DNA of 64,000 nt from NCBI GenBank assembly GCA_964036045.1, contig OZ038381.1, positions 143,477,596-143,541,595 on the forward strand. The letters run 5' to 3'. The DNA comes from Eutreptiella sp. 'Long Island Sound 2002'. Lineage: Eukaryota > Euglenozoa > Euglenophyceae > Eutreptiales > Eutreptiaceae. Below, piece by piece: positions 1-64,000 of the stretch; within the stretch, counting starts at the first letter, position 1, and every line of letters starts with the position of its first letter. The translations under genes were made by a program, and so were the position numbers. The notes under the pieces are model-generated. The model saw only the letters and a list, made by a program, of their open reading frames with translations. It ran no database searches and was not told the DNA's origin.

Positions 1-1225
1 GGAACAGGCAAGCCCCCCCCCAAAAAAAAAAAAAAAAAAGAGGAGGGGGGAAGGGGAAAAGGCACGAAAACAGCCCACAGCCGCCCAACCACCCGCCAAC
101 ACCACCACAGGCGGCCAGGCCCCCCCCCCCAGGAAAAAAAAAAAAAAAAAAAAAAAAAAAGGGGGACCCCCGCAGAGGCACAGGCGAACCACCCACCCAA
201 AACCGGCAACACCAAGCCAGTAACAGCGGACCACGGGGAAAAGGGACAGAAAAAAAAAAAAAAAATAGAGCCACCAGCCCAGCCCGAAAGAAAGGGGATG
301 GAGGGACAGGGACCACAAAGCCCAGAAAAAAAAAAAAAAACACACCCCAACAACCCAGCCAAGACGGACTGGGCACAGGCGAGACCCGGGCCCGGCACAC
401 ACGCCCACACCGCGCGCCGGAACCGGAAACGGCGGGGGGCAAGCGGGGCGCCCACGAAACCACACAGGTCCCAAAAGCAGACCGAAACCGAAGCCCAACC
501 ACGAACACCACAAATAGCCGACACTAGGGGAACAACACCACGAATCGAGCCCAAAAACACCCACCCTAAACCCCAGCCAGGACAGACGGGGTTAACAAAA
601 CCCGCACCCAACCACCAACCGGACCCAAACACAAACACCACACAACAGTAGGAAACCCAGTGCCCACAGCCCGGGCACTGAGGCAGCCCGTGCCATGCAG
701 GTGACCCGGCCAAACGAGATCCGGAGCCCGGGGGTAAGGCTGCATCCTAAGGCCTGCGCTGCTTTGGGACTCGAGGCGGAGCGTGCGACACCCAAGCGCC
801 TCGGAACCCTAGTACCAGGAACGTGCATGCACGCCTTGGGAACGGGATACGCCAGGAAGTCCGGTGAACCCCTAGGGTTCCGCCCAAAGGAGGGGACGTG
901 CGCAAGCACGGGGGCACACCCTCCCGGCGAGACAAGCATGTCACGCTGGCGGCGATCAGCCCTCCCGGCGTAGCCCGGGGCCGCTTTGTTGGGGGCCAAC
1001 AGTCAGGTCTAGCGGGAAGTAAGCCGCCTCCCCTCTTCACGCGCGAAGCCTCTTCCTGTTCGTCACAGGGGCGACGCCAGGGGGAACCATGGGGCGCCTC
1101 TCCACGACCGAGTGCACCTACCTACCTACCTACCTGTCAGGGGGCGAGGGGCGTAAGGGGGTTGCACACAAGCCACCAAAGGCACACGTGGGTAAGAAAA
1201 GGAAGTTGACGGTGGGATAAGGGGA
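1..1225. other. Low-complexity homopolymer and purine-rich region, no gene seen
   Basis: The first 350 bases hold A runs up to about 24 bases and C or G runs, embedded in CA- and purine-rich sequence. From about 660 to 1,200 the sequence is more complex and GC-rich but I find no convincing coding frame; short open frames here have low-complexity composition. A (CCTA)n stretch lies at about 1,119-1,136. It could be the end of a GC-rich element like those at 6.7 and 13.5 kb, but no boundary is visible. Confidence 0.6.
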
Positions 1226-1235
1226 ATGGGTGTCA

Positions 1236-1585
1236 CGTCCCCCTTGTCATGGGCCCCCAAGCGGGGTCATATTCAATCCATTTCAGTGGGGGAAGGGGTG
1301 CAGTACGGCCCCCATGTGCCCTCTAACCCCATGCATGAACCCAACGACCCACGTGCCAAGGGGAAGACGCACGGTGGGAGCACGCCCCTTGTCATGGGCC
1401 CCCCAGCGGGGCCATGTTTCATCCAATTCAGGGGGGGGATGGGTGCAGTACGTGCCCCCATGTGCCCTCTAACCCCATGCATGACCCCGTTGCACCACGT
1501 GCCAAGGACACAACGAACCGAGGGAGCGCCCCCCTTGTCATGGGCCCCTAAGCGAGGCCATATTCAATCCATTCCCTAATACCCG
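1236..1585. repeat. Tandem repeat, about 2.4 copies of a 144-147 bp unit
   Basis: The phrase TTGTCATGGGCCCC recurs near 1,244, 1,388 and 1,535, and each copy is followed by a GGGGYCATRTTYMATCC-like segment and, in the first two, by a conserved ATGTGCCCTCTAACCCC. It lies just beyond the 3' end of the MULE coding region and may belong to that element's subterminal region; this is inference. Confidence 0.7.
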
Positions 1586-3478
1586 CCAAAAATGCCTACA
1601 GTGCATCCCAAGCATGGTAGGAAATGCACAAGTGCACACCTGGTCACGGTACAAGGTGTAGGTGGTAGATCCAACGGAGGTTTGGACCGGCCCCGAGAGT
1701 TGAACATAGTGAGCTCGTTGTCTGGAAACTTCAAAGATGGCTGCATTAGGCGCGGGGGTCACCATTGTGGGGGGGAGATCGAACTCCAAAACATCGTCCA
1801 CCCCCCTTGTGGGGTCAGGACAGTTGTCAGAGGCGGCAGGGGCCAGGGCCTCGTATGCGTGTTCCGGCAGCCTCTTCATGTGGTACCCAAAAGAAAAGGA
1901 CCATCTGATGGGCTGCCTCATCCCTTCCCCATGTGGTCAACCGGTCCTTCATTGCCTCATACGGCATTGCAAAAATTTGCTTGGCCGTCTCATGCCGGGA
2001 GCGAAAGGAGCCCGTTGTCGCGCATGTGTCCAGACGCTCCCATTTCAAAATCAGCTCCCCCACAATGACCATGAGTGCGTCAAAAATGTCGTTCAACTTT
2101 TTTCGCTTGGTTAGGTGGCCCTCCTTTGCCCACCTATGCCCTCCACCCGTTGTGTGGACACAATCCCCCGTGTGAACACACCCACCTGAAAATAGCGTGC
2201 CCAGCGTCGCACCTTTCCCCCCCCCCTCGTAGCAGTCAAATATGTATGTCCACTTGAAAAGATTGGGTCCCAAGAATCTCAACATTCCACATGTGCTCAA
2301 AGACAACAATGGAGACTTGGCGATGTGCACGGGCCATGAGGTGGACCAATTTAGTGAAAGTGTTGTGGCCAAGAACACCTTTCAGGTTCTTGGCCACGTT
2401 TTTGGCAACGTGCCAGTAACACCAGAAGTGGTTGGCATTGGGGAAAACGGTGGCAACGTCCCCCGAAGCCTTCACACATGCATCCGTGAACATGACCACG
2501 GGCGCGATGCCCACGGCCGCCAACCAGTGGGTAAACTGGTACTCAAAGTTGCGAGTTTTTTTCGCCCACGACAATGGCTTGCCCCATGAGCACTGACTGC
2601 CCATAGTTGTTGACCCCCACGAAGAGGCCAATGTTCAGGTTATACCTATTACTTTGATAGGCATTGTCATGGAGCATTAGATACGGGAAGCGCCGGGCAA
2701 TAACAATTTGCTCGACGCTCATCCAGAAGACATGGGATAGTTTCTCAGTGTCATCCTTCACCACATGGGTGTACCGCCCATGTTTGCCCTTTTCCTCAAA
2801 ACGGTTGACCAACTCATGGGCATCCAGCGCTGAGGAGTACCCTTTTTCATCATAAATATTTTGCACCTGTTTTGCTGTGATCTCGACTCCGCGGTTCCGC
2901 ATGAAATCTACCACCTTGCGGGGGGGCATGAAGGCTTGTCCCAAGTTCATGATTAAATCGGCATCCTCATGGGACAAATTCACCGGACCAAGGAATTTTT
3001 TTTGCTTGGCCGTTTGCGGTGGATGGTTATGGTCTGGGCGGAGTCCTTTGGGGCTCACGGACCACACCTCACGCATGCCAGTCATCCGGCGAGAAATGTA
3101 CACATTGAAGGGACAACAATCCGCCTTTGACTCCGGTGCATATGTTGGCACCGTCCTACTATCCTCGGGAAGGACCCCGGATTGGGCTGCATTACGATTG
3201 TGCTGTTTTTGGCGGCCTACTTTGTGGCAATAAAAATATGCTTGGCCTTTGCTTTCATCGCCAGGACGACTGAGAATATAGCCGTTCTCATCCGCCCAAT
3301 CCTCCATGCGGACACAAACTTCTTGGTGACTAGAGCCGGCAAACGCATGCACAACCGGCTCCCAAGTGGCACCCATCTCCGGAAGCTTCATGCTCGCATC
3401 TTCTTCATCATTATCTTCCTCATCGGAGCACGCTTCATATGGGTCTTCTTCGAGGACCTCCGATGGTGCCGGGGACAA
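1538..3478 (-). pseudogene. MULE-family (Mutator-like) transposase, frameshifted
   Basis: On the minus strand four consecutive open segments (3,478-2,543; 2,631-2,236; 2,378-1,827; 1,921-1,538) lie in changing frames and together read as one MULE transposase. The N-terminal part has a FAR1/WRKY-like zinc region (a CCPF segment followed by DHNHPP). The catalytic core begins at LMLHDNAYQSNRYNLNIGLF with the first Asp. Then comes MFTDAC with the second Asp, followed by the family-typical NHFWCYWHVAKN. The C-terminus has a SWIM zinc finger, CTCAFPTMLGMHCRHFW (CxC then CxH). The three frame changes could be mutations or unrecognised short introns; I favour a decayed copy. I found no clear terminal inverted repeats. 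The segments overlap rather than being separated, which argues against long introns. The family cuts and pastes DNA in the nucleus. Confidence 0.85.
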
Positions 3479-4090
3479 GGAAAGGGGACTGTAGTTGGGC
3501 TCAGATGATGTGTCTGACTTCTGTGTCTGAAAAATAGTAAGTTAGAACAGATGCGCTTGATGCTGGCATTTATGAAAATATGCTGTTCAGCCCCAGCAAT
3601 CAATTAAATCTGAAAATGAATTCCATTTTTTCCCCATTTTCAGTTAATGCTAGCGCAGGCGCCAGATGTGGGCAGATCCTTTAGTCCTACGCGTAGTCCT
3701 AAGCCGTTTTTCCGGGGGATGGTTAAGCAGATATGACCTCTTAAGCAGATCTGTCAGATACGAGCCGCGCGCTGAGCATCTGGCGCCGCAACTGTGCGCG
3801 ACCACTGTGAAACTGCTCGCTGCTGCAATTAAAATCAGTGAAATGCTCGATTTTGTGGGATCTGCAGCAGCATATTAATTTCTTTTGCCTGTGGTAGTCG
3901 CTCCTTGCAATATTTCAGGTAATGCTTGGACCATGACCTCCAACAGTGTGTATTTACTTTATGGAGTAAGATTAGATTGCAGAAAAAGACAAGAACAAAA
4001 TCAAATGGAAAGTATGTACGTCACAAGCAAGCTATTGTAGAATGCTCTATGCAGTAAGGAACATGCCTTTGTTCCTCCTTCACTATTATT
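3479..4090. other. Spacer between the MULE gene and the Ty3-A LTR
   Basis: AT-richer sequence upstream of the MULE reading frame, which may hold its promoter and 5' terminus. I see no gene and no clear inverted repeat. Confidence 0.5.
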
Positions 4091-4965
4091 AGAAAGTTTT
4101 ATTGTGATTTCAACACTGTGTGTTTGTTGTGCCTCTCCTGCTGCTTGCTGCTGGTGTAGGGTTTCCTGCTGCTTGTTTTTGATGAGGAAAATGTTTTATT
4201 TGCTGAAATACAACCAATCCAGGATAACCCAAGCCAGAGATAAGCAAGTAGAAGAAAATCAGGATCAAAGCATGAAGGGCTGCAGTCACAGAGAATTGGA
4301 GAAAGAAAACTATCAACAATAGACCACAGCAATTAGCATACATTGCAACTCAGGATGAAATATTTTACGTGTTTGAGAAAAACTGATTGGAAAACTGCCC
4401 CAAGGGCTCACTCTCATCCGGAGTGCCATCTTGAGATGTGCACTCTTTGCTTCTGGGTCCCATAGGTGCTGAGGTGGCATGGCATGTGGCGATGAGGTGA
4501 CTGCCATGTCACATGGGATATTCCTACTTAGCTACCTCCTACTACCTACTTAGCATGGGGTGGTGCCCCGGCCCAGAACTTTGTTTGAACTGGTCTACGT
4601 AAACAAAAAAAGGTAGGCTGACTGGGTATTGAACCCAGGACCTCTCAAAAAGAGATGCCCCAGCCCCCTAGGGTGCATACCACTAGGATAGCTAAGAATT
4701 CATGAGAAAACATAGAGAAATTCATAAGCTCTGCCTTCAGTATATCAGTGTCTCAGCAACCCAGGAAAAGATGTTTTAGTGCCAATAGCTTGGGAATATA
4801 GGGGTCCACACCACATCCTAATTTAGTCTTTGGTTCCATAGGTCAAAATGTGTTATCACCCCTTTTGGTTGGGCCAATACTAAGATAGAAATGCCTGTGT
4901 GCTTAGAGCACCTCTAATACAACTAAAATATACCCTAAAGCATTGGAAAAGCACTTTTTCTTACT
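4091..4965 (-). repeat. 3' LTR of Ty3-A
   Basis: It matches both LTRs of Ty3-B at 45,190 and 55,766 over its length, beginning AGAAAG on the plus strand and ending TTCTTACT, so the ends are AG...CT rather than the usual TG...CA. At 875 bp it is longer than the 797-bp Ty3-B LTRs because of small indels. On the minus strand it is preceded by the polypurine tract AAGGGGGG (4,973-4,966). Confidence 0.85.
4616..4692 (-). other. tRNA-like segment inside the LTR
   Basis: On the minus strand there is an A-box-like CCTAGTGGTATG, an anticodon-like arm (ACCTC-type stem around a TTTTTGA loop, UUU at the anticodon position) and a perfect T arm (CTGGG, loop TTCAATA, CCCAG) containing a B box. The 5' and 3' acceptor halves do not pair, so this is not an intact tRNA gene. 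It is conserved in all three LTRs of the family. Confidence 0.5.
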
Positions 4966-6711
4966 CCCCCCTTGTGCAGTGGTCGTCACCACTGTCGCAC
5001 CTTCAGGAAAAAGGGATTTTTTCTTGGCCTTTCCTTGGTTTCCACATCTACTTTAAAATACCTATAGCTTCCCTAATACTGGAAACGAGCGCTTTACCAT
5101 GGCCAGCGACTCTTGCTGCATTGTTGATGACAAACTCCAACAGAAAACTCAGCGCTCTTGGCGCTGCTGGGGTTCCTGTGGCTTGGTGGGGTTAGAGTAG
5201 GGCATGCCAAGACCATATGCATGTGCATCCCTCCCTCCAAGCTGCAGCGTAACACAACCCAACGCCAGACTCTCATAGGACGCTCGACCGAAGTCTCATG
5301 GAACCTGTTGGAGACACCTGTCCTGGTACTGGGGCGAGGGTGCGCTGATTTAATTAGAATTGCCCCTTGGAGGGGTCTTGATTCTGGTTCAGTCTCTTGC
5401 TGCTGCTTTTCGGCCAGAACAGCGGCCTACTCAACGAGGCTTTGCGAGGAGGTCTGTACAACAGAGGAATGGGAGAATGAGGGACGAATCCACGCAATCG
5501 CGAAGCGATAACACCTAAATCCGTCAAATGACGGCCTAGAATTTTTCTGAAGGCACACACCTGGACAGCATCCAATTGTGCATGAGATGCACATTTTTAT
5601 AAAATTTGTAGTCATCTCTTGATTTTTCAAATCAAGAAATTCTTGCGCAGAAAAAGGCGGCGCGAAAGAGCGGCTCCTAGCGAGGCGCCGGAAGAAAAAG
5701 AAATAATAAGATTATAAACGTACGTCTCACGTAAACCGGAAAATGACGAGACACACATAAATAGATGTGATGATAGATTCCACCCACATTGCCAGAATCA
5801 ACCAAAAATCAAGAATTCGAAAAATAAGAATATGACTTCAATGAATCAGGTATAAACTGCAGGTGTGCTCGTTCTGTTTGCCCGACGCACAGTGCTTGCC
5901 ATCTGTCGTCGTTTTCAAGCCTGATAGCACGATAGAACACGATAGAGGGATAGATGAGAAAGATTGCAGATGATTAGAGGTAAGATCAGGGTGATTAGAC
6001 ATACACACAAGTGCATAGACGTTTTTCGCTTGCGCCTCGTTGTCCTCCTCACCTTGCTTCACTCTCCAGCGGTAGGTCAGGTAGGTAAGCCCAGCTCGGG
6101 CCACCCCCTGGTGGAGTTCGTGATCGTTGGTAAGATTAGGAGAAACAGAAAGGTTGACAGTACCCTCGTGCATGCTCGTGCATTCACACACGCATTAAAG
6201 GGTAGGCCACTAGAAATGCGCACGGTAAACCTTGTTTAGGTTACCCAGGGGCTCCTCGGTACGTTCTTTAAGAGAACCTGAGGAGTCTCTTAACGCTTGC
6301 TTGCTTGACAGGGGTGTTTGAGGACAGCGTATTATAGGTCACACTGAGAAGCGTATAATACGTGGAGTGTGGCTTGGTTCCTCAGCCGCAAACACCCCTT
6401 CATCGGCCTTTGCTTTACAGGTGGGCAGGTAGGGTGATTGGTGCAGCAGCGTCTCTTTTTTTTCTTGCCCTGCTAAACAAGGGCGCTGATCCCACAAACA
6501 ATTAACTGCGCCTCAGCCAGGGGTGGCGAGGGCAGTTCGACCCCATCGACATCCATGCTGTGCACGCCACCTGTGCGCCTCTCCCCTCCAAGCCCTAGAA
6601 GGGAAACGTGTTGTGACGTCCCTGTTAGGCCACAGTTGCTTAGCAGCGCTGTGTTCTCTTGTCTTCTTCACAGGAGGGTCATTAGGACCCACGACTTAAT
6701 CTTCAACACCA
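4966..6711 (-). other. Ty3-A 3' untranslated region, distal part
   Basis: This is collinear with 45,987-47,743 of Ty3-B and contains no long reading frame. It includes the polypurine tract (4,966-4,973) and two conserved hairpins listed separately. The chromovirus family therefore has an unusually long 3' untranslated region of about 2.2 kb between the chromodomain stop and the 3' LTR. Confidence 0.75.
6248..6398. other. Two conserved hairpins in the Ty3-A 3' region
   Basis: Hairpin 1 (6,248-6,289) has an outer stem CTCCTC/GAGGAG and an inner stem GTTCT/AGAAC. Hairpin 2 (6,311-6,398) has an outer stem GGGGTGTTTG/CAAACACCCC and an inner stem CGTATTATA/TATAATACG. Both recur at 47,262-47,428 in Ty3-B, where the surrounding sequence has diverged and the stems are kept apart from single changes. 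A role in RNA packaging, stability or transcription end is inference. Confidence 0.55.
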
Positions 6712-6721
6712 GCCAGTAGAG
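6712..6721. repeat. Left target duplication of the 5.5-kb insertion
   Basis: GCCAGTAGAG here is repeated at 12,254-12,263. In Ty3-B the site occurs once as CCCAGTAGAG (47,741-47,750), which shows these 10 bases belong to the retrotransposon and were duplicated on insertion. Confidence 0.65.
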
Positions 6722-7271
6722 GTAGGTAGGTAGGTATCTTTGGGAGCTCGGGATGCCTCCTTTGACGGTGCAGGAAGAAGGTCTTACCAAGGGGACGTCC
6801 TGTCCCTCCCACTGCCCTATGTTAGGTGCCTCTTGAGCCGCTCCCGCATGTGCTTGGAAAGGCATTGTCACGGCCACCCGGTCGATGTGTCCCAGGTGGG
6901 AGGGTGTCCCCACATGTGTCCATGAGTAGGGCCACATGCCCCCTCCTTTGGGCGGCAGCTCTGGGGGCTGCCCAGCCGTGTGGAGTATCTCTCACCACAA
7001 GGCGTATTGCTCCCGCTTGTCTACGGTACGACCGCCTCACCCTTGTGGCTTGAGTTGCGGGGCCGCTCCGCTTGGCAGGCGACCCCCTCCTGGACTGTGT
7101 ACCGGCCCGCCTGTCACCGGTTGCTTCCATGGCTCCGGTCGACGTTTGCCATGGTCCCCGATGCAGCCTGGCCGGGCTCGGACCAGCAGCCTTGGAGTAC
7201 CGCTCCTGCCACTGGCCCGGTGGGTCGGCTGGGTCGCCCCAGTGTGTTCGACCCATGGGGTGTTGGTTCTT

Positions 7272-9553
7272 TCCTGTGTGTGCGGTGTCCTGGGCCACCC
7301 GGCTCCTGTTCACCCGTGTGCCCGCTCGGTGTGTTGTTTTGCGTGTGCGGTGTCCTGGGCCTCCTGGCTCCTGTTCACCGGTGTGCCCGCTCGGTGTGTT
7401 GTGTTGCGTGTGCGGCGTCCTGGGCCTCCCGGCTCCTGTTCACCGGTGTGCCCGCTCGGTGTGTTGTTTTGCGCCCGCGGTGTCCTGGGCCTCCCGGCTC
7501 CTGTTCACAGGTGCGCCCGCTCGGTGTGTTGTGTTGCGTGTGCGGTGTCCTGGGCCTCCTGGCTCCTGTTCACCGGTGTTCCCGCTCGGTGTGTTGTGTT
7601 GCGTGTGCGGTGTCCTGAGCCTCCTGGCTCCTGTTCACCGGTGTGCCCGCTCGGTGTGCTGTGTTGTGTGTGCGGTGTCCTGGGCCTCCTGGCTCCTTTT
7701 CACCGGTGTGCCCGCTCGTTGTGTTGTGCTGCGTGTGTGGTGTCCTGGGCCTCCCGGCTCCTGTTCGACGGTGTGCCCGCTCGGTGTGTTGTTTTGCGTG
7801 TGCGGTGTCCTGGGCCTCCCGGCTCCTGTTCACCGGTGTGCCCGCTCGGTGTGTTGTGTTGCGTGTGCGGTGTCCTGGGCCTCCCGGCTCCTGTTCACCG
7901 GTGTGCCCGCTCGGTGTGTTGTGTTGCGTGTGCGGTGTCCTGGGCCCCCCGGCTCCTGTTCACCGGTGTGCCCGCTCGGTGTGTTGTGTTGCGTGTGCCG
8001 TGTCCTGGGCCTTCTGGCTCCTGTTCACCGGTGTGCCCGCTCGGTGTGTTGTGTTGCGTGTGCGGTGTCCTGGGCCTCCCGGCTCCTGTTCACCGGTGCG
8101 CCCGCTCGGTGTGTTGTGTTGCGTGTGCGGTGTCCTGGGCCTCCTAGTTCCTGTTCACCGGTGTGCCCGCTCGGTGTGTTGTGTTGCGTGTGCGGTGTCC
8201 TGGGCCTCCCGGCTCCTGTTCACCGGTGTGCCTGCTCGCTGTGTTGTTTTGCGTGTTCGGTGTCCTGGGCCACCTGGCTCCTGTTCACCGGTGTGCCTGC
8301 TCGTTGTGTTGTGTTGCGTGTGCGGTGTCCTGGGCCTCCCGGCTCCTGTTCACCGGTGTGCCCGCTCCGTGTGTTGTGTTGCGTGTGCGGTGTCCTGGGC
8401 CTCCCGGCTCCTGTTCACCGGTGTGCCCGCTGGGTGTGTTGTTTTGCGTGTGCGGTGCCCTGGGCCTCCCGGCTCCTGTTCACCGGTGTGCCCGCTGGGT
8501 GTGTTGTGTTGCGTGTGCGGTGTCCTGGGCCTCCCGGCTCCTGTTCGCCGGTGTGCCCGCTCGGTGTGTTGTGTTGCGTGTGCGGTGTCCTGGGCCTCCC
8601 GGCTCCTGTTCACCGGTGTGCCCGCTCGGTGTGTTGTTTTGCGTGTGCGGTGTCCTGGGCCTCCCAGCTCCTGTTCACCGGTGTGCTCGCTCGGTGTGTT
8701 GTGTTGCGTGTGCGGTGTCCTGGGCCTCCCGGCTCCTGTTCACCGGTGTGCCCGCTCGGTGTGTTGTTTTGCGTGTGCAGTGTCCTGGGCCTCCCGGCTC
8801 CTGTTCACCGGTGTGCTCGCTCGGTGTGTTGTGTTGCGTGTGCGGTGTCCTGGGCCTCCTGGCTCCTGTTCACCGGTGTGCCCGCTCGGTGTGTTGTTTT
8901 GCGTGTGCGGTGTCCTTGGCCTCCCGGCTCCTGCTCACCGCTGTGCCCGCTCGGTGTGTTGTGTTGCGTGTGCAGTGTCCTTGGCCTCCTGGCTCCTGTT
9001 CGCCAGTGTGCCCGCTCGGTGTGTTGTGTTGCGTGTGTGGTGTCCTGGGCCTCCTGGCTCCTGTTCACGGTGTGCCCGCTAGGTGTGTTGTGTTGCGTCT
9101 GCGGTGTCCTGGGCCTCCCGGCTCCTGTTCACCGGTGTGCCCGCTCGGTGTGCTGTGTTGCGTGTGCGGTGTCCTGGGCCTCCTGGCTCCTGTTCACCGG
9201 TGTGCCCGCTCGGTGTGTTGTGTTGCGTGTGCGGTGTCCTGGGCCTCCCGGCTCCTGTTCACCGGTGTGCCCGCTCGGTGTGTTGTGTTGCGTGTGCGGT
9301 GTCCTGGGCCTCCTGGCTCCTGTTCACCGGTGTGCCCGCTCGGTGTGTTGTGTTGCGTGTGCGGTGTCCTGGGCCTCCCAGCTCCTGTTCACCGCTGTGC
9401 CCGCTCGGTGTGTTGTGTTGCGTCCGCGGTGTCCTGGGCCTCCTGGCTCCTGTTCACCGGTGTGCCCGCTCGGTGTGTTCTGTTGCGTGTGCGGTGTCCT
9501 GGGCCTCCCGGCTCCTGTTCACCGGTGTGCCCGCTCGTTGTGTTGTGTTGCTG
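7272..9553. repeat. 65-bp minisatellite, about 35 copies
   Basis: A strict 65-bp unit (for example starts at 7,316, 7,381, 7,446) repeats for 2.3 kb with mostly single-base differences between copies. A shared core is GTGTGCCCGCTCGGTGTGTT. Because 65 is not a multiple of three, each frame passes through all three phases, and no phase has a stop, so all three plus-strand frames stay open and give a 65-residue Cys-rich protein repeat. This is explained by the repeat and is not evidence of a gene. Confidence 0.95.
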
Positions 9554-9579
9554 TGCGGGGCGTCGCTGCGGGGCGCTCA

Positions 9580-9722
9580 CTCGTCCATCCGGACGGCAGC
9601 TATCGTAGCCGGCAGGGGCTGGGTACCCTCCGGGCGCACACACGTCCATCCAGACGGCGGCTGTTCGTAGCCGGCAGGGGCTGGGTACCCTCCGGGCGTG
9701 CACTCGTCCATCCGGACGGCGG
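9580..9722. repeat. Short tandem repeat, 61-62 bp unit, about 2.3 copies
   Basis: CGTCCATCC recurs at 9,582, 9,643 and 9,705, separated by a shared AGCCGGCAGGGGCTGGGTAC segment. It directly follows the 65-bp array but has an unrelated unit. Confidence 0.85.
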
Positions 9723-11640
9723 CTGGCGTGCGTGTGCTTGCTCTTTGTGGCCGGGTCGGGCGGGCCGGCCTCCCGGGCGCGTTGTGGTGCGCCTCACCTT
9801 TTCCTTTGGCCGCTTTGTCTTTCTGCTTTGCTTGGCCCCCTCCGGGCTGGGGTTGCCCGCCTCTCTCTCGCTGCCCTTGCCGTTGCTCGTTGCCTTGGCG
9901 CTGTGCTTTGGTTGTTTTTCTCGGCATTCCGCTGCCTGGCTCTTCGTGCGCTCGCGCCTCGTTTGTGTCTCCCGCTTGGCCGCTGGCTGCTCTTTGGTGG
10001 TTTCTCCGCCCCCCCTCCCCTTTTGTGCCTCGCGGTTTTTGTCGCTCCTGCTTGGTGCCTTGGTGTTTTTTTTTTTTTTTTGGGGAGAAACAGGCTTAGA
10101 TGTTGGAGATGGGAGAACCTACAACCTGTGGGCACCCGTAGGCCCTCACATGGCTATGACTCTCGAGCCATCTCTTCAACCCGTGCACTGTGCCTCCCTT
10201 CTTCTTCTTCCCCTGTGCGCCCCCGTTGTCTCCGGCTTGCTCTGGTTTCCGGCCCCGGGTGCCCTGTGCCTCGGCGCTGTGCGTTGTTTGCTTTGTTGGC
10301 CTTCCGCCTCTCGGCTCTCCGTGCGCTTGTCCCTCTTTCGTGCTTTCCGCCTGGCTGTTGGTTGCTCCCCGGTGGTTGCTGCCCCCCCCCCCCCCTTTTG
10401 TCCCGCGGTTTTCGTCGCTGCCGCTCGGTGCTGTGTGCCGTGTGCTGTGTTGTGCTGTGCGTCCCTGGGTGCGGTGCTGCGCCGCGCTGCTGCGCGTTGT
10501 GTCCTCCGGTGTTGTGCTGTCCTGTGCTGTGTTGCGTTCGTTGGGTGCCGCTGCTTGTTGCGCCGTGCCCTCTGGCGTTGCCCGTCGCCCTGGGGCCCTG
10601 TGCTCTGCGGCGCTGTGTTTTGCGGTGTTCCCCCGCGCTGTGTGCTCTGTGCTGTGTGTGTTTTGTCGTGGCGTGGTGGTGCGTGCTGTTGTTCGCCGCT
10701 CTGCTTTGTGCTGTGTGTGTCCCGGGGTGCTGTGCTGTGCGTTCCCTGTCCTCTCCGCTCTGTGCGGTGCTGTGCTTCGCTGTGCTGGTGCGCTCGCGTT
10801 GTGCTGTTCGTGTGGTGCGTGCTGTTGCTGGCGCCTGGTGCTGTGGTGTGTTGTGGTGCGGTGCTGGGTCTGGTGGCCCGTGGTTGTCTGCTGGTGGCGT
10901 GTTTCGGTGTCGGTGTCCCTGTCTGGCCGCGTGGTCTGTTTCCCTGTGGTTGGTGTGGTTTGCTGTGGTGCCCTGCTTTCCTGTGTCGTGTTCTGTGGTG
11001 CTGTGCTGTCGCGTGGTGCTGTGCTGTTGTGCTCTGCTGTCGTGTTACGGTGCTGTTGGGGCTTGCTTTGCCCTCCTGTGGGCTGTCGTGCTGTGCTGTG
11101 TTGTGCTGTTGGTTGGCTGTGCTGTTTTTTGCCCGGTGGTGGTGTCTGCGTGCTGTGGTGCTCTTTTCCTCGTGCTGTGCGTTCCCTGTCTTCTCCGCTC
11201 TGTGCGCTGCGGTGCCTTGTTGTGCTGGCTGTGGTGCCCTGCTTCCCTGTGTCGTGTGCTGTGGCGCTGTGCTGTCGTGTGGTGCTGTGCTGTCGTGCTC
11301 TGCTGTCGTTTTGCGGTGCTGTTTGTGTTTGCTTTGCCCTCCTGCGGCCCGTCGTGCGGCGCCAGTGTCGTCTGCGCTGTTGTTGGTGCCTCGTGCTGTG
11401 GCGTGTCCCTGTGCGTTGTGGTGTCTCCCTGGGCGTTCTGCGGTGTGGTGGTGCTGCTCTGGTGTGTCGTGGTGTCTCGCTGTGCTGTGCGTTGTCCTGT
11501 GGTGTCCTGCGCCCTGTGCCGTGTCCTGCGGTGCCGTGCTGCCCTGCGGTGCTGTGCTGGTTGGCTGTGCTGTGCGGTTGTCTGCGCTGCTGGTGTTTGT
11601 TTTTCCTTTTGTCCTCTTTTCCTTTGCTAAAAACCCCTGC
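9723..11640. other. GC-rich low-complexity stretch with strong G+T strand bias
   Basis: The plus strand from about 10,430 to 11,600 is dominated by GTGCTGTGCTG-type words with few A residues. Long open frames exist on both strands but have extreme composition (Cys, Val and Leu, or Thr, His and Gln) and no domain. A poly-T run lies at about 10,067-10,080. Confidence 0.6.
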
Positions 11641-12253
11641 CGTTTTTCCGTGCCTTTGAAAACGTCCTGAAAACCAAAAATTAAAATGTTTCTCTTTAGA
11701 AAATCAAACTCTACGCAACTCACGCACGCAGGCAAGAAGCAATACCAAGGTGAAATTTCTGACTTACGTGTTGCCACGCGACCGCGAAGATGGTGGTCTT
11801 GCTTGCTAGGGGTTGACCGCTTTTCCCCCAGGGCCGGTCGCCTAAGCTGATGAAAAGGGGTGAGGGGGGGCAGGAGGGAGGGGAGGTAGGTGCATGGAGA
11901 AGGAAAGAAAAGGAAGAGGAGCAGGGCGAAGGGACGCGGCGGCTTAGAAAAACCTTTCGAGTTTTACGCGCTGCTCGCGACGCGTTTTGCTTTGCGCCTA
12001 CGGCTAGTTAGACCACGAGAGGGACGGCGTTAGGGTCCTACGAGCGTTACGGTTGTTACGGCGCTAACTATTCACCTATTTCACGTCGAAAAATTTCTCG
12101 TCGAGTTTTTACGCGTTTCGCAGCGCGCTTTTTGGCCTAAGCGTTTTTTATGCTAATTAGCTTTATTTTCAACTATTCAGAAAGTTTTTTCGTCGTGTTT
12201 TACCTATCTTTTTATTTCGTTCTGGGACAGGGCCCCAGCGCGCGCGACCCCTT
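11641..12253. other. Right part of the 5.5-kb insertion, no gene seen
   Basis: A short AT-richer stretch (11,660-11,780), a purine-rich segment, then mixed sequence up to the right-hand copy of the duplicated target. No reading frame or structure is recognised. Confidence 0.4.
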
Positions 12254-12754
12254 GCCAGTAGAGCGTGTGTGTAGGAGTGGTAATCCTGAGTGGGGGCTTG
12301 AGCCAGTTGCAGTAGCGCTCGCCCACCAAGATGGTGCCACTGTAGGGTGTGTAGGACCTGTAGTGCGTGTGTCACTGTCCCACCCGTTTCCTGCAATTTT
12401 AGCAGGGTTGGTGGGCTGTGGCAGTGGTTAGGTCAGCGTTTTGGCCACTTAGCAAAATGGCGTTTTCATGCCTTCATAGCTTTTGGCCACCCCTCCCTGT
12501 AGTAGACAGATAGGTAGGGAAAACAATACCTGGATTAGTACGCTGGGTATTTCCCAAAGGTTTTGCGCCAGCACAGAAATTGGGCGCTTAGGGGAGGGGA
12601 GACCCGGGGCGTACCCCTGGCATCAATAAGACAACCTTCCAGGTTTAGCAAGCGTGCAGACTTGAGTATAATTAGGACACCACTTCTGCGGCTTGCTCTC
12701 AGGACCTTAGGAATAGCACACTCACACATACGCTTAGGCAGGTAATGGTAAGGT
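12254..12754 (-). other. Ty3-A 3' untranslated region, proximal part
   Basis: This is collinear with 47,741-48,240 in Ty3-B. It begins with the right copy of the GCCAGTAGAG duplication (12,254-12,263) and ends at the chromodomain ORF stop. There is no reading frame of note. Confidence 0.75.
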
Positions 12755-13551
12755 TCAGTCCCTAGCTTTAGTCTTGGAGGCAAGCGTCTCAACGAGCCTC
12801 AGCAACACACCGAGGTTGTTCTGGGACAAGTAGTCAACCAGAACTGAGTTTAGGCGCCCCTCAGGTAGAACAAACGCAGAGAAGGGCTCCCAGGTGGCCT
12901 CTTCGACTCCAAACCCTTGCCAGAGGGTGAGGAAGCGCCAACCCTGGTGATAGCGGTGGCGTAGGACATACTTCACCAGGTAGAAGCCCTCCTTAGCCAT
13001 CTCCTCGGCGTTCATGTCGGGGAGTTCTGCTTCAACTTCCGTAGGGCTGGCAGCCCCTTGTAGGTCTAGGGCGGCGATCTCCTCGTCGTTAAGCTCCCCT
13101 TCTTCCCGACAGAGGTTATCAGGATCATAGTAGCGCTTCAGATGTTGAGCAGCGCACACCAGGGTCCCCCCTAGACGGGGAGAACACCGCACGGTGATAC
13201 AGTGTCCATCCACTGATAGAATCTTGTAGGGCCCGAAGTATGGGTCATCGCTGGTAGAGCGTGGCCAGGTGGGTAGTCGGTTGTGATGCACCAGCACCCA
13301 GTCCCCCTCTTGGTAGGTGGCCGGTACTCGGTGCTTGTTCTTCTTGTTCCACTGACGCTCCCTCACTCTCTGGAGCATAGCCTTGGCCTTTTCCACCTTC
13401 GCTTGTTGCTCTTGGACCCATTCACCCACAGAAGAATGGGTGTCCTCTGGATAGGGGGCATGTAGGAACCACGCCGGGTGCCCTAGGAATAGCTCATGGG
13501 GCGAGTAGCCAGTAGCTGAACTCTCTTGGGAGTTCATCATCAAGGATATGA
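12755..13551 (-). pseudogene. Ty3-A integrase C-terminus with chromodomain
   Basis: On the minus strand from 13,551 the frame reads the end of the integrase core (MNSQESSATGYSPHELFLG), a basic GPY-like C-terminal domain (segment YFGPYKILSVDG), then a chromodomain with WRFLTLWQGFGVEEATWEP, and stops at 12,755. This segment has no internal stop and is the better-preserved chromodomain of the two related copies. It is cut from the rest of pol by the LINE-like insertion at 13,552. The chromodomain is known in this clade to direct integration to modified histones. Confidence 0.9.
13534..13551. repeat. Left 18-bp target duplication of the LINE-like insertion
   Basis: TCATCATCAAGGATATGA here is repeated exactly at 27,304-27,321. 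In Ty3-B it occurs once (49,020-49,037), so it is Ty3 integrase sequence duplicated on insertion. An 18-bp duplication is typical of target-primed non-LTR insertion. Confidence 0.9.
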
Positions 13552-13576
13552 GGTTTGAGGTTTGAGGTTTGATTTT
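13552..13576 (-). repeat. Heptamer tail of the LINE-like element
   Basis: Three GGTTTGA units followed by TTTT lie between the 18-bp duplication and the GC-rich body. Read on the minus strand this is a (TCAAACC)n 3' tail, taking the place of poly(A). Confidence 0.7.
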
Positions 13577-16519
13577 GCGGGTACTAGACGCCTTTCGGCC
13601 CCGGGGGGCCACCTGGTCGGGCCAGGTGATATCCTCCCCACCGGGTCCTAGTGGGGGGCCCTCCAAGACGCACCTCCTGCCTGGTTGCGGAGTCCCCCGG
13701 GTTCACAGAGCTCGGAGCCCCGTCCTTCCCCGGCGTCCCCGTTTCGCCACTCCCCGGTCAGTGCATCAATTCGCAGCCGTGGCTGCGGGCGCTTACCCAC
13801 TGCGTCGCCCCCCTAATGCGTGGTCGCCCGGGGCGCCGGCGCCGTCGGGCCCGTGCTACTGGCTTGTCGCCAGTGGGACCCCCTTGGGCTGGCGCGGAGG
13901 CTGCCTAGCCTAGGGGTTGGGGCGTGGCGCTGTGCGCCACTACTGCCTTGGCGGGCGCAGTGCCCCGTCTGTGTGTGCGCGGCGCTCGCGGCCGGTTCGG
14001 GGGGGTTCGGGCCGGCACCTGGCGTCGTGTCTCTTTCGTTTCCCCCTCCCCGCCCCGCGTGTTCCGCGCTGCGTGTGGCGGGCCGTCCCGTCCGGGTGTC
14101 CCTTACCCTCGCTCGCTGGTACGCCATTCCATGCGGTCTGTGCGTTCCGCGCGCTCGGTCCGGTTGCCCTTCCGGTAGTCCCCGCGTGTCCCTTTCGTGT
14201 GTTCGCGCTCGCGCTCTCGCGGTGTCCGCTCCCCCCCCGCTGGGTGGTGTGGCGCGCGCATCTCGCGTGGTCCCGGCACTGGGCGCTGGTAGGGCCGTTC
14301 AACGTGGTCCGTGCCCCTCCGCGTGTCCTGCCCCGGTCCCTTGCTCCGTCTGGCGTGCTTGGGGGGGGGGGCGGTCCGGTCCCGGTTCCCCCCTACTTGG
14401 CTTGGGGTTGTGGGGGCGGCGGTAGGGCGTCCCCGGGGGGGTGCCTTCGACCGTTGCGTGGGGCGTCTGGGGTCTTGCGCTCCTCCTCCCCCAACTGCCC
14501 GTCCACTGGGTGGGCTGTCGGGGTCCGTGTTGTGGGCGCGGGCGTGCGGGTGTGGGGGCCCTGCTCTGTCCCTGTGGGGGCTGCGCGCCGCGGGGCGGGT
14601 TCATGGCGTTCTTATGCTGGGGGGCGGGCTGGGGGGGGGGGGCGCGCCGTTTCCTCCGGCTGTGCGGCCGGGGCGGGGCCCGTAGGGCGGGGGGTCGCTC
14701 TGCCTCGTTCCGTCCCTCTGCCTTCCCTGGGCAGGCAACAAAGCGGGCGTCACTGGTGTTGTGCTGTCCATGGGGGGCGTGGCCCCCCATACCACTCCGG
14801 TTCGTGCTCACCCGGCTTCTCTGGGTACGATCTGTGCGGCGTCCCGGTGCGCAGGCGTGGGCCCGCTTGTTCTTCGCGGCCCCCATGTGAGCCGGCGGCT
14901 GGGGCGGGGGGGCGGGTCACACTCCGGCTCCCCTCTCGGGCGGGGGGGGCCCATCCCACCTGCCTTGGGGGTTGGGGGCCGGGGCCCCCGCGGCTGGCGG
15001 GCTGGTGGGGGGGGCGGGGGGGGGGGGGGTTGTCGCGCCGCGGCCTCCCTGCTCTCGCTCCGGGCGGCGGCCTGCGGTACTTCTTTCTGGCCCTCTCCGT
15101 GTCGCCGGCGCGCTCCCTTCCGGCGCGCGCGTGCGGTCGGGGCTGAAGTGCCGCGCCGGGGTTGGGGGGGGTGAGGGGCGGCCTGTGGACCGCCCCCCCG
15201 GGGGCCTCAGCTGACCTGAACCCCCCCTCTGTCACCTCGGAGTGGGCTGTGGTTACGGGAGGGTCATGTGGGGCGCGGCCTCCGTCCCGTTCCGTTGTGC
15301 GCGTTGCTCCTGCACGCCGATGTGGGTTCGCGGGAGTAGGCCCAGCCGCCGTTGCCCTGAGGGGGGGGGGGTGCCCCCCCGGCCCTGGGGGGGCGGAGGG
15401 CCGCGCCCGTGGCTCCCCAGCTGAGATGGGTGCGGGGGGGGGGTGGGGGGGCCGCCCTCCCGCCCGCTCTCGGGCCTGTGTGGGAGGGGGGGGGGAGGGG
15501 GGGCGCACGATGGATGTGTGCTGGGGTTGCGTGGCTGAAACCCAAAGGCTTTGCAAAACCCTGGGTGCATGGGCTGCCACTGGGTATGGGTTGGTGGTCC
15601 AGGGGGATTATGGCAGCGATAAAAAAAAAGCCAGGGTGGGGGCCAGTGAGTGTGTTCCTCAGGGTCAATTAAGCGTAAGGAAGAAGCATGGGTATCTCAC
15701 AGGGCTAGCATGGGTCAGGGGGGCCAGAGTGGCAATCCAGAGTCTCCTATCTTATCCAGGGTGGGTGGTGTGGGAGTGTGTGCCATAAAAGCTGAGTGAG
15801 GGGGCTGGGGAGAGGGGGGGTGATGGCTTGACGCCATGGTGTGATGATCTCGTCTGCAGCTGGCGGCGCCTACTGGCCGATCGCCATTCGCCGCCCTTCC
15901 CTTGGACCCTTCCCCTCCATAGGCGGTGGTGCCCATCAGCTTCTCACCACCCTTTGACCTTCCTCTTCCTCCTTGCCCTAGCCTTCCCTCTCCCCTCCCC
16001 TTTCCCTTCCCTTGGCCTTTCCCTCTGTAGGCCACCGTGCCCATCGGCCTCACCACACTCCTTCCCTTCCCTGTCCCTTGGTCGGTTGTGCCAACGGACC
16101 AAGGGGGGGGGGGGGGGAGTGGGGGGGGCCCTTTGGTCCCCTGGCGATGGTTCCTGTCGGCCGGGGGGGGGGGGGGCGGCATGGCAGTCCTGGCCCCGGG
16201 GGCCAGCCATCGGCCGGGGGGTCGCGCCCTTTCCCCGCCCCCCTCTACCGAGAGCCGGATTCTCGCGCAGGCCCTCGCTGGGGCCCCTCATCCCCCGGCC
16301 GTTGTCGCGCGGCGCCGGCCGGTCGGGGGTGGCCGTGAGGGTTAGCGGTCAGTGGTTAGCGGGCTGCGGGGCAGCAGGTTCCCCCCCGCGCTCGTTGTCT
16401 CCGCACTCCCTCCCGCGGGAGGTGGCGCGCCCTCTTGCGTCGTGCCGTACAGTGGGGGGGGCGTGGGCCGGGGGGCCCAGCCCCCCCCCCCAGCTCTCCC
16501 GTACCCGCCGTTTGGGCCT
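13577..16519 (-). other. Very GC-rich 3' region of the LINE-like element
   Basis: About 2.9 kb with many G runs of 7-13 bases on the plus strand (for example near 14,630, 15,010, 15,360 and 16,100-16,175). Open frames in all directions are Pro/Arg/Gly-rich and have no domain. A less GC-rich island lies at about 15,510-15,800. I take it as the 3' untranslated part of the element. The G runs could form G-quadruplexes. Confidence 0.5.
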
Positions 16520-16774
16520 TCACCTGCGCCGCCGCTTGTGTGGGGGCTGGGGCTGCGGCGGCGGCGGGTTGTGCCGGCGGTAGCGCCAGTGGGCGAGGGC
16601 GCTGCGCAAAGCCCGGGCGAGCCAATTGTTGGCGTCCGCATCCGTGATGCGGAGCACCGCTCCCCCTTCCAGGAAGGCCGGCCACGTCGGCTCCCTGTCG
16701 GGCCACGCCGCCCCGATCACTGACCTGAGGACCCTGTCATGGTCCTCTGGGGCTGCCCACCCCCCCGGGGGTAC

Positions 16775-17504
16775 TGACGCGAAATCGTGGGCTGTCCACG
16801 ATTGCGCAAGAACAGGCCACTCAATGGGTGTTTCCTGGGATGGATGAATGTACCTTAGGTACTCCGTAGACCTTTTGGAGCCTGCGGACAGGCAGCGCGA
16901 ACGCTGCCGCGAAGCGCCAGATTGTCGCAGGCGATAATTGCCAGCTCACGCTCAAGCATGAAAGACCACCAAAAGGCAGTGATTTTACAATAAATTTTTA
17001 TTGCAGATCATTAATTTTAATTATGACGGGTTCATCCAAGGGTGTAGCATAAGTTACGGGCATGCGTGGGATCTGTGCTTCACAGAGACCAAACACTCTG
17101 CCCTTTTCTGTGCACAGGACACCAGACTGTGTCATGTATGGGACCATGCAAGGGTCCTACGATGATTTAAGCCAAGCTATGGACATGGAGAACCCTGTGG
17201 GAACGACGGACGCCGAAGTGATTTCAGTGCTCCTCGTGTGTTGCTCCGTGCCTAGAAGGATGACCAAGAGTGGGGCTGGTGCGCTACTGGAGGCGCTTGC
17301 ACGTCCGGAGAAAAGAGGCTTTTCCGAGTTTGACAAATCTCAAGAGATTTTGCGAAAAATTAGGGATTTCGACAAAAACTTTGCAGGAACTTCAAGGGCC
17401 GTAGCAACGGAACTAGTGAAGCGAAGCAAAGCATCAAACTACAGAATCCTCACAATATCCGTGCAATAAGGAGCCAAAAGCCTGGGCACCCCACTACCGC
17501 TTCA
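16775..17504 (+). repeat. LTR 1 of the three-LTR element
   Basis: 730 bp, TG...CA. Differs from the other two mainly by an in-frame TAA (17,048-17,053 region, GCATAAGTT against GCAGAAGTT) and one change at 17,111-17,112. Confidence 0.85.
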
Positions 17505-18252
17505 AAATCATCGTACCGTGCAGCAGGTCCCATGTAGCGTGACGTGAGGGGCACTGCGGCAGAGACGCCCAGCGATCCGCAGTGCAACGCCCGAGGACAA
17601 AAACTGCGCTCGGCTGTATGGAGGTGCGTTGATGCGCCGGCTTGCGCAGCACCCCTCCGCCCAATGGGTCCATACGACACCAGACCCAGCCGTCGCTCGT
17701 GAAGATCGTCAGCGATTCCCCCCGTGTGACGCAGCTGTTCTGCGCTCTCTGTAGTAATGCTGACCTCAGAAGCACCATGGGAGCCCTCGCTGCAGACCAA
17801 GGCAGCCTGCAGCATCGAGGCAAAAGAGACCCTCGCTGTACAACGTCGAGTACAGCATCGTGGCAGATCCCGTGCGCTTGGACGCGCCAAGCGCATTGAG
17901 GCATGGTGTGCGAAGGGGTTTGGTACGTAAATACCAGTCAGGGAGCGCCGCTGACGCTCTTCAGTGGCCAGTCCAGTGAGACCAGCGTGGGACCCCAGCG
18001 CGCTGTGTCGTTTTTGGTTTCTGGGCCGGCATTAATTTTATTATTAATCTGCCATGTCTCTGGTGGTGGGGCCCAAGCATTTAGATGTATGCGGCACTAA
18101 GTGCAATCAGTGGTCCAGCGTTCTTGTTGGGCACCCACCCTTTTACTGCTGGCGCGCAGAGGCGTCAGCGCGTGTATACTATGCACAGGAAACACCCACG
18201 CGTGGGGCTTGCAGAGCTACCATCAGCCTAGCAAGCCTTTTAAGGAGAGGGG
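17505..18252 (+). other. Internal region 1 of the three-LTR element
   Basis: 748 bp with no enzyme domain. Open frames on both strands are short and lack recognisable features. It ends with the polypurine tract AAGGAGAGGGG, followed at once by LTR 2. Confidence 0.75.
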
Positions 18253-18982
18253 TGACGCGAAATCGTGGGCTGTCCACGATTGCGCAAGAACAGGCCACTC
18301 AATGGGTGTTTCCTGGGATGGATGAATGTACCTTAGGTACTCCGTAGACCTTTTGGAGCCTGCGGACAGGCAGCGCGAACGCTGCCGCGAAGCGCCAGAT
18401 TGTCGCAGGCGATAATTGCCAGCTCACGCTCAAGCATGAAAGACCACCAAAAGGCAGTGATTTTACAATAAATTTTTATTGCAGATCATTAATTTTAATT
18501 ATGACGGGTTCATCCAAGGGTGTAGCAGAAGTTACGGGCATGCGTGGGATCTGTGCTTCACAGAGACCAAACACTCTGCCCTTTTCTGTGCACAGGACAG
18601 CAGACTGTGTCATGTATGGGACCATGCAAGGGTCCTACGATGATTTAAGCCAAGCTATGGACATGGAGAACCCTGTGGGAACGACGGACGCCGAAGTGAT
18701 TTCAGTGCTCCTCGTGTGTTGCTCCGTGCCTAGAAGGATGACCAAGAGTGGGGCTGGTGCGCTACTGGAGGCGCTTGCACGTCCGGAGAAAAGAGGCTTT
18801 TCCGAGTTTGACAAATCTCAAGAGATTTTGCGAAAAATTAGGGATTTCGACAAAAACTTTGCAGGAACTTCAAGGGCCGTAGCAACGGAACTAGTGAAGC
18901 GAAGCAAAGCATCAAACTACAGAATCCTCACAATATCCGTGCAATAAGGAGCCAAAAGCCTGGGCACCCCACTACCGCTTCA
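18253..18982 (+). repeat. LTR 2 of the three-LTR element
   Basis: 730 bp, nearly identical to LTRs 1 and 3. It contains the 148-codon frame at 18,501-18,947 and AATAAA at about 18,468. Confidence 0.85.
18501..18947 (+). CDS. 148-residue hypothetical protein encoded within the LTR
   Basis: The frame lies wholly inside LTR 2 and is repeated intact in LTR 3 (19,979-20,425); in LTR 1 a stop codon removes the first 13 or so codons, leaving 17,062-17,469. The predicted product is soluble, has no signal or membrane segment, and its C-terminal half is charged and probably helical (EKRGFSEFDKSQEILRKIRD). Between LTR copies there are only a handful of changes, too few to test for selection. No homologue is recognised. 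It may be a chance frame or a true LTR-encoded gene. Confidence 0.3.
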   Translation: MTGSSKGVAEVTGMRGICASQRPNTLPFSVHRTADCVMYGTMQGSYDDLSQAMDMENPVGTTDAEVISVLLVCCSVPRRMTKSGAGALLEALARPEKRGFSEFDKSQEILRKIRDFDKNFAGTSRAVATELVKRSKASNYRILTISVQ

Positions 18983-19730
18983 AAATCATCGTACCGTGCA
19001 GCAGGTCCCATGTAGCGTGACGTGAGGGGCACTGCGGCAGAGACGCCCAGCGATCCGCAGTGCAACGCCCGAGGACAAAAACTGCGCTCGGCTGTATGGA
19101 GGTGCGTTGATGCGCCGGCTTGCGCAGCACCCCTCCGCCCAATGGGTCCATACGACACCAGACCCAGCCGTCGCTCGTGAAGATCGTCAGCGATTCCCCC
19201 CGTGTGACGCAGCTGTTCTGCGCTCTCTGTAGTAATGCTGACCTCAGAAGCACCATGGGAGCCCTCGCTGCAGACCAAGGCAGCCTGCAGCATCGAGGCA
19301 AAAGAGACCCTCGCTGTACAACGTCGAGTACAGCATCGTGGCAGATCCCGTGCGCTTGGACGCGCCAAGCGCATTGAGGCATGGTGTGCGAAGGGGTTTG
19401 GTACGTAAATACCAGTCAGGGAGCGCCGCTGACGCTCTTCAGTGGCCAGTCCAGTGAGACCAGCGTGGGACCCCAGCGCGCTGTGTCGTTTTTGGTTTCT
19501 GGGCCGGCATTAATTTTATTATTAATCTGCCATGTCTCTGGTGGTGGGGCCCAAGCATTTAGATGTATGCGGCACTAAGTGCAATCAGTGGTCCAGCGTT
19601 CTTGTTGGGCACCCACCCTTTTACTGCTGGCGCGCAGAGGCGTCAGCGCGTGTATACTATGCACAGGAAACACCCACGCGTGGGGCTTGCAGAGCTACCA
19701 TCAGCCTAGCAAGCCTTTTAAGGAGAGGGG
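18983..19730 (+). other. Internal region 2 of the three-LTR element
   Basis: An apparently identical copy of 17,505-18,252, ending in the same polypurine tract. Confidence 0.75.
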
Positions 19731-20460
19731 TGACGCGAAATCGTGGGCTGTCCACGATTGCGCAAGAACAGGCCACTCAATGGGTGTTTCCTGGGATGGA
19801 TGAATGTACCTTAGGTACTCCGTAGACCTTTTGGAGCCTGCGGACAGGCAGCGCGAACGCTGCCGCGAAGCGCCAGATTGTCGCAGGCGATAATTGCCAG
19901 CTCACGCTCAAGCATGAAAGACCACCAAAAGGCAGTGATTTTACAATAAATTTTTATTGCAGATCATTAATTTTAATTATGACGGGTTCATCCAAGGGTG
20001 TAGCAGAAGTTACGGGCATGCGTGGGATCTGTGCTTCACAGAGACCAAACACTCTGCCCTTTTCTGTGCACAGGACAGCAGACTGTGTCATGTATGGGAC
20101 CATGCAAGGGTCCTACGATGATTTAAGCCAAGCTATGGACATGGAGAACCCTGTGGGAACGACGGACGCCGAAGTGATTTCAGTGCTCCTCGTGTGTCGC
20201 TCCGTGCCTAGAAGGATGACGAAGAGTGGGGCTGGTGCGCTACTGGAGGCGCTTGCACGTCCGGAGAAAAGAGGCTTTTCCGAGTTTGACAAATCTCAAG
20301 AGATTTTGCGAAAAATCAGGGATTTCGACAAAAACTTTGCAGGAACTTCAAGGGATGTAGCAACGGAACTAGTGAAGCGAAGCAAAGCATCAAACTACAG
20401 AATCCTCACAATATCCGTGCAATAAGGAGCCAAAAGCCTGGGCACCCCACTACCGCTTCA
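19731..20460 (+). repeat. LTR 3 of the three-LTR element
   Basis: 730 bp. It carries a few private changes (for example CGC against TGC near 20,200 and GATGTA against GCCGTA near 20,354) and is followed by the GTAC duplication at 20,461-20,464. Confidence 0.85.
19979..20425 (+). CDS. 148-residue hypothetical protein, copy in LTR 3
   Basis: The same frame as at 18,501-18,947 with two or three residue changes (a Cys to Arg and an Ala to Asp). The frame is intact. The function is unknown. Confidence 0.3.
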   Translation: MTGSSKGVAEVTGMRGICASQRPNTLPFSVHRTADCVMYGTMQGSYDDLSQAMDMENPVGTTDAEVISVLLVCRSVPRRMTKSGAGALLEALARPEKRGFSEFDKSQEILRKIRDFDKNFAGTSRDVATELVKRSKASNYRILTISVQ

Positions 20461-22270
20461 GTACCTCTCGGTTTCCTCCGTCCCTCCGGAGGAGCACGGC
20501 ATCGAAGGGCCGGTTCCTCGACCTCCTGGAGGTCCCCTGGTTGGCCCAGCACAACCACCCGTACACCTCCCCCACCAGGGGGAGGGTCTCCTCCCCCAGA
20601 GGGTCCGGGACCGCGCCCCAGTCCCGGTCCCATGGCCGGCCCTCCTCCGCCCCCCGTGCCGGCCCCCCTCGCTGCCCCTGCGCCTGCGGCGCCGATGCCG
20701 CGCCCCGTCCCCCCTCCGCCGAGGCCATCCGCGCCGGCTCCGCCCCCAGCGCGGGGGGGGGCGTGATGGTGCTGGTGTCGCGGGGGTTGGGGGGGGACGA
20801 GCTCGCCGGTGTCAGGGTCGATGTTGTAGAGGTGGTGGTGGTGGTGGTGGTGGTGGTGCTGGGTGTGGTGTGCCGGCATCTGTTGGATGCCGGGGGGGGT
20901 GCACCTCACCGGCTGCACGTCCGGCTGCGGGGGCGCCCCGCCCTCTGCCCCCCTCCCTTCGCCCCGTCCTCCCCCCTGGGCTCCCATGCCCCGTCCCGCC
21001 TGTCCTTTGGGGCCCGCGGCGCCCTTGTTCTTGCCCTTGGGCCCCTTTCCAGCCCCCTGCCCGTGTCGCGGGTCCCGTATCCCGTCCCCCACGCCCTGGC
21101 CCGCTCGCTCCCCCACCTCCGCTTGCCCTGCCCCCTGCACCTGAGCTCCCTGCCCGCGCCCCTGCGCGCCCTTCCCGTGCCCTGGCCCCTTCCCGGCCCC
21201 CTGCTCCCCCCCGCTGCTGCGCCCTTCCTGGACCACTCGCCGGGCGTCCTGCTGCCTTTGCAGCTGCGGCAGCGTGATGCCCGGCGGCGAGCGCTCGCGC
21301 GTCGGGGGGCGGACGTGCCGCTCCCGCCCCGGGGGGAAGGGCTTGGGGGGGAACGGCTTGGGGGGGCTGGTGCGGGTGTGGCTGGGGTTGGCGTGGGCGC
21401 GGTACTTCGCGCTCTCCCTGCCCACTGCTGCTGTTGCGGCGGCCGCCGGCGAGGCGTCCGCGGCCCGTGCGGGGTTCTTCCCCCGCTTGCGCGGCGTGCT
21501 GGGGGATGCGGCGTGGCCGGCCGAGGCGGTGTCGCGGCCCGCCGGGGTCGCGGCCGCAGCCCCTCGCGCGCCCTCCTCGCTCTCCTTCGCTGCCGTGGCG
21601 GCCGCCGACGAGGCGCCCGTGGCCGCGGTCGCAACCCCTCGCACGCCCTCCTCGTTCTCCTCTGCTGCCGCGGCGGCCGCCGGCGGGGCGCCCGCGGCCC
21701 GTGCGGGGTCCGTCCCCCGCGTTCGCGGCGTGCTGGAGGTCGCGGCCGCAGCCCCTCGCGCGCCCTCCCCGCTCTCCTTCGCTGCCGCGGCGGCCGCCGA
21801 CGAGGCGCCCGTGGCCCGTGCGGTTGCAACCCCTCGCGCGCCCTTCTTGCTCTCATCTGCGGCTGCGGCGGCCCCCGGCGATGCACCCGGTTCCTGCGCC
21901 GGGGCCGCCCCCCGTGTCGGCGGCGTGCCGGGGGCCGCGGTCGGGGCCGCGGCGTGGCTCGCCGCGGTCTCCGCTTCCTGCGCGTCAGGGCGGGGCGGGG
22001 CGGCGGGGCTGGCTGCTTGGGCGGCGGGGGCAGCCGTCCCGGCTGGCCCAGGCTCCCGGGCCGGCGGCGGCGGCCCGACCAGCACCGCCGCCTCCGCCAG
22101 CCTCCGCTCCTCGCGCTCCGCGAGGGTCTCCCCCGTCCACTCCGGGGAGGAGACGGGGGAGCGGGAGCGGGACCGGCGGTGGTGGCGGTCGTCCCGCTGG
22201 AGGGACCCATCGGAGTCTGCCATCACTGTTACCCTGGTAGGCATGCGTGGTGGCAGGCGCGGCCTTCCCA

Positions 22271-23512
22271 CTACCTCCTGGTGCATCCGTGCCGTGCCGT
22301 GGGCAGTGCCGTGTGGTGCTCTGCGGGGGGGGGGGGGGGTGGGGGGCCGGGTGTGGCGTCAGCCCCGCGCGGCCGGGGGCCTGCGGCCATCCACCGGCAT
22401 TGGGAGGGGAGGCGGGGGAGCCACGCGGCCCACGCGTCGCACCACAGCTCCCAGTCTGGGGCGGGGCCCAGGGCCCTGGGCCCCCGGGGGTCGTCGAGCG
22501 GTGTCGGGCGCAGCCGCACCAGGTGGACCCCCGTAACGGCGGTGACCCCCTGTGTTCGCAGGAAGGTGTGTACTCCGTCCCGCGCCGCGGGCGCCGGGAG
22601 GGGGGGGCGGGGTACGGGTGTTGCCCCATAGAGGTGGGTGGGGGTGATCCCCAGGATCCGCCCCGGGTCCCCGCGGGTCGCGACGACGAGGAGGAGCAGG
22701 GGGGTGCCAGGGCACTCCTGTCAGAGGACCTGCCCCCTGTGGTGGGCACCCCTGGTCCTGGAGAGGGGGGGGGACAGGTCTGGGTTAGCCCAGCCGCGGG
22801 GCGCGTGCGTTGCCGGCGGGAGGGCGGGGCACCAAGTGGGCTCCCTGGGGAACGCCTCGTAGACGACGGCGTACGGGGGGGTAGGCCTGGTGCCGTCGTA
22901 CACCGGGTTGGTCTGCCGGGGGCGGGCGGACGCCTCGTCCGCGCCTTCCACGAACACCGTGACCTCGCCCACCTCCAGGTCCTCGTCCGGCGGGTGTAGA
23001 AGGTGGAGCGCCGCATCCAGCTTGGACACTCCTCCCGGGTACGTGGCCCGCGCCTGGTTCAGGTACGGGGCCGCGTCCCCGGGGTAGCGCGTCCTGAGGG
23101 CGTGCAGCAGGGCTGGGGCGCTACTGCGGAGGGACATGGCAGACCCTGCTCCCGTCAGCCGCAGGGTGTCCCCCATGGATAGGGGCCGGCCCGACCGATT
23201 GGACTCGCGCCACTCCATCCAGTGCCCATAGAGGGCCGCCTCTGGGCTGATGAGCCCCGGCCGGACGGCGTTCACGATCTGGTGCATTGCCGGGAGTAGC
23301 GTAGGGCCCCCCGCTCCGTTCAGGGCGCGGACGGCCGGGAGGGCGGTCTCCTTGATGAAAGCCCTCGCACTGCCCTCCAGGTCACACCGTGCGGCAGCGT
23401 GCGCTTCGTGTGCCTCCGCCACCGCGTCCGCCACCAGGCCCCGGACGGCCGCCTCCTGCGCTCTGCGGCGGGCCCTGGTGTGCCCCGGCCCATCCCCCGG
23501 TCGGCGTGGCAT
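22271..23512 (-). pseudogene. Second protein of the LINE-like element, unknown function
   Basis: From Met at 23,512 the minus-strand frame codes 263 residues to a TGA at 22,721. The same frame then continues plausibly to 22,271, ending near the start of the Ala-rich ORF. The first part is Arg/Ala-rich and helical, and the middle has a well-structured look (ALYGHWMEWRESNRSGRPLS, then TVFVEGADEASARPRQTNPV). The extension contains PDWELWCDAWAAWLPRLPSQ. It starts 40 bases after the stop of the RNase H ORF and overlaps the next ORF by about 16 bases, as in a polycistronic retroelement RNA. I recognise no family. The TGA could be a mutation or a sequencing error. Confidence 0.5.
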
Positions 23513-23551
23513 GGTGCTGCGGGCTCTGCAAAGGGCGGCGGCGGGTGGGGG

Positions 23552-26500
23552 TTAGGGGGCGAACACGTGCGACAGGTGCCCAACGGATGTGAGGTCCCGC
23601 AGGTGCACGTGGATCCACAGAAGGGCAGCGCCCGCGGGGCCCGCTTGTTCATGCGAGGGGGTGTGTGCCCCCTCGATGCGCCGGCGCAAGGCCTCCTCCT
23701 CTGTGCGCCTGCGCGGGCCTGCAGGAGGTTCGGGCCAGGGGCACGCGGCTACCTGGGCGCACCGCGCGCACCTGTTGGCGCCTGTCGACGCTGCGGAGGA
23801 CACCGTGGCACATTCCCCGCAGAGTCGGCAGGTGTGCGGGAGGTGGGAGGGCGGCGACCAAGGGTCGAGATGGCGGAGCCAGAGGTTGTCCCACCTCTGT
23901 CGGAGGGGGTCCCGGATCTCCAGCAGGCGGGCGCGGACGCGGAGCCGGTAGTCCTTGCCAAGCGTCTTCCGCTGGACCTCCTGCCACGTGTCGTCGGGGA
24001 TGATCCCGTGGTCGTGGATGGCGGCGATGAGGTCGTCCCACGCCGGGCGGGGGTGCCATTTGGGGGGGGCTCGCCATGTACACGTGGCGCCCGGTGCGGT
24101 GGGGCGTCAGCGCATCCCATTGGCATCCGTTCGCGGTGTCTCTGTGGAGGAGGGCCAGCAGGGTGCCGTCCGCGACTGCCTCCCACCCCACTCGCAGCCC
24201 TTCGCAGCCGTCTAGCTCCTGGCGTAGCGCGGCTGCAATGCCGGTGGGGAGCATGAGGAGCAAGGGCCCCTGGGTGTCGCCCAGCCGGGACAGGGCGTCG
24301 TCGTATACCGGCCCCCTAGGTTTGAAGTGCGCCACGGTGAGTTGGGTGGCCCCGTCCTCCGGGGGGTGCCACCGGACGGTGGCCGCAGCGTGTCCCCACG
24401 TGCGTATCCCCGTAGCCCGGAGCACGTTGGCGGCGTGAAGGACGATGCGGGGCGGGACGGGTGTCCTGACGAGGGAGGACACGTCCCCAGTCCATCCCGT
24501 TTGCGGCCCTGGGGCCGCCTGCAGCCATGCCCCCGTCGCCGCGTCCCACGGGTGGTCAGGCCCCGCCCCGCGGATCATGGTGGGTCTCGGCCGGGTGTCC
24601 GGCCCCCACCACCGGAGCGGGATGGCGGCGTATCGTTGCGCAGGGGTCTCCGGGGCGCGTGTGGCGGCGCACCACCGGCTCCACTCCCGCGCCCACTCCT
24701 CCCCCACGATGCGCGCCTCCCATGGGGTCATGGAGCCGCGCCCGATGATCCACGGTGGGAAGAGGGCGTCCTGTAGGTGCCTCGAGAACCCCCCCGGCAG
24801 GTCCTGGTACGGGTGGGGGCTCTCTTGGGGCGGGCACTCCAGAGTGCCATTCACAACACGGAGGGAGGCTACGAAGTCCTTGTCAGGGCGCGGGGGAGGG
24901 GGAGGGTGGTCGCCCTCCGCCGCAGTGAGCCACCGGTGCGCCCGGGCCGCCGCGCTCTGGGGCTCGCGGAGGAGTTGCTCCAGCCGGTGGTTGCGAAGCT
25001 CCCACGCGAAGTCCCCCAGCCGGAGCATGTGGTGGAGGAAATCGTCCACCGAGGTCCCTCCTGGCGGGTCGTATCGGGTTATGGCGCGGAGCTGCGCCTC
25101 CGCGTCCTCGGGCACCAGTCCGGAGCAGAACACCTCCGTCCACGTGGCGCCTGCGGAGCGCCTGGAGGCCACCCACAGGGCCTTGTCTCCAGGTGGGAGG
25201 TGGCGGGCCGCCTCGTGTACCGCCTGGCGGTAGTGGGGCCAGAGGAGCCGTGAGTGGGTGCATCCCACGTGCATGTGCACCGGGGTCTCCTCCGGGCCGC
25301 CGCAGAAAAGGCACGGTTGTGGGACGATGGCGACGCCGGAGAGCCGCTCCTTCCGGACGCGGAGCCTGCGCTGCACCGGCGTGTGGCCGTCTCCGGCCCG
25401 CAGCGCCCGGCATTTGGTGGCCGCCGCGGTGAGATCCCGGGCGTGGACGTAGGCCGTGGCATGGGCCGCGCCCAAAGGTGTGTGTCCCCGGTGCGTCAGT
25501 GCATGGTCCGTCTGCGCCCGTTGCGCAACCTCGCCGAGCACCCGCATCGTGGGGAGCCGTAGATCGAGATGGCCGTCACGGCCGGCGACAATGAGTTGGG
25601 CTTCGCCAGGGTCCGGGGGCGTGTTCTGCAGGACGGTGTCCTGGGACGCCGCCCAGTCCGCCTTGTGCAGTAGTGCGTCACTGTGGTGCGAGGTGGCTCG
25701 GACGTACCAGAACGAGTGCCCGGCGTGTTGCCCTCGTGCGCACAGGCCGTCCCGGAGCCACCTCAGGGGCATCTGGTTGACCACCTCCGCTGCGCCCGCG
25801 GGGACCCCCGCTGTTCGTTCGCGATCTGCGTGCCGCAGGAGGTGGAGGATGACTTCGGCGTCCACCGTGTGAACCCATGGTTCGTGGGCACCGTATTGTA
25901 GGGGGAGGGAGGTGGCCACCCCCTCCCCGTCGGGCACCGTGCCCGAGATGGCCACCGCCCACGTGCGGGTGAGGTCGGCGGCGAGAGCGACGCTGGTGGC
26001 GTGTTTGCAGGGTCCGCCCCCGGACGCGTCAGAGGAGGTGTGTCCCCAGGCCTCCGGGATCCAGTAGTATCTGGTGGGGCTGAGCCACCCCGCGTTGAGG
26101 TCGGCGGAGTGCCATCGGACGTCGGGGTGGCTGGGGGTCAGTTGGTCCACGCTCAGCGCCCTGGTGTCGCCTGGGCTGATCGCCGGGTGGTCGTGCAGCC
26201 GGATCTCCGCTCCGGCGACCGTGCTTGCCCAGGACCGTAGCGCCGTCACTTGTTCCTTGAGCCACGCCGGGCCCCCACGCTGGTGCACCACCAGGTGTCC
26301 CGTGTCCTCTGGCTGGTCCTCCAGCGCGTGTACCGCCATGTGTGGGTCGTGCGGCACCCCCGTAGCCACCAGTAGGGCGGTGCCACGGGGGAGCCCACGG
26401 GGTTCGGGCTGGCCTGCCCCCACTTGCACTAATCCCCACTCGGCCCGGAGCTGCGCTTGCCCCGTCGCTTGGGTGCATTGGTCGTCCGTGGTCACCAACC

Positions 26501-27303
26501 ACAACGGCGTCGGCGCGTGGGGCCGGGGGCGCAAGGGCTCTGGCCACGCCACGTCCGCGTTAGGCTCTTGGTGCTCGCTTTCCGCGAGTACGTCGCGGAG
26601 GATGTACATGAGGGCTGCTGGCGGGTGGTACGCCGCCCCCCGCGTGGGGGGGGATAGGCCGTCCCGGCGGCAGTAGCCCCCAACGTGGAGGTGCAGGCCG
26701 TCCGGGGTCACCCGTGGGCCGGTGTGGGCGTCCTGCTTAGCCCTTGTGGGTAGGACGAGTCTCAGGCGGGGGTCCCGTGTGCCGGTGGTGTGGAAGAGGT
26801 GGGCCAGGGCGTCGCGCCACCCGGGGTCGTTGGTGGGCTCCTGCTCACGGCGGCAATAGTGGAGGTGTTCATCGGCGCATTGGTTGAGGCACTCCCGCAC
26901 CGCCGCCGGCCACGGATCGTCGTTGTCGGGGAAGGGGTGGCGTGGCCCGTGGTGCCCGTGCCACGGCGATGTGTGTGGCACCGTCAGGCGGCACGTGTCG
27001 CGGTGTCGCAGCTTGGCGGTGCGCAGCGTGACGATGTTGCCAGGCGGGGACTGTAGTTGGACATGGGCCGCCCTGGGGCACGCGATGGGGTTGTACATCC
27101 CCATTCCCAGGGCGGCCAGGGCCCGGGGTATGCGGTGGACCCAGTCGCCTCCCGCCAGAGTTGCGAACTCTGGGACGGGGTAGTGCACCTCGGGACATAT
27201 TCTGTGCGCGCCGGCAATCTCCCAGAACATCTTGGTGACCTCGGCGCACACGGAGGTTGCGCGGTGGTGGACGAGTGTACCCACGAGGGCCACCGCTGCC
27301 TGC
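23552..27303 (-). pseudogene. LINE ORF2 C-terminal part: RNase H and zinc knuckle
   Basis: The frame enters from the truncated 5' edge at 27,303, where it is fused by chance to 13 codons of Ty3 integrase. An RNase H domain is visible: SSDASGGG with the first Asp, VDAEVILHLL with a second acidic pair, and the late HSDALLHKADWAA motif. It is followed by a zf-RVT-like knuckle, CLFCGGPEETPVHMHVGC, as in plant-type LINEs. A C-terminal extension of about 500 residues follows, with a second Cys cluster (CRLCGECAT...CARCAQ). The frame breaks at a run of eight G (24,062-24,069) and resumes one base off, reaching a stop at 23,552. RNase H removes the RNA template during target-primed synthesis. The endonuclease and reverse transcriptase are missing. 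Confidence 0.8.
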
Positions 27304-27321
27304 TCATCATCAAGGATATGA
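27304..27321. repeat. Right 18-bp target duplication of the LINE-like insertion
   Basis: TCATCATCAAGGATATGA, identical to 13,534-13,551. Ty3-A pol resumes immediately to the right. Confidence 0.9.
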
Positions 27322-29741
27322 CAGGGAGTAGTCTCACCCACTCTCTGGTGCGTTCAGTTTTGCACCATATCGTTACATTCTCCTTGAGGACACGGATCTG
27401 TCGCTCACATAGGGGGTTGCTTGTGTGCGAGTAGGGGATCCCCGTAGACACCTGGACATTGAGGGATCTCAGGACCCTCTTGTACCAGCCGGTATCTGAG
27501 CGTACTCGTACGTCCTCATCGGAGTTGATCTCCTTGGGCGCCCCATAGACACAAAACCACTCCTCCAGGAGTATCTTGATAGTCTGCTCCCCGGTAATGT
27601 GTTTGGTACATGGGATCACCCTGGTAAACCTGGTCAACCCACAGGTTACCACGAGGGCGAAGTCATAGGCCCCGAACTTCGGCATCTCCGTGTAGTCCAC
27701 GTATAGAACACTGTTAGCACAGTGAGGGATGGGCAGGGTCGAGTAGAGACCTCTGTCCCTGATATCCCCTGGTTTGCAGGACCTGCACGGGCACTTGTCC
27801 ACGATAGGCTGGAGGGCTTTCCGCAGTTGGTCGTCAGTCCACGTAGTGTGGAACCACTGCTTGAATAGCCTCAGGGTACGGTCAGCACCCACATGACCGC
27901 TGGACTCATGGGTCCACTTCAGCAGCGCTGGGACTCTGTCACTAGGTACCACGATGCGGTCTTCGTGCCAGAGGTAGCTCTCGTCGCTCTTCCACTGATC
28001 TTGGTTGACCAGGAGGGGTTCGAGGCGTTTCTCCAGCCGCTTGTAGATATCCCCAAACTCCTTCAGGTACTCCGATTGTTGGAGTCCATCCAGGGGGCGT
28101 ATCATATTCATGTTGAGGTCCAAGTGGACGTCCATACGGTTGAACGCCTCCTTAGCCAGCGCTTCAGACCGGGCACCAATCAGGGCGTCGAAGTTGTTGC
28201 GGCTGATGTAGTCTGCACACTCGTTCTTCACTCCCTGGATATGGTGTACCGTCAGCCGTAATTGACTGAGGTAGGTCCACCAACGCCGTAGCTTGGCTTT
28301 CTCAGGTGGGGGGCCCTTCTGGAAAGTGCGGACCGGCTCTTGGTCGCACAGCCAGACCACAGGGTTACTCCCCAACAGTCGTGCTTGTGAGGATAGCACT
28401 AGCATACCCGCGAAAAGTTCCTGCTCATAGGTGGAGTAGTTCCCCCTGGCCTGGTTCCACTTCCAGTTCCAGTGGCCCAGAGGTACTAGGACCCACTTGT
28501 CGTCAGGGTAGCTGTGCTTGAGGGTTCCATCTCGGTTGAGACCTTCCGTCCCCACTTGGGAAATGGCCGAGTCGAACTCCTCCTTCTCTAGTGCTTGCCA
28601 TTGGAACAACGTTCCACCACCGCCCACATTGCTGGCGTCGGTCACCAGGATAATCTCCCCTTGTGCCCTAGGCACGCCCAAGCACTTAGCGTTGGCCACC
28701 TTGTCTTTGAGCTCGTCAAACGCTTGTTGCTCTTGTGGGCCCCAGCGCCAAGTAGTACTCTTCTTGATCAAGTCCGTCAGAATGGCGCTGGTGTAGGTGA
28801 AGTTTTTGATATGGCAGCGATAGAAGCTGCACGCCCCAATGAAACTGCGTACATCATGAAGTCCTTTCTTGGGGTCTTCGTGTCGTACCTTAGCGCCCAT
28901 CAGGGGTTTGGCCTTAGAGGCCGCTGGGCTCCACCACCCATAGCCAACGTCAAACCCCAGGTACTGCATGGTCTCCTGTATTAACTGGCACTTCTCCAGC
29001 TTGAGTCGTGTGTGGTTCTCCTGGCAGACCGCAAAGAACTGACCCAAGAGAATTAGGTGGTCCTCCTGGGTATTGGTCCCGAGGCATACATCGTCGATGT
29101 GTGCTTTCATCTGGGCCCCACGGGATATAAGTTCCTGCACCTTAGGTCTCCTTCGTAAGATGGACCAGATCTTGTTCATCAGCTCTTGGAATTGAGCGGG
29201 TGCGTTGGCCACGCCAAATGGCATGACCTTCCACTTGAACATCCTCCCCTGAGGGGTGATGAAGGCTAGTAGCTCCTGAGCGTTGGGCGTCAGGTCCACT
29301 TACCAGAATCCGCTCCTGTTGTCCATCTTGGCCTTGTAGCGACAGGAGGCTATCTTCTCAAGGGTAGACTCCATATTAGGAATGGACCCTGAGTGGTTCA
29401 ACGCTTTCTTGTTCAGCTCTCCGTAGTCCACTACCAGCCGTTTGGTTGTAGACCCAGGTTTAGCCACCAGGAAACAGGGGCTGCAGTGTTGGGGGTAGTC
29501 CCCGTCCTTGTACTCCAGGACTAGGCCAGCGTCGATACATTATTGTATCTGTTGCTCAATCTCGTCGGCCTGCTCTTTAGGAGCTGGATAGGGTCTCCTC
29601 CGGATCTTGTGACCCACGAACTCGGGTTTCAGCTTGAGGTCCATCTGTACCAGCTTGTCACATGAAGCTGGAGGGGGTAGTTCTCCGAACACCTCCAGAT
29701 AGGTCCTTATAAGCTTCTGCACCCGCGGGTCCAATAGCTTG
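27322..29741 (-). pseudogene. Ty3-A pol: reverse transcriptase, RNase H, integrase core
   Basis: Reads on the minus strand as RT fingers and palm (LVVDYGELNKK, FGVANAPAQFQELMN, AHIDDVCLG at the active site), RNase H (ILVTDASNVGGGGTL), the integrase HHCC zinc finger (CPCRSC) and the catalytic core (VLYVDYTEMPKFGAYDFA, INSDEDV). Compared with Ty3-B it has a stop in place of Gln in the GFWQVDL motif (29,300) and a stop in place of Glu in QIQECI (29,540). It is cut at 27,321 by the LINE-like element and at about 29,737-29,741 by the join to the helicase fragment. The active-site box is HIDD rather than the usual YxDD or FIDD, as also in Ty3-B. Confidence 0.9.
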
Positions 29742-31425
29742 CGCACGACATCATCCACCCCGGTGACTACCCAGCATATCTCAAGGCGACCGACGATGAG
29801 AATAAGCCCGTCATCGACTTCTATGAGGTCTCGCAGTACTTCTGTCAGACCTTCTTCCATGTAGCCGATCCACCCCAGCAGGACAGGCCCTTCCTGGAGC
29901 TGGTGGCGCCCGGCAAGTACCAATACAAGAGTGCCATGGAGATCACCAAAGAGCAGTCAATTTGGGCATGCAGAATGCCCGATGGCAAAGAGATGCAGGA
30001 ATGCATCAGGGAGTGGTTGCAAAATCCAAAAAACCCCTGGGAATCGTCCACAAGGCACCTTACATGCAGAGAAGTGAGCGCGACGAGTACCTGGAATTCG
30101 AGGTGGCACCCTACTGGGATCCAGATGAAAATGAGCACGTGTTCAACGACTTTGCCTACCCAGCAGCAGACACAAAGGTGCATTACTGGCACTGCAAGGC
30201 CGCGAGCGATGATCAGCTGCAAAAGCATCCCGCGTGGGTATGGTGGTGCTGGTTCATACACCACCTGTTCGCGGAGGAGCCAATGGTCGGCTACTGGCAT
30301 CGATACCGGGCGCACTTGATCCAAAGACCAGATGAGCCACCCGCAGCCTTCCTGTACTTGTACAGCAAGGAGCAAGGTGCTGGCAAGAACATCGCAATGC
30401 ACATCATCCAGGCCATCTTGGGAGACAGCTTGTGGTTTGGTGGGCCCAGGGCACACAAGCGGCTGCTGAAAAACGACAAGCAGGGCGAGGGGCTCAGGTG
30501 CCGCATGTGGCTTATGGATGAGGCGTACAAGCTCACTCAGCATGAGAACTTGGTATTGACAGGCAACTGTGATACGCCACAGAGGAACAAGAGGGTGCTG
30601 CACAGGAACGGCGGGCTTGTCAGCGTTGCACTCCGGCAATTCATTGTGGCTAACCATGACAACGTCGTCCCGCCCAGTTCCAATGGCATCCGCCGTCAAG
30701 CCGCATTTCTGTGTCGCCCAACCTTCGTAAAGAAGTCCAACCAAAAAGTGTGGGGGGTCTTGTACGACGGGATGAAGCACAACGTCGGGGCCTCACGCCG
30801 TCCCGACGAGTTGGACACGTATGGGATCGGAATCATTTCAGAATGCTACCGCAGACTGAAGCTAGGAAATTGGAGTCCGGAGGACATCCTCCAAACAGCT
30901 CTCGGAAAGCAGATGCGATACGGCGTTGACGTCTACAACTTCGTGCGCACACTGGGCTTCAGGAAGTATTCCATCGACTCCACCACCAAGCACGTAGTTG
31001 CCAATGACCGCCCCGACCCAAAGGAATGGTCTGAGTATGACACCTCCTCCGAAGAGCTGTACGCCGGCTTCAAGCAGTGGATGAGAGACGATGAGGCGCG
31101 GTCCCCAAACTCAATATTGATATGCCGAACTCAACTCATGCACCGGTTGACAGGCATCATGGAAGATCTGGGGACCCGGGGAGGACTGGTGGAGATTGCT
31201 ATGAAGCAAGTGAAAATACTAGCTCACATCATTGACAATTACTTCAAATCAAGGAAGGAGGAGGAGGAATTGGGCAAGCAAAAGATTCCTGGACCCGTGA
31301 AAACGTTTGACGCCTCATTCGGCCACTACAATGCGGATGAGGGGCATCTGGACTACGAAGAGGAAGCGGATTCCGATTGGGATGCCTCATTCGGTCCAAG
31401 GCAAAAGCGTTTCAAAGCGCAATAA
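29741..31425 (+). pseudogene. Superfamily-3 (D5/primase-type) helicase, N-terminally truncated
   Basis: The plus-strand frame reads straight out of the Ty3-A break. The core is an SF3 helicase: an upstream WVWWCWFIHHLFAEE segment, Walker A SKEQGAGKN, Walker B CRMWLMDEA, then motif C in RQFIVANHDNVVPP and an arginine-containing NGIRRQAAFLC. After it comes a charged C-terminal part with a direct repeat (TFDASFGHYNADEG, SDWDASFGPRQK) and a stop at 31,425. A one-base frame change is needed at an A6 run (30,028-30,033) to join the first 95 codons. Such helicases are known from DNA viruses, virophages, polinton-like elements and plasmids, where they sit C-terminal to a primase or polymerase; that half would have lain to the left and is lost. 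A viral or plasmid origin is inference. Confidence 0.75.
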
Positions 31426-32250
31426 GGAAACACCAAAGACCCTTGAAACCTCAAAAGGAGTGAAGTGCCTCAAAGCAAAAAGCCCCAACGGATTCGGTTT
31501 CTTCATTTGGTCCAAACTTGATGGAGGATGGAGTTGTGTTGCTCTGTGGGCATCAGTTGCAGGGACACGTCCCAGCCTCGATTGCCGATCAGCTTCATCG
31601 TGTCTCCAACAATAGGGGCAAGATCCACAGAAATGACCAAACGTTGTTGCTTTTTGGCCCCCCCCCCCCTCGGCTTTATTCTCGCCGGAACAACAGGCTA
31701 ACGGGCTTTTCGGCAGAATTCGAAACCATAGCTCGGCCAGATCTTCCCTTTGACAACCATGCGGGTCCAACCCCAATACACGACTGAAGGGAATGCGCAC
31801 TACTGGACCGCACGGTTCAGCTCCACTGCAGTCATCATCATCATGCACCACCGGAAGAGATCTCAACTCCTTTTCAGAGGCATCGTCCAGCACTAAATGA
31901 GCATTCAATCTGGGTCTGGGGAACGACATGGGGTGAATGTAGACAGGCACGTGTCTTTCTTATTTTTTAGCGCTTCATGTAGTCCGGTTGCAAGGGGCCC
32001 GGCTGACGTCCACGCAGCAAAATGGAGGCAAAAAAAAGGATTGCCTTGGCTTCCATCTTGGATCACAACAATCATAGCCTGCTCCCACGAATGAAGTGCT
32101 CATCAACCAAAAGACTAACCAAAAAATCTCCCCACAATTGGTGCAAAAAAAAAGCCTCAGGATACATAACAAAAGCAACGTCCCTCCTCCAGTTGCCATC
32201 CGACCCGTTGTGGCTACCCACAAATTGAGACCTGGAACAATGGGGCCCTC
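31426..32250. other. Region downstream of the helicase gene, nothing firm
   Basis: A minus-strand frame of 187 codons (31,950-31,387) overlaps the helicase 3' end and could be a gene, but its composition is mixed and I recognise no domain. The rest is non-coding in appearance. Confidence 0.4.
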
Positions 32251-32505
32251 TGTTCTCAAAAACTAACTTTACAAAAGGGTTATGGCGTCCGGGCGTCCTG
32301 TCGTCCTCTCATCTGTCACTCTGTTCTCAAAAACTAACTTTACAAAAGTATTATGGCGTCCTGGCGTCCTGTCGTCCTCTCATCTGTCACTGTGTTCTCA
32401 AAAACTAACTTTACAAAAGGGTTATGGCGTCCGGGCGTCCTGTCGTCCTCTCATCTGTCACTCTGTTCTCCAAAACTAACTTTACAAAAGGCTTATGGCG
32501 TCTTG
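32251..32505. repeat. 71-bp tandem repeat, about 3.6 copies
   Basis: TGTTCTCAAAAACTAACTTT starts at 32,251, 32,322, 32,393 and (with one change) 32,464, each followed by a TTATGGCGTCC and CTGTCGTCCTCTCATCTGTCA segment. Confidence 0.95.
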
Positions 32506-32879
32506 ACTATACTCATATCCTAATCTTTCTTTCATTGTAAGAATTTTGATAGTAGTAGTATAGGAGGACGAAGGCGGGGGGGGGGGGGGGGCTGGACGAC
32601 ACGACGACACGACGACACGAACCCTTGGATGGTTTTCTGTTGGCCAATGAGGGATGGGGGGGTTGGACGACACAACGACATGACGCCAGACCCCTTGTTG
32701 AACACAGAACAAGACATGCAAAGACAAGCAAGGGCATATGAAGCACAAAGAGGCAACCCTTAGCCATTTGCCGGATTTCAAGACCTTAGCACGTACAATA
32801 TTGTAGCTTGTGAGAGGGAACACCAATTCATGCAAACCAGTTTATTCGTGGCCTGAACAAGGGTACTATAGACGGGAAT
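32506..32879. other. Non-coding spacer with a G17 run
   Basis: Holds a run of G at about 32,576-32,591 followed by an ACGACACGACG microsatellite. No gene is seen. Confidence 0.4.
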
Positions 32880-33834
32880 CCATTGTGTTTCATTAACTTC
32901 ACATCAGCATGAAGGCGCCGTGGGATACCACAAGGAGAACTGCAAATCCGGTTGGTCCAGGACAAAACAGCCAGGTCACAAGACAGGCAGACAGTGTGGG
33001 TCGCATTCCACGGAAAACAAATTCATCCAAATGACGTTGTTTCGATGAACGGGGCAGAAGGGTACTTAACACTGTACACCGCACCGCGCATGCTGAGCTT
33101 GCCAATTAAGAACTATGGCAGTGGGCAGAGAGAATGGAAATTTACATAAAATCCCCTCAAACACCCAGTTCCGAACGAAAGAACGGAATGCAGGTAACAC
33201 CGGAAATGCTCACAGATTTGCAGATGGCACTGTATACGCAATGCACCAAGGGCCTACCACCTCCGATCGCAGCAAAAGGGGAGGCTTGTCTGCACAAACC
33301 GGCAGCAACCAAGCAGCAGGAAGCGGTGGCAGACGCCGCCAAACGGCATGTGCTGTTACTGCTTCTCGAGCCCCACACCGCGGGATTGTTCGCAGCCGAT
33401 GATGCACCACAAACACAGGTAACGACAAAGACGCAAAAGAGACGCATGGCATCGCACTTAAATGCAGCAGTCCTTGCGGTCCTTATCCTGCGCTATCGGA
33501 GCACGTGCCCTTGAGGGCATTTAACACGAACATGCTGTATGCGGGGTTTTGGCGATTGGCGCAGGCACTGGGTCGACACTCAACGGACTCCACCGGCGTG
33601 CTCCTCCGATTTGAAGCCAAGCACTGGCGCTCACGTGACAGGCACGGGAGTTTGGAATGGGGGAGTTGTAACATCTGCGTCCACGGTAGTGCACTGTGTA
33701 ATACCATCAACAACGTGCCAAACCCGAAAGTCACGCAGCCGGCACAAAGATTGCGGACACGGTACAAGCGCAAACCTCAGACACAGAGACGGTTGTCCTG
33801 TGCAACTTCCCGGATTGGGCCGTTACCACTCTGA
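32880..33834 (+). pseudogene. Possible broken gene, unknown product
   Basis: Three plus-strand segments have protein-like composition: 32,952-33,149 (VWVAFHGKQIHPNDVVSMNG), 33,134-33,514 (MQVTPEMLTDLQMALYTQCT, then a helical stretch rich in Ala and Leu), and 33,505-33,834 (MLYAGFWRLAQALGRHSTDS). They follow one another in different frames, which would fit one decayed gene or exons of one. It lies in the same strand as the helicase, 1.5 kb downstream, so it might be part of the same element. No family is recognised. Confidence 0.25.
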
Positions 33835-33909
33835 CATGGGAGTCTGTCTCTTCTTTGTATATCACCACCAACCGCACAATACTTTGATTTATTTTTTTGA
33901 CTGGCTTCA

Positions 33910-34563
33910 CCGGACAATGGTGAAGTTGAAAGCTCCACGGTCCAACTGAGAGCATCGAGGCAAGCACTAGATAATTTTGAAGTTGAAATCTGTACGACTC
34001 TAAGAAGCTTGTGGTCGAAACACAATCATACATGTGGTAACCAAATTTTGAAAGCTTCACACCCCCCCGTCAAAAAGGCGGCACACGAAGAGGATCTAGG
34101 CATGTACTAGGCAATTTTGATGTTGAAAGCTTCACACTCCCTGTCGAAAAGGCATCACGCGAGGAGCCTGTCCGCAAGCACCGGTGTCAAACAGGGCGAG
34201 GCCCGTGCCCGCGGCGGTGAGACCGGTGGAGGAGGCCTTGTGTAGCTTGCACGCCACCATTGGGGAGCTTCAGAGGTCCGATTGGATCTCCATTTCTTGG
34301 AACTCATAGAGGTACGAATCCCTGTTACTGTTGCAGCAGTCACCTAAGGGCACGACGGGCAAGGGCACCCACGAACAACCACGTAACGACACGGCCGACC
34401 GTGCGACACACACCGCACCGCGCGTGTGGAAGCAGGGACCAACGCAGAAGACCGGCGCCCCAACACCAGGCTGGAATCGGCTGCAGGGGTATACAGAGAA
34501 ACCCGAGAAGCAAAGGCTAGAACCAATGAAGCGAGGGGTAGCACCGAAAGCTCCTAAAACCGA
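33910..34563 (+). repeat. Duplicated segment, copy 1
   Basis: 654 bases about 95 per cent identical by eye to 38,519-39,170. It includes the frame ...VQLRASRQALDNFE... and the start of the Lys/Ala-rich gene (MQQSPKGTTGKGTHEQ). Left flanks differ. On the right this copy continues into the Lys/Ala repeats while copy 2 stops. Confidence 0.85.
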
Positions 34564-35925
34564 AGCCGCAAAGGCCAAAACGAAATGAACAAAGGCAAAA
34601 CCCAAAGCACCCCAAACCGAAGCAGAAAAAGCCAAAATCAAAAAGGAAAGGCTAGCACCCAAGGCACCTAGAACCGGAGTAGCAAAGGCCAAAACAAAAG
34701 ACGCAAAGGCGAAAACCAAGGCACCGTGGCCTAAACTCGAAGAAGCAAAGCTTAGAACCCAAGAAGCAAAGCGAAAACGCAAGGCACCTAGAACCGGAGT
34801 AGCAAAGGCCAAACCTTAAGAAGCAAAGGCCAAACCTAAAGAAGCAAAGCCGAAACCCGAAGGAGCAGAAGTAGGAAAAGCCAAAACCAAAGAAGATAAG
34901 GCAAAACCCAAGGCACCATGGCCTCAAACCGAAAGAAGCAAAGGCCAAGCCCAAAGAAGCAAAGGCAAAAACCAAGGCACCGTGGCCTCAACCCGAAGAA
35001 GCAAAGCTTAGAACCCAAGAAGCTAAGGCAAAACGCAAGGCACCTAGAACCGGAGTAGCAAAGGCCAAACCTAAAGAAGCAAATGCCAAACCTAAAGAAG
35101 CAAAGGCAAAAGCCAAGGCACCGTGGCCTCAACCCGAAGAAGCAAAGCTAAGAACCCAAGAAGCAAAGAAAAAACCCAAGGCACCTAGAACCGGAGTAGC
35201 AAAGGCCAAAACGAAAGAAGCAAAGGCGAAAACCAAGGAACCGTGGCCTCGGCCCGAAGAAGCAAAGCTTAGAACCCAAGAAGCAAAGGCAAAACGCAAG
35301 GCACCTAGAACCAGAGTAGCAAAGGCCAAACCTAAAGAAGCAAAGGCCAAACCTAAAACACCTAAAACCGAAGTAGGAAAAGCCAAAACCAAAAAAGTGA
35401 AAGCTTTAATTCAAAGAGCCGAAAACTAAAGCCCAAGAAGGAAAGGCCAAACCTAAAGAAGCAAAGGCCAAGCCCAAAGAAGCAAAGGCAAAAGACAAGG
35501 CACCGTGGCCTCAACCCGAAGAAGCAAAGCTTAGAACCCAAGAAGCAAAGTCAAAACCCAAGGCACCTAGAACCGGAGTAGCAAGGGCCAAAACGAAAGA
35601 AGCAAAGGCGAAAACCAAGGCACCGTGGCCTCAACCCGAAGAAGCAAAGCTTAGAACCCAAGAAGCAAAGGCAAAACCCAAGGCACCTAGAACCGGAGTA
35701 GCAAGGGCCAAAACGAAAGAAGCAAAGGCGAAAACCAAGGAACCGTGGCCTCAACCCGAAGAAGCAAAGCTTAGAACCCAAGAAGAAAAGGCTAGCACCC
35801 AAATCACCGAGAAGCGAAGTAGCAAAGGCCAAACCCAAAGAAGCAAAGGCAAAACCCGAAGCACCTAAAACCGAAGTAGGAAAGACCAAACCCAAAAAAG
35901 CGAAGGTCCCCGTCACCAAGGCAAG
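34331..35925 (+). pseudogene. Lys/Ala-rich protein with 40-residue repeats
   Basis: From 34,331 the plus frame reads a 60-residue basic start and then a long Lys/Ala/Pro-rich tail. In the best-ordered part (about 35,400-35,790) the DNA repeats with a 120-bp period (GAAGAAGCAAAGCTTAGA at 35,519, 35,639 and 35,759), which keeps the frame and codes a 40-residue unit. The unit contains EEAKLRTQEAKAKPKAPRTG and ends KTKAPWPQP. Stops at 34,586 and 34,816 and frame changes break it. The composition resembles linker-histone tails, but no globular H1 domain is visible; that likeness is only compositional. The complementary strand gives hydrophobic Phe/Leu/Ala frames that I treat as shadows. Confidence 0.5.
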
Positions 35926-36254
35926 TACTAGACAGCGCATGCCCATGCATCTACACGGCATACAACCCATCTAATGAAACATTTTGATCCACCGCGATGC
36001 CGGTGCTCCATATCGGATGCGCGTGCATGATAGGATGCTGTAGGCCACTACCACAAGACCAGTTAGGGCAAGGATTGCGCTCAGCCTCAAAATTGGTTCC
36101 AGAACTTCAAATAGGCCAGTTAAAAAAAATCGGAATCCGCAATGCAGTCTGCAATGCCGTGCAGATGCGCCGGGATGCAATTGCATGCCGGATTGCCGGC
36201 CGGAAGTATGTGCACGTGCCACTTGCCACCGAAACCTTAGAGGAGGAAATGTTA
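35926..36254. other. Spacer, no gene seen
   Basis: Mixed sequence after the Lys/Ala repeats. It ends in words (GATGCAATTGCATGCCGGAT) that foreshadow the 315-bp repeat. Confidence 0.35.
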
Positions 36255-36880
36255 AGACTAGCCCCGTCCCTAACGCTAACCAGCAGAGGCAACACAGGAG
36301 AACCTGCAAGGGCATGCACCGTCATATAGAACAGGAGTATGCATGCACCTGAATACGCCCGGATGCACGAACATCCGCCTGGGTGCACCGACCCTTGCTG
36401 CTGGATCAGGTAAAAGGGTTCCACTTGGTTTTCCTGTGCGTTGCACACGGCAGGTTGTGGACTGCTTGATAGTGGGATTGGATGCAGATGCATTCCGTGC
36501 AGATGCGCTTGCATGCACGTCAATGCGCCCGAATGCATGGACATCCGCCTGCACCCTCCCGGATGCCAGCACCCTAGTTCCGTCCCTGACGCTAACCAGC
36601 AAAGGCAACACAGGAGAACCTGCAAGGGCATGCACCGTCATATAGAACAGGAGTATGCATGCACCTGAATACGCCCGGATGCATGGACATCTGCCTGGGT
36701 CCACTGAATCTTGCTGCTTGATCAGGTAAAAGGGTTCAACTTGGTTTTCCTGTGCGGCAGGTCGTGGATTGCTTGATAGTGGGATTGGATGCAGATGCAT
36801 TCCGTGCGGATGCGGTTGCATGCACGTTAATGCGCCCGAATGCATGGAAATCCGCCTGCATCCTCCCGGATGCCACGAGC
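36255..36880. repeat. 315-bp direct tandem repeat, about two copies
   Basis: CGTCCCT(A/G)ACGCTAACCAGC begins at 36,266 and 36,581. The second copy is diverged and shortened, ending near 36,870. Units are rich in GGATGCA/TGCATGC words. Frames on both strands are open for short stretches only. Confidence 0.8.
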
Positions 36881-36959
36881 AGTCGCCTAAATTTTGAGAA
36901 GGTTTTAAGGCCTAATCTTGGCTAACATATGCTTTAGCACTCGATGACACACCTGGATA

Positions 36960-37958
36960 CTACTGAATACTATACTTGTCTACTATCCAGCATTCAGGGA
37001 TGGCATGACGGTGGCATGATTCGGGGGGTTTGGGGGGTGGCATGATGTCCCCTCTTGAGGTTCGGGGGGTGGCATGATGCCAAAAATGTGCAAAAGCGTC
37101 ATGGGAAGGTGCACCAACGTCATAGGAGTGTGCAAAAGCCTCATCAGAAGGTGCAACAACCTCATTCGATTGTGCAAAAGCCTCATCGGAAGGTGCAACA
37201 TCCCCATAGCATTGTGCAAAAGCCTCATCGCAAGGGGCAACCACCCCATCAGATTGTGCAAAAGCTTCTTCAAAAGGTGCAACAACCTCATAGGATTGTG
37301 CAAAAGCCTCATCGGAAGGTGCAACCACCCCATCAGATTGTGCAAAAGCCTCATCAAAAGGGGCAACAACCCCATCAGATGGTGCAAAAGCTTCTTCAAA
37401 AGGCGCAACAACCTCATAGCATTGTGTAACCACCCCATCAGATTGTGCAAAAGCCTCGACAAAAGGTGCAACCACCTCATTCGATTGTGCAAAAGCCTCA
37501 TCAAAAGGTGCAACACCCTCAGAGGATTGTGCAAAAGCCTCGTCAAAAGGTGCAACCACCTCATTCGATTGTGCAAAAGCGTCATCAAAAGGTGCAACAC
37601 CCTCAGAGGATTGTGCAAAAGCCTCGACAAAAGGTGCAACCACCTCATTCGATTGTGCAAAAGCCTCAACAGAAGATGCAACACCCTCAGAGAATTATGC
37701 AAAAGCCTTGACAAAAGGTGCAACCACCTCATTCGATTGTGCAACAGCCTCATCAAAAGGTGCAACACCCTCAGAGAAGTGTGCAAAAGCCTCATCGGGA
37801 GGTACAACCACCTCATAGGATTGTGCAAAAGCCTCAACAAAAGGTGCAACCACCTCGCTGCAGAACACCTGCTGCTTATGAAATCTGCACCCTAGCCTGG
37901 CATGGCACTTGATGACAACCTTGGAGTAGCCGTTTTGAAACAGCCAGGCCACCGTCAC
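36960..37958 (-). pseudogene. Possible 14-residue-repeat protein over a 42-bp array
   Basis: On the minus strand a frame from 37,958 has a non-repetitive start (MTVAWLFQNGYSKVVIKCHA) and then about 21 copies of a 14-residue unit of the form VAPFxEAFAQSxxV, ending at 36,960. A single TAA at 37,695 breaks it. Because the unit is 42 bp, other frames are open as well, including a plus-strand Cys/Arg-rich one, so coding is not proven. I prefer the minus frame because it has a unique N-terminus and balanced composition. Confidence 0.3.
36990..37860. repeat. 42-bp tandem repeat array, about 21 copies
   Basis: The core ATTGTGCAAAAGCCTCATC recurs every 42 bases with substitutions that alternate between neighbouring copies (GGTGCAACCACCTCATTCG type and GGTGCAACACCCTCAGAGG type), so a higher-order 84-bp arrangement is present around 37,470-37,700. 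Confidence 0.95.
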
Positions 37959-38518
37959 CTGATGGAGCTAAGGTTGTAGGCGCCAGGGTCCACGTAGGGG
38001 TGTAGTAGCTGCATCACGGTGTCCCACTGCTGCCAGGCACCAACAGGCAGATGTACATCAGGGTCGCAAACGTAAGAAAAGAGTATCTGGCAGGCCAGCA
38101 TACAAAAAGGTGTGCATACAGCGGGATCGGGGTGTTCTTCAATTAAGAGCAACCAAAACGATCTGTCATTTGCCGGTAAAAGAAAACCAAGCTTTTCTAC
38201 AAGATAAAAGAATCTCTTCAATGTCAAATCGGGACCAAGTGCACAGCTATTTCATCAGACAGCTACAAAAGTATCTTTCGTCCTTAGAGTTCACCCGGCA
38301 TTCCTGACAGGAAATGGTCACCAGGGCAAAGCGCTTTCTAAACAGCACAAAGCACGCACAATATGATGAGGACCAGGAAACACAGACTTCATTATTGCAC
38401 ACCGCAAGGGAGATTTTTGGTAAGGCAAATATTCAAAACTTCCTTCTGCACTGCAGAGGTTCCCTGAAGACCATAAATGGCTATGCTAGGAGCCTAGACC
38501 ATTCCAGGCATATCTCAC
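37959..38518 (+). other. Spacer with a possible short coding frame
   Basis: A plus frame at 38,314-38,706 (MVTRAKRFLNSTKHAQYDED start) runs into duplicated segment copy 2 and shares its frame with copy 1. It may be an exon of the gene whose 3' part is the Lys/Ala-rich ORF. No domain is recognised. Confidence 0.3.
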
Positions 38519-39170
38519 CAGACAATGGTGAAGTTCAAAGCTCCATGGTCCAACTGAGAGCATCGAGGCAAGCACTAGATAATTTTGAAGCTGAAATCTG
38601 TACCACTGTAAGGAGCCTGTGGGCGAAACACAATCATACATGTGGTAACCAAATTTTGAAAGCTTCACTCTCCCCGTCAAAAAGGCGGCACACGAAAAGA
38701 ATCTAGGCATGTACTAGGCAATTTTGATGTTGAAAGCTTCACACTCCCTGTCAAAAAGGCATCACGCGAGGAGCCTGTCCGCAAGCACCAGTGTCGTACA
38801 GGGCGAGGCCCGTGCCCGCGGCGGTGAGACCGGTGGAGGAGGCCTTGTGGAGCTTGCACGCCACCATTGGGGAGCTTCAGGGGTCCGATTGGATCTCCAT
38901 TTCTTGGTACTCATAGAGGTACGAATCCCTGTTACTGTTGCAGCAGTCACCTAAGGGCATGACGGGCAAGGGCACCCACGAACAACCACGAAACGACACG
39001 GCCGACCGTGCGACACACACCGCACCGCGCGTGTGGAAGCAGGGACCAACGCAGAAGACCGGCGCCCAAACACCAGGCTGGAATGGGCTGCAGGGGTAAG
39101 CAGAGAAACCCGAGAAGCAAAGGCTAGAACCAATGAAGCGAGGGGTAGCACTGAAAGCTCCTAAAACCGA
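38519..39170 (+). repeat. Duplicated segment, copy 2
   Basis: Second copy of 33,910-34,563. It stops abruptly at the Ty3-D fragment, so the Lys/Ala-rich repeats are missing here. Confidence 0.85.
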
Positions 39171-39795
39171 GAAAGAGAGCAGGGGCATTCGCGACACTGA
39201 AGGGCATGACCTTCCAGCGGAAGACACGGCCCTTAGGGGCTACAAAGGCGAGCAGTTCCCTGGCTGCTCCGGTTAGGTCTACCTGCCAGAAGCCACTGCG
39301 CTTGTCCATCTTAGTTTTGAATCGGCACTTAGCGATTCTCTCCAGGGTGTTCTGCATGTTGTAGATGCTCCCCGAGTGGTTCAGGGTCTTTTTGTTGGCC
39401 TCACTGTAGTCAACAACCAAGCGCATGGCAGTGCAGCCGGGTTTAGCCACTAGAAAACAAGGGCTACAATGGCGAGGGTAGTCCCCGTGTTTATATTCCT
39501 CGACGAGGCCAGCATATATACATTCCTGGATCTGGCGTTCGACATCGTCGATGTGATCTTGTGGGGCGGGGTGTGGACGCCATCTTACCATACACCCTTC
39601 AAACTCTGGTTTGAGTTTGAGGTCCATCTGGACCAGTTCTTTGCAAGACAGGGGTGGGAGCAACGCTTCCAAAACCTCCTGGTATTTCTGGATGAGCCTA
39701 CTGAGACGGGGGTCTAGGTTCATGCTCTCAACGTTCTCAACAGAATCCTCCTCAGCATGGAGGTTGTGACGCGTTCCCGTGAGGGGCCTGGCCAC
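39171..39795 (-). pseudogene. Ty3/Gypsy reverse transcriptase fragment (Ty3-D)
   Basis: About 200 residues on the minus strand covering RT fingers and part of the palm: RLVVDYSEANKKTLNHSGSI, KMDKRSGFWQVDLTGAAREL, VMPFSVANAPALF. It aligns with the RT of Ty3-A and Ty3-B but is clearly more diverged, so it is a different member of the same chromovirus family. It ends before the catalytic DD box, at the junction with the duplicated segment. Confidence 0.85.
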
Positions 39796-41944
39796 GGGAC
39801 GCTGCGGCGGACACGCACAAGCAAGCAGGCAGGCAAAGCATTGCGCTCACTGGGGCATCCTCATGCTCATGTCATGTGACAAAGCGTTTCAGGATGCTTG
39901 CCACTCTTAAACAAGGGAACAAAAGTATGTACAGCAACACATCAGGATATGTACACATGGGGTTAAGACTGGACTGGGGTAAGGGTATAACAGGACAATA
40001 GATACTCGGTCCCAACTCATATCCCCATCCCAGCTCCGACCCTCTCAGTGGCTGGCAGGGGCCCGGGCTCAAACACAACCCATGCCTTGCTCAGTCCGGA
40101 CCCTGAAACCCTGCCAATGGGGGAGGGTGTCCCGCCCTGCCACAGGCGAGTTCCTGGGAAGCAAGAGGCTCCAGTGCCAAACGACATTGGCTTCCCGTGT
40201 TCCCTAACGAGGGGTCCCAACTCCCCATTTGAGCCAGAGATAAGGCCCCGCCATTATCCCCTAGGAGTTGGTAGCTGAAAATGGGCTGTTTCAGCCCAAA
40301 CTGATATTAGCTAGAAAAACTCCAAAATTGACCCCTCGTCCGGACAATCCAGAGGTAGGGACGAGACAACTGACTCTATGCCCCTCAAGTATGAACACTA
40401 TGGAACCCTCACCCAACCTGGCTCCTTCTGAGTCCCCGGCATCAGGGCGCCACAGTTTCGCCATGTGGGGTCATGATGCCAAAATCATCAAAAGTGGAGT
40501 CATTCCCACGGGTGGCTTTCTCGGCCAGGGCTAGGCCAATGATCCACAGGATAGGAGGCAGGACCTGGGACCTATATCTAAGTGCAAGACTTGGATTTAG
40601 GTCCGGGCTTCCCAAAGACATAGAGAGGTGGGACCACCAACTGACCACATGGGGGGCAAAAATTGCGGTCCCAAAAAGGGGTCATTTTGGCTGCTCAAAA
40701 TGAGCCAAAATGGAGGGTATCCCCAATGGTATATCTCCACGCCGGCTCGGAGATCTGATTCACCATTCCATATGCTATTCACTGGGAGTCCAACGAAGAC
40801 TCACATGTCCTTGGCTCGCATGAATCTCTATGGGCCTAGGGGTGGTGATGACCCAACCTGGGTCCACAAATGCCAAAATGGCAAAATTGGCCGTCTCGGG
40901 CGACCGTCCAGGGTAGGAAACCTTGGCGATCTTGTCACGCCATGCCTTGTTTCACAACCCCTGATATCCCCTTTGGTCCCATGCCCTGGGCTATGACCTG
41001 CTGTCACACTGGCTGCTTACTGTTCATTGAGGGGATAAACACGCGGATGGGGCAGAAAGCAGCATGCGGTGCAAAGGGGGGGATCATGGATCGCACCAAA
41101 AGGTGAATAAATTCGAATGAGCCGGAGGAGCAAATACCAAACTCAATGGTGTTCAACCCTTGGTCATACGGTACAATAATTGCATTTTTATTCTGGCTAG
41201 GTTCCTTGCCCCATGGAGATATGGTAGTTCCAATATGGCATACAATGGCAAAAACAGCGAAATTTGGCCAAAATGGCCTGCACTCATGATTCCATATCTC
41301 CATGGCCACGGTGGGGAGCCTTCCAACCAAAGATGCTATACAGACATGGGACTTAGGTCCCAATATATGCCACTTGCCAACCCTCATGGTCGCCCCTAGC
41401 TATTTTCCCCATTGGAGGAAAAATGACACGCAAATGGGGCAGAATGGCAACATACCCCAAATGGGGTGACTCACAACTCTCCCTTCAAGAGGAGAGGCCA
41501 CATGGGGAAACACCCCATTCGATGCGGGTTTATGTGCCCTCTCCGATTCGCCCTTACTCTTGGTCAAGTGGCGCACGCAACCTCGGGCCGAATATTAATG
41601 GGGAGACGGGGTTTGTGGCCATTCTGGGCAAAACGGCCAAAATTCACCCAAAAGTGGTCACTCGAAAAATCGTATGTCCGTATCGGAAAAGAAATGAGCC
41701 TCGGGCGTTTGCATGCATGCAAACCGAATCTTTGCTTCCCTTTTGCAACAAGGGTTGGGGTTCAAAGCATAATGGAAGCATTTTTAACACCCCAATCCTT
41801 GAAGCACACTATTTATGGGAAAAAGTGCATATATCGGTGATATTGGTATGTACATATCTTTGGGTCATTGAAGAACAAAAATATGAGTAAACATTTTTGG
41901 AGTAGGCCCATAGTAGGTGCCTTCAAATATGCACACTATGGTTC
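39796..41944. other. 2.1-kb region without recognised genes
   Basis: Ordinary base composition with many CCAAAATGG-like words. Short frames on both strands are uninformative. It forms the left flank of the TIR transposon. Confidence 0.45.
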
Positions 41945-41978
41945 CCCGCACGCCCACTTGGTCCCTAGTTTCATCTTA
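41945..41978 (+). repeat. Left terminal inverted repeat
   Basis: 34 bp, matching the reverse complement of 58,047-58,080 at 33 positions. The inner end leads into subterminal TTCATCTTAAGATGAA palindromes. Confidence 0.9.
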
Positions 41979-42030
41979 AGAAATTTATCTTCTTAAGATG
42001 AAAAATTCATCTTAAGATGAAAAGTAAGAA
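41971..42030. promoter_or_regulatory. Subterminal palindromic motif cluster, left end
   Basis: Contains TTCATCTTAAG, TCTTCTTAAGATGAA and a full TTCATCTTAAGATGAA palindrome followed by three AAGAAGAAA words. A transposase-binding role is inferred from the position and repetition. Confidence 0.5.
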
Positions 42031-43000
42031 GAAAAATAAGAAGAATATCTGCTGAAATTTTTTTTTGGGTTCCACCTTTTTGCCTACACTTTTTTGTAGT
42101 TTTACAGTTCTGGGGACTCTTTGCACCTTTGCAGTTGTAAACATTTACATTTATCATTGCAGCTATGAAGTTGATGGATTGCTTGATTAATCATTAGGAT
42201 TTGCCCAAATCGGAAATCCACCCCCTATTGTTGTGCACATCCGCCTCTTGTTTGCCCGTTTTTTTCAGAGCGATGAAAACCGCAATTCAACAACTACAAA
42301 CAGCAATCAAGAAGATAACACATCAATACTCAGCTTATGGTGACGATGCTGCCACGTTACTAGCGGCTTCCTTTGATGGTTCTACTCTTGGTCGCTCCCT
42401 ATTCCACCAAATCAACAAGAAATTGCAACTGGCCGCAAAAAATGTTGAGCTGCACAATTTCACAAAAAACTGGTGTAGTCCTATACAAGCTGTGTGCTTC
42501 ATTGTGGCACTTGGCCTCTCCCGGGCAAAATACAGGCAACTCCTGTCCTTTGCAAGTGCCAAGCAGCGAGCCTACTTCAATGCCACCAGGGTTCGTGTTC
42601 CCAATTTTTGTCCCCGGGTCGACGGACTCTGGAGGACACATGGAAAATTCTCACAAGCCTTTGTTCATTGGAGTCACCTACATGGTACAACAACACCGTC
42701 TCAATTTCCTGCCCACTCGAAGAATGGTTGGAATATGTGCAGTCCTAGGATACTATCTGGGACACTGTTGCAGACCCGCAGGATGGTATCACATTGATTA
42801 TCCGAGGCGATGGGTATCCGGTTGCGGGATGTAGTTGGACGCAGTCAAATGTGTCCATCATGGACCATGGTCGCCATGCAAGGACAACCAGCCACATGTG
42901 GGTGATTTCACTCGCCTATGCAAGCGACAAGGACATGGAGGACCTGAAGATTCTTTGGAAAACCAATGTGGAGATGTGCTGCGCAGCATTCTTCGCGATG

Positions 43001-43090
43001 TTTCATCGTAAGATGAATTTTTCATCGTAAGATGAACTTTTCATCGTAAGATGAATTTTTCATCGTAAGAAGAAAATTTAAGAAGAAAAA
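43001..43090. promoter_or_regulatory. Palindromic motif cluster in intron 1
   Basis: Four successive TTCATCGTAAGATGAA-type units, the last as TTCATCGTAAGAAGAAA. Each carries GTAAG, which also matches a splice donor. The intron ends TTCCCTGCAG at 43,108. Confidence 0.7.
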
Positions 43091-44227
43091 GTTCTCTCTT
43101 CCCTGCAGGCCATTCAGCAAATCTTGACGACTGGTTGCATTTCTCTGCGGTGTGACATGGTGCCGGGTACCTGCAAGTTTGGTGGCGACCTACCGTTTCT
43201 CTGTGGTATCCTCGGACTCAGTACAACTTGGATGGTTCCTTCCCCATTCTCCTATGGTATTTGGTCTGATGTGCACCAAGAATTCATTGGGTGGGAAAGG
43301 CAGAGAACACCTGAGGAGGACACACAATGCAGAGGCAAGCTGCCTGTTGTACAGGCTGGAAAGGGAGTCAAATATGAACCCATGTTTGACACTGATAGAT
43401 CATCATTTTTCCCTTGTATTCTACACATCATGATGATCTGTGGTAAGCTGATCTTATCCTTTACACGCAAGGTTGCACTGGACTTGCCCAACGATAGGGT
43501 GCTGCTGCTGAAAGCGACGTTCAAGGCTGCCAACATCCGATGGAGAGGGTTGCACAAGGAGTCTGCACCAGATGGCCAGGAAGTCCAGCGTCTGCTTTGC
43601 GCTTGGGATACAGTGGCACACGTGTTGAGCATTCACAGATCTGCAGCAGATGAGGCTGTGCGGCAGCTGGGTGAAGTACTGCGCCAACTGTATCACTCTG
43701 GGTCCCGGGTTGACGGCTTGGAAGATCGGGTGGAGCTAGCGGCACGCAACTTCCAGTTGCATTGTGTTCCCAATTCGAAATCGTCGTATCTGTACATCCT
43801 CATCCATGACATGAAAACCATCATCAGCGAATGTCGCAACTTGGGAGTCGGTCTGGCGATGTTTTCAAACGACCTGACAGAAACCATGAATGCAATTATG
43901 AAGGGAATATACCTCCAGCACAGCAGCAGAGGGGGTGGTTCTGCAACAGAATACGGATTCCGCGAAGCCTTTGCACTAAGACAGACCATTCTGCATGTTT
44001 TTCTATTGAATCATGCACACCTGGAAGCCCATGGCGTGCCACGACGCTGCACATCACGTCTGGCATCACTGGATCGCTCAATACAGAAGCCGAAATGGAC
44101 CAAGATTTCAAAGAATTTCTGGAGTTCAGAAAGTGGAAAGAGGTATGCTGTGAAAATAATCATGATACTAACAATAAGAATAATAACAATAATTTTTTCA
44201 AAATTTTTTTTTGAAATTTTTGTCGTC

Positions 44228-44310
44228 GGGAAAATTCATCTTAAAATTTCTTCTTAAGACGAAAATATTCATCGTAAGAAGAAAAAGTCGTCGTACGAAG
44301 AAAAAATCCG
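44228..44310. promoter_or_regulatory. Palindromic motif cluster in intron 2
   Basis: Contains TTCATCTTAAAA, TTCTTCTTAAGACGAAA, TTCATCGTAAGAAGAAA and GTCGTCGTACGAAGAAA inside the 44,143-44,360 intron. Confidence 0.7.
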
Positions 44311-45184
44311 GAAAAAACAGAAAAAATTGCAAAACCAGAAAATAAATTTATTTTTAGCAGACAACGCCATTCCTGCCACCTCAGGCCCAGAAACAAGCTC
44401 CGGCAGCCACGGTGACTCCAAGCAAGGAGCTGCCAGCTGCAGATCAATTGGTTCACACACAAACACAATTGGCCCAGGACCCTGTGCGACAACTTGACCT
44501 CAGTCCCAGGGACCGCCCACGCAGTGCACTTGGTAGCCCCCTTTCTGAAATGTCTGGCTACAAGCCATCTAGCCATGAGAAGGTGGTCCTGGAGGAACGC
44601 CACGTGAACCCAATGTTATTGAAGTGCCTGGAGGATGATGTTGATATTCCTGGGCCGTCGACACCCATTTACAATGACCCTACCATGGTGCACGTGACAC
44701 TCAATCATGCTTTTGGTCGTTGTCCGAACAAGCTTACGAAGCAGCACCAGAGCATGAGCCTGGATGCCTGGGTTACAGCAAATCAGCTGGCTGGCCAACG
44801 ACCTTTTGGTGTCCCATTGACTGAAAAGCAGAGAAAGAATCCACCCCGTCAGCCTCCGGTGCCTCCAACCGCCCTGCTAAAATTTTTGGTAGTCATCTGG
44901 AAATTACATGGAGCCGTTGAGCTTCATGCTGAAGCGGGGGAATGGATGCTATGGTTTTCCAGCACCCCGCACCTGACATTTGGAATATTTCCATCCCTGA
45001 GGGCAAGCAGAAAGGGAGACCTCCAGTAACATCTGCGCCACCACCTGCTATGAGATCGACATCTGCACCATTACAAGAACCAAGTGAGCCTCCATCACCA
45101 GTAGCAGCAGCACCAAATTGGAGCGCAACGTTGATGGCAGCCGTGACTGCTGGACTCCAGGAGAACGCGACAAAGCAGCGCCAA

Positions 45185-45189
45185 TATGA
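45185..45189. repeat. Left TSD of Ty3-B (TATGA)
   Basis: TATGA is repeated at 56,563-56,567. Discounting the insertion restores an exon end CAATATGAG followed by GTAGAC, a good splice donor. Confidence 0.85.
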
Positions 45190-45986
45190 AGAAAAGTTTA
45201 TAGTGGTTTCAGCACTGTGTTTTTGCTTCTCCTGCTGCTTCTTGTTGCTGTAGGGTTTTCTGCTGCTTGTTTTGGATGATGAAAACCTTTTGTTTGCAGA
45301 AATGGAGTCAATAGAGTCAATCCAGGATAACCCAAGCCAGAAGTATGCAAGGAAAAGAGAATTCAGGATCAAAGCATGAAGGGCTGCAGTGTAAACAGTG
45401 AAAGATGATTGGGTATTCACAGAAACTGCAACTCAGGTCACAAATGATTGCATATTCACAAAGATAGCTGAAATGTTTTTGGAAAAGAGTTAGAAAACTG
45501 CCCCATGGTCACTCTCTCTCCATAGTGCCATCTCAGGAGATGTGCACTCTTTGTTTTGGGTCCCATATGTGCTGAGGTGGCAGGGCATGTGGCGATGAGG
45601 TCACTGCCATGTCACATGGGATCTTCCTACTTAGCTAGGCTGACCAGGAATTGAACCCAGGACCTCTCAAAAAGAGGTGCCTAGCCCCCTAGGGTGCATA
45701 CCACTAGGGCAGATAAGTATTCAGGGAAAAACATAGATAAATTCATAGGCTCTGCCTTGGATATGTCAGTTCTCAGTTAACTCAGGAAAAGATGATTTGC
45801 CTCAGATTGAAAGGGGATTAAGGGGTCCACTCCATATCCTGATTGGGTGTTTGGTTCCATAGGTCAAAATGTGTTATCACCAGTTTTGGTGGGACCAATA
45901 CTAAGATAAAAATGCATGGATGCTCAGTGCATCTCTAATACAACTAGAATATGCCTCAAAGCAATGGAAAAGCACTTTTTCTTACC
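45190..45986 (-). repeat. 3' LTR of Ty3-B
   Basis: 797 bp, AGAAAAG... to ...TTCTTACC on the plus strand. The last base differs from the other LTR (T), and the Ty3-A LTR also supports T. It includes the tRNA-like segment at 45,638-45,717. Confidence 0.9.
45638..45717 (-). other. tRNA-like segment in the Ty3-B 3' LTR
   Basis: Same arrangement as at 4,616: A-box-like CCTAGTGGTATG, an anticodon-like stem-loop with ACCTC/GAGGT, and a B box GGTTCAATTCC; one T-stem pair is mismatched here. Confidence 0.5.
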
Positions 45987-45994
45987 CCCCCCTT
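45987..45994 (-). other. Polypurine tract of Ty3-B
   Basis: Minus-strand AAGGGGGG directly before the 3' LTR, as in Ty3-A (4,966-4,973). It primes plus-strand DNA synthesis in LTR retrotransposons. Confidence 0.8.
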
Positions 45995-48240
45995 GTGCTG
46001 TGGTGGCCACCACTGTCGCATTTTAGAAAAAAGGGATTTTTTCTTGGCCTTTCCTTGGTTTCCACATCTACTTTAAAATACCTATAGCTTCCCTCACACA
46101 GAAAAATGGGCGCTCACCATGGCTGGCGCTCTTTTGCTGCTCTGATTGTATCATTTCCTACAGAAGACTCAGCGCTCATGGCGCTGCCGGGGCTCCTGTG
46201 GCTTGGTTGGGTTAGTATGGGAGCATGCCAAACATGTGCATATGCATCCCTCCCTCCAAGACGCAGCGTCGACACAAACCCAACGCAACACACAATATAC
46301 ACACTCGCATTGGTTCTCGTAAACCTGCTGGCGACCTGTGACCTGTCTTAGGGCGAAGGGAGTCGAAAGAAAAATTAATTTGCCCCTTGGTGGGGTCTTG
46401 GTTCTGCTCAGTCTCTCCAGGCACCTGCGTTTCGGCCCGAACACGGCCTACTCAGCGAGGCTGCGCGTGGGTATCTGCAGAGGCAGGAATGGGAGAATTT
46501 TGGACAAATCCACGCAAAAACGAAGCGACGACATCAAAATCTGTCAAATGACGGCGTAGAATTTTTCTGAAACAACACACCAGAGCAGAATCCAATTGTG
46601 CATCAGAAGCACATTTTTATAGAAATTAGAGTCATCTCTGGATTTTTTAAATCCAGAAATTCATACGCATAAAATGGCGGCGCGCAGGAGCGGCTCCTAG
46701 CGAAGCGCCGGAAAATGGGGAAATAATGGAATTATAAACGTATGTCTCACGTAGTCTTGAAAATGACGAGACACACATTAATAAATAAACATACAGATTC
46801 CACCCACACTAATAGAAGATTCGAAAATTCAAGAATTCGACAATCAACGAAAAAGACTTCAATGAATCAGGTATAAACTACAGGTATGCTCGTCTCGTAT
46901 GCCGCATACACATTGCTCGTCTCGTGTCTCCGTGAACGAGCCTTGTAGCAGCGCTAACAACGATAGGCGGCGATTGAGGGATTGATTAGAAAGATTGCAG
47001 ATGATTAGCGGTCAGATCAGGGTGATTAGACATACACACAAGTGCATAGCAACGTTCTTCGCGTGCGCCCCTCACTTGCTCTCTCTCCCAGCAATTGGTA
47101 AGGTGAGTAAGCCCAGGCGGGGCCACCCCCTGGTGGAGTTCGTGATTGGCACTCAGATGGGCAGGTTTGCCCACAATCTTCGTGCATACTCGCGCATGCA
47201 CACACGCATTAAAGGGTAGGCCACGCGAAGTGCGCACGGTAAACCTTGTTTAGGCTACCCAGGGGCTCCTCGGTACGTTCTTTAAGAGAACCTGAGGAGT
47301 CCCTTAAAGCTTGCTTGCTTGACAAGGGTAGCTGGTCCTCCAGCGTGTTTGCGGACAGTGTATTATAGGTCACACTGAGAAGGGTATAATACCTGGAGTG
47401 TGGCTTGGTTCCTCCGCCGCAAACGCCCTTTCATTTGCCTTTGTTTTACAGGTGGGCAGGTAGGGTGATTGGTGCAGCAGCATTTTTTTTTATGCCCTGC
47501 TAAACAAGGGCGCAGATCACACAAACAAGTAACTCCGTCTCTGCCTGTGGCAGAGCAGGGAGTCCGACTTCATCGACATCTGCGCCGTGCACGCAAGAGC
47601 ACCTCTTCCCTCCAAGCCCTAGCAGGGGAAACGCGTTGTGGCGTCCCCTGTTAGGCCACAGTTGCTTAGCAGCGCTGTGTTCTCTTGTCATTTCACAGGA
47701 GGGTCGCTAGGACCCAGGAGACCTTTGCCTTCGCAACGCCCAGTAGAGTGTGCGTGTAGGAGTGGTAGTCCTGAGTGGGGGCTTGAGCCAGTTGCCCCAG
47801 TGCTCGCCCACCAGGATGGTGCCACTGTAGGCTGTGTAGGACCTGTAGTGCGTGTGTCACTGTCCCACCCGTTTCCTGCATTTTTAGCAGGGTTGGTGGG
47901 CTGTGGCAGTGGTTAGGTCAGTGTTTTGGCCATTTAGCAAAACGGCGTTTTCATGCCTTCATAGCTTTTGGCCACCCCTGCCTGTAGTAGACAGATAGGT
48001 AGGGAAAACAATACCTGGAATAGTACGCTGGGTATTTCCCAAAGGTTTTGCGCCAGCACAGAAATTGGGCGCTTAGGGGAGGGGAGACCCGGGGCGTACC
48101 CCGTGGCATCAATAAGCCAACCCTCCAGGTTTAGCAAGGGCGCAGACTTGGGTATAATTAGGAGACCACTTCTGCGGCTTGCTCTCAGGACCTTAGGAAT
48201 AGCACACTCACACATACGCTTTGGCAGGTAAGGGTAAGGT
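45995..48240 (-). other. Long 3' untranslated region of Ty3-B
   Basis: No reading frame of note. It is collinear with Ty3-A (4,974-6,711 and 12,254-12,754). It contains the two conserved hairpins at 47,262-47,303 and 47,343-47,428 and a single copy of the CCCAGTAGAG site used by the 5.5-kb insertion in Ty3-A. Confidence 0.75.
47262..47428. other. Two conserved hairpins in the Ty3-B 3' region
   Basis: Hairpin 1 is identical in its stems to that of Ty3-A. Hairpin 2 keeps the inner stem GTATTATA/TATAATAC, and its outer stem is GTTTGCGG/CCGCAAAC, where Ty3-A has GGGGTGTTTG/CAAACACCCC. Confidence 0.55.
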
Positions 48241-51200
48241 TCAGTCCCTAGCTTTAGTCTTGGAGGCAAGCGTCTCAGCGAGCCTCAGCAACTCACCAAG
48301 GTTGTTCTGGGACAAGTAGTCAACCAGAACTGAGTTTAGGCGTCCCTCAGGTAGAACAAATGCAGAGAAGGGCTCCCAGGTGGCCTCTTCGACTCCAAAC
48401 CCTTCCCAGAGGGTGAGGAAGCGCCAACCTGGCAATAGCGGTGGCGTAGGACAGACTTCACCAGGTAGAAGCCCTCCTTAGCCATCTCCTCGGCGTTCAT
48501 GTCGGGGAGTTCACCTTCAAGTTCCATAGGGCTGGCAGCCCCTTGTAGGTCCAGAGCGGCGATTTCCTCGTCGTTCAGCTCCCACTCCTCCCCACAGAGG
48601 TCTTCAGGATCATGGTAGCGCTTCAGGTGTTGAGCAGCGCACACCAGTGTCCCCCCTAGACGGGGAGAACACCGCACGGTGATACGGTGTCCATCCACAG
48701 ATAGAATCTTGTACGGCCCGAAGTATGGCTCATCGCTGGTAGAGCGTGGCCAGGCGGGTAGTCGACTGTGGTGCACCAGCACCCAGTCCCCCTCTTGGTA
48801 GGTGGCCGGTACTCGGTGCTTGTTCTTCTTGTTCCACTGACGCTCCCTCACTCTCTGGAGCATAGCCTTGGCCTTGTCCACCTTCGCTTGTTGCTCTTGG
48901 ACCCATTCACCCACAGAAGAATGGGTGTCCTCTGGATAGGGGGCATGTAGGAACCATGCCGGGCGCCCTAGGAATAGCTCATGGGGCGAGTAGCCAGTAG
49001 CTGAACTCTCTTGGGAGTTCATCATCAAGGATATGACGGGGAGTAGTCTCACCCAGTCTCTGGTGCGTTCAGTTTTGCACCATATCCGTACGTTCTCCTT
49101 CAGGACACGGATCTGTCGCTCACATAGGCGGTTGCTCGTGTGAGAGTAGGGAATCCCCGTAGACACCTGGACATTGAGGGATCTCAGGACCCTCTTGTAC
49201 CAGCCAGTATCTGAGCGTACTCGTACGTCCTCATCGGAGTTGATCTCCTTGGGCGCCCCATAGACACAAAACCACTCCTCCAGGAGTATCTTGATAGTCT
49301 CCTCCCCGGTAATGTGCTTGGTACATGGGAACACCCTGGTAAACCTGGTCAACCCACAGGTTACCACGAGGGCGAAGTCATAGCCCCCGAACTTCGGCAT
49401 CTCCGTGTAGTCCACGTATAGAACACTGTTAGCACAGTGAGGGATGGGCAGGGTCGAGTAGAGACCTCTGTCCCTGATATCCCCTGGTTTACAGGATCTG
49501 CATGGGCACTTGTCCACGATAGGCTGGAGGGATTTCCGCAGTTGGTCGTCAGTTCACGTAGTGTGGAACCACTGCTTGAACAGCCTCAGGGTACGGTCAG
49601 CACCCACATGACCACTGGACTCATGGGTCCACTTCAGCAGCACTGGGACTCGGTCACTAGGCACCACGATGCGGTCCTCGTGCCAGAGGTAGCTCTTGTC
49701 CCTCTTCCACTGGTCTTGGTTGACCAGGAGGGGTTCAAGGCGTTTCTCCAGGCGCTTGTAGATATCCCCAAACTCCTTCAGGTACTCCGATTGTTGGAGT
49801 CCATCCAGGGGGCGTATCATGGTCATGTTCAGGTCCAGGTGTACGTCCATACGGCTGAACGCCTCCTTAGCCAGCGCTTCAGACCGGGCACCAATCAGGG
49901 CGTCGAAGTTGTTGCGGCTGATGTAGTCGGCACACTCGTTCTTCACACCCTGGATATGGTGTACCGTCAGCCGTAGTTGACTGAGGTAGGTCCACCAGCG
50001 CCGTAGCTTGGCCTTCTCAGGTGGGGGCCCCTTCTGGAAACTGCGGACCGGTTCTTGGTCGCATAGCCAGACCACAGGGTTACTCCCCAACAGTCGTGCT
50101 TGTGAGGATAGCACCAGCATACCCGCGAGCAGTTCCTGCTCATAGGTGGAGTAGTTCCCCCTGGCCTGGTTCCACTTCCAGTTCCAGTGGCCCAGAGGTA
50201 CTAGGACCCACTTGTCGTCAGGGTAGCTGGGCTTGAGGGTTCCATCTCGGTTGAGACCTTCCGTCCCCCATTGGGAAATGGCCGAGTCGAACTCCTCCTT
50301 CTCCAGTGCTTGCCATTGGAACAACGTTCCACCACCGCCCACATTGCTGGCGTCGGTCACCAGGATAATCTCCCCTTGTGCCCTAGGCACGCCCAAGCAT
50401 TTGGCGTTGGCTACCTTGTCTTTGAGCTCGTCAAACGCTTGTTGCTCTTGTGGGCCCCAGCGCCAAGTAGTACTCTTCTTGATCAAGTCCGTTAGAACGG
50501 CGCTGGTGTAGGTGAAGTTCTTGACGTGGCGGCGATAGAAGTTGCACGCCCCAATGGAACTGCGTACATCATGAAGTCCTTTCTTGGGGTCTTCGTGTCG
50601 TACCTTGGCATCCATCAGGGGTTTGGCCTTAGAGGCCGCTGGGGTCCACCACCCATAGCCAACGTCAAACCCCAAGTACTGCATGATCTCTTGCATGAAC
50701 TCACACTTCTCCAGCTTGAGTCGTGTTTGGTTCTCCTGGCAGACCGCAAAGAACTCACCCAAGAGGATTAGGTGATCCTCCTGGGTATTGGTACCGAGGC
50801 ATACATCGTCGATATGAGCCTCCATCTGGGCACCACGGGATATGAGCTCCTGCACCTTAGGTCTCCTTCGTAGGATGGACAAGATCTTGTTCATCAGCTC
50901 TTGGAATAGAGCGGGTGCGTTAGCCACGCCAAACGGCATGACCTTCCACTTGAACACCCTCCCCTGAGGGGTGATGAAGGCCAGTAGTTCCTGTGCGTTG
51001 GGCGTCAGGTCCACTTGCCAGAATCCGCTTCGCTTATCCATCTTGGTCTTGTAGCGGCAGGAGGCTATCTTCTCCAGGGTAGACTCCATATTGGGAATGG
51101 ACCCTGAGTGGTTCAGCGTCTTCTTGTTCAGCTCTCCGTAGTCCACTACCAGCTGTTTGGCTGTAGACCCAGGTTTAGCCACCAGGGAACAGGGGCTGCA

Positions 51201-52190
51201 GTGTAGGGGGTAGTCCCCGTCCTTGTACTCCAGGACTAGGCCAGCGTCGATACATTCTTGTATCTGTGGCTCGATCTCGTCGGCCTGCTCTTTAGGAGCT
51301 GGATAGGATCTCCTCCGGATCTTGTGACCCACGAACTCGGGTTTCAGCTTGAGGTCCATCTGTACCAGCTTGTCACATGAGGCTGGAGGGGGTAGTTCTC
51401 CGAACACCTCCAGATAGGTCCTTATAAGCTTCTGCACCCGCGGGTCCAATACCTTGATCTTGTCCTCCATGTCCTCGGCAGAGTGTAAGTTGCTTGCCCC
51501 CTGAGTAATAGACGTCGGGAGGTGGTCCTCCACCGACTCTTCGCCCGTGGTAGTATCCTTCAGCCCTTGGTAGGCATATAGAAGGTCTTGTTCAACCATC
51601 TCCGGTGGACGATGGCAACATAGGCACGCTCGAGGGGGTTCACATACACATTCCTCCGAGAGGTCGTCCTCCTCTGGGGTCCTCACATGGGCGCCCCACA
51701 CGCTCTTCATGAGCTTAAGAGCTACCTCCCTTTGCCAGGTGGTGATCTTCTGTTCGAGGTCCTCCTTCAATTGGGATAGGTCTCCCATACGTCCTTGCTT
51801 CAGTGGCCATGAGCTGCGGGTAGGCTCCGCGTAGCATAGCTTTTTCGCCACCAACTTCCTCTTGGAATCCACATACTCCCTGAGCCTGGATCGAGGGTCC
51901 AGCTCCTCGTCCACGGGGTCTTCCAACCTCATGGAGAGTAGGGGTTTCAGTGGGGCGACGTACTCGGCGTTCTCCACTTCCTCCACACAGGTCTGCACGA
52001 AGAAGGCGTCGTGCTCAGTTTCGTCTTCTGAGTGGATAGAGCCAGGTAGCTCAGATAGTCCACACTCAGAGACTCCATCAGGAACAGGTACATGACAGGG
52101 AGAGTTGGGGGCGTTGGTGTCAGTCACGACGTACTCATCTCCTCCGGGTGTAGTCTCAACAGCATCTTGAGGTCGTAGGCAATCCTTCAA
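48241..52190 (-). pseudogene. Ty3-B pol: reverse transcriptase, RNase H, integrase, chromodomain
   Basis: The frame from 52,190 opens with about 240 residues of linker containing a Cys cluster (CVCEPPRACLCC). RT follows (QLVVDYGELNKKTLNHSGSI; FGVANAPALFQELMNKIL; AHIDDVCLGTNTQED), then RNase H (LVTDASNVGGGGTLFQW) and the integrase zinc finger (ESSGHVGADRT ... CPCRSC). A TGA replaces a Trp codon at 49,554-49,556 (Ty3-A keeps Trp). The same frame continues with the integrase core (VLYVDYTEMPKFGGYD, EINSDEDV, NRLCERQIRVLKE). One missing C at about 48,430 shifts the chromodomain out of frame (48,435-48,241). HIDD replaces the usual YxDD or FIDD at the RT active site in both copies, so it is a family trait rather than decay. 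Confidence 0.92.
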
Positions 52191-52201
52191 GTCACCGGAG
52201 G

Positions 52202-53110
52202 CTAGTCCATCGCTTTCTCGTTGTATAGCCTGGACCAGAGTCGGGTCCAGATCCTCCCAGTAAATGGAGGTAAGACCACGTCCACCACGCTAAGCATACT
52301 CCCCCATCCAGGCCTCCCAATAGGCGTCTTGCGTCCCAAAGGCACGTAGATGGCCTCATCAGGCAAACGAACAGAGCTGATAGTCAGCCTGTCCAGGAGG
52401 TTTCGCCAGTACTCGTTGCCCCCATGGGCTCCCCAATCGGGGGAACACAGGACCATACTGGAACGTTCCAAGGCCACCTTGGTCAGCACCTTCCCCAGTT
52501 CACTGAACCTGGGGTTCCCGTAGGCCATCCCGAAAGAGGGCCAGTAAAATTTGTAGCTGCAGTTCTTCCCCTTGCTGCAGTATAGGTCCAGTACATGTTG
52601 CTTGTCGCTGGCGAACAACTCCACACTCAGGTCTTCTCGAGAGTAACCCAACTCCTTCAGACCTTGGTCTAGGACTTCCCCCAATAGTTGATAGTCCTCA
52701 GTTTTGGAGGCCGCCATCATGTTCGAGGGCTCCTCCTTCGATAGCCTCAAGTAACTCGAGGTATGTTCCGACTGCTCCAGTGGCACAGACTCTCTGCCAC
52801 TGCTGTGGTCCACGTAGAGGAGATAGGGCGCTTGCAGCGTCAGGGATTGTATCTGGGAGTGCTGTACAAAGAAGTCAGTACCTAGTTCAAAGTTGAAGGC
52901 CTCAGTGTCCATCACATAGAACCGATGGGCGATAGTCCGAGAGCCCATAGGTACCTCCACTTCACAGTCCCCGCAGCTGTGCACCACATGTCCATCCCCC
53001 ATACGTATAGCAGCGGTGGTCATGGTGTTCTTCAGGCTCCCACAAGGTAAAATTTTCTTGGCCACTATAGATATTGTGGCGCCAGTATCCAGTACCCCCA
53101 GGGTATTCAC
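52202..53110 (-). pseudogene. Ty3-B protease region of pol
   Basis: Retropepsin-like aspartic protease: the active-site box LGVLDTGATISIVAKK is close to the N-terminus, followed by a VEVPMGSRTIAHRFYVMD strand and a second hydrophobic Gly motif region. The remaining 200 residues link to RT. The frame differs from both gag and RT, and the frame from 53,110 starts next to a stop. It cleaves the Gag-Pol precursor in known relatives. Confidence 0.8.
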
Positions 53111-53171
53111 GTCCCCCTAGTTGGATACGTACCCAAAACACCAGGTCTTGGATGCCACCAGAGCGTCCCCG

Positions 53172-53952
53172 TCAGAACTCCGCGAGACAGGTCACCTCGA
53201 ACCCCTTGTTCCGCAATTTGCGGGCCATCCTCATGAAACGGCTCCACTTCTTAGCGTTGCCGTCATCACCACCTTCATGCTCACGCTTGGCTCCTTGTTC
53301 TTGCTGGGCCTGCGTTTGTGAGCGTGTGGTCGGACCAGATTGCCCTCCAGAGGGCTCGGAGTTCCCCCCTGGATTAGGGTTGGGGTTGCCTCCGTTCTTG
53401 TCCTTGTTCTTGTTGTCGGGCTGGCGGTTAGCGCCTCCTCCTCGTCCACCTTGACCCTTGTCTTGCCCTTGACCACGTCCTTTCGACTTGCCCTTGCCGG
53501 AGTCGTTGCCTTTGCCTTTGCCTCCACCTTTGCTTGGGCCTTTGCCAGGAACTTTCCCTTTTAAGCTTCGCCGATGGGCGTTGCTTATGGTAGCACTCAT
53601 CCTCGTAGTGCTTCCGCTTACCGCAGAATGCACACGTGATGGTGCACCGGTAATGATCCGGCAGCTTCGCTTTAGCGCCGGTGTTCTTTTCCTGCTGCTT
53701 CCCCTGAACTACGAAGCAGTCTCGCTGCTCGCAGTCAGAGGCGTGCTGCAGGTGGCCCTGCTCGTGTCTGGCATCACACCAGAATAGCTCCTTCACGTTC
53801 TCCATGGTACGGGCGTGGGCGTGTTTGGGGGTAGTCCCCTGCCCAGGTCGGGACCCTTGGTACCCTTTGCCTCCAGAACCTCCACCAACAGGACGGTAGT
53901 TGTTCAGGTGCTGGTCGCTCTCCTTCTCCAGCGCCAGCTCCAGGAGCAGCAC
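53172..53952 (-). pseudogene. Ty3-B nucleocapsid part of gag
   Basis: Continues the gag frame after an in-frame TAA at 53,953-53,956. A CCHC zinc knuckle is visible, CAFCGKRKHYEDEC (CX2CX4HX4C), flanked by basic sequence. The plausible frame then shifts near 53,560-53,630 into a Gly/Lys-rich tail (SKGGGKGKGNDSGKGKSKGR) ending at 53,172. It binds RNA in the particle. Confidence 0.8.
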
Positions 53953-53955
53953 GCA

Positions 53956-55665
53956 TTAATCCTCGTAGTGGAATGATCTAGCCTTGCGCTCAGCCGTCGA
54001 ACGGCACTCGTCCCATAGCTCTCGAGGGAGCTTGGCCACCAACCAGAATAGCAGGTCGTCGCTGCTGTAGGAGATGGTCGTCAGTCGTCCAGTCCAGTGA
54101 TCCAGTTCAGCCAACAGCTCAGATACCCTGCCAGGCTTGGGGTTGTTGGGCAGCACGGGTAGGTTCTGGATCTCGACGCTGATGGAGAGGTCGGTCTCGA
54201 AGGTCGGGTACTGCCTCTCCAGGGCAACCAACACATCGGCAAAGGTGGCAGAGTTAGTCACGATCTGCCTGACCTGCTTCTCCAGGTACTTGGTCTTGCA
54301 GCACTGCAGGAGCAGATCGCACTTCACTCGCCCTCTAGCGTGGGTTTGGCCGGTCAGTCGTAGGAACCGGCCAAAATTCTCAGCGAACTCGCTGAGGTCC
54401 TTGCCTGTGAACTCAGGCAGGTTCACTACGATTTTGGAGGTGGCAATAGCCTTCGCCTCCTGAGTGCTGCGTCCTTCAGGGCGTCGGGTCTTCTTCTTCT
54501 TCTTCTTCTTCTTACCCTTGGGGTCCTCGGGGTCCTCAGGGTCATCGTCATCTGAGGGCGAAGAAGAATCCATCGACGGCGGCTCGTCATCAGAGGGGTC
54601 TCCGCCTAGATCACTGGAGCCATAAGGCTCCACGTCCACCATAGCCCTTAAGGCTGTCAGCCCCAGCCGGTCCAGCTCGGCCCTCGTCGAGTTCGTCACG
54701 TGGCTGTAGGGCGGCTGGGCCGTTCTCGGCACGAAGGGACTTCTCGGAATAGCTGCAGGCGTCGGCATCGGTCTGCTCCTCAGGCTCCCCAGGGTATTTG
54801 TCAACCCTGCCGTCAGGTGGTTAGCCTGTACTCGGTGGGGTGACATTCCCACCGAGATAGGTGACGTTTGGGGCGGGATCATCAGGGGCTCCAGCTTCTC
54901 ACGGATCTCTTGAGTGAGGTCGCCCACGATTTTTGAAGTGGCTCCTCGGAGCACCTCGTTGATCTCCGACCGCGTCAGGGACCTGTTGGAAGATCTTCCC
55001 GATCCTCTACTCCTGCCTCCAAGAGACTCTGGTCCTCTCCTCAACCCACTCAAGGGTGCATACCAAGGTGCATACCCAGGAGCATACCCCGGAACATCCA
55101 TATAGGTTCCAGTAGCGTGTAGTGGATGGGGATAGTCAGCCGCATACCATCGCGGCACAGAGCTGGAAGCCACCGGCTCACTGGCAGTAGTTGCCTCATG
55201 GAGCGCAGTGGTAGGTGGGCCCATACCATAGGTGGGGTAGGGAGGCATGCCAGTAAAGCCTGTGCCCTCTGCCATAGGCGGGTTGGTTGTGGAAGTGGAT
55301 GTTGCGGCGGCTGGGAGTGTGGTGGTTATAGGAGAGGGTGATGCGTGGAGGCCAGAAGCGGTTGGTGCGCCTTCGAAGGTAGGGTCTTGCGTCAGGTCTT
55401 GCCCTTGTTCCTCTCCTTCGTCTGCTACTTCTCCAGCATCCTTCTCGCTCTCTCCTCTCTTCCTCTTCACAGGCTGAGAGACCACGAACACCTCCTCGAC
55501 AGACAGGGCCCTGAAGGCCGTCTGGAGTCCATCCAGGGAGTCCTCAGCCGCATCCACTGGCCCATGTAAGGGCTCCGCCGAAGGTACAGCGCCAGGTGCC
55601 GGCCTTGCCGGTGCCTCAGGCGCTGGCGCTGTCCTCACGTCAGCGTCCTCCTTTCTTGGATCCAT
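53956..55665 (-). CDS. Ty3-B Gag, capsid part
   Basis: 569 residues from Met at 55,665 to a TAA at 53,956. The N-terminal half is Pro/Ser/Thr-rich and probably disordered, with a short RS-rich region and a KKKKKKK run in the middle. The last 170 residues read as a retrotransposon capsid domain (FTGKDLSEFAENFGRFLRLT; LLLQCCKTKYLEKQVRQI; LLFWLVAKLPRELWDECR). The normal gag end is downstream, since the zinc knuckle lies after the stop; the TAA is therefore probably a mutation, though stop-codon readthrough cannot be excluded. It assembles the virus-like particle in the cytoplasm. Confidence 0.88.
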   Translation of the reverse strand: MDPRKEDADVRTAPAPEAPARPAPGAVPSAEPLHGPVDAAEDSLDGLQTAFRALSVEEVFVVSQPVKRKRGESEKDAGEVADEGEEQGQDLTQDPTFEGAPTASGLHASPSPITTTLPAAATSTSTTNPPMAEGTGFTGMPPYPTYGMGPPTTALHEATTASEPVASSSVPRWYAADYPHPLHATGTYMDVPGYAPGYAPWYAPLSGLRRGPESLGGRSRGSGRSSNRSLTRSEINEVLRGATSKIVGDLTQEIREKLEPLMIPPQTSPISVGMSPHRVQANHLTAGLTNTLGSLRSRPMPTPAAIPRSPFVPRTAQPPYSHVTNSTRAELDRLGLTALRAMVDVEPYGSSDLGGDPSDDEPPSMDSSSPSDDDDPEDPEDPKGKKKKKKKKTRRPEGRSTQEAKAIATSKIVVNLPEFTGKDLSEFAENFGRFLRLTGQTHARGRVKCDLLLQCCKTKYLEKQVRQIVTNSATFADVLVALERQYPTFETDLSISVEIQNLPVLPNNPKPGRVSELLAELDHWTGRLTTISYSSDDLLFWLVAKLPRELWDECRSTAERKARSFHYED

Positions 55666-55749
55666 CTTCTTTCACCCTTCTGCTTATATTTGCCCGTACT
55701 CGGCGCACTGGATGTACGGCACGGGTTTGCTGCCGGTGCGCAGAGACAG

Positions 55750-55766
55750 GCTGCCTCTTGCTACCA
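55750..55766 (-). other. Primer-binding site of Ty3-B
   Basis: Minus-strand TGGTAGCAAGAGGCAG follows the 5' LTR with a one-base overlap. It would pair with a tRNA 3' end ...CTTGCTACCA. An A1-U72 acceptor as implied here is the mark of eukaryotic initiator Met tRNA, so iMet is the likely primer. Confidence 0.7.
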
Positions 55767-56562
55767 GAAAGGTTTATAGTGGTTTCAGCACTGTGTTTTT
55801 GCTTCTCCTGCTGCTTGCTGTTGCTGTAGGGTTTCCTGCTGCTTGTTTTGGATGATAAAGACCTTTTGTTTGCAGAAAAAGAGTCAATAGAGTCAATCCA
55901 GGATAACCCAAGCCAGAAGTATGCAAGGAGAAGAGAATTCAGGATCAAAGCATGAAGGGCTGCAGTGTAAACAGTGAAAGATGATTGGATATTCACAGAA
56001 ACTGCAACTCAGGTCACAAATGAATGCATATTCACAAAGATAGCTGAAATGTTTTTGGAAAAGAGTTAGAAAACTGCCCCATGGTCACTCTCTCTCCATA
56101 GTGCCATCTCAGGAGATGTGCACTCTTTGTTTTGGGTCCCATCTGTGCTGAGGTGGCAGGGCATGTGGCGATGAGGTCACTGCCATGTCACATGGGATCT
56201 TCCTACTTAGCTAGGCTGACCAGGAATTGAACCCAGGACCTCTCAAAAAGAGGTGCCTAGCCCCCTAGGGTGCATACCACTAGGGCAGATAAGTATTCAG
56301 GGAAAAACATAGATAAATTCATAGGCTCTGCCTTGGATATGTCAGTTCTCAGTTAACTCAGGAAAAGATGATTTGCCTCAGATTGAAAGGGGATTAAGGG
56401 GTCCACTCCATATCCTGATTGGGTGTTTGGTTCCATAGGTCAAAATGTGTTATCACCAGTTTTGGTGGGACCAATACTAAGATAAAAATGCATGGATGCT
56501 CAGTGCATCTCTAACACAACTAGAATATGCCTCAAAGCAATGGAAAAGCACTTTTTCTTACT
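55766..56562 (-). repeat. 5' LTR of Ty3-B
   Basis: 797 bp. On the minus strand it begins AGTAAGAAAAAG and ends CCTTTCT. It contains the tRNA-like segment at 56,214-56,293. The promoter of the element should be here, but I cannot pick out a TATA box with confidence. Confidence 0.9.
56214..56293 (-). other. tRNA-like segment in the Ty3-B 5' LTR
   Basis: Same as at 45,638-45,717, with the B box GGTTCAATTCC and an anticodon-like arm. Confidence 0.5.
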
Positions 56563-56567
56563 TATGA
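56563..56567. repeat. Right TSD of Ty3-B (TATGA)
   Basis: Followed by G and then the splice donor GTAGAC of intron 3 of the TIR element gene. Confidence 0.85.
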
Positions 56568-56611
56568 GGTAGACAACCTGTGAAGAGGTGCGCGCGTAAC
56601 GTGCGACGATT

Positions 56612-56686
56612 CATCTTAAAAATTCATCGTAAGACGAATAATTCATCGTACGAAGAAAGCAATTCGTCGTAGGATGAAACGGTACG
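56612..56686. promoter_or_regulatory. Palindromic motif cluster in intron 3
   Basis: TTCATCTTAAAAATTCATC, then GTAAGACGAATAATTCATC, GTACGAAGAAAG and TTCGTCGTAGGATGAAA, all inside the 56,569-56,719 intron. Confidence 0.7.
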
Positions 56687-57830
56687 GAAAATGTCGTTTG
56701 TTCATTGCTCTTTCCTCAGGTTGAAGCTGTTGAGCGCTCAGCTGTAGGAGGTCAATTTGTTGTGGGCAATATTGGTACTGAGCTTGGGGCTCAGCATGTT
56801 CTCACTGCAGGAGGTATCCTAAATTCACTGAGATGTGCAGCCGCTCGAACATTAGGGATGCTACAAGCATTGGAGACTGATGAGAACGCAGCAAGAGCAA
56901 TGCAGCATGAGCAGAAAAAGGCTGTTCACTGGGAGCCCTGGCAGAGCCCAGCGAAAACGGCAACAACAACCGTGAAAATTGCAAAGCCCATTAACCCGAA
57001 TGCCATGCGGACACTGCTTGCCCTTCAGGAACAAGCCACAGGGACGGGCACACCAAAGAGTAATGCAAAAAGTAATGAAAAAAGCGAACCGACAAAAGCA
57101 GCACCACCAGCCACCAGAAAACGCAAGTGGGAATCTGAGTCTGAAAACGAGGAGTCGGAAGAACCTGAGGAGGATGAAGGTGAAGACGAGGAAGAGGAGA
57201 ATGACAGTGATGCCAGCGATGAAGGCGTCACCCAAATAACTCCAGCCAAAGGAATAAAGTGGTCGTATGTCCCATACCAGGCGGAGGCCACTGACGAATG
57301 GAAGGTGGCACCAGGGATCGCTCGTCGATTTTATGAGCCTAGAGGAACGAAAGTATCTGACGAACTAGTGGCTGAAGCGGAGCGGACTAAGAGCACTATC
57401 TTTTGGCTTCCCGACGATGCGACTGACAAGAGCTGGAACGTGGAAGGTCAATACCTTGCTGCTCGCATCGCGTTTCGCACTCCGAAAGAAGCCGAGCTTT
57501 ACTGCAAAGGCATGACGCTGGCACTGAAGAAGCGCAAGATGAAGGAACAGCAGCAGAAGGAGCGCGAAGCCTGCAAGGCACGCAAGGCAGAAGCTGCTGC
57601 AGAACCAGCTGCACCACCAGCACCAGCTGCAGATCAAGAAAAGCCCGAGGAACAAACAGATAAGGTGTCAGAAGGTGCAGGTGCGAGTGGTGCAGCGCCT
57701 GACGGTGCAGAGGGCAATTGAACGTATCTATTTTGATTGCCATTGAGTGTTGGAAGTGACTGTTACGACTTCCACTGTTACTGTGTCAGATTTTGGTGCG
57801 GATTTTTGCATGTCGCTTCTGTCGCGCTAA

Positions 57831-58046
57831 ATTCATCGTAAACTTTCATCGTACGACGAAATTATTCTTCCTACGACGAATTTTCTGTGAAAACACTTTC
57901 CGTGCGAAACGTTGCGGCGACAGGCAGAAACAGCGGCCCAACCACAGATTTGGAACCAATATGACCGAAAAAATGAAGGCATAATGAATAAGATTTAATT
58001 TCAAGATTTTCATCTTAAACATTTTAAGATGAATATTGAGTTCTGG
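57831..58046. promoter_or_regulatory. Palindromic motif clusters in the 3' untranslated end
   Basis: TTCATCGTAAACTTTCATCG, GTACGACGAAA and CCTACGACGAA lie at 57,833-57,882, and TTTTCATCTTAAACATTTTAA with GATGAA at 58,008-58,033, just inside the right TIR. Confidence 0.65.
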
Positions 58047-58080
58047 TAAGATGAAACTAGGGACCAAGTGGGCGCGCGGG
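58047..58080 (-). repeat. Right terminal inverted repeat
   Basis: 34 bp, the inverse of 41,945-41,978 with one mismatch (A/G at the sixth base). Confidence 0.9.
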
Positions 58081-59187
58081 TTTAGATTGTCTCCGCCCAC
58101 TCATGTCATTAGTGTTTGCATATGAGCGCGTGTGCAAAGAGGCAGCTTGGCACGCGTGCTCACAAGGCGACATTATATAAAATAGAAGACAAGGTTGCAA
58201 AAATCAACCAAGCCATCCACGATGTCCTTCGCGGTCTCCGATTTACATATTGCCTTGGTTTAGGGCTCAACTCCCCGAAGGCTTCGAGTATGAGCCTCGG
58301 GGGATTGGCCACTTTGGCCTAATTTTGGACCAAAATTTGCCCTTTTTCAAAAAATGAGTTTTGGTACGCATTGAATTGCGTGGAGCCATCGTTGAGTTGG
58401 CTCGAAAAACGAAAATGACCTAGGGCTTTTGGTCTTGTGAGCATTGTGATCGGTTATTAATGTGCATGCTCACAAGGCCACAAACTTAGCGTTTGCGCAC
58501 GCAAACGACTTTGGTTTACAACACCCATACGCTGCCTAAAACATCCCTATTGCCCTCTTCCCCATGCAAAGTGATATGTCCACGTGAAAGGGGCATGAAT
58601 GAGAGGCATAGGGGGGGAATGTGGGGTTCTGTCCGAACTTGTGGTCCTTGAGAACCATGAGTTCGAGCAATCGACGGAAAATCTTGCCCGCTGATTTTCT
58701 CTCAGACGCAACGGCGAAAAATTCTGGTGAACACACCAGATGAAAGTACAAGAAAGACCCTCTAGATCCAGCCCTTAAGTTCCCTGAGAACCTCAAAGGT
58801 ACTCGAGAAAAATCCCTCACAAAACTCGCCACGGAGAAGCGACAACAGGCAGCGATTTCACGACAATTAGAAATCACGGTAGAAATCGGGTATTTCACCG
58901 ATTTCTAACCGAAAATCGACCAAGACAGTAAAATTATGGTAATTCTACATCGATTGAATGGTTAGGGATCGGATTCCGGATCCCGCGGATCAGAGAACAG
59001 GAATATCCCGCTGACAGCCGGTGTCAACAGCTTCTGCACGGTTATGATGGCTCACGGGCAGCCGGGCCATGGGCCATAGGTTCTGGGTACCGCTTCACCG
59101 CCCTCCTTAAAGCAAACCCTGGCGGGGGCTCGATAACACCCAAGCATGGCAGCGGGTACCCAGGACCATCTCCTGAAGGGGGGGGGG
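58081..59187. other. Right flank of the TIR element, no gene seen
   Basis: Mixed sequence. A minus frame at 58,898-58,536 has no recognisable domain. GCTCACAAGGC occurs near 58,150 and 58,470, a weak hint of a diverged repeat. A G10 run ends at 59,187. Confidence 0.4.
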
Positions 59188-60480
59188 TGTCACACCCTCA
59201 CTTCAGGCCGATTTGCGGGTTGGGTTGCCCATTACAATCCCACGGTAAGACAGGTACGGTGCTGTAGTTGCTGGTAACCGCAAGTATAGTATCCAGTATC
59301 AAGTCCCGGGTCCTGGCGGCGATTGTTCGGCATCGAAAGGACCCGTTAACCCATACCAGGCGCACCGGGTGCCGGCTGCGACGGTCACTACCACAGTGGC
59401 AGTGGCATACGCGGCCAACATAGGCGTCACACGACGACCGAGGTTGTCCCACAGGTCGAAAGCGACCACAAAGATCCATCAGGCTACCCCAGGCCTCCCA
59501 AGGCCGCAGACTGGGGGAGAGTCCCCACGGGTTTTCCCTCGGGCGCACCATGTCCATACGCACGACGTGAGTCCAGAGTGGTAAAGCCGCACGAGCTCCT
59601 CCATAAGGGATCGGGCATCAAGGCCGTCTTTTCCCTCGCCCCATTACCACAAAGGCCATGCAGGGGGGGGTCCCCATGCAGTCTGGGCGGAGGCGTCGAC
59701 TCCTCAAACCACCAGTTTCCCAGGCAGACTGACCGAGGTCAGGACACCGCAGGTCGCCACCCGACTGCAAGTGCGTCTGCGAGTCGGTACGCTCACACTG
59801 GGACTGACAGTGGCGGACCGCTGGGAGTGTAGTCAGGCAACTGAGCTTCCCGCCTGGCGCCATCAGGATCTCAGCACATCACAGCCACTAGGGCACACGG
59901 TATCACGGGCACTCAAACATGACAATCTGTACTCAGGTACTGGTCCAGGCTGGACCTTATGTAAGAGCATGTACACGGCGACTCAGGGCGCTTTCGTTTT
60001 CCGATTCGCGTCCCCCCGGGGGGGAAAAACAGTCCATATTTCGGTGATGGGCTGATAACACGCAACATACAGATGCGCATATCCTGGGGGGCAGAAACGT
60101 TAGCAAGAAATGGGTAAATAGGCGTGTAAACACACTCTGGATAGAGCGGCAAACCACGCCCCGGTCAGGATAAGGCATATGCAGGAGGGTGGACAGAAAA
60201 ACGCCTGAGTCCAGGCCATATATAGTCTGCAGACACACAGAGACTGGTCTGGATCCCGCAAGTGCCATAGAACCAGACGACACACCCGAAAATGGCAATG
60301 CCGATGACCGCGGCATCTGTTGCGCAACGTCGTATGGGCCTTAAGGCCTCAATCTGGGATAATGAAGGGGTGCCATCCGCCCTGGTGTCCAACGAAGTCA
60401 GCAGGGGGCTAGGGCCGTCCAAGCACGCCGGGGAAATGTCAGCAAGAAAATGCTTACGGACAATGTTTGCCGAAAGCATC
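59188..60480 (-). repeat. Probable 3' untranslated region and LTR of Ty3-C
   Basis: TG...-type start at 59,188 and no coding capacity. With only one copy in the window I cannot place the inner LTR boundary. Confidence 0.35.
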
Positions 60481-60624
60481 TAAGCCTGAACTGAGCACCC
60501 GGCGTGTGCACAATCCAGCTCCTTCAAACTGCAATGATATGCTTTGCAGTGTCATGGAGCGTGGATTCCGAAATCACACTGGAAAGACCAGTGATGCTCA
60601 TCAGGGGAGAGCTCAGGGCGGTGA

Positions 60625-61310
60625 TCAGGCGCCTCTGGCTGCAATCGCCCAGGTGAGTGCTGCCAAGTCCGAGACATGGAGCTTGGTCTTGTGCTTGCGG
60701 ATATAGTCCATGAATGGGGTGTTAATCCGCGGCACGAACGAGAAGACGGGTTCCCAGGTGTCGTGGGACAGCCCATAGCCTCGCCAACGAACCTTGAACT
60801 CCAGGCCTCCGGGTGCCGAGGCGTTGGGACGCTGGGCCAGGATCTTCTCGACAGTATAGTCGTCCTGCACAGCGTAGTCATCGTCCGAGTCAGCCTCATG
60901 TGCGGCGTAGTCCAAGGACTTATGTTGGCCACGGAGGTCGGGTTCCCGCACATGGCGTTGACTCTCGTGGCGCTTCCAGAACTGTCTGTGACCCATCTTG
61001 ATGCGGTGGGTGTCCTCACCAATCCTGCGGACCGGCTCTCCGGGAGTGAACCAGGTTTTGGTGCGGTGGGTGCCCATTGGGCGGGGTCTGATCACCCACA
61101 CCAGGTCTCCCACCCCGAACTTTTGCGCTGTCGAGCTCGGGGCGGACTTCTGACGCTCGGCATGCTCCTTCTCCAGCTGCTGGCGGATGTCTCGCGCCGT
61201 TGCCTCCTGCCGCGCAAAGAATTTCTTGGCCCCATGGCCATACCATCACCCGACAAGGGAAGTCCCCGTCCCAGGGGGTCCCTGCCGGACAAAATCTCCT
61301 GAGGGGACAA
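60625..61310 (-). pseudogene. Ty3-C integrase C-terminus with chromodomain
   Basis: A helical stretch precedes KFGVGDLVWVIRPRPMGTHR (integrase C-terminal barrel). An acidic linker follows (ADSDDDYAVQDDY), then a clear chromodomain: TVEKILAQRPNASAPGG, LEFKVRWRGYGLSHDTWEPV. The stop lies at 60,625. The frame differs from that of the integrase core, so there is a break near 61,310. Confidence 0.85.
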
Positions 61311-62336
61311 TCAACCCGGAGTGGGGGTGTCATGATGGGCCTTCAGAGCAGGCCACATCTCCTCAAACCAGTTCCGACGTGGGTTGGTGATGTGAATTTT
61401 GCGTAGCTTCTCGAACAGCTGTCTTCCAGCCACTTCAGCCCGGCCCTTGGACCGGCTGTGATAGGCGACGCTCTTGGGATGACGTATTCCCGTGAGGGAA
61501 CACATGGCCTTGAACCAGCCGCCAGTAAACTGGGGCCCTCGGTCACTGCAAATGGTGCCGGGGATGTCAAAGACTGTCAGCCAATGACGAATCATCATGA
61601 CTGCCACTTCCTTGGCAAGCAACCCCCTTTTGTGTGCCGGAACGGCTACTACGTAGCCGCTGTGGCGGTCCACACAAAGGACCACACAGTCAAAGGTCTC
61701 CTTGCCTATGTGAACTTCGGGCATGGAGAAGACGTCCATGGCCACGCTCTCCATGGGCTGGTCAGGCACCGGAGTCCACTGGGCTTCCCCCTTGACGTTC
61801 CGGTTGTCGGGATTGCAGGCCTGACAGACCGAGCAACCCTTTCTGACCTTCTTGATAGCGTTGTAGAGACTGATCTGGTCGATTTTGAACCGGCGCTGCA
61901 TATCCAAGGCTTGCTTCCTGACCCCCGGGTGCATCATGTGGTGGTGCCAAGCCTCACATAGCTCGAGCACTCAAGACTCCGGGACCAGCAGCTTACCATG
62001 CCGGTAAAGCTTGCCATCCTCCTCGGACAGCCCCTTTGGCCACTTCTGCCCGTCATCAGGGTCGGTCACAGCCCTATACTCGGCCGCAAAGGCCTCAGAC
62101 TTGGCGTAGTCGTCGGTCCAGTCGTCCTGGAGGCATGATTTAGGGAAGAGGTGCTTGTTGGACTCGGCTCCCTCAGGGGCGAGTACTCTGACCGATCTGC
62201 TCATCCTCCTTCCGAGGGGGGCATCTGCAGCCATGACAACGAAGCATCCAACACCCTCCTCCTCCATCAGGCGCTCCATTTCTATGATCCTCTTGGCCTT
62301 ACCCTACGTGCTCATTTGGATCAGGTACTTCACACA
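61311..62336 (-). pseudogene. Ty3-C integrase core and preceding region
   Basis: The segment 62,279-61,971 and the adjoining 61,970-61,311 are one frame apart. The integrase shows an HHCC zinc finger (HHMMHPG ... CSVCQAC) and the DDE triad: SVAMDVFSMPE, ICSDRGPQFTGGWF and KGRAEVAGRQLFEK. A TAG lies at about 62,306 in the upstream part. The sequence is cut at about 62,337. Confidence 0.88.
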
Positions 62337-62349
62337 GTGGTTTTCCCCG

Positions 62350-62475
62350 GTTTAACCCGGTTGAACTCGGAAGGGGCGTGGTTGAACCGCTGAACCGCGG
62401 TTGAACCGCGGTTGAACCACCGCCAGCGCTGGCGGCGGCGGCTGCGCCAGCGGCGCGCGCTTTTCTGAACAAAAC
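62350..62475. promoter_or_regulatory. GGTTGAACC motif cluster at the left end of the second element
   Basis: GGTTTAACCCGGTTGAACTC, then GGTTGAACCGCTGAACCGC, GGTTGAACCGCGGTTGAACC: about six copies in 70 bases, followed by a GC-rich inverted repeat (GCCAGCGCTGGC). Position and repetition match the TTCATC clusters of the first element. Confidence 0.65.
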
Positions 62476-62523
62476 ATTTGCATAACCACCTGAAACTGAC
62501 GCGTGACAAACCTTTTTTAAAAA

Positions 62524-64000
62524 ATGTCCCACCACTGGCTGCAAGTGGTGAACGACCACTGCAGCGGTTGGGGGGACCAACAGCTGGTGGACGACTTGTT
62601 CACCTTTTTTTGCACAAACCGCACGACAAAACGCCTATGGAAACAACTTGCTGACCGAATTGGTAACACACAGAGGGCTTCCAAACAGACAAAAAGGGCT
62701 ACAAAAAAAGCTTTCACAGGATCCGACGCTGTGCGCCTCATTTTGGACCTTGGGATGCCGAAGCCAAGGTATGTGGCATAATGCACACATGCCTACAAGT
62801 GGTTCAACGTGGTTCAACGGTGCGGTTGAACCCTTATCAGAAAAAGAACAATTGTGATTGTGCTTCATGACAAGGTTTGCACAGCAAGATGATGGCTTAA
62901 TGTTGCCCAAAGCATGAACATATGAGTTGCAACGTGTTGCCCATGTCACAAATGTGAATACTTTGTGGTTTGTACCATTGGACGCTTTTTGGTGCCATGA
63001 CGGCAACGCATTCAACCGCAGGTTCAACGGCGCACTTTATCCCAATTTCTCGGTTCAACCGTCCCTAGGTACAAGAAGCTTATTTCGTGGGCCGATGCCA
63101 AAGAGAAGAAAACCCGTGCAAGCACCGTCCCATGGACACATTGCTTTCCGTTGTATGCAACGATGGATAAAGCTTGGTCCACGTTAAGTGAGAGACAAGT
63201 ACTAAAAACGACCATAAAAGATGGAAGAGTCCGGGTTCGCTGGGATGTGGATGATTGGATACAATATATAGGTGATCAAAGGGATGTGCTAGAGGAAAAT
63301 TCACTTCCCAAGATTTAGGGATGATCAGCCCTATGTACTTATAGTGCGTGGTGATGGGTTTCCATGTGGAGCAAGGTCATGGTGCCAAATTGCATGTGGT
63401 TTTGCAAACCACATGCAAAAACCACGAACTTTGCTCTACAATTGGACCCTTGACCTTGCTCTCGTAAGTGAGCATGAAACGGATCTTGTGCGTGTCCCCT
63501 TGGGAGAGACACTAAAACAAATACAACAAATTATTGACCGTGCCTACATGTTGCTCCGAGGGTTTTGGGTGCGAACGGTTGTCATTATTTGAGGCGATAG
63601 CCCTTGGCTTTGTCATATACTTGGTCTATCCACATTTTATGAAAATGGGTCAATTTATTCTTTTGCGACATGGTCTAGGGAGAAAGAAAGATGGGTAGGG
63701 TGTGAATGGCGACGAAGTACAAGACTTGAAGCAAAATTCCTAAAGTATAGGAAACAAGGAGTTAGTTGTGTTGGTGCAAAAGGGTGCATCGAAAGTCCAC
63801 TATTGAAAGTGGATGACCGTATAGGGTGTGTCATCATGTGTGTTATTCATCTTGTGATACGATTCGGTGAATACTTAACAACGTTTGTGCGCACACGAGC
63901 CACAATGTTGACAGTACCAAAACGATCCAAGGTTCAAAGCCTCCTAAAGGCTGCTAAGACCAATGTTTCTTTGAAAGACTGGTCCTTCCCCGATCGGGAA
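62524..64000 (+). pseudogene. Second copy of the unrecognised transposase-like gene, 3' end outside the window
   Basis: Exon 1 is 62,524-62,768 (starts MSHHWLQVVNDHCSGWGDQQ); intron 62,769-63,068 has GTATGT...CTAG ends and joins in phase 2. Exon 2 continues YKKLISWADAKEKKTR, which aligns with KYRQLLSFASAKQR of the first gene. One frame change near 63,310 precedes VLIVRGDGFPCGARSW. A TGA at 63,590 sits where the first gene has Gly, then GDSPWLCHILGLSTFY and CVIMCVIHLVIRFGEY follow, open to the window end. Shared blocks are RGDG(Y/F)P, the (F/W)LCxILGLST block and the IH-containing helix. There is no intron at this position in the first gene, so the intron-exon plan has changed. The function is inferred as a DNA transposase. 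Confidence 0.65.
62797..63068. promoter_or_regulatory. GGTTCAAC motif clusters inside intron 1 of the second gene
   Basis: GTGGTTCAACGTGGTTCAAC and GCGGTTGAACCC lie at about 62,800-62,832, and ATTCAACCGCAGGTTCAACG plus CGGTTCAACCG at about 63,008-63,062, next to the splice acceptor. None are seen in the exons. Confidence 0.65.

Follow-up and report, generated by a model that had tools for sequence, protein, structure and literature searches.

A DNA transposon with a four-exon gene, split by a later Ty3-type retrotransposon, lies in the right-hand part of the window (the whole stretch of 64,000 nucleotides that was analysed). Its terminal arms (41945-41978 and 58047-58080) can pair at all but one of 34 positions, and the two inverted repeats reported in the preliminary description could be confirmed as the bounds of a multicopy element with the ends CCCCGC..GCGGGG. 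The sole mismatch (CCCGCAC on the left, CCCGCGC on the right) is mostly a family-wide difference between left and right ends. The family tip extends one base beyond the 34 bp, to a C at 41944, and the matching G on the right side is missing in the window copy. The locus contains the following features:

41942..41943, no strand: left target-site duplication (TSD) TT, from the sequence; the 2-bp duplication was established on 14 other loci
41944..41978, plus strand: left terminal inverted repeat (TIR) of 35 bp, a GC-rich tip of about 25 bp and half a palindromic motif (sequence)
41987..42021, plus strand: left subterminal array, two units of TTCATCKTAAGATGAA (sequence)
42273..42973, plus strand: exon 1, with D1 in RGDGYP, frameshifted here (sequence, copy alignment)
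42974..43108, plus strand: intron 1, four motif units, donor altered here (copy alignment)
43109..44149, plus strand: exon 2, with D2 in GGD, CILH, and E in DLTE; 3' border placed from the reading frame
44150..44360, plus strand: intron 2 with motif units; splice sites predicted from frame and GT-AG only
44361..45189, plus strand: main part of exon 3, frameshifted here; its final base lies at 56568
45185..45189 and 56563-56567, no strand: TATGA duplication of the Ty3 insertion (sequence)
45190..56562, minus strand: Ty3-type LTR retrotransposon, a later insert outside the DNA transposon proper (LTRs, domains)
56569..56719, plus strand: intron 3, three motif units; splice sites predicted as for intron 2
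56720..57721, plus strand: exon 4, encoding the acidic and basic C-terminus (sequence)
57831..58033, plus strand: 3' untranslated region and subterminal motif units (sequence)
58047..58080, minus strand: right TIR, with the family's outermost G absent (sequence)
58081..58082, no strand: right TSD TT, allowing for the missing G (sequence)

Copies, ends, and target duplications

The 2.28-Gb genome contains 117 instances of a 24-bp tip pattern, two of them in the window, but none of the reversed control, and the TIR pair thus is not a product of chance. Searches with each end, in which 40 matches per end were scored from 1,878 (left) and 1,306 (right) first-look candidates, revealed sharp borders: 39 of the 40 scored matches, all but the window itself, begin within query positions 38-46 on the left, and the same number finish within 198-206 on the right. 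Exon 2 has at least 121 matches in the genome (117 of 5,391 candidates were scored). Twenty loci were fetched for the analysis of target sites, and 14 of these had both ends. A 2-bp TSD was found at 12 of the 14, compared to 1.54 expected from mismatched pairs, and other lengths were rare (3 bp, one locus; 4 bp and 5 bp, none). An occupied and an empty site could also be compared, since one copy (L053) resides inside a relative of the Ty3 element and the window's own Ty3 represents the unoccupied counterpart; the duplication is AT. A 185-bp MITE-like copy (in L002) was rejected as a further empty-site case and is regarded as a rearranged junction, because its two Ty3 flanks derive from distant points on opposite strands.

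Subtraction of the Ty3 insert and its duplication leaves 4,758 bp, in agreement with the compact element of 4.76 kb proposed earlier, and eight of 14 measured copies have a size of 4,693-4,770 bp; the remaining six (3,938-4,526 or 5,585-6,239 bp) carry deletions or inserts. The window family is a multicopy DNA transposon with fixed ends that makes 2-bp target duplications, and other loci with these TIRs around the same gene, including copies of 4.69-4.77 kb that lack the Ty3 element, do exist. The introns of the gene and its lack of a family match could be taken to mean that the repeats are coincidental or belong to two unrelated elements flanking a host gene, but this explanation is already refuted by the abundance of exact tips relative to the control and by full-length copies of uniform size that are flanked by TSDs.

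That a nested Ty3 element hides the transposon was borne out in full. The insert has LTRs at 45190-45985 and 55766-56561 that are 98.4% identical over 796 bp, is flanked by the TATGA duplication, and carries reverse transcriptase, RNase H, and integrase domains, and the transposon relatives without Ty3 are continuous through the insertion point. Some nesting of this kind is to be expected, because according to PMC11252322 LTR elements account for 21.8% of the Euglena gracilis genome.

Gene structure and selection history

The proposed division of the gene into four exons was supported, but the exon borders had to be moved. Exon 1 ends at 42973; an end at 42994 was rejected, as the alignment with a sister family then left a gap of seven residues exactly there. 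The donor following this exon reads GTGTGC in eight of nine other aligned copies, GTGTAC in the ninth, and ATGTGC in the window. The window copy, which is frameshifted in exons 1 and 3, is dead.

Change among eight copies of the family was flat across codon positions, without any bias, as in neutral decay. A different pattern emerged when these eight copies were compared with an older subfamily represented by one sequence (L059): differences at first, second, and third positions amounted to 0.21, 0.19, and 0.34 in exon 2, and to 0.15, 0.18, and 0.33 in the part of exon 1 compared. Since third codon positions differ most from the older subfamily, the gene must once have been under selection, and the transposon gene bears the mark of former purifying selection.

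Affiliation of the transposase

The protein had initially been thought to fit no transposase family, a view that can no longer be held. Its blocks RGDG(Y/F)P, GGD..LCxILGLST, CxLH (first given as CxIHxxI), and DLTETMN correspond to the D1, D2, LH, and E blocks of RAG1/Chapaev-like DDE transposases, as recognized through a sister family and animal proteins, and the catalytic residues are kept in most of 33 distinct copies (D1 in 32, D2 in 31, E in 28). The window-type protein matched the sister-family sequence L062 with a BLASTP E-value of 5e-45 over 478 aa (27% identity), and L062 in turn matched the animal proteins at about 4e-12 (set of 120). A profile of the Euglena-type clade that did not contain any window-family row (A3) was colinear with the animal profile (A1) over 332 columns (hhalign probability 97.2, E-value 3.4e-11). 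Comparison of the window family with the animal family yielded a score of 50.8 (probability 79) over 379 colinear columns, whereas 19 column shuffles and one reversal reached 27.8 at most. Searched against the PDB, profile A1 retrieved RAG1 or RAG1L, including lancelet RAG1L, in 16 of 17 matches at E-values up to 10 (best 7.6e-6), with the score derived chiefly from the stretch between H(4)H and E (20.6 bits) and only weakly from the second D (5.1 bits, 3jbw) and C(2)C. The DELH motif of the animal proteins was rejected as the second catalytic D, because the corresponding stretch of RAG1 aligns (weakly) at GGD and the Euglena-type rows have a C there.

Profile A3 did not find RAG1 in the PDB, and this, together with the absence of the zinc site, might suggest a new superfamily whose RAG1-like arrangement arose on its own. 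Such convergence is highly improbable given the two colinear alignments, the longer of which scores far above shuffles, and the similarity of L062 to animal proteins in BLASTP. As judged by sequence comparison, the protein is a divergent branch of RAG1/Chapaev-like DDE transposases, and not one without relatives. In an unrooted tree, the Euglena-type rows, several of which (P01xx) are only presumed to be from Euglena, grouped together on one side of the animal proteins with a support of 100/100.

No transposase model in Pfam was matched by the exons or by any member of A3, and exon 4 had no family match above the cut-off. The Pfam RAG1 model had no match in the genome, but was also silent in all 14 control genomes. 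Viral contigs searched with the animal profile yielded 116 pattern matches and no relative, and Rfam gave no match within the window.

Comparison with known transposon groups

The alignments via other Euglena families and animal proteins link the product to that part of the CMCT clade (EnSpm-Mirage-Chapaev-Transib) which comprises RAG1 and Chapaev, a homology reached through intermediate families and not by direct comparison with CMCT elements in Repbase. The available part of PMC12730594 describes a C(2)C and H(3-4)H zinc motif between the second D and the E as common to this clade, 5'-CA..TG-3' ends in most cases, and TSDs of 2-5 bp. The 2-bp TSD of the window family falls in this range, but both the CA..TG ends and the zinc motif are missing: the first C is gapped in all 18 Euglena-type rows and the second is kept in ten, while in the 15 rows that cover the histidines the first is always replaced and the second is always D or E. 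The LH motif is present in 17 of the 18 rows. EnSpm/CACTA, Plavaka, ESTA, and Lanisha share D, D, E and the TSD range with the window family, which differs from them by the same absences. For Transib and RAGL elements, PMC9435367 and PMC7204232 give TSDs of 5 bp and ends that are RSS-like or of the CAC type, in contrast to the CCCCGC ends and the 2-bp TSD found here (0 of 14 loci at 5 bp).

For Chapaev, the accessible text of PMC4079192 gives 3-4 bp TSDs, CAC..GTG ends, and the motifs C(2)C, LH, and H(4)H. It is because of this motif triple, and not of a Repbase comparison, that the animal transposase-like proteins (P0018-P0137) are called Chapaev here, and they probably are Chapaev-like. Those with named sources are from cnidarians, sponges, a pearl oyster, and a nemertean. 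They share with the Euglena-type proteins the block order and sequence (SGDG, GGD..GL, LH, FTGQGVEKNND) and D, D, E, but have the zinc ligands in all 18 rows aligned, DELH in place of CxLH, and an identity of 18-20% to the Euglena-type proteins. The retained LH and D, D, E, the Chapaev motifs of the animal relatives, and a TSD length permitted in the CMCT clade would suit an ordinary member of Chapaev or EnSpm (CACTA) whose sequence merely drifted and which forms no separate branch. We consider this unlikely in view of the different ends and TSD length, the low identity to the animal proteins, and the consistent loss or replacement of the first C and both histidines in every Euglena-type row covering them.

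Relatives within the Euglena-type group are a second family (L061-L063) and the P0144 family, which have the same blocks, the same missing zinc ligands, and CxLH, but a single uninterrupted open reading frame over the region of exons 1 and 2. L061-L063 are located in the same genome as the window family. One sister family comprises 19 uninterrupted and closely alike copies and looks young.

Repeat motif and introns

Subterminal repeats are known from CACTA elements and are also present in the window family, where both ends and all three introns, but none of the exons, contain a 16-bp near-palindrome whose units are spaced 19-21 bp apart in each non-coding segment (all nine of the copies examined). 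The sister family L062 lacks intron 1, and the older-subfamily sequence L059 has related, decaying units in this intron. The window lineage may have gained intron 1 from non-coding, repeat-bearing DNA of the element itself. Alternatively, the palindromic units could be transposase binding sites kept for self-control and not leftovers of intron origin, as their regular spacing in all non-coding segments, their exclusion from exons, and the related units in L059 might suggest; this appears rather doubtful, as the copies evolve neutrally and the L059 units are decaying. Because the copies evolve neutrally, shared descent explains the conservation of the units. Introners are said to be introns made of transposon-derived repeats. 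The idea of repeat-derived introns is common to both cases, but here the introns sit within the transposon's own gene.

Origin and implications

The locus very probably belongs to an autonomous family of cut-and-paste DNA transposons with a RAG1/Chapaev-related product; it is a dead member of that family, into which a Ty3 element has since inserted. The transposase would bind the tips, which are rich in GC, as well as the subterminal palindromic units, use its D, D, E residues to excise the element, and integrate it at positions two bases apart on the two target strands. More tentatively, and with somewhat less than even confidence, the Euglena families may form a separate superfamily-level branch of RAG1/Chapaev transposases that lost the zinc site (possibly replaced by C-x-x-H at the position of animal DELH), adopted a 2-bp stagger, and had its own gene seeded with introns from subterminal repeats. 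In line with the preliminary description, no earlier account of the family was found in the literature searched on Euglena transposons (subscription papers and Repbase reports lay outside this search). Unnamed transposases and recombinases are abundant in the E. gracilis genome and some are expressed, according to the available text of PMC12455990, and these may include the window family.

RAG1, the enzyme of antibody-gene assembly, arose from this broad transposase group. A branch that keeps the catalytic residues without the zinc site, and has another target spacing and other ends, can serve to test the role of that site, and the young-looking sister family could be studied alive. With introns carrying the same repeat as its ends, the element provides a tangible example of putative intron gain within a transposon.

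Element ends and target sites

The preliminary description had postulated 34-bp inverted repeats 16.1 kb apart, and the two arms are indeed complementary at 33 of 34 positions. The same repeats recur in the window's own genome (2.28 Gb), where the tip pattern has 117 occurrences compared to 0 for a reversed control. When the left 200 bp were used as genome query, all scored matches other than the window itself (39 of 39; 40 scored) started at query positions 38–46, which mark the edge of the element; with the right end as query, 39 of 39 scored non-window matches stopped at 198–206.

Target duplications were scored on 14 copies with both ends, out of 20 fetched, and flanks were read after trimming one further C/G off each tip. 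Equal flanking dinucleotides were found at 12 of the 14 loci, against 1.54 expected from mismatched pairs, which gives the constant target duplication sought a length of 2 bp; longer duplications were seen among these loci once at 3 bp and never at 4 or 5 bp. The duplicated dinucleotides differ between loci (TT, AA, TG, AT, TA, GT, and AC). The two loci without matching dinucleotides are L047 and L057; for L057, the Ty3 sequence that surrounds the insertion suggests that one changed base accounts for the mismatch. An empty site, also sought, was found for the copy at locus L053, which is inserted in a Ty3 relative (duplication AT, read by eye) and whose unoccupied counterpart is the window's own Ty3 element. 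Mobility of this transposon family is shown, as are its ends and target duplications. Excision would be double-strand and catalyzed by a DDE site, joining to the target would occur with a 2-base stagger, and the transposase would bind the tips and the repeat units described below, the latter being putative binding sites.

Nested Ty3 element

The proposed splitting of the transposon by a Ty3 element was borne out by an LTR pair with 98.4% identity over 796 bp, RT, RNase H, and integrase domains encoded on the minus strand, a TATGA duplication flanking the insert within exon 3, and relatives whose sequence is continuous across the insertion point. Since the two LTRs differ by 1.6%, compared to a pairwise difference of ~4–6% per site between the coding parts of transposon copies, the Ty3 insertion is later than the transposon.

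Among the fetched loci, transposon copies and Ty3 elements like the window's repeatedly lie within or adjoin each other (LTR in L051, L054, and L059; internal sequence in L002, L008, L016, L040, L051, L053, and L057). At L002:1501-1684, 185 bp of the transposon left end abut Ty3 sequence derived from a different location and strand, which is a rearranged junction. A ~1.06-kb stretch carrying both ends (G000:C4:151843269-151844330, in the window's genome) adjoins the cut-off exon 2 of another copy and, judged from coordinates, is apparently an internal-deletion derivative.

Gene structure and former selection

The four-exon gene of the preliminary description is retained, and introns 1, 2, and 3 can all be placed between codons. 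The reading frame of the window copy is broken: exon 1, a single frame in nine other complete or near-complete copies, has two extra bases in the window, and exon 3 contains a frame break. Exon 4 contains acidic and basic stretches and had no match above the cut-off in a Pfam search. The first six bases of intron 1 are GTGTGC in eight of the nine other copies; the ninth, L055, has GTGTAC, and the window copy has ATGTGC. The family's GTGTGC agrees with the Euglena gracilis intron donor consensus GTGTG reported in PMC11170887.

Among eight copies, exon 2 varies alike at codon positions 1, 2, and 3 (0.048, 0.038, and 0.045), which is the pattern of decaying copies. A different distribution was obtained with L059, one older-subfamily sequence of 77% nucleotide identity: differences were 0.21, 0.19, and 0.34 in exon 2 (about 220 codons) and 0.15, 0.18, and 0.33 in exon 1 (82 codons), in a test comprising eight mutually dependent comparisons against this single sequence. 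Because third positions differ most, these values show that the gene was under selection during its active period.

Repeat units in ends and introns

The motif TTCATCKTAAGATGAA, scanned on both strands with up to 3 mismatches, matches the window 28 times, where 0.43 matches would be expected. Of these, 27 lie inside the element at 14 places comprising both ends and all three introns. Units within arrays are spaced 19–21 bp apart. In nine of nine copies the motif occurs in every non-coding segment and in none of the four exons; genome-wide, a doubled unit was found 75 times against 0 for the control, and all 10 pairwise alignments of the five non-coding segments exceed the best of 100 composition shuffles. 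L062, an ORF of a sister family, lacks an intron at the position of intron 1, and the joined exons 1 and 2 align to it gap-free there when the GTGTG donor is used. Intron 1 was therefore either acquired by the window lineage or lost without residue from the sister family. What it is made of speaks for a gain, putatively from the element's own repeat.

Elsewhere, the window contains a 65-bp tandem repeat (x35) with strong A/T imbalance at 7278-9558 and long tandem arrays with units of 21, 42, 57, 63, and 120 bp at 34557-37856. A 24-base core of the E. gracilis spliced leader has 3,283 exact genomic copies (reversed control 0), and the genome is read here as that of E. gracilis.

Relatives of the transposase

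The claim that the protein fits no known transposase family holds for Pfam, PDB, and an initial database search, which yielded no relative of the window protein beyond 17 near copies (70–92% identity), but it does not hold for the link to RAG1 via the sister family and animal proteins. The latter were fetched with a query, chosen for block resemblance to uncharacterised animal proteins, which matched 224 database proteins; named sources among the 120 listed are Paramuricea, Nematostella, Ephydatia, Amphimedon, Pinctada, and Tubulanus. The hhalign alignment of the window family to these proteins spans 379 columns and scores 50.8 (probability 79, E 1.5e-5), and 19 column shuffles and one reversal scored ≤27.8. 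One animal protein had 15 weak matches in the window's genome (best E 0.002), and all three loci fetched from these belong to the second Euglena family. Its ORF L062 matches both the window-type protein (E 5e-45) and the animal proteins (E about 4e-12), each in a very small set. A Euglena clade profile excluding the window family also aligned to the animal profile (332 columns, probability 97.2, E 3.4e-11). At the sequence level, these matches show the transposase to be homologous to its relatives.

Against PDB, 16 of 17 matches of the animal profile were RAG1 or lancelet RAG1L (best E 7.6e-6), and most of the score came from the H..E stretch. Of seven animal proteins, three touched the Pfam RAG1 model, each below its cut-off. 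The Euglena clade profile found no RAG1 in PDB, and no clade member matched a Pfam transposase model. In an unrooted tree, the Euglena-type rows stood together on one side of the animals with support of 100/100, and the window family formed a deep branch. L062 and a 57%-identity group lie in the window's genome; rows P0138-P0173 are presumed to be Euglena.

RAG1 has the catalytic triad D600, D708, and E962 and the zinc ligands C727, C730, H937, and H942. When 18 animal rows were aligned with 18 Euglena-type rows, all animal rows were seen to contain D1, D2, C, C, LH, H, H, and E, with D-to-C and H-to-E spacings of 19 and 20 that agree with the RAG1 numbering. The Euglena-type rows keep D2 (18/18), D1 (14 of 15 with a letter; P0168 begins with foreign sequence), and E (14/15; P0163 has an unrelated C-terminus), and among 33 distinct window-family copies D1, D2, and E are present in 32, 31, and 28. 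At the zinc motif, all 18 Euglena-type rows have a gap for the first C, and at the second C 10 rows keep the residue and eight carry S, P, N, or D. The first H is replaced by Y, L, or N in 15/15, and the second by D or E in 15/15. The animal DELH site (P0018 position 389) reads CxLH in 17 rows and CVRH in one, giving C-x-x-H in 18/18. Combined with the loss of the zinc ligands, this motif could represent a rebuilt metal site. Judged by the residue pattern and the definition of the EnSpm-Mirage-Chapaev-Transib (CMCT) clade in PMC12730594, the Euglena element descends from or beside this clade, yet lacks two of its marks.

A search in which 88 of 8,939 candidates were scored found at least 19 matches at 57–58% to L062 (G000:C10:25538287-25539681 and 18 other places), and a cluster of 56 members (P0144) at the same identity is present in the protein database. 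All 19 copies have a 506-aa open frame without stop, and 10 share one identical score. Because its copies are all open and closely alike, this sister family is probably young, and it looks to have been active recently or to be active still.
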